Source of the DNA: Agelas oroides
Lineage: Eukaryota; Porifera; Demospongiae; Agelasida; Agelasidae
Reading direction: 5' to 3'
DNA length: 64,000 nt
Assembly: GCA_949130485.1 (NCBI GenBank)
Contig: OX422184.1
Location: 23,988,917 to 24,052,916, forward strand
Shown here: positions 1 through 64,000 of the stretch, piece by piece
Position numbering within the stretch: position 1 is the first letter of the stretch
How the letters are laid out: every line of letters begins with the position of its first letter
Translations under genes and position numbers: made by a program
Notes under the pieces: model-generated
What the model saw: the letters and a program-made list of their open reading frames with translations, nothing else
Told to the model about the DNA's origin: nothing
The model's database searches: none

Positions 1-88
1 GCTTTGCTGGTGGGTGAATGCGTCACCTCTCCCCTCCTACAATTATCAGAAAAACGTCCGCGACTACAAAGAAGAAGCAGTCCTGAAG
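1..88 (+). CDS. Leader-peptide exon of the adhesion GPCR (partial)
   Basis: The reading frame from base 1 gives ALLVGECVTSPLLQLS, then EKRPRLQRRSSPE, and ends in phase 1 at a GT donor (89-90). It aligns residue by residue with the leader exon at 25257-25396 (ALLVSVCFASSLPQLS, then RLPRSSSG), so it is the end of a hydrophobic signal peptide plus a basic RPRLxR stretch. Phase 1 fits the Ig exon at 2281 (codon g+at, Asp) but not the phase-2 crystallin exons. That is why it is assigned to this receptor. The first part of the signal peptide lies outside the window. Confidence 0.7.
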
Positions 89-3000
89 GTAACGCGGTGA
101 GTATATGCAATGGGTTGAAGCGAGAGAAGGCCCAAGTGTAAATTTAAATGCTGTTTACACTTTTCGTAGCGGGGTTCGGTAATCGCTTAGTATTCTCGAT
201 ATGTATGATGTATCGCTACAATCATGTGTATAGCTATTTATGAATGTACGTCTACTTCTGCGTGTATATAATAACATTTAGCAAGCTCTGATTCTACCAT
301 TATTAATGTGTTGATACAATTGTGCATACATGTCCTTTGAATGATTAGTTGTTTAGAGTTTGGTTAATGGCCACACTGACCTTCGAAAATTTCACTTAAT
401 GTTTTGTCAAGCGCAGCGAAGCGTAGAGAATTGTGTCCCGGTATTCTCGGCCCATTGTTGGGGGTGACATACGCGTTTATATCGCTGTTGACAAGCTAGC
501 AAACACCATCAAGAGGGTAGAGTGTAATGTGACTTTGCTAGACTAGGTAAAGCATACATGAAAAGTCCAGATTTTGCACCAAGTTTTATATGTGATGGCT
601 TAGGTCATGCATGCATCATGTGCACTGTGCCAGTGTAAGTTCACAAGCAGCTAGGCAGCTAATCCGGACAAGTCATCTTGTGCACAAGTCTAATAAAACA
701 TGACACAACCAGTGCAAGGGCTACTACAAGAACTTAATTGACACAATCTCTGCAAGCACTAACTCCAGCCAAATACTTCCTCAAAACAAAGTTCATGCAC
801 TGGTGTGTGCATGAGATAAGCTTGAAAGTTGGAAATGTGAGATTTGAAAGGTAGAAACGTGAGGTTTGGAGGAGGGAAGTGTGAGATTTGGAAATGTAAC
901 ATTTTGAAGTGAGAGATCCGAGATTTCAAGGGGAGAAATGTGAAAATTCCAAGTCTCAAATTTGAAGTGGGAATGTCCCTAATTAGCCACCATACCCATA
1001 GGCGTAGAAACTGGGGGGGGGGGGGGGTGGGGGGGGCACCGGGGAATAGTTATATAAATTGTTCACTTCTCTATGCGTAGTTTCAAACTGTGCCCCCCCC
1101 AATCAAAAAGTATTCCTACACCTATGATGCCAATCACCACAACAAATATAATAGTGGCTTTGCTTAGGGCAATGCTTTCTGCATGTGTGTATACATATAC
1201 ATAAAAGGTATAACTATATATAATTATAGGTGAATATACGAAGCCCTGTCCATGCCTACATCTTTTTGCCTACTAAAGCAACTATAGTGCGAAAAAGAAG
1301 TAGAGATGGTGCTTTGTATAATAACTTTTATCATCCCTATACCTAGTTTGTATACCTGTTGACATGCCATCCCTATACAGTTTTCCAAGGACGAGCGAGA
1401 CCTTGCATAATGCTAGTGCTATTTAGAAAAGGTGTGCATCAGTCTTGTTTCTAGCTAGTGATCACTGGTTTGCCAGAAACAAGACTTGGCAAGGAGAGAA
1501 CTGGTCCAGCTTGAAAGACTACATTATAATATTCATCAGAGAGTCAGTAGACTCTGTATATTGGGATACCATGGGAAAGTTTAAAAACCTGACAAAGAAT
1601 GCACAAAAACGTTTGAGACTAAACTATATCAGGCTGAGCTAAACTATATCAAGCTGAACTAAACTATATCAAGCTGAACTAAACTATATCAAGCTGAACT
1701 AAACTATATCAAGCTGAACTAAACTATATCAAGCTGAACTAGACTGTACCAAGCTGAACTAGACTATAGTCTTGATATAGCTAGGTTGGGGGGGAATACA
1801 GCAGGACCATATGCAAGTGCATAAGAACTGTATATAGCCCGGGGATCTGGGAGAATGCCTCCTTGGAAATTTGCAAAATTGAGATACTTGAAGACTACTT
1901 CTGAGGCCATTTTTGAGCCTAAACTTCCCTAAAATTAGTGCAAGCAGCAACTATGGGGTCTGCAGCATGCCCCCTGGATTGACTCACCGACTTTCAATCA
2001 GCCTATGAATATTGTTAATCTAATATTAAAACTGTCTACCCACTTCGCTACAACAAACACACCATGGAAGGCATGCGTATGCTGTAGTTCCTATGTAGAC
2101 ACTTAGAATTCTTCAGTTGCTTTTCTAGTAGCTACTGGAATGTTTTCTAGCATGCACTACAGACCTTGCTCTCATATGCACCCAGACTATAATATAAGCT
2201 AGCTATATATATATTCAGCTGTACAAATATACTGCATTTGTAACAGAGCCACTTTGATCCTGTTTATAATATTCCTACAGATACATCCATTACAATCATC
2301 TCTGAGAGTGCAACAATCACTGCTGGTAGCACGGGGCTGTTTGTGTGTGTAGCGTATGGCTACCCTGTGCCATCCTTGACCTGGAACAAAGGTGGAACCC
2401 TCCTAAGCAACAATTCGCAGTCCACCATTCACGAGAAGCAGGTGGTTGAGACTCAGAGTGGAGTAACATTTGTCCAGTCCATCTTGGTGATCTGCAGTTT
2501 AAGACAAGATGATGCTGCACAGTACAACTGCAGTGCAAGCAACAATATCAGCTCCACCAGTGCCAGCTTCAACTTGACTGTGAACCGTACGTATATACAT
2601 GCACTTGAAATGATAACTGTTATTAGATGGTGTTTAAGGTGGCAGAGAACCCTGTTACTTTCAAGGTCAACAAACCTGGAATCCAAGCTGATAGACTTCT
2701 TTGTCTTGTTAAAATTTTAGCGCACCATCAGTTTTGGGAGTCTTCAACCGTTCACTGTCCGTAAAATTGGGGATTTTCCCCATTTCCTGTCGGCATTGCC
2801 ATCCAATAATCAGTTTATAATTAAGTTAGTTAAGATGTGGCCTGGCGGAACCCCTCATGTGGTGGTCGGAACTTTGAAGATAAGCTTAGATCGACTTAAG
2901 GTGGCACAGTACCCTGGATTTTTAAGGTCAACAAACCTGGAATCCAAGCTGATAGACTTCTTTGTCTTGTTAAAATTTTAGCGCACAGTCCGTTTTGAGA

Positions 3001-3904
3001 GTCTCAAACCGTTCACGGTCCGTAAAATTGGGGATTTTCCCCGTTTCCTGTCGGCATTGCCATCCAATAATCAGTTTATAATTAAGTTAGTTAAGATGTG
3101 GCCTGGCGGCACCCTTCATGTGGTGGTCGGAACTTTGAAAATAAGCTTAGATCGACTTAAAAAAAAAATAAATAAATAAAAAAAAGAAGGAGTTTAGTAG
3201 AGTGCTGTAGTGTCAGTAGCTGTGAGTAGTGCGTAATGTCTGCTTGTGAAAGCAAGCTTGCGTCTAGAAGAAGCAGAAAGGCCACAGTGGCCAAGACTGA
3301 GTAGGCCCAGGTCTCGCGGCCGTATGCCTAGCCTAGTTGGTGACCGTGGCCAGGTGCTTCAAGTGCTGGGATGGGCTTTAACTAGAATACGCAATTTATC
3401 GTTGGTGCTACAGTCTGACAGCCAAGGGAGCTGAACGGTGGCTGTGTGTGGAACAGAGCCGTGAGTTGTTTAGCGACATAAGGGAGAGAGGTGGGGCTAG
3501 TAATGCTTGCTTCCACTCGTGAATGAGCCCCTCCTGTAGACAAGCTGTGAATTTTTTAAAATGTGCATTCATTTTGGTGCAGTCAAAGTTGTCCATTCCA
3601 AGAGTAGTGACAAACATGAGTCTAGCCTGACTTTGAGAGTAGCTTTGAACAAAAGCTGGCATAGATTGTTTTGAGATACATTGGTGGTTGGGACGCTACC
3701 TACAGTGAGCGTGTAGATGCGTCCATCGAGTGGCAATTTGGGGTTCATGAATATATTAATGAGCTACTAAAACCCTTTTTAAAATTAGGCAAAGCAAGAT
3801 TGCCCTAAAGCAAACCCTAATCCTGGAACTAGGAGTAACCCTGGTCCTGACTGTAACCCAGGTTTATGTTTTCGTTAACCTCTGCCGAGTGACGACCATG
3901 CCAC

Positions 3905-3943
<39 letters not shown>

Positions 3944-6900
3944 AGGAGTTTAGTAGAGTGCTGTAGTGTCAGTAGCTGTGAGTAGTACGTAGTGCCTGCT
4001 TGTGAAAGCAAGCTTGTGTCTAGAAGCAGCAGAAAGGCCACGGTGGCCAAGACTGTACTCATTGGGCAGGCCCAGGTCTTGCGATCGTATGCCTAGCCTA
4101 GTTGGTGACCGTGGCCAGGTGCTTCGAGTGCTGGGCTGGGCTTTAACTAGAATACGCAATTTATCGTTGGTGCTACACTCTGGTACCCAAGGGAGCTGAA
4201 CGGTGGTTGTGTGTGGAACAGAGCAGTGAGTTGTTTAGCAACATAAGGGGGAGAGGTGGGGCTAGTAATGCTTGCTTGCACTCATGAATGAGCCCCTCCC
4301 GTAGACAAGCTGTGAATTTTTTGAAATGTGCATTCATTTTGGTGCAGTCAAAGTTGTCCATTCCAAGAGTAGTGACAAACATGAGTCTAGCCTGACTTTG
4401 AGAGTAGCTCTGAACAAAAGCTGGCACAGACTGATTTGAGATACATTGGTGGTTAGGACGCTACCTACAGTGAGCGTGTAGATGCGTCCATCGAGTGGCA
4501 ATTTTGGTTCATGAATATATTAATGAGCTACTAAAACCCTTTTTTAGAATTAGGCAAAGCAAGATTGCCCTAAACCAAACCCTAACCCTGAAACTAGGAG
4601 TAACCCTGGTACTGACCGTAACCCAAGTTTATGTTTTCGTTAACCTCCGCCGAGAGACTTCCACCGCCACCTTAACATGAAAAACATAGTACTACACTTT
4701 GCAGGTAAGTTAATTGTCAAAAGGAAACTCTATTCAAGACACCATAAAACGTATTGTATCTTTGTAGCCTATATGAAGCCATTCATTGCACAGATAAACC
4801 ACAAGTTTCAGTGGCGGATCTAGAAATGTAGAAAGGGGGGTTGAGTCACTGGCGCACGAAGCGCGGCGGAAAATTTTTGGGTTGCCACGCCCACTTCCGG
4901 TCACGTGAACGCATTAATAAAATAGCTGGAAGTCCAAGCTGAATATCTCGAAGCAACTCTAGGCCTAGTCAAACGTCTGGAGATCAGTAAGGAACTGATA
5001 CGTGAGTGTGTAACTGCCTGGTTGTTGTTGCTGCATGCCACTGCTGCATATCATATGATGGACTCATGCAGTTATGTATGCAATATACATTACTAGCCGC
5101 CAAAGGGGGGTGCATTTGCACCCCTAATCCGCCACTGAGTTTACAGTGGTTTTCAGAATGTTTCCATCACTAGGAAATGCAAAGCGTGGTGCGTTTGGTA
5201 GTTATTGCACGGCATAGCTTTATTTGGTGTAGCTACTGCACTGCTTTGAAGTCTGGATAGGAACGAGTGAATCATGTTTGTGGGCGGAGTCCAGTAAGAA
5301 CACGTGGTGCGACTGAACTAAAATGGCAGCGAGTTTGATGGATGGCCTGGCCTGACCAAACAAAACCATGTTCCCCCGGCCCTGGTTAGTGTACAGCTGG
5401 CTTTTCCTCGAATTGTGTTACATACCTTGTCAAACTCGGTGACCAATGAAGGTTGCACCAAGCGTAGCTAGATAAGTGCATGGCTGTTTTTCCTGGAACT
5501 GTGCACAGACTTTGCCGAACTATGAAGACAGTACAACTGTTTATGAGACTGGTAGGAAGGCCACGAAGGTTGGAGGTTAGCATTCTTACGCTAAATTGGA
5601 TTAGCGTAAATAAATTAAGACTCTAGCCTACGTAGCCGTCATGATAAATTCCTGAAATCGAATTTCTTACGTTAAATTGGATCATACGTAGTATTCGATT
5701 ATTACGGTAAGTTACGGTGGCCCGGCCAGAAGTACAAAAAACGCGTTTTTGAAATCCGGATTTGACGACGTTTTCGTTTAATTCGACGTTCGCAAAAATG
5801 AAGTTTACGGTATTATTTACGGTCGCCTGGTGCGGTCACTGATCACTCGGTGCGCTCACCAATCTGCCCAGTGCGGTGAGCGATCACTCATGCAGTGCGC
5901 TCACCGATCTGCCCTGTGCGGTCACCGATCTTAGCGTGCGTTCACTGTCAATTCCCACTTTGTCAATTCCCGCTTTGTCAATTCCCATTTGGTCAACTTC
6001 CCACTTCGTCAATTCCCACTTTGTCAATTCCCATTTGGTCAATGTTGACAAAGTGGGAATTGACAAAGTGGAAAGTTGACGAAGTGGGAATTGATAAAGT
6101 ACATTTTGAAAAAAATGATGCTGTCGATAGGAACTAGATGTTGGGATGCGGTTGACTGTGTGACGGATGTGCTGGCTATTATACACAGCATAATTATACT
6201 GTGAAGAGCTGATAGAACAACTGTGGGCTGGCCTTGAAAGTTCTATCTATATAGATGGTTTCAGCTTCGCAGAACTTCTCTAAATTGCCAACTGTTGCAA
6301 AGGGAACGAGGTTTTGATCATTTTGCCCAGTGTCCACTAGAAGGAAGTCAATCCTCATGGGCTGTTTGAGTCCACTCTCCCCTGAAGTCAATCTCTTCTC
6401 GTATTTGAGGCAATGTTGGAATCCTCTGAAGCCTGCTGCGATAGAGCGATGACTAAAGTTTTGGAATGAAGACGAATTGACAGCTGTTTCATCATACCCA
6501 GGGGCACCATACAGTTTTGTCATCTCCTGACAGTAGATTTGACTGATGCACTAAAACATTCACTGATCTATGACAGTGGTTAGATGTATAATCTTTCCAC
6601 TTCGTCAACTTCCCACTTCGTCAATTCCCACTTTGTCAATTCCCACTTTGTCAACATTGACCAAATGGGAATTGACAAAGTGGGAATTGACAAAGTGGGA
6701 ATTGACGAAGTGGTAATAAACCTACCCCGTGCAGTCACCGATCTTAGCGTGCGCTCACCGATCTGCCCTGTTCGGTCACCGATCTTAGTGTGCGCTCACC
6801 GATCTACCCTGGTACCGCATGAGTGATCGGTCACCGCACAGGGCAGATCGGTGGCCGCACAGAGTGATCGCTCACCGCACATGCAGGGCAGATCGGTGAG

Positions 6901-9900
6901 CGCACGCTAAGATCGGTGACCGCGCAGAGCAGATCGGTGACCGCACAGAGTGATCAGTGACCGCACAAGGCGACCGTAAATAATACCGTAAACTTCATTT
7001 TTGCGAACGTCCAATTAAACGAAACGTCGTCAAATCCGGATTTCAAAAACGCTTTTTTTGTACTTCTGGGCCACCGTAGTAAGTAAACATGCATGGACTA
7101 AGCTTTACACTGAAATCATGAGCTGAATTTCTGGCATTTGAGTCACTGTGCCGTTCATACCATGATGGCTCTTACCTGAAACGACCTCAACCACTGTCCG
7201 TATTTCTACCGGGTATAGTCTAAGTTCACCCGGTTTGAAACGGTTTCCGGTTACGTCACCTTAATAACTATTTTTAATCCGTCGCGCACCTTATTAAATA
7301 TTTATAATCTGTCGCGCTGCCGTAAGTTAAATACATTAGACCATTCAGCACGGTGGCCGTCTGAAGCGGCTCATTGGCTAAATGGTTAAGGGTTAGAGTT
7401 AGGGCTAGGGTTAGGGTTAGGGCTAGGGCCAGAGAATGTATACCGTATTCGAATAAAACGCATGTTAATTAAATAATTTGAGTGGGCATGCGTTGAGTTA
7501 GATCTACCCATAAATTCCAGGAATTGAATTTCTTGCGTTAGATTAGATCATGCACTGCAATGGATTCAAACGCGAAAATTTTTTTGGTCGAAAAGAAATG
7601 CAAGCCTTCAGTTCTCTAGAAGTGAGGTTCTTGGTTGACAGTATATAGCAGCTGCAGCAACAGCAAAAGTCTTACAAACGCCAAAGTAGAACATTTATGG
7701 CATACCGTATTTCTTGGACTAGACGCCGCCCTCGAATAGTAGCCGCAGTAACTATACGCCGGGCACGCACACATATGCGAATAATTCTGACGACAGTCAC
7801 CGGGTTAGCGCTAGGACTGTTTGTGTTGTACCATTGTTTTCAGCAGAACTGAGAGGTTGCGTGTACTACTGCCGGCATCTAACAGTCGTCGCTGTATTGC
7901 TCGTATGTACCTTATTCAGCCGTCATTGATGTCTGCGGGCTTTCCAATGAAATAAACGCTGCCGCACAGAAACGTGCAGCGAGTAGCTGCGGCGTCTGGT
8001 CGAAGAATACGGTAGCTCTTTTTCCTGGAAATTGTTCTTGACCGCCCTTTGTTGTCACAATATAGGGACAACTGAGAGGCTTCATTCCCGGTATTGCGGT
8101 AAATTGGATCCACCCAAAATTAATTAGTGGCGGCTTGCGCTAAGTTGGATCCACCCATAAATTCCCAGAATTGAATTTCTTGCGCTAGATTGGATCATGC
8201 GTTTTGTTTCAATAAAATTAAATACGGTGTAGTACTTCCTTTTTTTTTCTCTGGTCTTACAAAATGTGATAACATCTTTGTTTCGATAGCCTCTTATGAG
8301 TATTTAATAAGATGACGTAACCGTTTCAAACCGGGTGAACTTAGTCTATCCCATTTCTATCGCCTGTGAGCGGCCTGCCGTTGATGGTCGGTAGAAGCAC
8401 AAACCAGAAGTACTTGTGCTTCAACTTCAGTTGTCTTCGCTCCGGGTTGCCGACGCTGCACTCTGGCAGTAGCCCTCACATGCTTCATGCATGCACAAGA
8501 TCGGTCTTCGTGAAATATTTGAATGCAAAACTTACGGTATATGGCCGCAAGCAAACATACACACTCACTTGCGCAATGCAGTCCCGCTGGTGTGGGGCTC
8601 GCTCAGGCCTTGCCACAATCATGAGGTCGGGGTGGTTTAGTGATATACACACGTAGAGTGAAGCCTGAGGTGTGTATACACTAAACCACCAAACAGGGTG
8701 ATACTAGAAGGTGCTTTAGCATCGTGGGGCGAGCCTAGTCTCGTTCCCAGACCGTATTTTTCACGCCTGCCGGAAAAAACGGTCTGGTGAACTGCCTATT
8801 CCATTTTCTTTCAAATGCGCCGGAATGCTGGCGCATTGTTCATTTCTAATTTAACGCTTGACATCATCGAAGATTGCATTCCACATTGCGTGCCAACGAT
8901 TTACCAGCGAAATGGACGTTGATCTGGCAACCCTAGCTGCCGCGTGTAGTCTATAGACCAGGCTATTAGATCTTTCGAAAGGAGTACAAGTAGGCTGTCT
9001 TGGAGTTCGCTGTTTACTACAGGGTTTTTGAATTCACAATCCAGGTGACGTGACGTCATGGTGGTTTCAAAATATTGGAACCAAAACGGTATAGGCAGTT
9101 TACCAGAGTATTTTCCCGCTCGGCGAAAAGTAGTCTGGGCACGAGACTAGGGCGAGCCTGAGCGAGCAGTACATTGTGCTGATTTGTGTCATGGCACACA
9201 TAGTAGCAGGGTTTGTGACTGTCTGCTGTCAGTCAGGGCAGTTACTATGGTTACACATGCATGGACTAAGCTTCACACCCAGAGTCATAAGCTGAATCTG
9301 GAGTGTAGTTTGTGCATGGCCCTTACCTGAAGCGACTTCAGCCACAGTGCGTACCGTCTGTGAGTAGTCGCCCGCAAATTGGTACGTAGCCAGAGTCTAG
9401 CCTGCGAGAGTAAATTACTAGGGGAATGCAGTGCATTGTGGGGCGAGCGTGAATGAGTTACATGATGCATTAGAGTTTCATAGCACTACATTTACCCACT
9501 TGCATACACTAAGTCTCACATAACAATAGGCTCGTTCCCAGGTCTTCTCCACCTCCAGCTGTAGCCTGTAACAGTAGAGGCGGGAAATGCCCAGGGGTGA
9601 GGCTAGGGTATCAAATGTATGCCGGTGTTCATGGAGCAATATAGCTTGGGTATAGCTATGTGCTCATCTGGGTAGCTATGTGGTTGGGTTCATTGTACAC
9701 ACTCTGTGTCATTACAGTGGGGTAGTAGCTACAGCTATAGGCAACAAATTTAGTCCCCAAGCAATTGGCCTGGAGAGTTGCAAGTCAAAGGGTGAGGGTT
9801 CAACAGCTTAGTACGAACAAGTATATTCCATTGGTTTCCTGTGACTCCACATTTCGGCACTGTCTCCTCAAGTGCATGTCTATATAGTGGATATTTGCTG

Positions 9901-12900
9901 AGCCCATAGAGCTGTGGAATCAGGATTCTCAGGCTCAGCTATGGAGTATGGAGCCAGGTCTTTTTTGATGTAGTCTATATTGTCAGCTCATTTCCTGAGC
10001 ACAATTACTGGAGTTGTGGTATGGAAGTTTCACAAGCTCTTCTCTAGCTGTTGCTCATATTTGATCGAGTCACGCAGGCCTCTGTGATTCGAATTCTCAC
10101 AAGCTGATCGCTCTGTACACTGAGCACTCCCCGCTGGTGGCAGAGTCACGAAACACGCGCCGTCAATAATCAGTCTCGGTCTCACTAGTAGTGCCTCCCT
10201 TTCCTCGCCGTTTTCAAATCCCTGTTGCGTTGATTCCCACTGTTCAGCCTTTCTAGTCTTGTCTCTTGAGCAAGCAGTAATACATGAACCCAATATGCAA
10301 TGCGGAAATATTGCATCGCGCACAAATAGGGCAGAATGCATATACGGCATACGCACGTACCATATATATATATATATATATAGACAATTTTCCGTTTTCA
10401 CCACAAGTGTGGGGCTCGCTGCGCTCGCCCCAATAAATAGCTAAATAGCTTACAATAAAACATACACACGTTGCCATGCGTGCTTCTACTTGAGTCGTCT
10501 TAATTCGCTCTGGGCTGCACTCTCGACTGAGCTAAAGTGCACGCGGACATTCATTCCTCGTGAAATATTTATCTGCACTCGTTTAAAATTTACGGTATAT
10601 GGCCGCAACCAAACAAGCAAGCAAGCATACACACGCACGTTTGCAATGCAGTCACGCTAGTGTGGGGCTCGCTCAGGCTCGCCCTAATCACCGACTTGTA
10701 GCCAGGCAACATATTGCAAGGGTTTCACTTTCTGGCTGCCAGGCTTTGTCTCGTCCCCAGACCCCACCCTCTCACGAGGAGAAACGGTGTGGTGAACCAA
10801 GTCGAATTTCTTAGGCTAGCCCACGCTTTTGCGACAGTATAACCTAGCAACGTTCAAAATATTTTACAGCAAACCCGCTCAAAAAAGATACGGATAATCG
10901 AATGGAGATGAACAAATTTTACTGTTGTAAGGGAAATGCTACGTAATAATTACCGATCTCGCAATCTCATTGGTCATTACCACTTTTGGGGGAAAGCCCA
11001 AGGAATTCAACTTCGTTCACCAGATTTCTGGCTGGGAGGCGCGCGCGGGCTGAACACGAGACTAGCCAGGCCACTGGGGAGGACAGTAACATGAGTAATG
11101 AGAGGTGTATTAGTGACCTAGTAACACAACCCCATTGCATGATTTGTATGTATGGCTGCCAGGCCACTGGGGAAGGCAGTAATCAAATGAGTGATGTATT
11201 AGTGGCCTAGTATTACTCTGCCTTCACAGTGTAAATGCACTGAGCGGTGCCTTTGATTTGTATGGCTATATCAGGCTACAATTGTACTGACTGCTGACAA
11301 CCTACCTGCAAAGCACTGCATACTGATAGTGAGATGTGAAAAAATGTTTAGGGCAAGTGTTACTTAAGAAAAAAATGTGAATGGGCATCCTGTATTGTCC
11401 CGGCCAAGTGCCCAATTCTGTAGTTTTTCCTCCTAGTCTTGAAACTAGACCCTCGCATGCAAGGTCTGGTTCTGAGGCTATTTTCCTCCATGTAGCTAAC
11501 TGCCCACGGCCACTCAAAATTGCAGTGTCTTAATGTGACTAGATATGTTGCACAGTAGAAGGGTTGTTTTTAAGGTCACTAATGTAGCAGCAACCTTCTC
11601 ATGCATGTAATACAGATGCTGTGACATTTGGCAGGTTCACAAACACCAGTTTGTTAGTTATTTGTCATGCATGGCACAGCTTTCATCATCACTAAGCCAG
11701 CAGTGAATCTTCTATGTGTCTCATCACTTCACCTTTAACTTTTGCCTAGATTGACGGTTAGTACTATTGCTTTTTGAGTTCAGAAATGTGGGAGGTGGAT
11801 CAGCATTCAGCTCTCATTTTGGTAACAAAACCTGCAATTACTTATGTCCACTCTATAAGTATGGTGACAGTAATCATTCAGCGTTCTGTTTATTTATCCA
11901 TTCATGACCTTCAAGTGAGTGCATTGCACTATTCTCCATATTTAGTTACACAATTGTAGCTACAACTCTTCTGTCTCTCCTTATCTTATGACACACACAC
12001 ATGTAGCACTTGGATGTGATGCAGAGACCACAGAGTTTTTCTTCTGGAATTATACTCTTGCTGACACCACCCCGACCCTCCGTTGTCCCACCACCACTAC
12101 GATGATCAGCAGAACCTGCAGTTTGTCTGGTATGTGGGAGAGTGTTGACCCTTCTCTCTGTACCTCATTCACCTCCATCAACACTGTGAGTTTCATGCAC
12201 GAATCTGGTTCTTGAAACCATTGAGGTTGCAAAGGACAAGGTGTCATCTTCAAAAGTGTGAGGCTATATTCATCAGCCAATAACAGAGCATTTAAGCAAT
12301 TCATGACCAGTTCATGCGTGCAATAAGTAGTGTGAAACCAGGTATGCTATATACGTACAAATCATCAATGCTTTCACCATATAGTAGGATCATTGCAAGG
12401 CAGATGATTGTTTTTGTAACGTTGGAGCCATCAGTGAATATTTATTCAAATCCTTTGCAAGTTAGTCATAATTTGCCAAAACAGAGTCTTTTAAAAATGG
12501 TAACAATTATACATAACTGGTGTACAGGAATTGCACAACTATAGCTACATACACAGGGCCGTAGCAAGCACCTGGGAGCTGGTCCGGCCATGAATGTGGT
12601 TAAGCCACACCCCTAACCAATTAAATGACGTCACACCCTTTAGTTCCGCGCTAGCACGTAGCCTTGGAGTGAAGTCATTGCCACTGCCACTGACTAAACC
12701 AAGCAGATTGGAAGGAATGGGAGACTGTTTCTTTTGCCCAAATGTTGCTGGATGATGTGGATTTTTGGGCATATCATTCTGTGCCGTGGAGTCGGTGATA
12801 CTGCCAGTTGCTGTAGCCATGGCACGAGTTATTGCTCGCTGCGCAAGTGCAAAATTTTATTATCTGTGCATGCTCAGTTCCAAAAATGACTATAAAAACT

Positions 12901-15900
12901 GGTCCGGCCAAAACCAGACCAGCCGGACCACTTGCTATGGCCATGATACAGCTGTTTTCAAAAGCATCAAGCGTTAACCATTGTGATAATCTTAAGTGGC
13001 TGCCGTAGCATTATGAGTGATTTGATGTACCATATACAGGATAACATCACACTTGACAACTATAATCAAGTTCTCTCAAATGTAAGTGGGGCAGTGAGAG
13101 GTGCGGCTACTAATGAGCAGGAACAGACCACAAACAACCTCACTGTTGTTGCAGCTGCCTTTGAGAGGTCTGCTGCACAACTTGCCAACCAAAGGACTAG
13201 CATACCAAATACTGTAAGTTCATTGCTGTTCTGCTTGAGAAGGCACCACATAGCAAGTTTCTTTTGTGAGAGAAAAAAAGTTAATTCATTTTTTGGCAGT
13301 GTTAAAATTTGGCCCACACCCAGAATTGGTACTAAATAGTGACAATTGGGCCAACTAGTAGTCCATTCACTAGTTGTGGCCTCACTGAGTTACTTTTAGT
13401 GATTTTGTGCTACCGAAACCAGATGTCTAATATCAGTGAAGGTACCAGTTTCATATATGTACAAGCCAAGAACTACACTCACACTACACTGAGTGGTTTT
13501 GTTCCCATCCCCTGGTCCTACCTCCATCCCCCATCCATTCCCCCATGCTTCATGGATCAGACGGTGCAGAACCTCATCAATGCATTGGAGGGTCTTCAAC
13601 AATGGAATAAGAGTGTGCTACAGGCAAATGCCTCAAAGTGAGTCTGCAACTCTACATCAATATACTAGTGACAACTGGATAGATTGAGTATCTGACACCA
13701 TGCAGCCCACCTTCACTAAGGCTGATAAATCCTTTAGCGACCAACTTTTCTTCACTGTTATGTTTTCTTCCTCCTAACAGCATTGTGCGTTCTTATGAGA
13801 GAATTGTGAGTATGTTTTCCCAGAAGTTGGAAGGTGGAGATCACATTCCTTTTATGTCAGGAAATATTCTTGTTGTTACTGAACTGGTGAGTTTGGTTAA
13901 TTGCATGTACATGTATGATCTACACGCAGATTTTGCTGAGGGTTTTTTTTTTGGCCAATTTTGGCAATCATTGTCATTTTCAGTGCCATAAACATTTGTG
14001 TTTATACATTCTTCTGACCTACACTGGCTTTCTTAGGAAATATCTCATCTCCAGCTACAATTAAGTTAAGTCATAGACACTATATAGATAAAGACCAGCA
14101 TGTAGCTAAGATTGCTCTCAATAAAACAAACTTTCATACCGCTTTTGATGGCTTTGATTTGTAGTACTTCACATAAACTTGTGCCCATGTAAAGTGTACT
14201 GAGAACCAGATAAAGACAGTAAAAAAGGAGATGATCATCTATATTTATAGCTAAATAAGGTGGGTCTTCATACCAAACTATAGTGTTTATAAATGTTGCT
14301 ACATAATTTTTGCATGAACAATCAATGAACCACATCCCCCTAAAAAAAATAGGGTTGTACAACCTTGTTTTCATGTGTGGAATGTAGATTTTACGTACAC
14401 ATATACCACATTTCCTTTCACAACTGTAGCTGTCACTGGCTGAACTGAACAAAACTGGCAGAAGCTTCTCATCTGGTGGTCAGACAGTAAATACCAGCAT
14501 TAGTACCCTCAGTGAGAATGAAACTGCAGCTGCCTTTCTACCAGCCTCCCTTTTCCAGTCAATCACACACCTGAACAGTATTGGGAGCTTTTATGCTGTT
14601 TACAGCTCTGGGGCACTCTTTCCAATCACAAATGTAACAACAGTCGTGGGTAGCCCAGTCCTTGCAGCTACCGTAGGGTCTGGACTGAATTTTAGTAACC
14701 TGGCAGAACCTGTGAGGATCTTGCTGCGGTTGAATGATTCGGAGGTGAGTGACAAATGGTGTGAGAAATGTTTGTACACTTCAGTATGTGTGTAGGTTTT
14801 TCAACAGCTATGATGGAGGCTACACATGTAACACATCCAACCATTCATTCATATACTTTCATATGCTTATCTTATTTATATCTAAATACTTATCTTACAT
14901 AGAATGTCAACAGTAGACAACCTCGATGTGTCTCTTGGAGTTTTGGTGTACAAGGTATGCACTCAGTACTAGCTATAACGGAAACTAAATTCCTATGTAT
15001 CTTTTTCACTAAACTTTAGTGAAGTTAAAGGAGGTTAACAACAGAGGAGGCGTACCTAATACTGCGGATGCGTACTACCTAATACTGCGCAACCATTATT
15101 TGCACAAATCTCTTTCGGGTTCTTGCAGCTGTGGTGCAACTTGCCATCTCTTACCCACCCTTAGCCAGTCCCTCCCACTATTGTTAATTTTCTGTTTGTA
15201 AAGTTTCTGTTTCTCCACTGGAGTTTTCATGCTAACCTCAGTGTGATAGAAACAGAGGTGGAAGGTACTCTGGCAGAGTTCTTAAACCCACTAGGTACCA
15301 AATTTCAAAACCAGCCCTCCAAGCATTTGTAACTAACTCAGAGATCTGAGCTTACAAGATCTCTACAAAAAGCCATAAATGCCTCCATTTTTCCTCCATT
15401 AACATAATGGGTCTCTTCTCTGATACCCACGAAAGCCTATATTCTCTTCGAAGGTGTTAACTATACATAAAATCTGCATCTCACCTATAGTTAATCTGTG
15501 TTACACATTATGTTCTATAGCTCCTCCTCTTACTTTATATTACACAGAGTGGACAACAGAGGGTTGTGAGACTGATCTGCGAGATGTGAATGGAGGTGTT
15601 GTGACTTGCAGCTGCAACCACCTCACCAACTTTGCAGTTCTAAGTAAGTGCACATTCATTGGCCACACTTGGTAGTATTATTATTATTATTATTTTCTCT
15701 TTCACTCTTCCTTCTCTTATCACACACACACACACCATTCCACCTCACTGTTTCTGCAGCAAATGTAATCTGCAGAGCAGAGACCACAGGGGTCCTCTTC
15801 TGGCCAAACACTCTTGCTGGCACCAACTACGACCTCCAGTGTCCCACCACCACCACCATGATCAGCAGGACCTGCAATTCATCTGGTGTGTGGGAGAGTG

Positions 15901-18900
15901 TGGACCCCTCTCTCTGTATTTCATTCACCTCCATCAACACTGTGAGTTTCAGTGTGGGTTTCAGCATTGACCTTTGATGTGCTGTATCTTGTCCATCCAT
16001 GCTTTTACAATTGTAGGGTAACATCACACTTGATAACTATGGGGAGGTTCTTACAAGTTTAAGTGGGGCTGTGAGGGGTGCAGCCATTAATAAACGGATA
16101 CAGAACCCAAGCAACCTTGCCATGGTTGCAGCTGCCATTCAGAGATCTGCAGCACTCATCAATGAGATGGCTGTCATTACAAATGCAGTAAGTTCGCTTG
16201 CCTGAACAATCAGATTGCTCAATGGTTTAAGCTCCACCTACTATCCCCGCCCCCTCCTCTAAAACCTCTTCAGACAGTGAAGAACCTGGTCAACATATTG
16301 GAGGGCCTGCAACAGTGGAATGTGGATGTGCTACAAGCTAATGCCTCAAAGTTAGCAATAAACATTCGTAACACTTTTGTAACTTATCTCACACCAACAC
16401 CAGTTGGCCATCATTGATGAAGAGAAGGTTATCTGTTACCAACTTGAGCTTGGAAAATAACTTGCCAACATTTCGACTAAATGCATGCTCCAGCGTCATC
16501 AGGGCGAAAGTGAAGAGGTGTGTCAGTCTCGTCTTCAGTCTCCGTCTGGTCTCCCCGATGTAGACCTGGCCACAGCTGCAGGGGATACGATATACCACAT
16601 TGGATTGCTTCATACCAAGAGGTGTATCCTTGACCTTGGTCAACATTGAGTGGAGAGTCCGCCCGGAGAGTCCGTCCGGAGAGTCCGCCCGGACTTAAAG
16701 ACTACTGTGATGTTGAACTCTTCACTTTCGCCCTGATGACGACTGGAGCATTCAGTCGAAACGTCGGCAAGTTATTTTCCGACCTCAAGTTGGTAACAGA
16801 TGACCTTCTCTTCATTTATGCAGAAGCCAACTGAGGAGCCACTGAAAGTTTTTATCATTGATGAAAGTAGATCATCTCTTCTGTGTCATCTCTTCTTGAT
16901 CCTTGCAGTATTGTGCGTTCTTATGAAGCAATTGTGAGTACATTTGCCCAGCAGCTGGAGGAGGGAGAAACATTTTTTGTTATGAGAGAAAGCGTTCTCT
17001 TTGTTGCTGAGGCGGTGAGTTGGGTTGCATGTGGACAAGAAAATAATTTATAAATAAAACAGTCACGGTTTTCTCCATTCGAGGAATTATTTGGATCACC
17101 ACATCACTGCACTAAGAAACGTGTTAAAACCACACACAAACATATGATCGCATGCAGGTGTTGTTTTGGTCTGTATTTTTGCTGTTGAGTTAAAACAGCA
17201 CTGATTGCTCTGTGTTAAAACAAAACGGTGTGTTTAGCTTCATGTGTTCTTTCAGCATGGAGTGTAAGTGACACGTGTACACTGTGTGGTTTTGTGAAAC
17301 ATTCATCTGCATGCATCCATCTGCTGGCTATTATTTGGTTCTGAACCGCACAATAGCCAGCAGATGGATGCATATGAAATATTATGTTGGCTAGCAGACA
17401 AGTGTTTGTGCTAGCTCTCTGAAGCTAGATTGAATTGTGAGGGGTTGATGGATGATAATTATACTACCCACCTGTTCAATGAACCATGAAACTGCAATAA
17501 CCATGCACTTGTGGTCATTTCAACCAAGTAGTTTTAGCAGTGTTGTGTTGTTTTTCGGGACATTTGATTAACACGTGTGTGCTGGGTTGTTTTGAATTTG
17601 AAAGATTTGGATCAACGCATCTTAGCTGACTTTTGTCTACATTCAAAGTTAAGTACCATACAAAAACTATAGTTTTGTACATATGCAGAGACTGTGAACC
17701 TTGTAATCATCAAGAATTGAAGAATCAAGATTGCATGGATTTAATATATCTACAAAGATCCAGAAGTGTGAAAATTTGGTAACTGACTTGAGATAATTGC
17801 AAGGTCCATCCTCTTCTCAAGGCTGTAAGATACTACGTATGAAGATTCTGAGCCACATGCATTTAATCTGTTAAGTGCATGGTACATTTTATCTCTCAGC
17901 TGTATACTGACAACTGTAATCTTGGCCACATTTTCCTCCACCATGCACTGCAGCTGTCACGGGCTGAACTAGTTAGAGCTGGCAGAAGCTTCTCGTCTGG
18001 TGGTCAGACAGGAAATACCAGCTTTAGTACCCTCAATGAGAGTGAAACTGCAGCTGTCTTTCTACCACCGTCCCTTTTCCAGTCGATAGACACAAGTGTT
18101 GGAATCGTTTTTGCTGTTTATAACACCGGGGCACTCTTCCCAATCACAAATGCAACACAGCAAGATCAGGGGAAAAATGCATCAATTACAACAGTTGTGG
18201 GTAGTCCAGTCCTTGCAGTTACCATAGGGTCTGGACTGAACTTTAATAACCTGACAGAACCTGTGAGGATCTTGCTGCGGTTGAATGAATTGGAGGTGGG
18301 TGACCAGGATGTGTGTGTTTCTTTTTTTAGTTAGTTTGTGAGCTTTCATTAGCAAGAATGGACATTTATTTACTAATGAGTAATTGCACTCCCTGCACAG
18401 AATGTCACAGATCGACCACCTCGATGTGTCTCTTGGGATTTTAATCATGAAGGTACATGCGTAGTATTGTGAACAGCTGTTAACTGTTTAAGCTCATTGC
18501 TATATATGTAGCAACGTTTTAATTTGTTAGACATAGCAAATGGTAGTATTAATGATGCAAAACTAAGGTGGTATGAAAGCGAAATACTATTATAGTTGAT
18601 AATCAGGACAGTGACAAGCACTTCCAATGCATGTTATGTCTTGTTGCTTTATGCTGCAATATTCCTACTTTTTGTTGCTTATAGAGTGGACAACAGAGGG
18701 TTGTGTGAGAGTGGAAGTCAATGAAAGTGTTGTGACCTGTAACTGCAGCCATCTCACCAATTTTGCGATCCTTGTGGTTAGAATTTCTCGTATGTGCGTG
18801 CACAGCTATGCTGATTATAGTATGCTATCCTTGAGTAAATCAAATAGCCACAAGTCATATATTGTTACTACTGATCTTGAATGTGGGCTGCCCACTGTAT

Positions 18901-19629
18901 GTATAACCATAACATGTACCTCCTCTTGATCTGATATGCAGGACATCTGCTCAAGATTTCAGGACTGTTCTTCAAAGGAGCTAAAAATGATTACGTTTGT
19001 GCTGAGATGGGTTTCCATTGTTGGAGTGGCCCTTTCCCTCGCTGGAACTGTTGCTAGCATTTTCACCTTACTGTTTTTCAAGTGAGTCAGTTCAGAACTG
19101 AAGACAGTCACCCAAACTGTTTTCATGCTTTATGCGTGCATTGCTATACACTTCATATACTACCTACTATGAGCATTTCCATTTTACAGGAAATTCAGGA
19201 AACGAGTTCCCACCATTTTTCATGTCCAGCTCTGCATAGCTCTATTCTGTATGCTGATCATCTTTGTATGCGGTATTGACAAAACAGCTGTATACGGAGG
19301 CTGTGTAGCTGTGTCAGCCCTGATCCACTATTTCACACTGGTGGCTGTGATGTTCATGGGGGCAGAGGCCGTGCTCATGTTCCAGAAGCTGGTCATTGTG
19401 TTTGCTTCAACCTCCACCAAGTTCTTTGTTGCTGTGTCACTTATATGCTGGCGTAAGTGTACTGTGGAATAAAAGTAAGGCACTTACATTAAGTGTTGGG
19501 GTCAAAATGAGATAAGAGTGAGAGGTTTGGGGGTGTCAATGCTATGCACATCGTAGCTCCCATTTGTTAAGGCAAGGCTTGCATAATTGTGTAGCCTGTG
19601 CCTTCTCCTAATGCGTGGGGATCGTTGAG

Positions 19630-19664
<35 letters not shown>

Positions 19665-21165
19665 GATGGCCACTTGTTCTGGATTGTGCTACTTGTGGGG
19701 GTGGGGCTGAATAGTTCAGGGGATCCAGGTAGGGATTCTTCATGCTGGGAGCTAGTGCTACGGAAAGAGGTTAGACTATTGTTGGAGCTAAGTTGGGGGG
19801 GGGAGGTGGCTGGTTCTGGGGGGAGTTAGGGGTAGGGACATGGGCTGGGCTTGGGGTGGGTGTGGGGCTAAACAGTTGGGGGGAAGGGCTGTGGTTAATA
19901 TATTCTAAACTACTTGTATGGGGCATGCACAGCATTACTGAGAGGAACAGTCTGAATTGGCTGTTCAGTGTCTCCTGTACGGTATTGATACTGTCGTCAT
20001 GCGTCGGGGGAGGCTCTGACAGTATCTCCGGGGAGGTGATCAGTTCTTTGCTGTAAATCTCCCGGGGACCGAAGTACGTATCTCAGGGTGCGGGTTCGAG
20101 TAGCAGTTTCAAATGAAGACATCATCTCTGTGGCGCTGCAGTATATGAGGACAGTAGGAGGGGTTTGGCAAACGGTTGCTGTTGAGGCCCAACATTTTGC
20201 TCATCGGTGGTGAGCTTTTTTGAAATATTACTCGACGAAATGTGTATTTCTTCTTTCTTTAGTGATACCAATCATTCCTGTGGTGATCCCACTGGCTGTG
20301 GACCTCTCAGATGTGGTCAGTAGAGATCTTCTTGTACGTAGACCCACACCACAAAGAGGATTGTAAGTCACACTGGATGCATGCAACAGTATAATATTAT
20401 GGCAGACATTGCTGAATGACTTGTGTTGTCACTCTTTTCTCCAGCTGCTTCATAACTGACCCTGCAGTATTCTTTGGTGCCTTCCTGGGCCCCATCTTTG
20501 CCGTCCTAATCTTCAATGTTGTCATCTTTGTCTTGGTGATTGGAGTTCTCGTCAAACACACCCTAGACAAACTTGACCGTACTAATGAACAAATGAACAA
20601 GAAAACCGCCATCAGGTTGCTCATCAGTATTGCAGGTATCATGTTCCTCTTTGGTCTGACATGGCTCTTTGGTGCACTAACTGTCACTGGACTCAGCGAT
20701 GCTACAGCTTCTACTGTCTTCCAAGTTCTCTTTGTGATCTGCAATGCTTTTCAAGGTTTCTTCATCTTCCTTTTCTTCTGTGTGTTCAACAAGGATGCCC
20801 GAGGTTTATGGTTAGAGTTGCTCTCATGTGGTCACTATCAATCCAAACCATTGCACTCTTCACAGGCCAAGTATGCCAACATTGGTACCCCAGGGAAGAT
20901 TAAAACTGCAGGTTCTGGCCTTCTCTCAAACCTTGTTTCAGCTACTTTCAGCAAAGGTGGGTACACCTCAAGCATCAATGACCTCAGCAAGGATGAGGGA
21001 TACACTGACATACCCCTCACAAGTGCAGCTGAACAAAAGGAGGAGCCTTTGATGGAGACAGAGATTCACGAAGCTAATGTTGGCACAGAGCAGAGAGAAG
21101 TGAAGGGAAAGCAGGATAGAGCTGAAGGCACACGTGAAGTGCTTCTCGACAAAGAAGGACAATAA
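1..21165 (+). CDS. Adhesion GPCR with Ig domain and two tandem HRM-GAIN-GPS modules (5' partial)
   Basis: This is a surface receptor of the adhesion GPCR family, expected to autoproteolyse at its GPS and signal through a 7TM. Exons read by eye: 1-88, 2281-2586, 12007-12185, 13040-13213, 13561-13637, 13781-13886, 14430-14744, 14903-14954, 15548-15643, 15760-15941, 16017-16187, 16274-16350, 16909-17014, 17954-18295, 18401-18452, 18685-18776, 18942-19081, 19190-19452, 20263-20362, 20445-21165. All junctions are GT-AG and keep one frame; the sum is 3639 nt including TAA. Residue layout: leader end 1-29, Ig about 30-131, HRM1 132-191, GAIN1/GPS1 192-464, HRM2 465-525, GAIN2/GPS2 526-805, 7TM about 806-1094, tail to 1212. 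The start codon lies before base 1. The linkage of the first two exons across long introns is less certain than the rest. A split into two genes at 15643/15760 is possible but not favoured, because the phases match. Confidence 0.85.
997..1125. mobile_element. Short inverted-repeat element (MITE-like)
   Basis: The left end ATAGGCGTAGAAACT followed by a G tract (1013-1036) is mirrored on the right by a C tract followed by ATTCCTACACCTAT. The element is about 129 bp and non-coding. The class is not determined and no clear target-site duplication was seen. Confidence 0.5.
1621..1770 (+). repeat. 20-bp tandem repeat, about 7 copies
   Basis: The unit AAACTATATCAAGCTGAACT repeats from 1621 at exactly 20-bp steps. 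The first copy (AGGCTGAGCT) and the last (AGACTGTACC) are diverged, which is usual for array edges. It lies in intron 1. Confidence 0.9.
2281..2586 (+). CDS. Ig-like domain exon of the adhesion GPCR
   Basis: A single phase 1-1 exon encodes an I-set-like Ig domain. Cys in GLFVCVAYGYP, the core Trp in SLTWNKGG, and DDAAQYNCSASN carrying the second Cys form the usual C-W-DxAxYxC pattern. The acceptor is after CCTACAG (2280) and the donor is GTACGT at 2587. Symmetric phase 1-1 is typical of shuffled extracellular modules. Its role would be ligand or cell contact at the outer end of the receptor. Confidence 0.85.
2638..4671. mobile_element. TTAA-flanked composite element (piggyBac-like boundaries)
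   Basis: The ends read TTAA-GGTGGCAG (TTAA at 2634-2637) and CCGCCACC-TTAA (4672-4675). Inside are two tandem units of about 261 bp (2638-2897, 2898-3160), an A-rich tract, then two tandem units of about 720-740 bp (3187-3908 and 3942-4671) separated by a poly-A run (3908-3941). No transposase is seen, so it is non-autonomous. TTAA target sites are typical of piggyBac elements, but the terminal bases alone do not prove the superfamily. Confidence 0.6.
4809..5137. mobile_element. CAGTGGCGG-type MITE, copy 1
   Basis: Terminal inverted repeats CAGTGGCGGATCTAGA and AATCCGCCACTG are flanked by a perfect 5-bp duplication AGTTT (4804-4808 and 5138-5142). It is 329 bp and non-coding. The same termini recur at 28104-29170 and 51679-52180. 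Confidence 0.75.
5713..7078. mobile_element. MULE-like DNA transposon with nested palindromic satellites
   Basis: Long terminal inverted repeats of over 120 bp begin TACGGTGGCCC and end GGCCACCGTA. GTAAGT directly flanks both sides (5707-5712, 7079-7084). Inside each arm are arrays of TGCGGTCACCGATCT-type units, then arrays of TCAATTCCCACTTTG units that are themselves palindromic (about 5945-6085 and 6595-6715). The centre carries a fragment of a transposase-like reading frame on the minus strand. Confidence 0.75.
6194..6523 (-). pseudogene. MULE-type transposase fragment
   Basis: The fragment is 109 residues. Its end, FCEAETIYIDRTFKASPQLF, resembles the segment around the first catalytic Asp of Mutator-like transposases, usually written DGTF. 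Here Arg replaces Gly after the Asp. The rest of the catalytic domain is absent, so it cannot be an active enzyme. It sits in the core of the element at 5713-7078, which supports a MULE origin. Similarity is recalled from family motifs, not searched. Confidence 0.5.
7211..8352. mobile_element. Non-autonomous long element with 9-bp target duplication
   Basis: The left end GGGTATAGTCTAAGTTCACC is mirrored by GGTGAACTTAGTCTATCCC at the right. The flanks ATTTCTACC (7202-7210) and ATTTCTATC (8353-8361) match in 8 of 9 bases, which points to a 9-bp duplication as in Mutator-like elements. The interior holds telomere-like repeats (7386-7432) and two stretches related to the repeat at 25670-27030 (7500-7560 and 8140-8200). 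No intact reading frame was found. Confidence 0.65.
7386..7432 (+). repeat. Telomere-like (TTAGGG) short tract
   Basis: GGGTTAG, TTAGGGCTAGGG and TTAGGGTTAGGG units run in a degenerate tract of about 47 bp inside the element at 7211-8352. Its position inside a transposon argues against a chromosome end. Confidence 0.7.
8736..9149. mobile_element. TAGTCTCGT MITE, copy 1
   Basis: Ends TAGTCTCGTTCCCAGACCG and GTCTGGGCACGAGACTA are flanked by a perfect 9-bp duplication GGGCGAGCC (8727-8735, 9150-9158). It is non-coding. Nine-base duplications suggest Mutator-like mobilisation. Confidence 0.85.
10747..11064. mobile_element. TAGTCTCGT MITE, copy 2
   Basis: Ends TGTCTCGTCCCCAGACC and ACACGAGACTA. 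The flanks GCCAGGCTT and GCCAGGCCA agree in 7 of 9 bases. The interior matches the copy at 31579-31901 closely, including the subterminal GGAGAAACGG and GGTGAACCAAGTCGAATTTC. Confidence 0.75.
12007..15643 (+). CDS. First HRM-GAIN-GPS module of the adhesion GPCR
   Basis: There are seven exons. HRM1 (12007-12185, phase 1-0) has four Cys, FFFW and RTCSLSGMW, as in hormone-receptor domains. GAIN exons are 13040-13213 (0-0), 13561-13637 (0-2), 13781-13886 (2-0), 14430-14744 (0-0) and 14903-14954 (0-1). GPS exon 15548-15643 (1-1) has PRCVSW before it, then EWTTEGC, CSCNHLTNFAVL. The HL/T autoproteolysis site is intact. Instead of running into TM1, the Stachel-like TNFAVL is spliced to a second HRM exon. 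Confidence 0.85.
12554..12945. mobile_element. GGCCGTAGCAAG-type MITE in a GAIN intron
   Basis: The left end CAGGGCCGTAGCAAG is mirrored by CTTGCTATGGCCATG. The inner repeat CTGGTCCGGCCA occurs at both ends. ATACA flanks both sides, which suggests a 5-bp duplication. It is non-coding and lies in the intron between HRM1 and the first GAIN exon. Confidence 0.65.
13887..14429 (+). other. Intron within GAIN1
   Basis: AT-rich intron sequence between GAIN1 exons. No gene or recognisable element was seen. Confidence 0.6.
15760..18776 (+). CDS. Second HRM-GAIN-GPS module of the adhesion GPCR
   Basis: The exons match module 1 in number, order and phase: HRM2 15760-15941 (1-0), GAIN 16017-16187 (0-0), 16274-16350 (0-2), 16909-17014 (2-0), 17954-18295 (0-0), 18401-18452 (0-1), GPS 18685-18776 (1-0). 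Pairs of 77, 106 and 52 nt exons have identical lengths in the two modules. The HRM has TTGVLFWPNTLAG and RTCNSSGVW. The GPS has EWTTEGC and CNCSHLTNFAILV with an intact HL/T site. Only the last phase differs, as needed to join TM1. Residues are strongly similar to module 1, for example GRSFSSGGQT and VRILLRLN in both. Confidence 0.9.
16389..16850 (-). mobile_element. Penelope-like element fragment with GIY-YIG segment and inverted repeat
   Basis: On the minus strand 16646-16389 encodes VVYRIPCSCGQVYIGETRRR, then LKTRL. This is a typical Penelope-like GIY-YIG endonuclease start with its CxC pair. The sequence at about 16404-16520 is repeated in inverted orientation at about 16715-16830, so the remnant can fold back. 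Between them is a short GAGAGTCCGCCCG tandem (16651-16697). Reverse transcriptase is absent, so this is a decayed 3' part. It sits in the intron between GAIN2 exons b and c. Confidence 0.75.
16733..16775 (+). ncRNA. Hammerhead ribozyme-like motif in the Penelope-like remnant
   Basis: CTGATGA (16733-16739), a hairpin GACTG-GAGCATT-CAGTC and GAAAC (16758-16762) follow in hammerhead core order. GTCGG further on pairs with CCGAC at 16779-16783. One extra C sits between CTGATGA and stem II, and one base pair next to the predicted cleavage triplet is mismatched, so activity is doubtful. Penelope-like elements are known to carry hammerheads. Weaker relatives lie at 16471-16502 (minus) and near 40993. 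Confidence 0.4.
17015..17953 (+). other. Intron within GAIN2 with a short hairpin
   Basis: No coding sequence was seen. The stretch 17312-17375 holds an inverted repeat of about 24 bp, GCATCCATCTGCTGGCTATT against AATAGCCAGCAGATGGATGC. It is the likely remnant of a small element. Confidence 0.6.
18942..21165 (+). CDS. 7TM region and cytoplasmic tail of the adhesion GPCR
   Basis: The exons are 18942-19081 (TM1), 19190-19452 (TM2 to TM4), 20263-20362 (extracellular loop 2) and 20445-21165 (TM5 to tail). Family marks are GLTWLFG in TM6 and FQGFFIFLFFC in TM7, both typical of adhesion receptors, and Cys in YGGCVAVSALIHYF at the TM3 start. A Cys in GLCFITD may form the loop disulphide. The tail after ARGLW is rich in Ser/Thr and acidic residues and ends LLDKEGQ before TAA at 21163-21165. 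The frame is open through all four exons. Confidence 0.92.
19453..20262 (+). other. Intron in the 7TM region with long G tract
   Basis: It contains an uninterrupted G run (19633-19663) and GGGGGTGGGG-rich sequence to about 19885. The rest shows nothing recognisable. Such runs are error-prone in sequencing, so the length is uncertain. Confidence 0.7.
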
Positions 21166-22286
21166 GCATCATGTTGAAAGTGTTGAAGTGGACTATTTAG
21201 ATAACACAGTATTGGTAGTAATGTTTAGTTGCAATCAAACTTTCAGTGATCAAGGTTCACAATGTTTCTAGCAGTTCTATACAAACAAAATGTGCAATAC
21301 TTGACTTTTTGTAATTCTCATTTAATGTAAACTCATTTTGCTGCATGCATGCACATCCATGATTATGAAGTTTGCTGATTCTATTTTGGCTGATGCTGCT
21401 TCACATTCATTAGACAGTAGACTGGACTTGACGGATATCTATCAAGGTCACAGGGTATATGCTTGCCACACTCTGAGGTATGTTTAGTTGCCTTGATGGC
21501 ATCACTAAATTGCAAGTCTTGCATTTACTTTGCTTTCGTATCTTGGCATTATGCCTGCTAACGTCTTACTAAAAAATTTCATTTCTGAAGTTGCTGTACA
21601 GTAGTGTATCTGCTTACACTCAGTGTTTCATATCCTACAGTGACAACATTTCTAGCAGTTATATACACAAATGAAAATTGCAATACTTTACTTTTGTAAT
21701 TCTCGTTTAATGTAAACTCATTTTGCTGCATGCATCCACGAAGCATTACCATATGCTGATTGAACAATTATATTGGCTCATGCTGCTTCACGTGCCTTTA
21801 AATTCATCAGACAGTGGATTTGACGACCTAGAGTGACGAATTTCTGAACCTACCAACTATCGAAGTCACAGAATGTTTGCCACTCTTAAGCATGTTTAGT
21901 TGCTTTACCATTGTGATCTTGATGGCATCACTAAATTGCAAGTCTTGCATTTACTTTGCTTTCGTATCTTGGCATTATGCCTGGTAACTTAATTCTTGCT
22001 AATAAATTTAATTCTGAAGTTGCTGTACAGTAGTGTATCTGCTTACCCTCAGTGTTTCATAGCCTACAGTGACAACTTATCACTATTCCAAAGAGTTTCC
22101 CATTCCAATAGCATACACTTATATGCAACATTTTCAACATTATGAAGTGCACTTTTTGTAAGTATAAACTATTCAAACAAAAGCAAGCACTTTTTAGAGA
22201 TCATTGTTGTGTGTCAGAAGTCACAGATACGTACAATGTCATGTGCAAAAAGTAGATATTTACATGACATACAGCTCATCAGCATT
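21166..22286. other. Convergent intergenic region with a tandem duplication of about 400 bp
   Basis: It lies between the receptor stop and the aminotransferase stop and probably holds both 3' UTRs. The segments 21250-21640 and 21650-22070 are diverged tandem copies. Both contain GTAAACTCATTTTGCTGCAT and AAATTGCAAGTCTTGCATTT. No gene was seen. Confidence 0.7.
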
Positions 22287-23687
22287 CTAAAAAGAGTTTC
22301 CCAAACCAATGGCATACTTGTGCACATTTTCAACCGTCTGTGCTGGGATGCAGCCTGTGTACAGTTCTTGGGCAACTTCACCAGCTACGCGTATAATGGT
22401 AGCTACTTCTTTTTCACCGATGATATAGGGTGGTTCAATCCGAACAACCTGCCTCTTGGAACCAAAATAGCCGAAATAAACTCCCTTTTCTACGCATCTG
22501 GTTGCAAAGATCACAGCTGCCAACTCATCGGATGCAATGTTTATTTCCATGCCGAGCATTAATCCTCGTCCACGTACTTCAGTTATGATTGTCGGATACT
22601 GTACTTGTAACTGCTGGAGTTTCATTTTCAGTAGCTCACCGACTTTTGCTGCATGTTCAATTAGTTGGCGTTGTTCAATCTCAGTGATGACCAAACTGGC
22701 AGCCAGGGAGCACTCAGAATGCCCCGTGAAGGTAAAAACATGTTGCGCTGGTTGTAAAGCATCAATGACATCCTCTCGTCCAACAAGAGCTGAAATTGGT
22801 GCATAACCTCCTGCCAGTCCCTTGCCCATAACCAAGATATCAGGGACTATCCCTTCGTATTCACAAGCCCACCATTTGCCAGTACGACCCATGCCACTCT
22901 GAATTTCATCAGCAATGAGCAGTGCATTGTATCGTTTCAGCAATGACATCAGGCTTTGGAAAAAGCCTTCAACAGGAACCTGGATTCCTGCATCTCCCTG
23001 GATTATCTCAGCAACCACACCACCCACCTTACCACCAGCGAGGTGTTCTTCAATCTTGCTCAGGGTTTGTTTGGCTAGATCAGCCGTTGAGGGGAAATCC
23101 ACAGAGATAAAATTAGACGAGGGAGGGTAGATTCCCTCCTTTAAGGTCTCAAATCCGGAAGCTGACTGTGACAGGCCAGTGGACCCATGATAAGCATTCT
23201 TGAAGTAAATTATGCCCATCTTCTTGGTGTACTTCCGCACAGACTCAAGGGCACCTCCAATAGAATCAGAGCCACTGAGACCAAGCATAACGCGTTTCGG
23301 GTGCGTCCCGGGAGTGATGCGGATCAAATGTTCAGCTAGCTCTACAGCAGGGACATTCGGAGAATAGGGAAAGCATGTATTCTGCATGGAACGCGCTATC
23401 TCATAGAGCCGCTTGGGAATGTCCTCGTTACCATACCCGATAATGTTGACTGATGCCCCAGCCAGACAGTCTAAGTAGACATTGCCGTCTAAATCCATCA
23501 TGTAGGGCCCCGAGCCCTGATTTAAGGCGATACCATACAACCCGAGGTAATTGGATCGGCCGATGGCGCTGCCCAATCGTTTGAGGAGAGCTTGGGAATT
23601 TGGGCCGGGTGGGAGCACCGTGACTGTTACATCGTGATCAACTTTCGCCAGGTCTTGTTTCACAGACTTATCTGTTGCTCGATTCAT
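22287..23687 (-). CDS. Class III PLP-dependent aminotransferase, intronless
   Basis: An uninterrupted 466-residue frame encodes an enzyme that moves an amino group from an omega-amine or amino acid to a keto acid using pyridoxal phosphate. The fold-type I class III marks are in order: SGSDSIGGALE (138-147) for phosphate binding, YHG (166-168) for cofactor stacking, DEIQSGMGRTGK (260-271) with Asp260, the Schiff-base Lys in MGKGLAGGY (Lys289), and TGH (321-323). The length fits the family (about 420-470). The N-terminal PGPNSQALLKR and DCLAGASV resemble bacterial GABA/diaminobutyrate-type enzymes; the exact substrate cannot be read. No mitochondrial targeting peptide is evident. It lacks introns while all neighbours are split, so bacterial transfer or retroposition is possible. 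The start is the first Met, at 23687. Confidence 0.92.
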   Translation of the reverse strand: MNRATDKSVKQDLAKVDHDVTVTVLPPGPNSQALLKRLGSAIGRSNYLGLYGIALNQGSGPYMMDLDGNVYLDCLAGASVNIIGYGNEDIPKRLYEIARSMQNTCFPYSPNVPAVELAEHLIRITPGTHPKRVMLGLSGSDSIGGALESVRKYTKKMGIIYFKNAYHGSTGLSQSASGFETLKEGIYPPSSNFISVDFPSTADLAKQTLSKIEEHLAGGKVGGVVAEIIQGDAGIQVPVEGFFQSLMSLLKRYNALLIADEIQSGMGRTGKWWACEYEGIVPDILVMGKGLAGGYAPISALVGREDVIDALQPAQHVFTFTGHSECSLAASLVITEIEQRQLIEHAAKVGELLKMKLQQLQVQYPTIITEVRGRGLMLGMEINIASDELAAVIFATRCVEKGVYFGYFGSKRQVVRIEPPYIIGEKEVATIIRVAGEVAQELYTGCIPAQTVENVHKYAIGLGNSF

Positions 23688-25256
23688 GGCTGAAACCGTG
23701 ATCAGGCTGGCGTCTCGGTTGAAAGTTCAAAGGTTCAAAGGTTCAAATTTATGAATGTCGCCCGCAATGAGTTTTCAGTACGTGCTCCTTGATCAGAGTA
23801 CTGATCAACCGTTTCAAAATTGACGTCACTTGTACACTTACTGTTCCACAGACCAAGGCCAAGAGACAGTTATCCCACAACCACCACCATCCTCCATTTC
23901 TTGCTACTGTACTGCAGTAGCTACGTGGAGCCTTAACTCCCTTTGCCTGGAGCTTATGAGCGACACAACAAATGTCAAAGTAGCATACATTGGTTTATCC
24001 CATGAATTTGGCGCCGTGTTACAAAACACGCCTTGTAGAGAAGTGATATGCTTGCACCTCCTTCATTAAGAAGCGAGCAGATGACTATTGTAGTCATAGT
24101 AGTCACCTCAAACTGCATGGGCACAGCCAGTATGGAAAAGCAGGAAATGGAAACTGGAAATGGAAAATGGAAATGAAAATTAGAAATGGAAATCCAGTCA
24201 AGCAAGCCACTGTAAGTATAGCTACTACACAACTTACTTGTAGCCATCAAGCACTCTATATAGTGTCCTTTGGAGTCATATAGGGCTCAGAGGTCACATG
24301 CGTGTCAAACATATCTACATATCTAGCCAATAGCTAGCTAGCTACTAGTATTGATAAAAGGATACTCTTCTGAGGTCTGACAGGGTGGAAATAGGTTGAA
24401 TGTGCTAGAGGACAGTATAGGTTGAATGTGCTAGAGGACAGTATGGAAGCCATTTGGTGTAATAGTGTCTTCTATGTGCATATAACGAAACCACGTTTCC
24501 ATATGCTGACTTCTAGCTTAGTAGCTACTATAGCTACCTATAACGATGTTGCTGCAGTGTGAATTTGGCCTTATACTGCAGACTCAAGTGTCATATTTCA
24601 TACCTTGTAGCTACCAGTAGTTTATGTATCCAAGAACTAAAGTCTGTGGATTTATACAACTGGCTTAGCTCACTGTAGCTGCTATTGGCATACAGTGCTG
24701 ATGCATGTGAACATTGTTTTCGAGGACGAAAACTACTAAGTTAGCTACATTTGTGAGTTATGAAGCCAGTTCATGGCCAGTTTAATAAAAATGACCTTAG
24801 TATGCATTGCAAATTAGTATGGCGGATATCTTGTGGTTCTTCTACCCTTCTGTCTGTCTACCCACCATATACTCTTGCAGAGAGAGCCTGAGCATCAAGT
24901 TTTCGACCTAAAGTGGACCATGTTTGGGAATTGGTGCCATTGGACCTTTGAATGACTCATAAATGACCAGCAACACCAAAAATATTGTTCATCAACTTTC
25001 AGTGGCAGGGGAAAAGAGACAGCCAAGAAGAGTACAACTGCCGTTTGATGAAATTTTGTCATTGATACACCGGAAGTGGGCACGTGGAGCCGTCGACTTA
25101 TCCGGTTCCAGAAGTTATAAAAGTCAGCAACACTGCTTGAAGTACAGCAAGGAACTAAACTGCGAATACCGTCGGCAACTCGCACGGGGAACACTGCAGA
25201 TGTACGGCGGAGACACAGCATAGCCTTGCGAACGACTGCGTGCTGAGGCGAGAAAA
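23688..25256. other. Divergent intergenic region between the aminotransferase and gene B
   Basis: No gene was seen. It should hold the aminotransferase promoter (just above 23687) and the gene B promoter (just below 25257). A fragment of the AGGAAATGGAAACTGG-type repeat lies at 24128-24200. CACCGGAAG at about 25068-25076 matches the ETS-like site before other leader exons. The 24-bp direct repeat around 24390-24440 (GGTTGAATGTGCTAGAGGAC) is duplicated once. Confidence 0.6.
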
Positions 25257-28200
25257 ATGGCAAAGCTTTTCGACGGAAGAACTCGTTTAATTTTGTTTAT
25301 CCAAGTTTTAGCTCTGCTGGTGAGTGTATGCTTTGCCTCGTCCCTTCCACAGTTGTCAGGAAAACAACTTCGACTCCCAAGAAGCAGCTCTGGATGGTAA
25401 TGCAACCTAGTGAGTAAATACAGTGAGCTACAGTTAAATAAGTGGTGAAAATTTTAATGCTATTCACACTTTTTGTAGCTCGGGCCATATGCGTATTTAT
25501 TACAGTCATGCATCACTTTCTAAGTACTTCGTTGGATGAACAGCGGCATTCTCCTACTGTGTAAAATTTGTAGTTGGCACAAAAGTTCCATGATAATTAA
25601 ATGAACAGCGGAGTTTAACGGGTCGTATACTCTTATTGTGTAAAATTTGTATAGGTAACAGCACAGTTTACTGTGGTATTAATAGCACGAGTAATGCCCT
25701 AAATAGCATGATCCAATCTAGCGCAAGAAATTCAATTCTGGGAATTTATAGGTGGACCCAACTTAGCGTGAGCAGCCACAAATTAATTTTGGGTTAGTCC
25801 AATTTAGCGCAGTAACAGGAATGAAGCCTGTCAGTTGTCCCAGTAGTTATTTTGGGCATATAGAAAAGCAGGAAATGGAAATGAAATGGAAACTGGAAAT
25901 GGAAACTGGAAACCGGAAACTGAAAACAGAAATAGAAACGATTGGTTGCTTTGCTAGCCTAGCTAGCCTACCTTCCCTTCGCCTGCCCCCAGTTCTCACT
26001 TGGGTTGTACAAGTCATTGTTTATGTTCTCAGCAGTATTCTATCTTTGGTGTTCCATACTTAGTAACTAGCTGATTCTGTATAAATATGCCCTGTACATG
26101 TCCTGAGATTAATGTTTGAATCAGAACACTACACCAGTATTTCTGCATTGGCAAGTATTGGGGGGAGGGGGGGGTGGGGGTGTTTGGGAATGGGGCTATT
26201 GTACCCAGGGCCTGGGTATGAAGTCATCATTTGTTTCACACACTGCAAGCAATCAAAACTGGAAGTGGGTCTAGGAACGAGGCTGCAAGAGTAGGAATGC
26301 TGGCCTTGTTCCAAAACGAAGTACATTACTCTCATGGTCAGATTGCAACTAGTATAGTCTCGTGCCCACACCGTCTCACACATGAACCAGACTAGATTGC
26401 AACATTGCTTGCCTCATGAGCGCTGCTCAATCACACTAAAAGCAGTAATCACAAAGCACAGTACAGGAGTAAAGGCAAAGCACGACTCATAAAGCCAGTC
26501 CTATAACCATTGCTAAGTAGAATACAAGAGTAATGACTAAGCACACTATGAAGAAAACATTGCACCAGTGATTGTGTTTTTTTGTTCCCATTTCTGTTTC
26601 CAGTTTCCATTTCCAGTTTCCGTTTCATTTCCATTTCCTGCTTTTCCATATGCCTGTTTATTTTGTGCCGTCAAGAACAATTTCCAGGAAAAAGAGCTAT
26701 CTCATAAATGTTCTACTTTGGCGTTTGTAAGACTTTTTGTTGCTGCAGCTGCTACTATCTACCAAGAACCTCATTTCTGGAGGACTGAAGGCCAGGAACT
26801 ATTCGCATTTCTGTTTGAACGAAAAAAAAATTTTCATGCGTGAATCCATTGCAACGCATGATCTAGTCTAACCCAAGAAATTCAATTCCTGGAATTTATG
26901 GGTGGGTCTAACTTAACACATGCCCACTCAAATTATTTAATTTGCATGCGTTTTATTCGAATAAATATAAATACGGTATTAGTGCTATTTAGGGCATTAC
27001 TCTTGCTATTAATCCCAAATTCCACAGTAATTTATAATTATCACCATGGTACAAAGCTATACCAGAAAATATCACGAGTTTGTTGCCGTCTGTATTGTTA
27101 CGAGTGTGCAACACGATATTTTTCCCAATATAGCTTGGTACTATGGTGATAATGATTTTATCATACGAACCTTCGATTTCATTGCACGTTCAGACGCATG
27201 CACGTGACTTGTAGTACCTGATACGGATTCTCGCGTGACTTGTAGTACTGATATGGATTCTCGTGTGACTTGTAGTAAAAAATACGGCTTTTTATAAACT
27301 GCGTGCAGCTGCAAGGCTTCCCAATTGATCCCATACATTGGTGTGAGTTAGACGTATGATAAACGATCTTATTACATATTAATAGTATAAATTGTACTAT
27401 AAACTGTCCTATGATTTACAGGTAAACAATATCATTGTTGCTATTAACTCTGCAATGATTTACAAGTAAACAATGTCAGTGTACTTTTTATGCACCTTGA
27501 CCAATGGAATCAGTATTACAACTTTTGTTCAATAGACAGCCATCTGAGCAATATGATTGGTTCATTTACTGTGCTATTTCACGAGCTGAAATACTCTATG
27601 GGCACTATGTGTGTGATGCTATTTATTAGTAACTATAGCTGTTAGTGAAATAATACAGCCATTCCCACAGCTGTTCTGCTAACGGTCAAAAATTGCAAGC
27701 TGTTTCAACTGCGGAACGAAAATGACGTAACGACCTAAAATGCGGCAATTTTTAGTTGCTTGTGTTACCAGAGCGTTGTTGTCTCGGGAGTTGATACTTT
27801 GAGTAAATGAGGTTTCTTTGGATATAGTATGAACGTTTGCGATCAGGAGCTACCTAGGATTTTGTGAGGAGTTCATGGAAAGCCAACTTGAAGAGGTCTT
27901 ATTCCACGCATGAGGCTCTCACAGAAAAGTTACATTGACTGCAGACGCCAGTAGGTATGAAGAAAGTGATGGTGGACCGAGTAGACTGAAATAAGGTATA
28001 AACAAAATTTCTGTTCCAATTTCTTTGTCTCATAAATGAAATTAAAGTGATTGAGAACGAAAAGTGGGGGTTGATAGCTAGGAGAAACAAAATGATATAA
28101 TGCAGTGGCGGATCCAGAGGGGGTTCCATGGAACCCCTCTTTTGAAGGGCTACCTTTGAAAATGCTATGCACAAACGTACTACGTACACTACGCTCACAC

Positions 28201-31200
28201 TAGAGCTACGCACTTCAACTTCAACAGTAGCAATAACGCACGTGTGTCAACTCCTGTATCAAGAATTCGACGCGCGCATGGCCTGTATGTGCACGTGTAT
28301 ACTACCAGAAGCACGTGGCAACCATAGAGACAATGAGCAAAGCGAGCGAGCGAATTAAAAAGCTTATTTATGCATTGCTCCCTCTGCAGCTAGGGATGGC
28401 GATATGCTATCAGTATGAGAGCGCTTATTTTCCCGCGCCTTACGCAGATAACCAGCTGTTTTGCAGCCTCTACGGCCCGAAGCGGAGTCATGCCATTAAT
28501 TGTGTGGGCTTCAAACATAACAACCAGGTTTAGCAGTAGGTCGTCCAACTTTTGTAATTTCACCCCAAGAATACACCAGAAACGATCTCAGAAGGTCAGG
28601 AATCCAAAAATTTTCCTTGTGTGGGGGGGGGGGGGGGGGCATGCCCCCAGCCCCCCTAGCAGGTGCCCTATGCGCGCTTTAATCGCATACTGGAACTCCC
28701 CTTTTCGAAATTCTACACCCGCCACTGCTTTTGAAGGGCTGCCTTCGTGTAGTAAGTCTGCGTAGTAAGTCTGCGCAAACGTAACTACGTACACTACCGC
28801 CCACACTGGAGATACACAGAAGCCACACTGAAGTATTTGTATCTCTCAGCTCCACAGAACAACGACTGAATGAGTACAGTAGCTAGTTGCAATTTTCTTT
28901 CTTTCTTTTTTTTCCGTGCCTCACGGCTGTCTGTGGAGCGAAGCGGAGCCACGTCTTTAAATTCTGTGGGCGTTTAAAGGTTTCAAACACAATGACTGTA
29001 TTTGGCAGTAGCTCGTCCAACTCTTGCTATTTCACCTCAAAACGGCACCAGAAACGATCTCAGAAGGTTTGAAATCCAAAAATTTCCTGGGGGGCGGCAT
29101 GCCCCCAAACCCCCCCTTAGCGGCTACGCTTCGCGGAACCCCCCTTTTCAAAACCCTAGACCCACCACTGTAATGGGTAATTTATTGCTTGATTGCTACT
29201 GATTTCCCCAAGTATTTCCAGGCATCAACTAAGCTTCCTGTTTGCCCAGCACGTTTGTAGTTGGGGAGGGGGAAGGGGGGCTAGAAACAAGGCTGGACTA
29301 GTACCACAAGCTGCATTAAGTTGCCAAGCAGCTTTGTATTGCTTTTAGGGGGTGTGTGCTTTAACTTCAACCATTGTGTCGCCCAATTGGCATGCTATAG
29401 CACAGTCCTAGCCTTGTTTCATGCATACCAATAGGGGGACCTGAACACACAGCTTATCTCTCATAGATCTGTACTACTACTGTTTTGTTGCATGTATTTT
29501 CAACCCAGATCGGGCATACTATTTGACAGTGATACTTTAATTTGATGCTATAATTCAATTGCCAGATTCAACCTCTCTAATCGTGCATCCTTGGGCCTTG
29601 TTAATTTCACTCTGAAGTTGAATGAGTCTCTTCAATTTTTTTCTCCTCTGGTACTTTCTCTCCAGCACGTACTTGTACAGATCAACAAGATGAACCAGTG
29701 GACTGAAGGAGTAAGTCAGTGAGTGGATGATCATTGATTGCGTACGGTATGCAAGGGGAAGGTCATTGATTGCGTACAGTATGCAAGGGAAAGGTCATTG
29801 ATTGCATACAGTATGCAAGGGAAAGGTCATTGATTGCGTACAGTATGCAAGGGGAAGGTCATTGATTGGGTACGGTATGCAAGGGAAAGGTCATTGATTG
29901 CGTACAGTATGCAAGGGGAAGGTCATTGATTGCGTACGGTATGCAAGGGGAAGGTCATTGATTGCGTGCAGAGTGCAGGAAACTTCGCCCGTCAGTGGTC
30001 TGTCGCCACTTTTGTCGGTACTAAGTACTAAGAACACTGTCCCAGTGTACTACAACTCCTTTGCCAGTGAGTGGATGATCAGTGAGTGGATGATCATTGA
30101 TTGCGTACGGTATGCAAGGGGAAGGTCATTGATTGCGTACAGTATGCAAGGGGAAGGTCATTGATTGTGTACGGTATGCAAGGACGTTGGATAGACAGAA
30201 GATAAACAAATATGACATGCATAGCACACGATACAGAAAATAAATTCTTAGATTAGACCCATCTAATGGAAGCACGTTTTTCCAAGAAAACACTCGCCAC
30301 GCACGGAAGACCCTTACCTCAGAGCCCCTTACCTCAGAGTGTTTGTTGTTTCAACTGCTTGCAGTACCAAGGCGCTGTCCCAGAAGTGTGCAAGTGCAGA
30401 GTGCAGGAAACTTTGCCCGTCAGTGGTCTGTCGCCACTTTTGTCGGTGCTAAGTACTAAGAACACTGTCCCAGTGTACTACAACTCCTTTGCCTGTGACT
30501 TCACAAGTGTTGTTTTGATAAGAACGCTTCCTGGTGCACTAGACAGCTTGTCTCTGCCCATTGTTGAGAGAGCTTTGTGGTATACCCACTCTTCCACTAA
30601 ATTGAAAATAATTAGTGCAGTAGCCTTCCACATAATTGAATTAGCAAAAAAATCCAAGAATTGAGAATTTCTTGGTAACACCATAATCTCCCTTGTACCA
30701 CTGCAGCCATACAAATCAAAGGCACCGCATCTCAAACACGAATCGTGACAGCCATCGATTCAGCTCCCAGTCGTTCATTATCAGTTGGCCAGTCACCCTG
30801 GTTCATCTTCCTTCTGTATGCACTCTTTCCATACATTGACAGCAAAGGAGGTGCTCTTTTGAGTGTTTGCAGGGATGGCACGCTTCCTGAGGTTCTGTAT
30901 TTCTTTGTCGCTGAAGGGCTTCGCGAATCAAGAACTCACACTTGGTTCTAGACTCCATGTGGATGCAGGAGAGGGAGGGGAAGGTTCAGGTGGCTCAGGA
31001 ATGTAAGGAATCTGTGGGCAAATGTTGGCAGGGTCTGGTACCTGAGACAGCAGCTGATCAATCTCTCAATCACTATCATCACTGGTAGCATCACTTGGTT
31101 GAATAATGCAGCTACCTAGAGATACCTAGTTGGCCTGGTTGCAAAATGGCATGAAAGGCAGTCGCCATAGCTGCAGACTATTGAATTGCTATGACGTCAT

Positions 31201-34200
31201 ACACGGGCATGCTAAATAGATTTGTGGGTGTTGCAGTTGGTAAATAGGTTACAGTACTCATTCATGGAGTCCCCACTCATGTTTACAATAGGCCCACCCT
31301 CAAAAATAAGCCCACCCCCCTTTTGGAAGGAAGTTGTTGCAAAGGGTGCTTTTTCTCTCAAAAGTACACCCACCTATTTATGCCACACTACATGCAGTTA
31401 TGCTAAGCAAGAAGCAGCACTATGCAAGAGGTGGGGCTAACAAATGAAGGAAGACAGCATTTGCAATTATTGCATAAGCAAGAGCATGGCAAAAGAGGCA
31501 TTGAAGAATTAATACATGCATACCTGAATACCGTATTTGCTCTAATTAATTTTATGGAATGGCCATGTATTGGCGACTTAGTCTCGTCCCCAGACCCCAC
31601 CCTCTAACAAGGAGAAACGGTCTGGTGAACCAAGTCGAATTTCTTGGGCTAGCGCACACTTTTGCGACAATGTAACCTAGCAACGATCAAAACATTTTGC
31701 GGCCAACCTGCTCAAAAAAGGTACGGATACTCGAATGGAGATGAACAAATTTTACTGTTGTAAGGGAAGTGCAACGTAATAATTACCGATCTCGCAATCT
31801 CATTGGTCATTACCCGTTTTGGGTAATAAGCCCAAGAAATTCGACTTCGTTCACCAGACCGTTTCTCGCCAGGAGGCGCGCGCGGGTGGGGCACGAGACT
31901 ATTGGCGACTGTTCCACGTTAATTAGAATGTCTTAAAAATCATTTCCTTTCGCGTTTGAAGAAATTAGAGCGGTTTTGCACGTGTCAAAAGCAGTTGAAC
32001 AGCTACTGAAAAAAGCGAGATGGATCGATATCTAACGATGTTAATGCCATGGATAGCACAGAAATCTCTCCTAGCTTACACTCACTCTAAAAAAGAACGT
32101 GTTGAAACTACATGCATTCGTGTGTTAATCGAATGTCCCAGAATTCAACATGGGGTACACTTGTGTTGCCTTGTGCATGTGTTGTTCTAACATGTTTGTC
32201 ACTGCCGTCATGTTAAAATAGCATGTGTGCCAAAACAGAATACATGTTTAGCGGTATGTGTTCTTTTAGCACAGATTATAAACAACACGTGCACCCCATG
32301 TTGTTTCAGGATTACTGATAACACAATGCAAATAACAGCTAAATCAGGTATAGCATCTACAGCTAGCAGTGTTGACATTGAGGATGGCGGCATTCTAAAT
32401 GAAAGAGATGCACATTGAAAAGGCTTACTGGTTCCTCTGAACCTGATGGTTTTGAAATAGTTTTGAAAGGCTTACTGGTTCCTTTTCATGGCTGACTAGC
32501 TAACCTAGGTTAAAGCAAGCTCTCTAGAGGTATGCCATAGTGTGTGTTTGAAGTGTTCGTATATAGTTCCAAGTTGACTTAGTTGAGTAAAAATAGTGTG
32601 CCAGACCAGCTAGTCAGCCATGAAAAGGAACCAGTAAGCCTTTCAAAACTATTTCAAAACCATCAGGTTCAGAGGAACCAGTAAGCCTTTTCAATGTGCA
32701 TCTCTTTCATTTAGAATGCCGCCATCCTCAATGTCAACACTGCTAGCTGTAGATGCTACACCTGATTTAGCTGTTATTTGCATTGTGTTATCAGTAATCC
32801 TGAAACAACACAGGGTGCACGTGTTGTTTATAATCTGTGCTAAAACAACACATACCGCTATACATGTATTCTGTTTTGGCACACATGCTATTTTAACATG
32901 ACGGCAGTGACAAACATGTTAGAACAACACATGCACAAGGCAACACAAGTGTACCCCATGTGGCCCTGGTCGACCTACAGATTTGCCGTGGCCGTTGTTG
33001 ACAACAGCAATACCACTGTTGGCCATCTATCTGGAGAATTGAGCCGCTTACTCTGGCATTTTCTGACTCACGGAGGAGAAATGAATGCGAAGTGACTGGA
33101 AGGCGATGGTGCTCTCCCCTCATTCAAAGCAGATTGAAGATTCCCTGCTACGTAATGCTCCATGGGAAGAAATTGATAGTACAAGTGAGAGACATTATAG
33201 CAGGAGAAAATGAAACTGAGTAGAACTTGCCCGTTCGAGCGATTTCAAAAATTCATTCGTTCCATGAATTAGAGCGAATTAAATAATTAAAATTTTGCAT
33301 TCCAATAATTAGAACTTTCCATAAATTAGAGCGATTACGGTAGGGCTAGACTAACTGCATATGAGGTGGCCATACTTTCTAGAGAAATATCACAACTCTC
33401 CAAAACATGCCCACCCCCTTCTTTAATTGAAGAGCCGCTTAAGTTCATTGCCGATGGGCGTATTTTCGGGAGATCATGGTAGTTATGCATTTTTGCATTG
33501 ATCCACCTCTGGTGTCCTAAACTTGCTTTGCAAATGCTTCAGCCTCAATGGACAATACTAGATTAGTTTCGCATCACTGCCAACATGCCTCTGGCACGCC
33601 TGCAAAATGCTTCATTATTACCCCGCGCGCAAATGTGCGAAGGGGTTAAGCAATTGGTTTTGTCCGTCTGTTTGTCAGTCAGTTTGTCAGTCCGGTGAAA
33701 AATTTTTAAATCTGAATATAGACAGGGTTAAACAATTTCAAAAACTGACTGTAGCATTGAGATTGTAAAAAAAGTGACCTATGTGTTCCTCATAGGAAGC
33801 AAAGTGGTTCTATACCCTCTGCTTTTCCAGCAGTTTCCTATTCAACATCGTGATCATCCGCCATTTTAATACGGTCAATACAGTAGAGTCCAGGTATTCG
33901 CGGACTTGACGCGTGTCCATAATTTTGATACGGTGGAGTCCAGGCATACACAGCGAAATTTCCGTAATGCTACCCCGATCTGTATAGTTTTCGAAACAAG
34001 CATGGACCTCAGAAGAGACAGAAAGTGTTCTCACATTTAGGGAAATGCTGGAAACCCAAGGGTACGAACAAGCCCAGGATGCACAAGAGAGGAGACAAAG
34101 AGAAGCCCAGTCAAAGAGAAGGTACACATTTTAAGATGTGTGTTATTAACGTAAGAAGTTTGGTTAGTAGTATTTACAGTCGTTGTTGGTCACGACCTCC

Positions 34201-37200
34201 CTGTCCAAACCTTATAGGAAGCGGCAATCTGAACCAACTGGTGATACAGAGGCAAGGAGAAAGAGAGAAGCTAAAGCTCAGGCAGCTAAATGCCAAGCTG
34301 AGTCAACCCAGGAAGCAGACGCAAGGAGAAAGAGAGTTGCCAAGGCCCAGGCAGCTAAACTTATATTTGCATACTGCAAACAACCAAAAACTGGAGCAGG
34401 GGAAAGCCTGGGAATGAGATTACATCCATACCACATGCCTATGTATATTTGCCTCCTACCTGAGCCTGGGTACAAGGCTACGAGGACCAGCTACCCACCC
34501 AAACTATTTATAGAGCGGCGCACGTGTGGGTATTCACTACCGCATGCAGAGCAGGTAGACCCAACTAGCTACAATTACACTTTTTGACAACAGCACATGC
34601 ACATAAACATATTGCAATCAAACGTTCATGGACTTCAAGAGACTCACACAAAATTAACTAGAACAAACACACAAAAAGGTTGCACTTAGTGAGCGCAGCA
34701 AATAGTGATAGATACCTCTTTCATCTAGAAACAGAGAAATACAAAATTCTTATCAAAACAATGCACACACAGCGAAGTAACAGCCACAGACTTGGCACAC
34801 ATATAACATACCAACCACCACCTCTACAATTGAACATCAGCGGATATAACATGCATGTATCAGATTCCCTGAAACAAACACCTCACACCATGCAAACCAT
34901 ACACTAAGCAGAATATATGTGAAACCATTCATGACATCCCTATACTGCAAACTGTTAAAATAATAAAAACACCTCAGGGTCCCTTTATATCATAAAACAG
35001 CACGGGGTATGTCTTCACTGAAGACTTCTAGTTCATAATGCCTTGTGCAGTTGAGTTTTGTTTGTTTTGCTGCTAGTCAGTTTGGCCATATTGGGTGCAT
35101 AATAGGCATTGACAAAATATGCTAGCATAATTTTTAGAATAATAGGTATGTAGATTCTGTTGTAGAATAATAGGTGGGAATTTGGGAAATTATGTAATTA
35201 TGAGCTGAACACTTCCTTGAAACAGTATAATACTTCCTGCATGTAATATTCATTGTTTTATTGGTTCAGCCATCGTCTGCAGCAGCGGAGTGGGTTTTTT
35301 CTTTGTTAGAAAATTCAAATGCACACCAATAAAGGTGTTCCCTTGAAGAGTATGTTTCTTTGTCAGTAATGTTGCAGTACAATTATCGTTAAGTTTTGTA
35401 AAGATTATCTACAAATTTGGGATTTTTATTGAGAATAATGGGTAAGGTTAGTGAGAATAATCAGTAAAACTTGGAGGAATAATAGAATAGAATAATGGGT
35501 AAAAACAAAAGTATATTTTGTCAATCACTAGTGCATAATATTTTGTTCATTGGATGGATCTTATAAACTGAGGATCATGGTCAGATGTATCCAATCTCCT
35601 CCACCTCACATGCAGCTTTTTTCTCAAACTACACTCAGTATTGAAAGGAGAGTCATGGTGGGTGTGGCCTGAAAACAAAGCTGACCAGTCCACTTGACAT
35701 CACATGACTTGTGCTAAAGCAATACTTGAGGCTTGTCACTGCCAAGTTATCTACTACTTGCTCTTTTATACCTTACACAGGAATTGGTGTCGATGGTGTT
35801 GAAAGAGAGATTTGCTGCATTATTATTGATGTTCTTTGCTTGCACTACATTTTGTTTGAGAAACAGCTATAATTTTCAAGTTTCCTCTGAGCTGTCAAGG
35901 AGGAATTGTGATGGCATGCAGTACCCTAACAAAATCACATTTTACATCACAGCAGAGCTAGTTTAAGCTTTCCTCTTTGCATTACATGTAGCAGCGGAAT
36001 CGCTAGCGTACCAGAACTCTGTATGGGCACGTATAAATTCTTTTGCAATGGATGCAAATACAGTACATGTTCCGGACTTTTACAGAAATCTGCGGAGCAA
36101 AGATATTTCACCAGCGGTTAACGCACATGAGTTAGACAGTTGTAGTGGAGAAAGTATAACAGTCATGTGGGGTAAATGCATGTGCACAAACACTGGTAGC
36201 CTTGTTCCCAGACCGTAGGTACAGTACTGAATAAATTGAATAAGTACGGTATATAATATATATACTGCACAAAAAAATCGGTTGTTTTAACCACTGAGTG
36301 GCTACCTGGTTGCAGACAAGCTGAGGAGACAGTGGTTATGTATTATATATTGTGCTATAATTGCATAAGAAAGCTTCCAGAGGAATCTTCCCAGATCATC
36401 TTACAACCATGATCTTGCAGATATAGTAACCACTGAATAGCTATCTGTGAGGAAGTCACCACAAAAACATCATATTTTTTTGAAGTGTAGTTGTAGTGAC
36501 TACCTCTCGGATGTTCTGAGGGGTGTGAGTTGTAAGGTATGTATGATGTGTGTGCCAGGTTTGCCTCTAATACCAAACTAAACTTCTCATAACCACTGTC
36601 TCCTCAGCTTGTCTGCAACCACTCGTTGGTTAAAACAACAATTTTTTTTTTGCAGTGCGTGCGCGCGCACATGCATGCAAAAAGCCCTCATGAAAGCATA
36701 TGCAGATGCTGTATCAGGCCACAGAGCAGAAACACTAACCTCACTAATACAGTTTTCAGAACTCACAACCTCTTGCTCCAGATACATGAGGCCTTGTATC
36801 TATTCTTTATCTACATCACCCACCACTCATCTTCTAACCCAGAGGAGAAGATACCTACGAATATTAAGACCATACTCAAGAATCTAGTAATCAGTTCACT
36901 TCAAAAACCTAACTTCAGGTGGTTAGTGATGCATTCCTAAAGCAAAAAGCTGTATCATTTGAAGACTTCTCCAAATTCAACCAATCGTCAAACAAACAGG
37001 ATACCACCAATTTCTACTAATAAGTATGACCTATATGCAGGATTACGTTCAGCTTCTCCTTACCAAGTTTGTCCGGCTTCACTTTGCAGCTGGGGTCACG
37101 GAGGTCCATGTAATTTTTGACAATCCAAAAGCCCCTCCCGAAACAACTAAAGAGATAGAACAATCAAGACGTGATCTCTCAACAGAACATCAAGTGCTGA

Positions 37201-40200
37201 CCCATCATTGCAAACAATTCAGCAGCACTACCTACATTCATGACAAGTGGCCCACTGTACTCAACTGCTGGACATGCAGAAAGGCTCTTATCCGATATGT
37301 GGCATAAGAGATGATGTGTCTTATAAACAAGACCATCAGGTATTTGTCACCAATATTGAGGAAACAGCATACACCACAAAACTGAGAACATCAGAATGGT
37401 AAGACCACTGGACAAATGCAAATGAGGGAGATTCATGTGTGTGCCTTCACTCCTTACACTCCTCAGCCAACAAAACTCCCATTTTCCCCCAGATACCATG
37501 TAAATGTTGTCAATAATCTCCAAGGGGTCCGCCACAGTGCGTCTCGGCATACGAGATTTCGAAATCCACTGGATTTCACGTGGATTTCGGATTTCAGATT
37601 GGATTTCTGGATTTCAAAGTGGATTTCTGTGTCATAGTCCATACTGCATGTTCGTTGATTGTCATACATATACATGTACTAAGCATCTGCAGTTACATCA
37701 CTTTGAAGAATGACCTTTGTACCCGACCGAAGATCGGCCGGGTACAAAGGTCATTCATTGTGCGTTGATGTAATTGTTACGTCATAGAAAATCCATGCAC
37801 GTGCACGTCCGTGTAAATCCGGTGATGTAATTAATTGAATGTATATGGATATTTGCGGAGTATTTTACTAGGATCTTGAATTGGATTTCCGGATTTCAGA
37901 TTGGATTTCTGGATTTCTGGATTTCAGATTGGATTTCTGGATTTCAGAGTGGATTTCAGATTGGATTTCTGGATTTCAGAGTGGATTTCTGGATTTCAGA
38001 GTGGATTTCAGATTGGATTTCTGGATTTCAGATTGGATTTCTGGATTTCAATTGGATTTCTGCTGACGGTGTATGAGATTTCTTTCGTGATGGACCCCTC
38101 GATAATTTCATGAGTTTTTACCAGCTGGAGATTACATTGTAGTTGATGAGACAAGCCCAGACATTCCAAAAGAGCTAGGCATGGGGTTGTACCTGGAATA
38201 TGAGGTCTTGGGTGACCTTGGGAAATTTGAAAAGCTAGTTGATTGTCAACACTTTTTCAATATGCTGCATTCATAGCTGGAGGAAATGATTCCCTTGGTA
38301 GCATTGCTGAAGTGTCACTGGATCCTACTTCTCCTTCCCATTGCCATTACTACTCAAACAGTAGCATCGTTCCCAGGCCACTCCCAGATTTTATCTCGCA
38401 GCTGTGGAGAAAAATCCACAGTTGTGAGATAAAATCTGGGAGTGGCCTGTGAACAAGGCTACTCAAACAGTACTTTGCGAAGCTCCATTATACTGTTCAG
38501 CATGACTTTATTACATCCACACACAACACAAACAAACCTCACCTTTCACATATAACCCTGCTTCAGTGGCCCAGAAAACTAGCTGAAGTTCATGTTGGCC
38601 CATGTTCAGAAATTACGTCATTTGCAGATGAAACCATGAAAGAAATTTGTACGCTGGTGGTAGTGTTTGGAAGCTAGGATGAATGAACAGGTTATCTGCA
38701 CCAAATTTGTACTGCTAACTGTTCACACAATGGTGGTGGTTGTGCTGCGCGAAAGCGTTTCCTGAAAGATTGCCCGGTCTCCAACTGTTCAATGGAACTT
38801 AGTGTGCCCAAACTTCAGAGGTCAAAATTGAGTGCATTCCGCCATGACCCGCGATGTGCAAACATGTGCAATTATATATATGGTTAGCAGAACGGCTGAA
38901 TAGTCTGCACACCAGAATAGTTGACAAAAGTTAAGTTATATAGTTGACTCTCTTAAGGTGGATATACTACCTATACAATACAGTATACTCTGGTGGATTG
39001 TTGACCCTGAGCTGTGCCTTAGGTAAACCATCTACCAGGGTATATCTGTGTTTATACCCCTCGTACAGGTAGTATATCCAATACCTAATTCCCAGGCCGA
39101 ATCCAGATGGTGTCTCACAGCCTCATTTTCCTCCACAGCTGCAAGATAAAATCTGGAATGGCCTGGGAACAAGGCTATTGTGCAATACGTCTCAATCTAG
39201 CTAACACCAACTTAAACCTTTCATCTTATTAGCTCATCTGGAACAAGGGTAAACACTCCAAGGTTAAACAACCAATTTCATATTATGCCATTCTCTTTGG
39301 TCTATAGCACTCTGACACTATATGATGAAGATATTGGATCGTCCCCATCATTAGTGCTGACTGCAAGTGACTCTTCTTTGGCTGATGATGGCTGGAATAA
39401 CAGAGCTTCATCAGCTGTAGTGTCTGGTGGATGTCAGTGGATTCTCTATGATGAAGTTGATTATACAGAAAATATTTCATCTCCTGTCAGTCCACCTCTT
39501 ATCAGTCCAGGAAGCTATCCTTGGTCTTATTGGACCACATTTGGACTACCAGACAATGTACTCGCGGCTGTACGCTGTCTACCAGCAGAAGGCACACCAG
39601 CAATTGCCCTCTTTTTGCATCATCATTATTTTGGTGAAATGCAAGTTATCTACACTTCTAATCCTGATCTTGGACTCACTAACACTAACTTTGACAACAT
39701 AGTATCATCCTTTATCATAACTGGTGGTACATGGGAGTTGTACTCTGGAGCAAACTACACTGGCTCTAATGTCACACATGGACAAGGTCTCTACCCAACT
39801 CCGTTCTTTCTGAGACCAATTGCAAATGATGATTTGACGTCCGTGAGACTCATGGTCTTTGGTAGGAAAACCAATTTAGATCTATTTGATGCAGTTTTGA
39901 CTTACTGTAACATAACTATACTTTCAGTAGGCACATGTGCAGTAGATATGCTGTAAGGTTAAGTGTCAATTCACAGGTGTTTACTGAAGTACTGCAGATT
40001 CCAAAGACAACAAGCATCTACTTGTTCTACTAGTTTTGCTAACTTTTGTGTTGTCATTACTGACCACTACTTTGTGAAATACAACAGTAATGTTGACAAG
40101 ACTTTGTTATTCTTCTTTGGGCAAGAACTAAGAAAAGAGTCTGTTAGAAATACCTTAAGGCTTGGTAAAATATATCTGATGTAATTTTACATTACCTCCT

Positions 40201-42606
40201 TTGTTGCTTCTACAGCTGACTGTGGTCCTCCACCTTTCCTCATTAATGGAGCTGTGAGCTATCAAGCTACAAATGAGGGATCAGAGGGTCACTACCAATG
40301 TAATGATGACTTTACCCTCGAGGGAAGGATGACAACAGTGTGTGGAGCAAATGGCAGCTGGGATGCCATTCCATTCTGCAGACCACAAACAGGCATGTGT
40401 ATATCTCACTGTTCGTATGCAGCAGAACGCTTTTAAATCAGTCCAGGATCCAATAACTACAGGATGTATATTAAGCTAGGAGACAAACATATACATGTGC
40501 ATGCCACGCTAAGCTGCTCAAGTGTGTTCACCTTTCAAATTGCGATCTCTTGTTCTTATGAAATGGTTCACTTGATACCTGGTAGTTACTATTACAGTTC
40601 AGTACATGTTGCATTGCCCAGATTGTTCAATCCACAATCAAAACTTTAATATAATTATCATGAAACTCACTATGCAGTTGACTGTGGACCTCCACCTGTC
40701 TTTCTTAATGGAACCATGAGCTACCAGAACACAACTGAGGGGTCAGAGGCACATTATCGTTGTGATGATGGGTTTATCCTGGTGGGAGAGATGACAGCGG
40801 TATGCAGAGTTGATGGAAGATGGAGCTCCACTCCAGTCTGCAGACCACTTACAGGTGTTACCGTAATTATTCTAATACTACTAATGATCCTCTTAATCTA
40901 ATGCTAATTTATATTATTTATGCTAATCCAGAAACTTTCAGTGGCTTCTTGAGCTCGGAAAATAACTTGCAGACGTTCCTTTCACCCTGATGATGACTGG
41001 AGCATTCAGTCATAATGTCAGCAAGTTATTTTCCGGGCTCAAAGTGGTAACAGATAACCTTCCTCTTAGTTTATGCTAATCCAGTTTAGCAAGATAATGA
41101 CTGACTTTGTAGCTAGCAAAAGGATGCTTGCATGGTACTGCCTTCATCAGTTGCAGAGGTCTATACTATAAGGCCTGTGCGCATTTCAAGGAAAATTCAG
41201 CTTTACACTACCTAGAAAGTAAAAGGACACTAGGTATTTCATAATTGCAGATTGAGTTTGAGCAAGAGTTTATTACAATAAGAGTATGACGGAGAGTATG
41301 ACGGAGAGTATGACGGACAGCATGACGTAGGCAATCAGCAGTGAATATGCTTAGCAGGTACTTAGCATGAAACCATTCAAGTTGCTAGTGTACATAGCTG
41401 AGGTACCACCCACCTCTTTGCTGCTGTGTTTTGTGTTTTGTGTTTTCACATTGCTTACCTCATATACTGTCCAGATGGCAGGTGTAGAAACTATATGGGA
41501 GTTGCACACTCTTACTGTAATAAACTCTTGGTATAAGGAGGTCTGTATACCACAATTCTAGGTAAAAACCACTTCTACACTTATCTTTATCCGAACACTA
41601 ACCATATATTGTGATTTCTGCAACATAAGATCTAGTTTTTCGTTTCCAGTAACTAACATAAGGTGACAACCTATACTATGTAGGATTAAGGTATACAAGC
41701 CAGATCCAATGAACGATAGATCTTGGATTATCACAGTATAGCTGGCAGATTTTGCAATGCTTTGATCCTGCAATGCTGGGCTAATCTTCAGGCAACAATT
41801 AGAAGAGCATGGTTGATGTGTTGCATTGAAATATTCTGCCAACTACCGTGATAGTCCAAGTTCTGGCATTCATTGAATATTTGATGCAATGCAAATTACA
41901 GTTGACTGTGGACCTCCACCTGTCTTCCCTAATGGAATTGTAAGTTACGAGAACACAACTGAAGGGTCAGAGGTACACTATCGTTGTGATGATGGGTTTA
42001 CTCTGGAGGGAGAGATGACAGTGGTGTGCAGAGTTGATGGAAGATGGAGCTCCACTCCAGTCTGCAGGCCAAGCGCAGGTAGTATAATAAAGTATCTAAG
42101 ATATTATGTTGGGATCATTAACAAGATGACTATAGAAAGCTAAATATTAACATTTGTGTTAAGCACTAGTTATTGTAATCACTACTCAGATAATATCACA
42201 GCTTTTGTAACATAACAAACTTCAAGGCTGCAGCTTATACAATAACGAGCTGAAAGAAATCTCTGCTGTTCTATTAACCTATTGCTAATCTAATTTACCA
42301 TGATCCGTAGGTGACTCTAACAACAGCAGTGAGAGTATCCAAGGAATAGGAACTACTACCAACACAGCCATTATAGTCACAGTTTCCTGTGTTGCTTCAT
42401 TCATTATTGGAGTTCTGATTTGTGCTACGGTACACTACTGCACTGTGAGGAAGAAACGTACAGTGGACATGAGGGAAAGACCCACAGTGGCCCTCAGTCA
42501 GCTGAAGGAAAAACCTGATGCAGTATATGAAGATCTGGGAATGGGTGGGAGTCCTGGGAACATAGATCTAAAGGAGAATGCTGCATATGCTTATGTTCAG
42601 CATTGA
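25257..42606 (+). CDS. Gene B: membrane-anchored beta-gamma crystallin with three sushi domains
   Basis: The exons are 25257-25396 (leader), 39308-39861 (crystallin), 40216-40392, 40678-40854, 41902-42078 (CCP1-3) and 42311-42606 (TM and tail). They sum to 1521 nt, 506 residues. The leader MAKLFDGRTRLILFIQVLAL is a signal peptide; it joins in phase 2 to give Cys before TLTLYDED. The crystallin has NNRASS, DNIVSS and NDDLTS calcium-type motifs. Each CCP has four Cys and a Trp. A helix around VSCVASFIIGVLICATV precedes RKKR and a tail with YEDL and YAYV. The leader lies 13.9 kb upstream across transposon-rich DNA; no closer leader was found, so that link is the weak point. Exons from 39308 on are firm. 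Confidence 0.7.
25670..27030. mobile_element. Long inverted-repeat element with a second element nested inside
   Basis: The outer ends pair: TTACTGTGG and AATAGCACGAGTAATGCCCT near 25668-25700 against AGGGCATTACTCTTGCTATT near 26991-27010. Subterminal CAAGAAATTCAATTC is present in both arms. Nested inside, CATATAGAAAAGCAGGAAAT (25857 on) is mirrored by ATTTCCTGCTTTTCCATATG near 26633-26652, each followed by GGAAACT-type arrays. Relatives of the outer arm lie at 5640-5700, 7500-7560 and 8140-8200. No coding capacity was seen. Confidence 0.65.
27204..27285 (+). repeat. Short tandem repeat, about 3 x 30 bp
   Basis: The unit GTGACTTGTAGTA followed by TGATAYGGATTCTCG repeats about three times with small changes. 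Confidence 0.7.
28104..29170. mobile_element. CAGTGGCGG-type element, copy 2 (composite)
   Basis: The left end CAGTGGCGGATCCAGAG and right end CCTAGACCCACCACTG are flanked by TAATG on both sides. An internal end (ACACCCGCCACTGC, about 28717-28730) shows that two related elements are joined. It carries a G run (28623-28640) and two diverged copies of a TTTCACC...ACCAGAAACGATCTCAGAAGG segment. That segment is also present, reversed, in the copy at 51679-52180. Confidence 0.7.
29728..30185 (+). repeat. Minisatellite of about 33 bp, about 10 copies, interrupted
   Basis: The unit GGTCATTGATTGCGTACAGT plus ATGCAAGGGGAA repeats from about 29728 to 29965 and again at about 30088-30180. The gap (about 29965-30070) is a copy of a unique-looking segment also found at 30395-30495 (GTGCAGGAAACTT to ACAACTCCTTTGCC). 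This shows a local segmental copy into the array. Confidence 0.85.
30395..30663 (+). other. Open stretch of unknown identity
   Basis: A frame ending near 30664 reads VQETLPVSGLSPLLSVLSTK and then a hydrophobic C-terminal stretch. I do not recognise it. Its first 100 bases are duplicated in the minisatellite upstream, so selection for coding is doubtful. Confidence 0.25.
31579..31901. mobile_element. TAGTCTCGT MITE, copy 3
   Basis: Ends TAGTCTCGTCCCCAGACC and GGGGCACGAGACTA are flanked by a perfect 9-bp duplication TTGGCGACT (31570-31578, 31902-31910). It is 323 bp and non-coding. This is the best-preserved copy in the window. Confidence 0.9.
32149..32960. mobile_element. Foldback element with 353-bp arms
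   Basis: The arms 32149-32501 and 32608-32960 are near-perfect reverse complements of equal length around a 106-bp centre. The outer end is CATGGGGTACACTTGTGTTG. Short mirrored frames in the arms are by-products of the palindrome. No transposase and no obvious target duplication were seen. Confidence 0.85.
33990..34380 (+). other. Possible fragment of a Lys/Arg/Gln-rich coiled-coil protein
   Basis: Two open stretches could be exons. 34003-34122 reads EETESVLTFREMLETQGYEQ then AQDAQERRQREAQSKR, ending before GTACAC. 34219-34370 follows CCTTATAG and has two related units, EARRKREAKAQAAKCQAES and EADARRKRVAKAQAAK. Repeats like these occur at the N-termini of some Helitron-type helicase proteins, but no helicase or Rep motif was seen. 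Identity is uncertain. Confidence 0.3.
35790..35966 (+). CDS. Short hypothetical ORF with signal-like N-terminus
   Basis: MVLKERFAALLLMFFACTTF and then CLRNSYNFQVSSELSRRN form a hydrophobic start and a basic end, loosely like the family leader exons. It follows CCTTACACAG and carries GATGGCATGC where the leaders have GATGGTAATG. The phase would not fit the crystallin exon. It may be a chance ORF or a decayed leader. Confidence 0.2.
   Translation, partial: SMVLKERFAALLLMFFACTTFCLRNSYNFQVSSELSRRNCDGMQYPNKITFYITAELV
36264..36655. mobile_element. MITE with terminal inverted repeat of about 60 bp
   Basis: ACTGCACAAAAAAATCGGTT at the left is mirrored by a T run plus GCAGT at the right. AGACAAGCTGAGGAGACAGT in the left arm matches its reverse complement in the right arm (36593-36616). 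It is 392 bp and non-coding. Confidence 0.75.
37026..37307 (+). CDS. Unrecognised ORF fragment, possibly transposon-derived
   Basis: The 93-residue frame includes LLTKFVRLHFAAGVTEVHVI then FDNPKAPPETTKEIEQSRRD, which has normal protein composition and looks like part of a larger folded protein. The frame upstream (about 36770-36900) is also protein-like (LLQIHEALYLFFIYITHHSS). No family is assigned. The next sequence, from 37380, is not clearly coding. Confidence 0.35.
   Translation: MTYMQDYVQLLLTKFVRLHFAAGVTEVHVIFDNPKAPPETTKEIEQSRRDLSTEHQVLTHHCKQFSSTTYIHDKWPTVLNCWTCRKALIRYVA
37708..37756. repeat. Strong short hairpin
   Basis: GAATGACCTTTGTACCCG and CGGGTACAAAGGTCATTC form an 18-bp perfect stem around a short centre (ACCGAAGATCGGC) that can pair further. 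It may be a very small foldback element or a structured RNA. It lies between two arrays of GGATTTCAGATT-type repeats. Confidence 0.7.
37866..38062 (+). repeat. GGATTTCTGGATTTCAGA tandem array
   Basis: Units GGATTTCAGATT, GGATTTCTGG and GGATTTCAGAGT alternate for about 195 bp. A shorter outlier of the same array lies at 37565-37630. All frames are open, but the composition is purely repetitive. Confidence 0.85.
38362..38460. mobile_element. 99-bp hairpin MITE with 10-bp target duplication
   Basis: TAGCATCGTTCCCAGGCCAC is mirrored by GTGGCCTGTGAACAAGGCT; nearly the whole element folds (CCCAGATTTTATCTC in both arms). ACTCAAACAG flanks it exactly on both sides (38352-38361, 38461-38470). A diverged relative is at about 39085-39178. 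Confidence 0.85.
39308..39861 (+). CDS. Beta-gamma crystallin exon of gene B
   Basis: The acceptor follows GGTCTATAG and the donor is GTAGG at 39862; phase 2-1. It encodes two crystallin domains with four Greek keys centred on LTLYDED, QWILYDEV, AIALFLHHHYFGEM and WELYSGANYTGSN. Calcium-type N/D-N/D-x-x-S/T-S motifs are NNRASS, DNIVSS and NDDLTS; the fourth position is DNVLAA and degenerate. This copy has an insert after the second Greek key compared with gene D. Confidence 0.93.
40216..42078 (+). CDS. Three sushi (CCP) exons of gene B
   Basis: Exons 40216-40392, 40678-40854 and 41902-42078 are each exactly 177 nt, phase 1-1. Each has the pattern DCGPPP, a YxC, a VC, a Trp and a final C in FCRP or VCRP, so four Cys as in CCP modules. 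The first exon appears to use a GC donor (CAG-GCATGT); the other two use GT. CCP3 is absent from genes D and E. A palindromic Penelope-type remnant (about 40945-41065) and a GAGTATGACGGA array (41281-41330) lie in the intron between CCP2 and CCP3. Confidence 0.92.
42311..42606 (+). CDS. Transmembrane and tail exon of gene B
   Basis: A Ser/Asn-rich linker (GDSNNSSESIQG) leads to a hydrophobic helix ending CATVHYCTV, a RKKR stop-transfer and a tail of about 50 residues. The tail has two YxxPhi-type motifs, YEDL and YAYV, and ends VQH before TGA (42604-42606). Type I topology is inferred. Confidence 0.93.
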
Positions 42607-44417
42607 AGGTCAAGAAACATGATGATAAAAATAGCTTTCTCATTAATTGCTTTTGTATTGTTGCCAGCTACTGACTCCAATACTAAAGTTTGGAGTCTAC
42701 CTTTTGATCTAATCAACAGTTTTTATATGACATTATTTGGGTAAAGACATTTTTTTACATGTTAAAATGTGTGATGAACTTAAAACGCCCTTTCTTTTTC
42801 ACTCTGTAAATTTTGCATTATCATACCAAATTTAATTCTGTGAAGGCTCACTATATTGTCTAACCATACCCACTCGTTAAAACAGTGAACACCTGTCCAT
42901 GAAGACTAAGTGTGCAATACACCTAGTAACTATAACCTAATATAATCTGCCAACTTCAAAGGGAGTTAATTATCTTAACAGAGTTGCCAGCAAACAATCT
43001 ATTCGTACTAGTGTTAACATTGCTATGTAAAAACAGATGTCAAAACTTCATTTCTCCTACTATGTTGTGACTTTCTGTAGTGTATATACTCACATATATA
43101 ATGTAAACTCCTGGTATTAGTGTACCAAAGAACATTCCTTACAGAAACATGATTACGTGCTACAACTTTAGCTGATCCAGGGCGACAATTTGTGAACACC
43201 TGTCTATGAAGACTAAAAGTGCAATACACCTCATAAATATTATCAAGCTGAAATCCGCCAAATTCAAAGAAGTCATTGGCAGTTAAACGGTTAACTACAT
43301 AAGTTCATACTAGAAAATAGCCAGTGTCTGTCATACAAAAAAGTATGTCAAAACTTGACTTATCCCAAATTCTATATTATGCCCCTGTAAATAAGAACGT
43401 GTGACTTTCTACAACATGCAGTACTGAATATTTTAGGTACTACAACTTTAAGCCAAGGGCTAACTGATCCAGGGTGGTGATTTATTGAGGTATGGTGATC
43501 CACAGATGATTTGGGGTGGCAGGGGTTATCATGATCATCTGCAGCAATACTGATAGAAGTCTCAGACTTTGTACCTATACATAACTAAGTCTAGTTACCA
43601 CATTGTGGGCACATGGCCTCATACTCTGCCATATCATCACAACTTTGGGAAAACTTGGTGACCAAATTTAGTAAGAATTTTGACTCCACACCCACACACC
43701 ACTGACCACCATATAACAAACATGCAATTTACATACAATGACGCTATACACTACGTGGACAAAATATTTTCATCAAGAAGTCAGGATGTCATGAGTTGAC
43801 TCCGGTTGATATTACGAGATTTTCTTCCTAGCCTTGCTTTTGGCATGAATGCGATTTTTTTGTCCACTGATTACTACTTCATCTGATTGCTGTCTATAAT
43901 ATTGGAGCTACATGTACCCAGCCTTATATGGACTGATAATCAAGCCTGATTGAGAAGAAAGTGCTTATATCATCAGATTTATACTCCTTTGAGATTTTTA
44001 GACCTCAGAGATGTTTCATTGAGAGACCACAGAAGTGGAGTAATTGAGTACAGATCCATAAGCAAGCATACAAAAATCTCTGCAGGTTTGCATCTATACT
44101 CCATGCAGGACTGAATATGATACCCAGATGTAGAGATCCAGTAATCTTCTGCAGATCTACCCCACTACATTGGAGGTACTCAACTCTAGCTTTGCTCAAT
44201 GGGATATTTCCGGTACCGAGATCTATAAGCAACGTTTTCACTCGGGGGTCCAGCTAGATATGATGCTAGCGTGAGCAGCCGCTGAGCGTTGAAGAAATAC
44301 TATAAGGGGAAAATTGCGCTGCGCCGAAATTTGGAGACCGACTACTGTGGAAACCTGTAGACGTCACCGGAAGACACGCTGCGAAAGACTGCCTGAGGAA
44401 AGCACTTCGCAAGAGCG
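42607..44417 (+). other. Intergenic block between genes B and C
   Basis: It holds the gene B 3' UTR and the gene C 5' region. It is closely similar over almost its full length to 60514-62301 (between E and F) and more distantly to 47756-51477, so it is part of the duplicated unit. No other gene was seen. Confidence 0.75.
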
Positions 44418-45191
44418 ATGCATGTGGTAAAAATGACATACATTTTTGGCAAAGACAATTGTTTTATTTTGAGTATCCAAGTTCTGGTTCTCCTGGTGGG
44501 TATTTGCTTCGCCTCTCCCCTTCCACAATTGTCAGGAGAACGTCCGCGACTCCCAAGAAGCAGCCCTGGCTGGTAATCTATAATAAATGTCTCCACTCCA
44601 TTGATCTGATAGTTGAGTATTAGTTGCATACGATGCTCAAAATATTGTATCTGCAAATAGCCAACTGTGCACTGTTCTCTTTGTCTATACAGTAGTCTGA
44701 CACTATATGATGGAGATATTGGGTCGTCCCCATCATTAGAGCTGACCACAAGTGCTTCTTCTTTAGATGATAATGGCTGGAATAACAGGGCTTCATCAGC
44801 CGTAGTGTCTGGTGGATGTCAGTGGATTCTCTATGGCGCTGCTGGTTTTAGTGGCAGTACATCTGTTATCGGTCCAGGAAGCTATCCAGTATTTAGCACT
44901 TCCACTTTTGGAATACCAGAAAATTCACTTTCTGCTGTACGCTGTCTACCTGTAGAGGGCACACAAGCACTTGTTCTTTTTGAGGATGGTCATTATATTG
45001 ACCAAATGCAAGTTATCTACTCCTCTAGACCAGATCTTGCGCTCACTAACTTTGACAATGCAGTTTCATCCTTTATCATCACTGGTGGTACGTGGGAGTT
45101 GTACTCTGGAACAAATTACACAGGCTCTATGGTCACACATGCAGAAGATGTGGTATACCACACAATATACCCAGATGTAGGGATCCAATAA
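44418..45191 (+). pseudogene. Gene C: 5'-truncated duplicate (leader plus partial crystallin)
   Basis: Leader exon 44418-44572 (MHVVKMTYIFGKDNCFILSI) and crystallin exon from 44693 are intact and join in frame. The crystallin sequence stops matching its paralogs near 45140, after TGSMVTH. From there the DNA resembles the promoter region upstream of leader exons, and a stop comes at 45191. The last Greek key is incomplete and no CCP or TM exon follows before gene D. It could still make a secreted fragment, or its promoter could splice into the gene D crystallin exon. Confidence 0.85.
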
Positions 45192-45402
45192 TCATCAGAT
45201 CTACACAAGTACATTGGAGCCAAACTCTTTGCTCGGTCGGATACTTCCGGTATACATTTAGCTATAAGCAATGTTTCACTCAGGGGTTCAGCTAGATACT
45301 GACTAATTAACGTGAGTAACCGATAAGCGTTGAAGAAATACCAAGCAAAAAATTGCGCTGCGCCGAAATTTGGAGACCGACTACTGTGGAAACCTGTAGC
45401 TA

Positions 45403-45416
45403 GACGTCACCGGAAG
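45403..45416 (+). promoter_or_regulatory. Conserved CRE/ETS-like site before leader exons
   Basis: GACGTCACCGGAAG occurs about 40-60 bp before the leader ATG of genes C (44360-44373), D (here) and F (62244-62257). It is followed by a conserved AAGACTGCCTGAGGAAAGC. GACGTCA resembles a CRE and CCGGAAG an ETS core. Gene B has CACCGGAAG farther upstream, and gene E keeps only the AAGACTGCGTGAGGAAAGC part. Function is inferred from conservation. Confidence 0.45.
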
Positions 45417-45471
45417 ACACGCTGCGAAAGACTGCCTGAGGAAAGCAATTCGTAAGAGCAATGCGGTAAAA

Positions 45472-47755
45472 ATGACAAAAAGATTTGGCAAAGGCAATTG
45501 TTTTATTGTGAGTATCCAAGTTCTGGTTCTTCTGGTGGGTGTCTGCCTCGCCTCTTCCCTTCCACAATTGCCAGGAGAACGTCCGCGACTCCCAAGAAGC
45601 AGCCCTGGCTGGTAATCTATATGTGTCTACGATGCTCAAAATATTGTATCTACAAATAGCTAATTGTGCACTGTTCTCTTTGTCTCTATACAGTACTCTG
45701 ACACTATATGATGGAGATATTGGATCGTCCCCATCATTAGAACTGACCACAAGTGATTCTTCTTTGGCTGATAATGGCTGGAATAACAGGGCTTCATCAG
45801 CTGTAGTGTCTGGTGGATGTCAGTGGGTTCTCTATGATCTTGCTGCTGGTTTTAGTAGCAGTACATCTGTTATCGGTCCAGGAAGCTATCCAGAATTTAG
45901 CACTTCCACTTTTGGAATACCAGAAAATTCACTTTCTGCGGTACGCTGTCTACCAGTGGAGGGCACACAAGCACTTGTTCTTTTTGAGGATGGTCATTAT
46001 GTTGGCCAAATGCAAGTTATCTACTCCTCTAGACCAGATCTTGCACTCACCAACTTCGACAACATAGTATCATCCTTTATCATCACCGGTGGTGCATGGG
46101 AGTTGTACTCTGGGGCAAACTACACTGGCTCTAACATCACACTTGGACAAGGTCGCTACCCAACTCCATTCTTTCTGAGACCAATTGCAAATGATGATTT
46201 GACGTCTATGAGGCTCATCATATTTGGTAGGAAAACCAATTTAGATCTATTTGATGCAGTTTTGACTTACTGTAACATAACTATACTTTCAGTAGGCACA
46301 TGTGCAGTAGATATGCTGTAAGGTTAAGTGTCAATTCACAGGTGTTTACTGAAGTACTGCAGATCCCAAAGACAACAAGCATTTACTTGTTCTACTAGTT
46401 TTGCTAACTTTTGTGTTGTCATTACTGACCACTACTTTGTGAAATACAACAGTAATGTTGACAAGACTTTGTTATTCTTCTTTGGGCAAGAACTAAGAAA
46501 AGAGTCTGTTAGAAATACCTTAAAAGGCTTGGTAAAATATATCTGATGTAATTTTACATTACCTCCTTTGTTGCTTCTACAGCTGACTGTGGTCCTCCAC
46601 CTTTCCTCATTAATGGAGCTGTGAGCTATGAAGCTACAAATGAGGGATCAGAGGGTCACTACCAATGTAATGATGACTTCACCCTCGAGGGAAGGATGAC
46701 AACAGTGTGCACAGCAAATGGCAGCTGGGATTCCATTCCATTCTGCAGACCACAAACAGGCATGCACTATTCGTATGCAGCAGAACGCTTTTAAATCAGT
46801 CCAGGATCCAATAACTACAGGATGTATATTAAGCTAGGAGACAAACATATACATGTGCATGCCACACTAAGCACTATGTACACTAAGCTGTTCAAGTGTG
46901 TTCACCTTTCAAATTGCAATCTCTTGTTGTTATGAAATGGTTCACTTAATTGATACCTGGTAGTTACTATTACAGTTCAGTACATGTTGTCCAGATTGTT
47001 CAATCCAAAATCAAAAATGTATCATGAAACTCACTATACAGTTGACTGTGGACCTCCACCTATCTTTCTTAATGGAACTGTAAGTTACCAGAACACAACT
47101 GAAGGGTCAGAGGTGCACTATCATTGTGAGGATGGGTTTACTCTGGAGGGAGAGATGACAGTGCTGTGCAGAGCAGATGGAAGATGGAGCTGCACTCCAG
47201 TCTGCAGACCAAGCACAGGTAGTATGATAAAGTATCTGTCGAGATCATTACCTATAGAACTGCCAGAATTTAACTTGTTGCTCAAACATGCTGCAGACTA
47301 GTATTTGTACTCACTACTTGTCTCACATACAGCTTTTGTAACATGCATACAAGGCTGCAGCTCATGCAATAACCAGTACTTAAGAAATATCTATGCATTG
47401 CAGAATCATCTGTTCAGAATTTAAGGTATTGCTGTTTTTTTTACCATGATCCGTAGGTGACTCTAACAACAGCAGTCAGATTATCCAAGGAATAGGAATT
47501 ACTACCATCACAGCCATTATAGTCCCAGTTTCCTGTGTTGCTTCGTTCATTATTGGAGTTCTGATTGGTGCTACGGTACACTACTGCACTGTAAGGAAGA
47601 AACGTACAGTGGACATGAGGGAAAGACCCACAGTGGCCCTCAGTCAGCTTAAGACTGATGCAGAATATGAAGATGTTAGTGATCTGGGAATGGGAGGGAG
47701 TCCTGGGAACATAGATCTGAAGGAGAATGCAGCATATGCTTACGCGCAGCATTGA
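45472..47755 (+). CDS. Gene D: complete membrane-anchored beta-gamma crystallin with two sushi domains
   Basis: The exons are 45472-45611, 45694-46226, 46583-46759, 47042-47218 and 47457-47755. The total is 1326 nt, 441 residues, with the frame kept at every junction (phases 2, 1, 1, 1). Layout: signal peptide about 1-28 (MTKRFGKGNCFIVSIQVLVL start), basic GERPRLPRSS linker, two crystallin domains 47-224 with NNRASS, DNIVSS and NDDLTS, CCP1 225-283, CCP2 284-342, TM helix about 354-382 and tail with YEDV. It is expected at the cell surface as a type I protein; calcium binding by the crystallin part is likely from motifs. It is the most compact member and the best reference. CCP1 ends at a GC donor (46760). 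The start is the only in-frame Met before the hydrophobic core. Confidence 0.93.
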
Positions 47756-47925
47756 GGGTCAAGAAAATATACAACCATAACATGATGATAAAGTAATGTA
47801 ACAATAGCTTCACATTAATTGTATTGTTCCCAGCTACTGACTCCAATGCTAAAATTTGGAGTCTACCCTGTAATCTAATCATATGACATTATTTGGGTAA
47901 AGACATTTTTTTACATGTTAAAATG

Positions 47926-48694
47926 GGGTGTCTCTAATTGCTGGAATGGAATATGGAACGGAACGATGGAATGGAAAATGGAATGGAACAGTGAACATAT
48001 ACAGTTATAGCTAACTTGTGTAACTGGCGCTGCTCAGTCTAGGTTGAACTACCTAGTGTATCTCTAGGGCTGTTATCGCAACACAGAAGCTTTATGAGCA
48101 AGTACGGCATTGCCCATAGTCATGCTTCTATATCCAAGCACATGGTACCATTGCTGGCTCATCATCAGATGCTTTGTTACTGTAGACTACACAACTACAG
48201 TGTAGTCTTGCAAACCCAGACTCTCGAACGAAAAACAAGGGCCTGGCTTCGCAAGACTATAGTAGCTAGTATAGTTATAGTCTTCCATGGACGTGATGGC
48301 AGAAATTAGTGCTCGATCCTTGGTCTCTTCGCTTCGGTCTTCGTCTGTGCAACTCAATCCTCGGTCACTCCTAGGTCTCACAACCTTAGTACCAGCCTTC
48401 CTTGACAGTAGTAAGCGTGGCTCCTATACATGATACTGTAGCTAGTCTCTGGGGACCCCGAGTTCTGGCTGTGACATCATGATACCAGACAAGGAAGAAT
48501 GCTGGCAACATGCACTGGACTTGCTCATACAGCCTCTGTGGTGAGATAAGAGCCCTAGACACATAGTAGGTAGCTCAAACTTGAAGAACAGCGCCAGTTA
48601 CACGAGTTAGCTGTAACTATATACATTCACTGTTCCATTCCATTTTCCATTCCACCATTCCATTCCATATTCCATTCCAGCAATTAGAGACACC
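47926..48694. mobile_element. GGGTGTCTCT MITE, copy 1, with 10-bp target duplication
   Basis: The ends GGGTGTCTCTAATTGCTGG and CCAGCAATTAGAGACACC are flanked by TGTTAAAATG on both sides (47916-47925, 48695-48704). The paralogous site after gene B (around 42757-42772) is empty with one copy of the target. Inverted arms extend over 100 bp and include GTGTAACTGGCGCTG. The size of the duplication suggests a Mutator-like element. Confidence 0.9.
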
Positions 48695-49274
48695 TGTTAA
48701 AATGTGTGAAGAACTTAAAATGCCCTTTCTTTTTCACTGTGTAAATTTTGCATTTGGTAATCATACCAAATTTTAAATTGTACTAGGAAGGACCCAATAG
48801 CAATTCTGTGAAGGCTATAATGTCTAACCATACCCACTCAAACAGTGAACACCTGTCCTAAATGTGCAATACACCTGGTAACTATTGTCAAGCTGAAATC
48901 TGCCAACTTCAAAGGAAGTCATTGGCAGTTAAATGGTTAATTAACTTAACAGAGCTGCCAGTTTTTTAAGCCGGCAAACAATCTAAAAACATAAGTTTGT
49001 ACTAGTTTTAACATTGCTATGTAAAAATGTATGTCAAAACTTAATTTCTCCCAACTACTATATAATTATACTCCTGTAAATAAGAACATGTGACTTTCTG
49101 TAGTGGCTATACTGATATAGTGTATATATGTAAACTATTAGTGTACCAAAGAACATGCAGTACTGAAACATAATTACGTACTGCAACTTTAGCTAAGTGC
49201 ATGCTAGCTGATCCAGGGTGAAAATTTGTGAACACCTGTCCATGAAGACTACAAGTGCAATACACCACATAAGT

Positions 49275-49871
49275 GGGTGTCTGGAATGGAATATGGAATG
49301 GACGGTGAATGTACATAGAACAGCTAAATCATGTAACTGACGCACTGCTCAGTCTAGGCTGAGCTATACCTACTACAGCTTGGGCTTTTACCTCACTGCA
49401 GAGGCTTTATGAGCAAGTCGTTGCTGACATATTTTTATTACTGCCTCGTCCGGTACGTATGCTTAGCTGCTAGTGATATTGTGGTTGGTTATATCTGGGT
49501 TGCCAAACTAAACGTGTAGTTAGCTAGCATGCACGTTTGAAAGTAACAACTTGATCCAGGGTTGAAGACAAACCTGCGACGAACAAACTGCGTAACACTA
49601 GTTTCCACTCAGCTCCACACAACCATGAAAAACTTGGTGGGCTCACCAGATGCTTGAACTTGTACTAGACTAGTGGCAGCATTGGGGTTTAAAGCTTACT
49701 TTTTGTGGTGAGGTAAGGAACCTAGCTATACCAGCAGAGCACATAAGAACTGCCACCCATTCTTGTGCACTCTTGTAACCTAGTAGGTAGCTTACGAATA
49801 GGCATTTTCTAATTTTGATCGTCCATTCCATAGTTCCATTCCATATTCCATTCCAGCAATTAGAGACACCC
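49275..49871. mobile_element. GGGTGTCTCT MITE, copy 2
   Basis: GGGTGTCTGGAATGGAATAT at the left and GCAATTAGAGACACCC at the right. The flanks CCACATAAGT and CCTCATAACT agree in 8 of 10 bases. The paralogous sequence after gene B (about 43224-43240, CACCTCATAAATATTATC) lacks it. Confidence 0.8.
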
Positions 49872-51477
49872 CCTCATAACTATATTATCAAGCTGAAATC
49901 TGCCAACTTCGAAGGAAGTCATTGGCAGTTAAAAGGTTAGCTATATACATAAGTTCACACTAGTTTCAACGTTGCTATATAAAATAGCCAGTGTGTGTCA
50001 TACAAAAAAGTATGTCAAAACACTTATTCCAATTACTATTCTATACCCCTGTAAATAAGAACGTGTGACTTTCTAGAACATGCAGTACTGAATATTATAT
50101 ATAATTATGTATTACAACTTTAGCCAAGGGCTAGCTGATCCAGGGTGATGATTTATTGAGGAGGTATGGTAATCCACAGATGATTTTGGGCCGTGGGGGG
50201 TTATCATCTGCAGCAATACTGACAGAAGTCTCAGACTTGTACCTACACATAACAACGTTAAAACTACATGCAGCAGTACATGATAGAAGTATCAAAGAAT
50301 GTACCCACATACTATATAGTAACTAGCTATACTTAACACACTACCTATACTTAACACAGTCTAGTTACCACATTGTGGGCACATGGCCACATACTCTGCC
50401 ATATCATCACAACTTTGGGAAAACTTGGTAACCAAATTTAGTAAGAATTTTGACCCCACACCCACACACCACTGACCACCATATAACAAACATGCAATTT
50501 ACATACAATGACACAACCTACATGGACAAAATATTTTCATCAAGAAGTCAGCATGTCATGCATGAGTTGACCCCGGTTGATATTAGATTTTCTTCCTAGC
50601 CTTGCTTTTGGCAGGAATGCGATTTTTATGTCCACTGATCACTGATTTCTACATCATCCTATTGCTGTCTATGATATTGGAGCTACATGTACCCGGCCTT
50701 ATATGGCTGATTGAGAAAGTGCTACCGCTCTTCAGATTTGGTGCAATGTACATACAGAGAAAATTAGGTACACTGATTAAATTTGCAGTCATCTGTTCTA
50801 TGACCTAGGTAGTACTGATCATTCCGAGATCTTTATGTACACACACTACTGCTAAACCAATGGAGAGAAAAATGTATCATCTAAGTGGTGGATGATTCAG
50901 AGATGACCTACTTCAATGAAATATCTCCATCTATATCCCATTTAAAGTGACACTTTTGAGGGCTTTAGTCAGTGTAGCACTTCTTTGATATATTTATAAT
51001 ACTTCACACTGAGTCCAGGGCTGTTCACAGTAATATGCTATAATACAGTTGTGAAAATGAATAAGTGAAATAGTGACAAATGTTGCTTGGCAACATCTCC
51101 TGAACTCCCAAGGCACAGATGTTTGGGGAATGCAAAACCACCAGAGCATGGACTACAAATATTCATCTACAGATGATACAACATATGTATTTATCCCTCA
51201 GAAGCTACAGTGCTCTAGGGTATATAAGAATTCAACCAATTCACAGAAGTATCTCTACACCTTTCAACTGTTCATTGATATCGATACAACTAAAATAACA
51301 ATTTTTAGTCCATCAACATAATTTCTTTTTAGAACGAGCAAAGTAACCGCACCCCAAGATGCTCACAGAAGTTCCGGTTGTTAGATTCCAACGTGGCTTG
51401 AATTACGGCGCAAACATCAGTTATCGAAAATTCACTAAGACTGCGTGAGGAAAGCGGGACGTTTACGCCGCAGTAGA

Positions 51478-54400
51478 ATGGCAAAGCTTTTTGCTAAAGC
51501 AAATCGTGTTAATTTGATTCTCCAAGTTCTAACGTTAATTCTGCTGGTGAGTGTATGCTTCGCCTCGTCTCTGCCAGAAAAACGTCCGCGACTCCCAAGA
51601 AGCAGCTCTGGATGGTAATGTAGTGAGTGATAGTGATACAGTGGACTAGAGCTCAAGAAAGGTTTTTCCAAGTGTAAACAGTGGTGGATCTAGGATTTTG
51701 AAAAGGGGGGTTCCAGTGTGTACTTGATCGCTATACTTGGCGAAGCGTAATAAAGCGCGCGAAGCGTGGCCGCTAGTGGGGTCTAGGGCCAGGAAAATTT
51801 TTTGATTTCAGACCTTCTGAGATCGTTTCTGGTACCGTTTTGGGGTGAAATAGCAAGAGTTGGACGACCTACTGCCAAATCTAGTCATTGGGTTTGAAGC
51901 CTTTAAACGTTCGCAGTTAAAGGCGTAGCGCCGCTTTGCCCCGCAGAGGCTGCAAAGCAGCCATGAGAAAAGAAAAAAAGAAAATTTCGGCTAGCTACTG
52001 TACTCGTTCAGTCGTTGCTCTGTGGACACAACTGTTTGTGTGTATCTGTGTGTCGTCTGTGTATCTCCAGTGTGGGCCGTTGTGCACGTATATAGTTACG
52101 TTTGCGCAGACTGGCTAAGTATACGCGAAGGCAGTCCTTCAAAAGGGAGTTCCGTAGAACCCCCTCTAGATCCGCCACTGTAAGTCTTATTCAGCATTAT
52201 TGTGTGCCGTTCTCTTTGGTCTATAGTATTCTGACACTATATGATGCTCGTATTGGATCGTCCCCATCATTAGAGCTCACCACAAGTGATTCTTCTTTGG
52301 CTGATGATGGCTGGAATAACAGAGCTTCATCAGCTGTAGTGTCTGGTGGATGTCAGTGGATTCTCTATGATGTTGCTCGTTTTGCAGACACATGGTTTGG
52401 ATCATCTGTTATCAGTCCATCAGTTATCAGTGCAGGGCTCTATCCTTATTCTACTACTTCTTTCACTAACATTTCCACCTTTGGATTACCAGACAATGTA
52501 CTCTCTGCTGTACGCTGTCTACCAACAGAAGGCACACCAGCAATTGTTCTCTTCTCGCATCGTCTTTATTTTGGTGAAATGAAAGTTATCTACACTTCTA
52601 ACCCACATCTTGCACTCCATGGCTTTGAAAACAGAGTATCATCTTTTATCATTACTGGTGGTACGTGGGAGTTGTACTCTGGAGCAAACTACACTGGCTC
52701 TAATGTCACATATGGACAAGGTCTCTACCCAGCTCCATTCTTTCTGAGACCAATTGCAAATGACGATTTGACCTCTGTGAGACTCATAGTCTTTGGTAAG
52801 GAAAATAATAAAACCAACTGGGAGGTACATGTATACGGAGAATTAAATTTGGCGGTTTAGCGGTCGGGGTTAAAACCGGCAAATTAAAGTCCGCCAATAC
52901 CGTAATCTCTCGAAAATACGCCCATGGGCGATGAACTTAAGTGGCTCCTAAAAGAGGGGGATGCATGGGCGTATTTTCGGGAGTTGTGATACTTCTCTCG
53001 AAAATATGCCCACCTCACACGCAGTTAGTCTTTGCGCTTGTTATTAATATTTGCGCACGCACTATTTCTTCAAAGTCTCTTTTGTCATGCGCTTGCTTAC
53101 TTACGCAATAACAGCAAATGGTGTCTGCCTTCATTTGTTAGTCCCTCCTCTTGCACAGTGCTGCTTCTTCGGTGCTTCTTGCTTACATAACAGCATGTAC
53201 TGCGGCATAAATGGGTGGGCGTACTTTCGAGAGAAAAGCACCCTTTGCAACAACTTCATTCAAAAAGGGGGGTGGGCGTATTTTCGAGGGTGGGCTTATT
53301 TTCGGGGGATTACTTATTTTCACCGACAACGCATAAGGACGTAATGCATGGAGTACCGCTCTTGGCCCCGCCTGCGCCCCTCTGTGCGAGCTGTGCATAT
53401 AGCTAACTCGACGCTAGCACGCTGCCAGTTGTATTTCTTATAAATTAGCGAACTCACGGCATTGTTGAAGTACCTCAAGCGAGAGGACAGAAACGCTCCC
53501 TGATAAACGCGTGCGCAATCCTGGCTTGAAGTCAGGCATCTCTCCCCTCATGCATATTAATAGGGTTCAATTTAGCTAGCTTTGTGTGGCACCCATAGGC
53601 AACATTCCGTTCATTGGTCCTCGAGAACATGATTAGTGGTGTCATGTTTATTCTGCAGTAGCACTGCATTGGGTTGACTTGACGAATGTAACATCATAGG
53701 TTCAGTTGTGTGCAGCATCTCAAGTGCAAATTCATAGCTGTTTAGAGAAGTACTCCTGTGCAGATTACAAAGACAACAAGCATCTGTTTGTTCTACTAGT
53801 TTTGCTAACTTCTTTGTTGTCATTACTGACCACTACTTTGTGAAATACAACAGTAATGTTGACAAGACTTTAATTGCCGAGCGCCTTAGCGCGAGGCTAC
53901 TAATCTTGCAGTGCGTGTTCTCAGTTGGCGGGGTGTGGCTTTGACTTCCGTCCCGCTTTAGGAATGCAATTTGTCACGCTTCAGGAATGCAACTGAACCT
54001 ATGATGTTACATTCGTCAAGTCAACCCAATGCAGTGCTACTGCAGAATAAACATGACACCACTAATCATGTTCTTGAGGACCAATGAATGGAATGTTGCC
54101 TATGGGTGCCACACAAAGCTAGCTAAATTGAACCCTATTATGCATGACGGGAGAGATGCCTGACTTCAAGCCAGGATTGCGCACGCGTTTATCAGGGAGC
54201 GTTTCTGTCCTCTCGCTTGAGGTACTTCTACAATGCCGTGAGTTCGCTAATTTACAAGAAATACAACTGGCAGCGTGCTAGCGTCGAGTTAGCTATATGC
54301 ACAGCTCGCATAGAGGGGCGCAGGCGGGGCCAAGAGCGGTACTGCATGCACTACGTCATTATGCGCGTTGTCGGCGAAAATAATAATACCGTAATCTCCC

Positions 54401-57400
54401 GAAAATAAGCCCACCCTCGAAAATACGCCCACCCCCCCCCCCCCCCCCCCCTTTTTTTGAATGAAGTTGTTGCAAAGGGTGCTTTTCTCTCGAAAGTACG
54501 CCCACCCATTTTTGCTGCAGTACATGCTGTTATGTAAGCAGGAAGCACCGAAGAAGCAGCACTGTGCAAGAGGAGGGACTAACAAATGAAGGCAGACACC
54601 ATTTGCTGTTATTGCGTAAGTAAGCAAGCGCATGACAAAAGAGACTTTGAAGAAATAGTGCGTGCGCAAATAACAAGCGCAAAGACTAACTGCGTGTGAG
54701 GTGGGCATATTTTCAAGAGAAATATCACAACTCCCGAAAATACGCCCATCCCCTCTTTTAGGAGCCACTTAAGTTCATCGCCCATGGGCGTATTTTCGAG
54801 AGATTACGGCACATATATATATTGCTATTCTTCTTTGGGCAAGAATGAAGAAAAGAGTCTGTTAGAAATACCTTAAGGCTCGGTAAAATAAATCTGATAT
54901 AATTTTACATTACCTCCTTTGTTGCTACTACAGCTAACTGTGGTCCTCCACCTTTCCTCATCAATGGAGCTGTGAGCTACCATAACACAACTGAGGGGTC
55001 AGAGGGTCACTACCAATGTAATCATGGGTTTACCCTGGAGGGAAGGAGGACAACAGTGTGTGGAGCAAATGGCAGCTGGGATTCCATTCCAAACTGCAGG
55101 CCACAAAAAGGCATGCTTACTATTGGTATAATTATGATTTTAAATCAGTCCAGGTCCAATAAATGCAGGGTGTATACTTAAACTGGCAAACAAAAATATA
55201 TACGTGCCACACTAAGCTGGTCATGTGTGTTTACCTTACAAAGTACAATCTCTTGTTGGTTGTTTCTGGACTGAGAATTAGTGCTACCTATCATTGCTCT
55301 TGCATTGTATAATGAAACGGTTTATTTGATACCTGTTCAGTCCATTGAACAAAATCAAGCATACCTATCACTTGAATTGTTACAGTTGATTGTGGACCTC
55401 CACCTATCTTTCTTAATGGAACTGTGAGTTACCAGAACACAACTGAGGGGTCAGAGGCGCACTATCGTTGTGATGATGGTTTTACTCTGGAGGGAGAGAT
55501 GACAGCAGTATGCAGACCAGATCAGAGATGGAGCTCTACTCCAGTCTGTAGACCAAGCACAGGTAGTATGATAAGTATCTAAGATATGTCACCAGGGCTT
55601 TTCTACAGCCAGCTGCAACAGCTGCCATGTACTCTCACTTGGAAGGTGACACCCACCCACTTCCCCCTGTTCCCCCCATTCTGCTAGCACAGAACCTATC
55701 TTCAAAACGAATTGCGCCAGCTGATAACATGCAACCGAATGTCATCATTGCCGAGCGCCTTAGCGCGAGGCTACTAATCTTGCAGTGCATGTTCTCAGTT
55801 GGCGGGGTGTGGCTTTGACTTCCGTCCCACTTTAGGAATGCTATTTGTCATGCTTTAGGAATGCAATTTGTCACGCTTCAGGAATGCAATTTGTCACGCT
55901 TTAGGAATGCAATTAAAATATCCTGTTTACAAGAAGTTTATCGTTCTCAGCGCTGAAGCAGCGCTAGCGGTCTCGTTGCGACGTCAAAACGGCAAAAATT
56001 GTGATGGGAGCGAGGAAGAAAGAGCTAGGAGCCTGGCGCGAAAACAGAAGAGAAGACAGAGTGTAAATGCAGCCACAACGCCGTGAAGTCCGCGTCAAGA
56101 ACGATGAGTACGAGAGTGAGCAGCAGCGCCTAGCGAAGCAAATAAAGCACGTGGTTATGGGGCACCATATGTAAAAATATTCAGAAAATACTGATATTTA
56201 TCAAACATCACTGATATATATTAAATATCATGATATATATTAAATATCATGATATATATGAAATATCATGATATATAGCTAAATAGCATGATATATAACA
56301 AATAGTATGATATATAATAAATATCATGGTATATAGTCAAATGTCATGATATATAGTCAAATGTCGTGATATATAATAAATAGCATGATATATACCTAAA
56401 TATCATGATATATAATAAATATCATGATATATAATAAATATCATGATATATAATAAATATCATGATATATAGCTAAATATCATGATATATAGCTGAATAG
56501 CATGATATATAGCTAATTAGCATGGTGTCATAATAGTCAACATTCTGGTTATCATATATTGGACGGTGTCGTTTAATCCTTGCCACTAACTGATTGGGAT
56601 TGGCATCCCAATTGTCTTGAGGTATTTGACAGCATTCATGTCAACTTCAGTTCAAGGATGACCCACTCTCTGACCCATGATGGACTCTGCAGTTCAGTGT
56701 AAGCAATACAGGTGGGCTCTAGATAGAACAGGTGATCTCATTATGACATCATACAATATGTGATAACCAGAATGTTGACTATTATGACACCATGCTAAAA
56801 TTTAGCTATATATCATGATATTTATTATATATCATGATATTTAGCTATATATCATGATATTTAGCTATATATCATGATATTTATTATATATCATGCTATT
56901 TAGCTATATATCATGATATTTCATATATATCATGATATTTAGGCATATATATCTTGATATTTAAAATATATCATGATATTTAATATATATCAGTGATGTT
57001 TGATAAATATCAGTATTTTCTGAATATTTTTACATATGGCGCCCCATACGTGGTCGTCTTGAGAAACAACCATATCCTCGCGTTCTGTGCAGTTTGAAAC
57101 CGCGCTCACATCCTCGAAACTCTTTCAACGTAGTATGTACACTTTTCCCTCCTTCTCACACTTTCACACTTTCACACTTCGTTGATGACAGTCCCGTGCA
57201 CATTCCACGCCTACTAACTAATCGACAAGTGTTGGTTCAAAGGTCGTTGAGATGCGCGCGAGGCATACACTGCGAATACGCACACCTAGTTAGTAGTTAC
57301 ATAAAGGGTTAAATTCTGGCAGTTCTCAGCATTGACTTGTTAATCCCAGCAGTGCTGGGTGGGCCATTTTTCGGTATTCTTACACAAACGAGTGTAAAAA

Positions 57401-60400
57401 ATGCTCCTTTCACCTTGTGGGACTCCATTTTTGGCATTTTAGGTAGCTTTCAGTCTGGAGGAGCATTCTTTGGTCGGAGGATTCTGACTATTGAACGTTC
57501 ACTAATGAGTGGTTGTGGTCAAAGTCATGACTTGCAAAGAACATCTGAAAGAAGCTGTAACAACTCAAGGTTTGCAAGAACAAAATCTATCCTGGTACAA
57601 TGAAGTGCATGTATTTATCTAGAAATGTTTGTAGTGAGCTAACCATATCCTTTTACACCAACACATTAGCCATAGAAGTGAATCTTTAGATCTATACAAA
57701 ACTGAAGTATTAAAGTAAACAGTACAAAGTGCTACAACCAATACAAAAACCATAAATGTAGTCAATGGTTAAAATTATAATATTTTCCAGTTGTCATACA
57801 CACGCCCTCCCCTAGTTCAAGCTCGACCTTGAGCTTCCAAATCGGTCTGGTGGGTGTCTTTCACGCTGGGGATATCGACGTATTTGTGGCGGAACAGGTG
57901 GAGGGACACATAGGTGGTCAACAAGTGGTGGGATCCAACTGTCACTTGTGCTGGTGTTGCTCATACTATGCCTTAGGGATACTAGGCTGGATAATTATGA
58001 TGTCGTAACCGGTTGAAATGTACAATCTTGGTTCGTAGGCCATCCGTGATTTCCATGTTGACTGGGCTTTTGATTGACTTAATCTTCCACCTCCCCTCCC
58101 ATCGAGGGTCAAGTTTCCCAGCAGTAGGGATAGATAGCCATACAAGGTCACCTACTGAATAGACAGTAGGCAAATGTAACAGCAGGGCACGCAACTCGCC
58201 GGAGCGGTGTTGCCGGACAGCGCGATGGGGTTGCAGTTGTAGAAATAACTCTTAGAGTGATGATAACTGAGTGCAACCAAAGAAAGAATATGAGTACAAG
58301 CAGAGCTACTTAAATACAGACACAGGAACGGATGTACAAAACTCAAAGTAAACCACTGTCTCCAGTAGCACAGATGATTCACAGGTGACAGGCACAGCAT
58401 GAGGGACCTAGGCCATTCAGCCAAAAGAACACATGACACACACTCAGCAGGACAGGAGGAAATAGCTGAATACAGCAAGCATAATACATAGGTGTTAGGT
58501 ACAAGCACTAGGAAAACCAAAACCAATCTAAAAACAAATGTACAAATAAGGCCACCTAAACCAACACGATCTACATTACGCAACATGCATTAGCTACTAA
58601 TTATCCTACACTGTCCAAAAAACTTCGCTACACAAAGAATGCCAATCATAAGCCGACTTCTGGTGGTGTGCTGCAGCAGCTAGATTGAATTCCACAAGGT
58701 CTTGCAGTTCTGCAAGCTTGGCACGATATGGGCTGGGTAAGAAGTTGAGTCAAATGCTGTAGACAGCGAGAAGGGAGTTAGCGTTGGGTGGCGGCCAAAC
58801 ATTAGTAGAAAGGGGGAAGACCCTGTGGAGGAGTGGACAGCAGTTCGGTATAGGCATACAACACAAGTGGTAGATACCACTCCCAGTCGTCTTGATTGTC
58901 AACATAAGCCCTGAGGAGTTGTAGAAGTGATCGGTTAAAACGTTCGACCAACCCATCACCTTGTGGATGGTATGCAGTAGTACGGGACTTGGTGACACCA
59001 AATACTTGTAAGGTTTGGGTGAGGATGGCACTTTCAAAATTGCGTCCTTGATCTGAGTGGAGAATTTCTGGCTGACCGAAGACAGAGAACAACTTGACAA
59101 GCTCGGCTGAAATTCGAGCTGCTGTCTGATCTGGAAGTGGAGTTGCATCAGCCCATTTAGTAAAATAGTCCTGTACCACAAGCAAGTATCGATTGTTGCT
59201 GGAGGATACGGGCACTTCGAGAATGTCGACAGCAATCATTTGCCATGGTTGTCCAATGGGCACGTTTATCAGTGGTGCAGGCTGTGGTCTAGGGAGCTTG
59301 GACTGCTGGCATATGGTGCACTCACTACAGTGTTCTACATCCTGTAACATTCCCACCCAGTATGCCTCTTGTCTAAGTCATTTCAAGGTCCTTTGGTCCT
59401 CAAGTTTCTGGGGCTAACTCCCAGCAGAAGTTGAAATACAGGTCAAAGAATGTGTGCAGACTAGTGTAGAAAGGATCTCTAGAAAATACAATTCAGTAGT
59501 AAACAGGGTTTCACCCAGAATACTTAATGTGTCTATTTGTGTTAAACCACACACTAGTTAGCCATTATAATCACTACTACTCTTGTTCTTCCTTCACCCA
59601 GAATACTTAATGTGTCTATTTGTGTTAAACCACACACTAGTTAGCCATTATAATCACTACTACTCTTGTTCTTCCTTCACCCAGAATACTTAATGTGTCT
59701 ATTTGTGTTAAACCACACACTAGTTAGCCATTATAATCACTACTACTCTTGTTCTTCCTTCACCCAGAATACTTAATGTGTCTATTTGTGTTAAACCACA
59801 CACTAGTTAGCCATTATAATCACTACTACTCTTGTTCTTCCTTCACCCAGAATACTTAATGTGTCTATTTGTGTTAAACCACACACTAGTTAGCCATTAT
59901 AATCACTACTACTCTTGTTCTTCCTTCACCCAGAATACTTAATGTGTCTATTTGTGTTAAACCACACACTAGTTAGCCATTATAATCACTACTACTCTTG
60001 TTCTTCCTTCACCCAGAATACTTAATGTGTCTATTTGTGTTAAACCACACACTAGTTAGCCATTATAATCACTACTCATGCAATATCACGTCTATAACAA
60101 AGTTCAAGGCTGCAGCTAATACAATAACCAGCTGTACTTACAAAAGAAATCTCTGCATTTATTGCAGTATTGTCTGCCATTGCTGTTTTTTTTTACCATG
60201 ATCCGTAGGTGACTCTAACAACAGCAGTGAGAGTATCCAAGGAATAGGAATTACTACCATCACAGCCATTATAGTCCCTGTTTCCTGTGTTGCTTCGTTC
60301 ATTATTGGAGTTCTGATTTGTGCTACGGTATACTACTGCACTGTGAGGAAGAAACGTACAGTGGACATGAGGGAAAGACCCACAGTGGCCCTCAGTCAGC

Positions 60401-60513
60401 TGAAGGAAAAACCTGATGCAGAATATGAAGATGTTAGTGATCTGGGAATGGGAGGGAGTCCTGGGAACATAGATTTAAAGAAGAATGCTGCATATACTTA
60501 TGCTCAGCATTGA
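51478..60513 (+). CDS. Gene E: membrane-anchored beta-gamma crystallin with two sushi domains, transposon-swollen introns
   Basis: The exons are 51478-51614 (MAKLFAKANRVNLILQVLTL leader), 52227-52795 (crystallin), 54934-55110, 55386-55562 (CCP1, CCP2) and 60209-60513 (TM and tail). The sum is 1365 nt, 454 residues, all phases as in gene D. The crystallin has a longer loop after the second Greek key, as in gene B, and ENRVSS instead of DNIVSS. CCP1 ends in a GC donor (AAG-GCATGC). The tail has YEDV and ends YTYAQH. The exons look unbroken, but introns 2 and 4 are 2.1 and 4.6 kb of transposons, a giant inverted repeat and satellites, so splicing efficiency is open. Confidence 0.88.
51679..52180. 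mobile_element. CAGTGGCGG-type element, copy 3
   Basis: CAGTGGTGGATCTAGGATTT at the left and CTCTAGATCCGCCACTG at the right, in intron 1 of gene E. The interior shares the CCTTCTGAGATCGTTTCTGG segment (reversed) with 28104-29170. The right edge ends about 46 bp before the crystallin acceptor. Confidence 0.75.
52900..54809. repeat. Giant inverted repeat in gene E intron 2 (arms about 810 bp)
   Basis: The arms 52900-53708 and 53990-54809 are reverse complements with few differences. Each arm contains a GCCCACC/GGGCGTATTTTCG-type MITE (left copy 52903-53308) plus about 400 bp of other sequence. The 281-bp centre is a relic of the family intron (AAGACAACAAGCATCTGTTT) followed by a fragment of the GCCGAGCGCCTTAGCGCGAG repeat. 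The transcript would form a long double-stranded hairpin. Confidence 0.9.
53873..53989 (+). repeat. GCCGAGCGCC repeat, copy 1
   Basis: GCCGAGCGCCTTAGCGCGAG and the next 90 bases recur at 55748-55860 almost unchanged, including GTTGGCGGGGTGTGGCTTTG. The palindrome-rich start GCGCCTTAGCGC suggests an element end. The class is unknown. Confidence 0.7.
55748..55914 (+). repeat. GCCGAGCGCC repeat, copy 2, with short tandem tail
   Basis: The same sequence as 53873-53989 is followed by about four units of GGAATGCAATTTGTCACGCT (about 20 bp). In copy 1 the tail has two units, so the unit number varies between copies. Confidence 0.75.
56150..57055. mobile_element. AT-rich foldback element built of ATATCATGATAT satellites
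   Basis: The outer ends pair: GGGGCACCATATGTAAAAAT against ATTTTTACATATGGCGCCCC. Both arms hold arrays of a unit of about 17-18 bp containing the self-complementary ATATCATGATAT, roughly 18 copies left and 10 right. The inner ends pair over about 38 bp (GGTGTCATAATAGTCAACAT). The unique centre is about 56559-56755. No coding sequence was seen. Confidence 0.88.
57950..59400 (-). mobile_element. Ty3/Gypsy-type LTR retrotransposon fossil (integrase region only)
   Basis: On the minus strand there are remains of an integrase: the end of the zinc-binding part (CTICQQSK), the catalytic core with VDILEVP and HSDQGRNFES, YHPQGDGLVERFNR, and the C-terminal DLVWLSIP region. Gag, protease, reverse transcriptase and LTRs were not seen. 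The copy is clearly broken, with several breaks, and is a fossil in intron 4 of gene E. It is of moderate age, since the protein motifs are still easily read. Confidence 0.85.
59512..60078 (+). repeat. 83-bp minisatellite, about 6.8 copies, nearly identical
   Basis: CACCCAGAATACTTAATGTG recurs at 59512, 59595, 59678, 59761, 59844, 59927 and 60010, an exact 83-bp step with no visible differences. The unit part GTGTTAAACCACACACTAGT plus TAATCACTACT resembles single-copy intron sequence in gene B (about 42150-42188), so the array grew from the family's own intron. It ends about 130 bp before the TM exon acceptor of gene E. Confidence 0.95.
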
Positions 60514-62301
60514 AGGTCAAGAAACATGATGATAAAAATAGCTTTCTCATTAATTGCTTTTGTATTGTTGCCAGCTACTGACTCCAATACTAAAGTTTGG
60601 AGTCTACCTTTTGATCTAATCAACAGTTTTTATATGACATTATTTGGGTAAAGACATTTTTTTACATGTTAAAATGTGTGATGAACTTAAAACGCCCTTT
60701 CTTTTTCACTGTGTAAATTTTGCATTATCATACCAAATTTTGACCCAATAGGCTCACTATATTGTCTAACCATACCCACTCGTTAAAACAGTGAACACCT
60801 GTCCATGAAGACTAAGTGTGCAATACACCTAGTAACTATAATATAATCTGCCAACTTCAAAGGGAGTCATTGGCAGTTAAACGGTTAATTAACTTAACAG
60901 AGCCGCCAGTTTTTAAGCAAACGATCTTAGAACATAAGTTCGTATACTAGTGTTAACGTTGCTATGTAAAAACAGATGTCAAAACTTAATTTCTCCTACT
61001 ATGTTGTGACTTTCTGTAGTGTATATACTCACATATATAATGTAAACTCCTGGTATTAGTGTACCAAAGAACATTCCTTACAGAAACATGATTACGTGCT
61101 ACAACTTTAGCTGATCCAGGGCGACTTTTTGTGAACACCTGTCTAACGTAAATATTATCAAAAGCTGAAATCCGCCAAATTCAAAGAAGTCATTGGCAGA
61201 AAAGGTTAACTACATATAAGTTCATAATAGAAAATAGCCAGTGTCTGTCATACAAAAAAGTATGTCGACTTATCCCAAATTCTATATTATGCCCCTGTAA
61301 ATAAGAACGTGTGACTTTCTACAACATGCAGTGCTGAATATTTTAGGTACTACAACTTTAGCCAAGGGCTAACTGATCCTGCATGGGTGGTGATTTATTG
61401 AGGTATGGTGATCCACAGATGATGTGGGGTGTCAGAGGTTATCATGATCGTCTGCAGCAATACTGATAGAAGTCTCGGACTATACATAATTAAGTCTAGT
61501 TACCACATTGTGGGCACATGGCCTCATACTCTGCCATATCATCACAACTTTGGGAAAACTTGGTAACCAAATTTAGTAAGAATTTTGACTCCACACCCAC
61601 ACACCACTGACCACCATATAACAAACATGCAATTTACATACAATGACGCTACACTACGTAGACAAAATATTTTCATCAAGAAGTCAGCATGTCATGAGTT
61701 GACTCCGGTTGATAACAGGAGATTTTCTTCCTAGCCTTGCTTTTGGCATGAATGCGATTTTTTTGTCCACTGATTACTACTTCATCCGATTGCTGTCTAT
61801 AATATTGGAGCTACATGTACCCAGCCTAATAATCAAGCTTGATTGAGAAGTTCTTATATCATCAGGTTTATACTCCTTTGAGATTTTTAGACCTCAGAGA
61901 TGTTTCATTGAGAGACCACAGAAGTGGAGTAATTGAGTACAGATCCATAAGCAAGCATACAAAAATCTCTGCAGGTTTGCATCTATACTCTATGCAGGAA
62001 ATATGCTACCCAGATGTAGAGATCCAGTAATCTTCTGCAGATCTACCCCACTACATTGGAGGTACTCAACTCTAGCTTTGCTCAATGGGATATTTCCGGT
62101 ACCGAGATCTATAAGCAACGTTTTCACTCGGGGGTCCAGCTAGATATGATGCTAGCGTGAGCAGCCGCTGAGCGTTGAAGAAATACTAAGGGGAAAATTG
62201 TGCTGCGCCGAAATTTGGAGACCGACTACTGTAGAAACCTGTAGACGTCACCGGAAGACACGCTGCGAAAGACTGCCTGAGGAAAGCACTTCGCAAGAGC
62301 G
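60514..62301 (+). other. Intergenic block between genes E and F
   Basis: It is nearly the same sequence as 42607-44417 with small indels, so E-F and B-C junctions are copies of one another. It contains the gene E 3' region and gene F promoter. No further gene was seen. Confidence 0.8.
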
Positions 62302-63110
62302 ATGCATGTGGTAAAAATGACATACATTTTTGGCAAAGCCAATTGTTTTATTCTGAGTATCCAAGTTCTGGTTCTCCTGGTGGGTATCTGCTTCGCCTCT
62401 CCCCTTCCACAATTGTCAGGAGAACGTCCGCGACTCCCAAGAAGCAGCCCTGGCTGGTAATCTATAATAAATGTCTCCACTCCATTGATCTGATAGTTGA
62501 GTATTAGTTGCATACGATGCTCAAAATATTGTATCTGCATGCAAATAGCCAGTTGTGCACTGTTCTCTTTGTCTATACAGTACTCTGACACTGTATGATG
62601 AAGATATTGGGTCGTCTCCATCATTAGAGCTGACCACAAGTGCTTCTTCTTTAGATGATAATGGCTGGAATAACAGGGCTTCATCAGCAGTAGTGTCTGG
62701 TGGATGTCAGTGGATTCTCTATGGTGCTGCTGGTTTTAGTGGCAGTACATCTGTTATCGGTCCAGGAAGCTATCCAGAATTTAGCACTTCCACCTTTGGA
62801 ATACCAGAAAATTCACTTTCTGCGGTACGCTGTCTACCAGTAGAGGGCACACAAGCACTTGTTCTTTTTGAGGATGGTCATTATGTTGGCCAAATGCAAG
62901 TTATCTCCTCCTCTAGACCTAATCTTGCACTCACCAACTTTGACAACATAGTATCATCCTTTATCATCACTGGTGGTACATGGGAGTTTTTTACTGAAGC
63001 AAACTACACTGGCTCTATGGTCACACTTGGACAAGGTCTCTACCCAACTCCCTTCTTTCTGACACCGATTGCAAATGATGATTTGACGTCTATGAGGCTC
63101 ATAATATTTG
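62302..63110 (+). CDS. Gene F: beta-gamma crystallin family member (3' partial)
   Basis: Leader exon 62302-62456 (MHVVKMTYIFGKANCFILSI) joins in phase 2 to crystallin exon 62581-63110, which ends at a GT donor in phase 1. The two crystallin domains are complete, with NNRASS, DNIVSS and NDDLTS. FFTEANYTGS replaces LYSGANYTGS in the last Greek key. The leader differs from that of gene C by a single residue in its first half. CCP and TM exons should lie beyond base 64000; none is seen in 63111-64000. A second in-frame Met at 62317 is an alternative start. Confidence 0.88.
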
Positions 63111-63294
63111 GTAAGAAAGGCACTTGTGACTTTATCATTAAACTGGACAATATAACTGCTTGTAGTAGATGGTTTTGATACAATATGTTTGCATGATCTA
63201 AGAACGTAATGGACTTTGTGTCACCTTGCGTGGGCGGATCAAAGAAGCCGCACGCACTTTAAGGAAGCAAGATCCCGCCTTGCCTGAGAACCGT

Positions 63295-63385
63295 GCTTTA
63301 ACCAGGTGTGAAGGTGCTTTAACCAGGTGTGAAGGTGCTTTAACCAGGTGTGAAGGTGCTTTAACCAGGTGTGAAGCGTGCTTTA
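63295..63385 (+). repeat. 21-bp tandem repeat, about 4 copies
   Basis: The unit GCTTTAACCAGGTGTGAAGG plus T repeats about four times, with a diverged fifth. The frame across it is open only because 21 is a multiple of three. Confidence 0.85.
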
Positions 63386-63906
63386 ACTGGGGTGTGAAAA
63401 GTACAATTAACCAGCATTGCTTGTACATGGACAGTACAGTATATATGAAACATAGCTGTATGACACGGAATGCATGCACGAAGCAGCAAGACAAAAAAAA
63501 GAAAAAAGCAGCTTGCGTACTCCTGGAACAGCGCTCAATCGAGGCATATTCAAATTTGTTCGTAGCGCTACACAGCGGACTTTCGAACACTTCTTCGTTT
63601 CAACTACTCTTTTCTAAGCCTCGCAGAGAGAGCAGCAACGCTTTAAATACGCTAGAACTGCACACGTTATTACGCCCGACCTAGCTACTCACGCTTACAT
63701 GCGGTGAGCTGCGTAAAAAAAGTGATTTTACCTCGTTTGGGCCGTAAAACTTAGTTCTTTATTCCTGCTTGCGTTCTTCGATTTACGATGGCAGAATTTG
63801 TCATCGCTGAAAGCTGAACGGCCTAGCAGAGAGTAAATAACGCTACAGATTCAGCCACGGCAGCAACGCTCGATTTGAATTGAGAAGCCAGCTAAACACA
63901 TTTACA

Positions 63907-63954
63907 TGACGTCACGCTTGGCAACAACCGTGTGACGTCATTTGCTTAGCAACC
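63907..63954. promoter_or_regulatory. Paired CRE and RFX-half-site-like motifs
   Basis: Two perfect TGACGTCA palindromes (63907-63914, 63933-63940) are each followed by a related word, GCTTGGCAAC (63916-63925) and GCTTAGCAACC (63944-63954). Those words resemble RFX/X-box half sites. The duplicated arrangement suggests a promoter or enhancer; the gene it serves is not visible. Confidence 0.45.
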
Positions 63955-64000
63955 GGTGACACAAAACACTTATAACACGCCTACTACTCGGGATGTATCC

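Follow-up and report, generated by a model that had tools for sequence, protein, structure and literature searches.

A candidate adhesion GPCR gene of the sponge Agelas oroides with a tandemly duplicated HRM-GAIN-GPS ectodomain ahead of a single 7TM domain

A locus of the sponge Agelas oroides carries two HRM-GAIN-GPS modules head to tail before a single 7TM domain, raising the question whether both modules belong to one receptor and whether both GPS sites would be cut. The window, that is the whole stretch of DNA analyzed here, comprises 64,000 nucleotides of contig OX422184.1 (assembly GCA_949130485.1). On its plus strand, seven exons encode HRM, GAIN and GPS (12007-15643); their seven homologues come next (15760-18776), ahead of a secretin/adhesion-type 7TM part (18942-21165). 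The 18 exons join into an uninterrupted frame of 1,080 residues, or of 1,182 residues when an upstream Ig exon is added, and all exons of both copies are bounded by GT-AG. Judged from the sequence, this locus is best read as one receptor gene, and a tandemly duplicated ectodomain ahead of one 7TM in a single reading frame appears well supported. The features are:

2281-2586, plus strand: candidate Ig (I-set) exon, 306 nt, phase 1-1 (Pfam; putative member of this gene)
12007-12185, plus strand: copy 1 exon 1, HRM1 with four cysteines (Pfam HRM, 25.6 bits alone)
13040-13213, plus strand: copy 1 exon 2, N-terminal (subdomain A) part of GAIN1 (ADGRG6 alignment from residue 81)
13561-13637, plus strand: copy 1 exon 3, 77 nt (exon model)
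13781-13886, plus strand: copy 1 exon 4, 106 nt (exon model)
14430-14744, plus strand: copy 1 exon 5, C-terminal (subdomain B) part of GAIN1, with low dS against copy 2
14903-14954, plus strand: copy 1 exon 6, 52 nt, first part of GPS1 including CVSW, S10.49 being Ser (alignments)
15548-15643, plus strand: copy 1 exon 7, remainder of GPS1, HL/TNFAVL, phase-1 end (Pfam GPS)
15644-15759, plus strand: 116-nt intron from GPS1 to HRM2, its 3' part similar to the upstream flank of HRM1
15760-15941, plus strand: copy 2 exon 1, HRM2 with four cysteines, phase-1 start (Pfam HRM, 33.6 bits)
16017-16187, plus strand: copy 2 exon 2, N-terminal (subdomain A) part of GAIN2 (exon model)
16274-16350, plus strand: copy 2 exon 3, 77 nt, weak donor (exon model)
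16909-17014, plus strand: copy 2 exon 4, 106 nt (exon model)
17954-18295, plus strand: copy 2 exon 5, C-terminal (subdomain B) part of GAIN2, with 11 codons absent from copy 1
18401-18452, plus strand: copy 2 exon 6, 52 nt, first part of GPS2 including CVSW, S10.49 being Ser (alignments)
18685-18776, plus strand: copy 2 exon 7, remainder of GPS2, HL/TNFAILV, phase-0 end (Pfam GPS)
18942-19081, plus strand: 7TM exon 1, TM1 region (Pfam 7tm_2, E 3.3e-30)
19190-19452, plus strand: 7TM exon 2 (exon model)
20263-20362, plus strand: 7TM exon 3 (exon model)
20445-21165, plus strand: 7TM exon 4, cytoplasmic tail and stop (exon model)

A Pfam search of the joined product detected two HRM, two GPS and one 7tm_2 domain in one frame, in agreement with the two head-to-tail modules and single 7TM described in the earlier note. 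The 7TM domain was recognized clearly (PF00002, E 3.3e-30, 105.6 bits) and is adjoined by GPS2 (PF01825 at residues 632-672, 7tm_2 from residue 694 of the joined product). HRM2 scored 33.6 bits; HRM1 taken alone reached 25.6 bits, under the Pfam cut-off of 26.2. With the GAIN model of Pfam, copy 2 scored 21.2 against a cut-off of 26.5, and copy 1 was not listed. The best PDB matches are adhesion GPCRs: copy 1 matches ADGRL3 (E 5.2e-10) and ADGRG6 (E 7.2e-8) in their GAIN regions, and copy 2 together with the 7TM aligned with ADGRG6 over 167-641 (E 8.3e-48). These alignments point to a GAIN domain around the GPS in both copies, and the secretin/adhesion-type 7TM with a GPS directly before TM1 suggests an adhesion GPCR (class B2). 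A single membrane-proximal GAIN is the usual, not strictly defining, class B2 layout, and the locus departs from it by having a further in-frame HRM-GAIN-GPS upstream. No third module was seen in the window, where tblastn with the 1,080-residue product gave four matches outside 12000-21200, with E values of 4.0 to 9.0.

Comparison of the two modules showed 68% identity, with all eight cysteine columns common to both. Exon number, order and phases match as had been claimed, the phases being equal exon by exon save at the end of the last exon, and pairs 3, 4 and 6 have the identical lengths already noticed (77, 106 and 52 nt). All seven exon pairs align, at 72.5-87.7% identity. None of the six intron pairs aligns as a whole; the scores of five fall among those of their shuffled versions (30 per pair), and the sixth beats its shuffled range by a single point, in a stretch of about 32 nt at the 3' end. 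The module pair is under constraint, with dN 0.208 and dS 0.413 (NG86, 327 codons) and a bootstrapped dN/dS of 0.50 (median, 95% 0.37-0.68) that reached at least 1 in 0 of 300 replicates; being derived from one pair, this ratio cannot tell whether copy 1 by itself is constrained. The differences by codon position (65, 62 and 83) do not depart significantly from evenness (chi2 3.7). In exon 5, dS lies below that of the remaining exons (difference 0.328, reached in 3 of 500 permutations), and gene conversion is possibly behind this.

Could module 1 be a duplicate in decay, or an artefact of the assembly, with haplotypes falsely joined? The marginal HRM1 and the GAIN1 missed by Pfam would fit such an origin, which we nevertheless consider very improbable. 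Module 1 has no stop in 332 codons, and its phases, splice sites and eight cysteines are intact; the chance that an unselected copy stays stop-free is 0.057, 0.014 and 0.006 at branch divergences of 0.10, 0.15 and 0.20, respectively. Together with the dN/dS of about 0.5, this argues against decay, and the combination of exon identities in the observed range with unrelated introns is unlike haplotypes.

The junction between GPS1 and HRM2 bears on whether both modules reach one transcript. As described earlier, the GPS1 exon ends in phase 1 and the GPS2 exon in phase 0. The GPS1 donor is located 2 nt upstream of the position equivalent to that of GPS2, a shift that gives the phase required by HRM2. 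With scoring weights taken from general knowledge, this donor scores 8.0 against a 99th percentile of 7.8 among 4,025 GT sites, and the sole other GT scoring above 2 between 15590 and 15760 reaches 3.7. Weak donors are found at exon 3 of copy 2 (3.7) and at GPS2 (4.0). The intron upstream of HRM2 and the HRM1 flank have about 36 nt in common (score 21, equalled by 0 of 200 shuffles; the best of 16 control introns gave 15 and 12), a stretch that is of low complexity and for which the controls for introns below 116 nt ran into exon. Between the GPS1-HRM2 and GPS2-TM1 introns no homology was seen (score 9, equalled by 96 of 200 shuffles). From donor and phase we infer that GPS1 is joined to HRM2 in one transcript.

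Alternatively, the locus might give rise to two products, a secreted or truncated (Ig-)HRM-GAIN protein and an ordinary receptor with its leader spliced straight to HRM2. If the GPS1 intron were retained, translation would continue with FAVLSKCTFIGHTW and reach a stop at the 11th codon after FAVL; furthermore, module 1 is phase 1-1, so that HRM2 could receive a leader or the Ig exon directly. This arrangement is rather unlikely given the strong GPS1 donor, whose phase fits the entry of HRM2, and given a 116-nt gap that contains neither an ATG nor a canonical poly-A hexamer. No AATAAA or ATTAAA occurs within 15643-16089, the first ATGs past the gap are out of frame (15763) or in frame but inside HRM2 (15858), and the HRM2 part shows no leader of its own.

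The N-terminus proposed earlier was not confirmed: residues 1-131 could be reproduced as 29 residues from the left edge of the window plus the 102-residue Ig exon. The left-edge stretch is similar to four more sites in the window (44493-44564, 45532-45603, 51542-51628 and 62377-62448) and is doubtful because these look-alikes adjoin crystallin-like frames; it was rejected as part of the receptor and is probably not coding for this gene. The Ig domain itself is real (Pfam I-set, E 1.9e-13, with a query that included 8 read-through residues beyond the exon), and its exon joins HRM1 or HRM2 in frame. Its phase and orientation suggest that it may belong to the receptor gene. The single candidate for a signal-peptide exon passing the filter in the first 12 kb is weak (three nested ATGs, end at 1184), and the 5' end of the receptor gene may lie outside the window.

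Taken together, we favor, at a probability of roughly 60%, one adhesion GPCR gene in which GAIN2 switches, GAIN1 is an extra block and cleavage is slow or partial. An HRM-GAIN-GPS exon block would have been duplicated in tandem within the gene, the phase-1 donor at the end of GPS1 keeping the duplicate in frame, and the product would read (Ig?)-HRM1-GAIN1-GPS1-HRM2-GAIN2-GPS2-7TM. GAIN2, beside TM1, would carry the operative tethered agonist TNFAILV and switch conventionally, and HRM1-GAIN1 would be an added ectodomain block serving as a longer stalk or as a binding or mechanical element. Without module 1 the frame is preserved (849 residues when Ig is included), and without module 2 it breaks; module 1, unlike module 2, could thus act as a phase 1-1 cassette that is omissible without frame loss. 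Both GPS sites would probably be cut slowly or partly, GPS1 least, and the predominant form would then be intact or cut at one site and not three-piece. In fly CIRL, autoproteolysis is described as dispensable for activity (PMC5548486).

The expectation of incomplete cutting comes in part from the GPS sites themselves. The HL/T motif reported for both sites was found in each copy as HLT, matching HxS/T, as was TEGC, which places Gly-Cys before the second disulfide; the four GPS cysteines are kept. At S10.49, however, both copies have Ser in place of an aromatic residue, and Phe stands there in all five receptors among the alignments shown (ADGRF1, ADGRG6, ADGRL3, ADGRG1 and ADGRG2). S10.49 precedes the GPS His by 31 and 29 residues in the two copies; the aligned L3 Phe lies 33 residues ahead of it, as does F803 of L1 relative to His 836 (PMC13062082), and the lower values are due to shorter loops in the copies. 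Full cutting at both GPS sites is uncertain because neither copy has this residue, which is associated with efficient self-cutting.

An earlier proposal was that both GPS sites are apparently cleavable and, if both are cut, yield a three-piece complex; the intact motifs speak for it, and the Ser at S10.49 and the distance of GPS1 from the membrane count against it. Such a receptor would fall into an N-terminal piece, a middle piece of 340 residues (HRM2-GAIN2, starting with TNFAVL) and the 7TM piece, with serial release points at which pulling can shed one piece without freeing the 7TM agonist. HLT, Gly-Cys and the four cysteines in both motifs and the Stachel-like HL/TNFAVL are in keeping with it, as are 13 and 12 N-glycosylation sequons in modules 1 and 2, N-glycans having been described to support EMR2 cleavage. 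Purified HormR-GAIN ectodomains can be cleaved in assays without a membrane anchor, and partial cleavage persists in L1 variants without the Phe (PMC13062082). On the other side, the HxS/T motif by itself is insufficient, and the poorly cleaving ADGRB2 also has Ser at S10.49. An ADGRB2 variant with Phe and three further changes, however, still showed initial cleavage of about 2-4%, and flaps around the GPS mattered for cleavage (PMC13062082). The ADGRB2 and L1 results and the flap effect indicate that S10.49 alone is not decisive. GPS2 adjoins TM1, but a whole HRM-GAIN, 340 residues up to the GPS2 cut, lies between GPS1 and the membrane; in receptors other than this one, distance from the membrane lowered cleavage, a spacer reducing that of the EMR2 ectodomain from 45% to 10% (PMC12488864). 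Neither the Ser nor the distance would be absolute and cleavage may still occur, yet we regard the three-piece form as doubtful.

Equally tentative is the idea of two GPS latches in series, in which GAIN1 is cut in a fraction of the molecules and sheds the N-terminal piece under load with the 7TM agonist unexposed, GAIN2 being the actual switch. Exclusion of module 1 would then allow a choice between a one- and a two-latch receptor.

Tandem duplication of the self-cutting outer module is unusual for an adhesion receptor. If this is one protein, it would offer a natural test of three points: self-cleavage by a membrane-distant GAIN, a possible role for a Stachel-like strand that feeds no 7TM, and the sharing of tension between two GAIN folds in series. 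Similar modules in one chain could serve as mutual internal controls, and since both have Ser at S10.49, the idea that cleavage requires an aromatic residue there could be put to the test in a distant receptor.

Among known receptors, ADGRG6, ADGRG2, ADGRL3 and ADGRF1 have one GAIN each. More than 400 residues of the first three are alignable to the GPS and 7TM of copy 2, and ADGRF1 has a short first GPS loop similar to that of the copies; all four carry Phe at S10.49, in contrast to the Ser found here. ADGRA2 and ADGRA3 (LRR-Ig-HormR-GAIN-7TM, single module) have an Ig ahead of HormR-GAIN, as the candidate gene would with its putative Ig exon; no LRR was noticed at the sponge locus. Pattern scans for relatives gave 7 and 64 matches in a viral sequence collection (two scans) and 166 in a bacterial and archaeal one, with none confirmed in either; given the sequences covered, these scans have no bearing on conservation among animals. 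Searches of openly accessible papers, to which UniProt/InterPro architectures did not contribute, turned up no description of a receptor with GAIN or GPS in tandem, and the 'two GPS' in the accessible text of PMC5548486 are two mutants, not a double-GPS receptor. Class B2 receptors with HRM-GAIN-GPS-7TM are described in animals, choanoflagellates and filastereans, including HRM-bearing Amphimedon receptors, and Ig is among the N-terminal domains listed for sponge adhesion receptors (PMC4302439, PMC12716839). Like the gene presented here, they have HRM directly before GAIN, a GPS with HLT and a secretin/adhesion 7TM; the accessible parts of these reports describe one HRM-GAIN/GPS and mention no doubling, whereas here the module is present twice. 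ADGRB2 (BAI2), with a GAIN bearing HLS and nearly no cleavage (PMC13062082), resembles both copies in having Ser at S10.49 despite an intact HxS/T, and differs in having Asn before the conserved Cys where Gly is found here; the Thr nucleophile and the tandem gene structure further set the sponge gene apart.

The window looks like intron-containing DNA of animal type, and a single frame can be joined from 18 exons with GT-AG boundaries (12007-21165, forward strand), giving 1,080 residues and a stop codon. Pfam detected two HRM, two GPS and one 7tm_2 domain (3.3e-30) in the joined product, which bears out the doubled HRM-GAIN-GPS module before a single 7TM proposed in the earlier note. The parts of the gene are:

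2281-2586, forward strand, candidate Ig I-set exon (Pfam E 1.9e-13), phase 1-1
12007-15643, forward strand, module 1 (HRM1-GAIN1-GPS1), seven exons
15760-18776, forward strand, module 2 (HRM2-GAIN2-GPS2), seven exons
18942-21165, forward strand, 7TM exons

HRM1 alone reaches 25.6 bits against a Pfam cut-off of 26.2; the Pfam GAIN model scores below its cut-off in copy 2 and is unlisted for copy 1. Sequence comparisons with solved structures reach into the GAIN regions of the two copies: copy 2 together with the 7TM aligns with ADGRG6 (residues 167-641, E 8.3e-48), and copy 1 aligns with ADGRL3 (E 5.2e-10) and ADGRG6 (E 7.2e-8). A hydrophobicity scan of the region before the 7TM, with a threshold set by us at 1.4, returned only residues 342-360 (1.43) and 690-708 (1.47); since both stretches are marginal and lie inside the modules, the scan revealed no second membrane domain between them.

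Exons 1-14 fall into two series of seven, ordered alike. The agreement in order and phase claimed previously was recovered, with entry phases 1,0,0,2,0,0,1 in both sets and equal lengths for exon pairs 3, 4 and 6 (77, 106 and 52 nt). Exons 1, 2 and 5 differ between the copies by whole codons, and exon 7 differs by 4 nt, that is, two codons less a 2-nt donor shift. This donor, TAA/GTAAGT at the end of GPS1, scores 8.0 with weights that are our own approximation (99th percentile of 4,025 GT sites in the window: 7.8). Relative to the site that corresponds by homology to the GPS2 donor, it sits 2 nt upstream, which turns phase 0 into phase 1, the phase required by HRM2, so that GPS1 ends in phase 1 and can enter HRM2 as described earlier. 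The shift may represent a frame repair following duplication.

The earlier note had named transcripts ending at a poly-A site after GPS1 as a sign of two separate genes. The 116-nt gap between GPS1 and HRM2 contains no AATAAA, ATTAAA or ATG; at the sequence level, the next canonical hexamer is found at 16089, within copy 2, and of the first two ATGs past GPS1, that at 15763 is out of frame and that at 15858 is in frame but within HRM2. Splicing GPS1 directly to TM1 is out of frame and omission of module 1 leaves the frame intact (849 residues including the Ig exon); thus, the receptor requires module 2, with module 1 being a phase 1-1 block. Toward its 3' end, the GPS1-HRM2 intron is similar to the upstream flank of HRM1 along about 36 nt (alignment score 21, reached by 0 of 200 shuffles; the best score among 16 control introns is 15). 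Because this stretch is CA- and pyrimidine-rich, the likeness is moderate evidence, consistent with a tandem duplication with its breakpoint upstream of HRM.

The two copies share 68% protein identity, 72.5-87.7% exon identity and 8/8 cysteines in common alignment columns. None of the six intron pairs was alignable over its full length when compared with 30 shuffles per pair: five score inside the shuffle range and one goes a single point higher, in a stretch of about 32 nt at the 3' end. Short exon-adjacent flanks are similar in a self-comparison of the window. NG86 analysis of 327 aligned codons yielded dN 0.208 and dS 0.413, with a bootstrap median dN/dS of 0.50 (0.37-0.68) and none of 300 replicates reaching 1, the main limit being that constraint cannot be split between the copies of a single pair. 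Differences per codon position are 65, 62 and 83, an unevenness that is not significant. For a copy mutating without selection, the odds of 332 codons remaining stop-free are 0.057 to 0.006 at branch divergences of 0.10 to 0.20. Exon 5 (14430-14744 versus 17954-18295) has a synonymous divergence of 0.21, below that of the other exons (3 of 500 permutations), perhaps due to gene conversion or exchange between the copies.

The Ig exon joins HRM1 in frame, although the two are 9.4 kb apart. The presumed intron between them carries adjacent tandem duplications at 2634-3160 (~265 nt, 94%) and 3159-4684 (~770 nt, 92%). No firm signal-peptide exon was found in the window's first 12 kb, upstream of HRM1. 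The N-terminal residues 1-29 suggested before are reproducible from the left window edge, but this stretch has four similar counterparts elsewhere in the window, beside crystallin-like frames, and for this reason it was not accepted as part of the receptor.

In region 39216-63178, repeated gene-like frames are clustered and long blocks are duplicated, with 91% identity in the longest; at least one frame (45512-46321) encodes beta/gamma-crystallin domains (Pfam Crystall, E 1e-20). A retroelement integrase fragment (58802-59374, reverse strand; rve, E 2.9e-13) and a perfect tandem repeat of 83-nt units (59510-60076) were also detected. Directly past the receptor stop codon, about 400 nt are tandemly duplicated (21259-22076, 76% identity). 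Just 3' of the gene lies a 479-codon intronless stop-to-stop frame for a class-III aminotransferase (22287-23726, reverse strand; Aminotran_3, E 1.4e-83), possibly a retrocopy or an acquired gene.

If both GPS sites self-cleaved, the receptor would be a three-piece complex with two serial release points. Both copies retain HLT, the Gly-Cys pair and the four GPS cysteines, which favours two cleavable sites; against this, both read CVSW, with Ser at the GAIN position S10.49, and GPS1 is distant from the membrane. Phe occupies S10.49 in ADGRF1, G6, L3, G1 and G2 among the best five alignments per search, and the CxFW-motif Phe of the aligned L3 precedes the GPS His by 33 residues, as in L1 (PMC13062082). 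According to that study, HxS/T is insufficient for cleavage, the S10.49 Phe orients the GPS His, L1 F803A and F803L markedly lower cleavage without abolishing it, and ADGRB2, with Ser at S10.49, shows ~2-4% initial cleavage, its half-life being close to 100 days. Introducing Phe together with three more changes into ADGRB2 left initial cleavage at ~2-4%, and flap exchanges have large effects on cleavage; both count against a simple S10.49 rule. In an anchored EMR2 ectodomain, cleavage fell from 45% to 10% once a spacer separated it from the membrane, and other receptors showed a similar effect (PMC12488864). Here, a 340-residue piece with HRM2-GAIN2 follows GPS1. Given the Ser at S10.49 and this spacing of GPS1 from the membrane, GPS2 cleavage is expected to be slow or partial and GPS1 cleavage less still, provided that the published rules carry over to a distant animal receptor. 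We therefore consider a three-piece receptor unlikely. GAIN2, adjoining TM1, would instead carry the tethered agonist and switch the 7TM, cleaved or not; for fly CIRL, a section heading describes autoproteolysis as dispensable for activity (PMC5548486). HRM1-GAIN1 would make the ectodomain longer or more diverse, and may be spliced out.

Amphimedon has 40 adhesion receptors, of which 28 carry GPS and at least eight carry HRM; the passages describing them mention no doubled module (PMC4302439), whereas the module is doubled here. Literature searches listed no report of a tandem GAIN or GPS receptor. In a GAIN survey, the modelled domains had been trimmed back from the GPS record (PMC11697300), a design that in our judgement might miss a second, upstream GAIN. 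We file the doubled HRM-GAIN-GPS receptor as a variant within a known kind of adhesion receptor, the variant itself being new.
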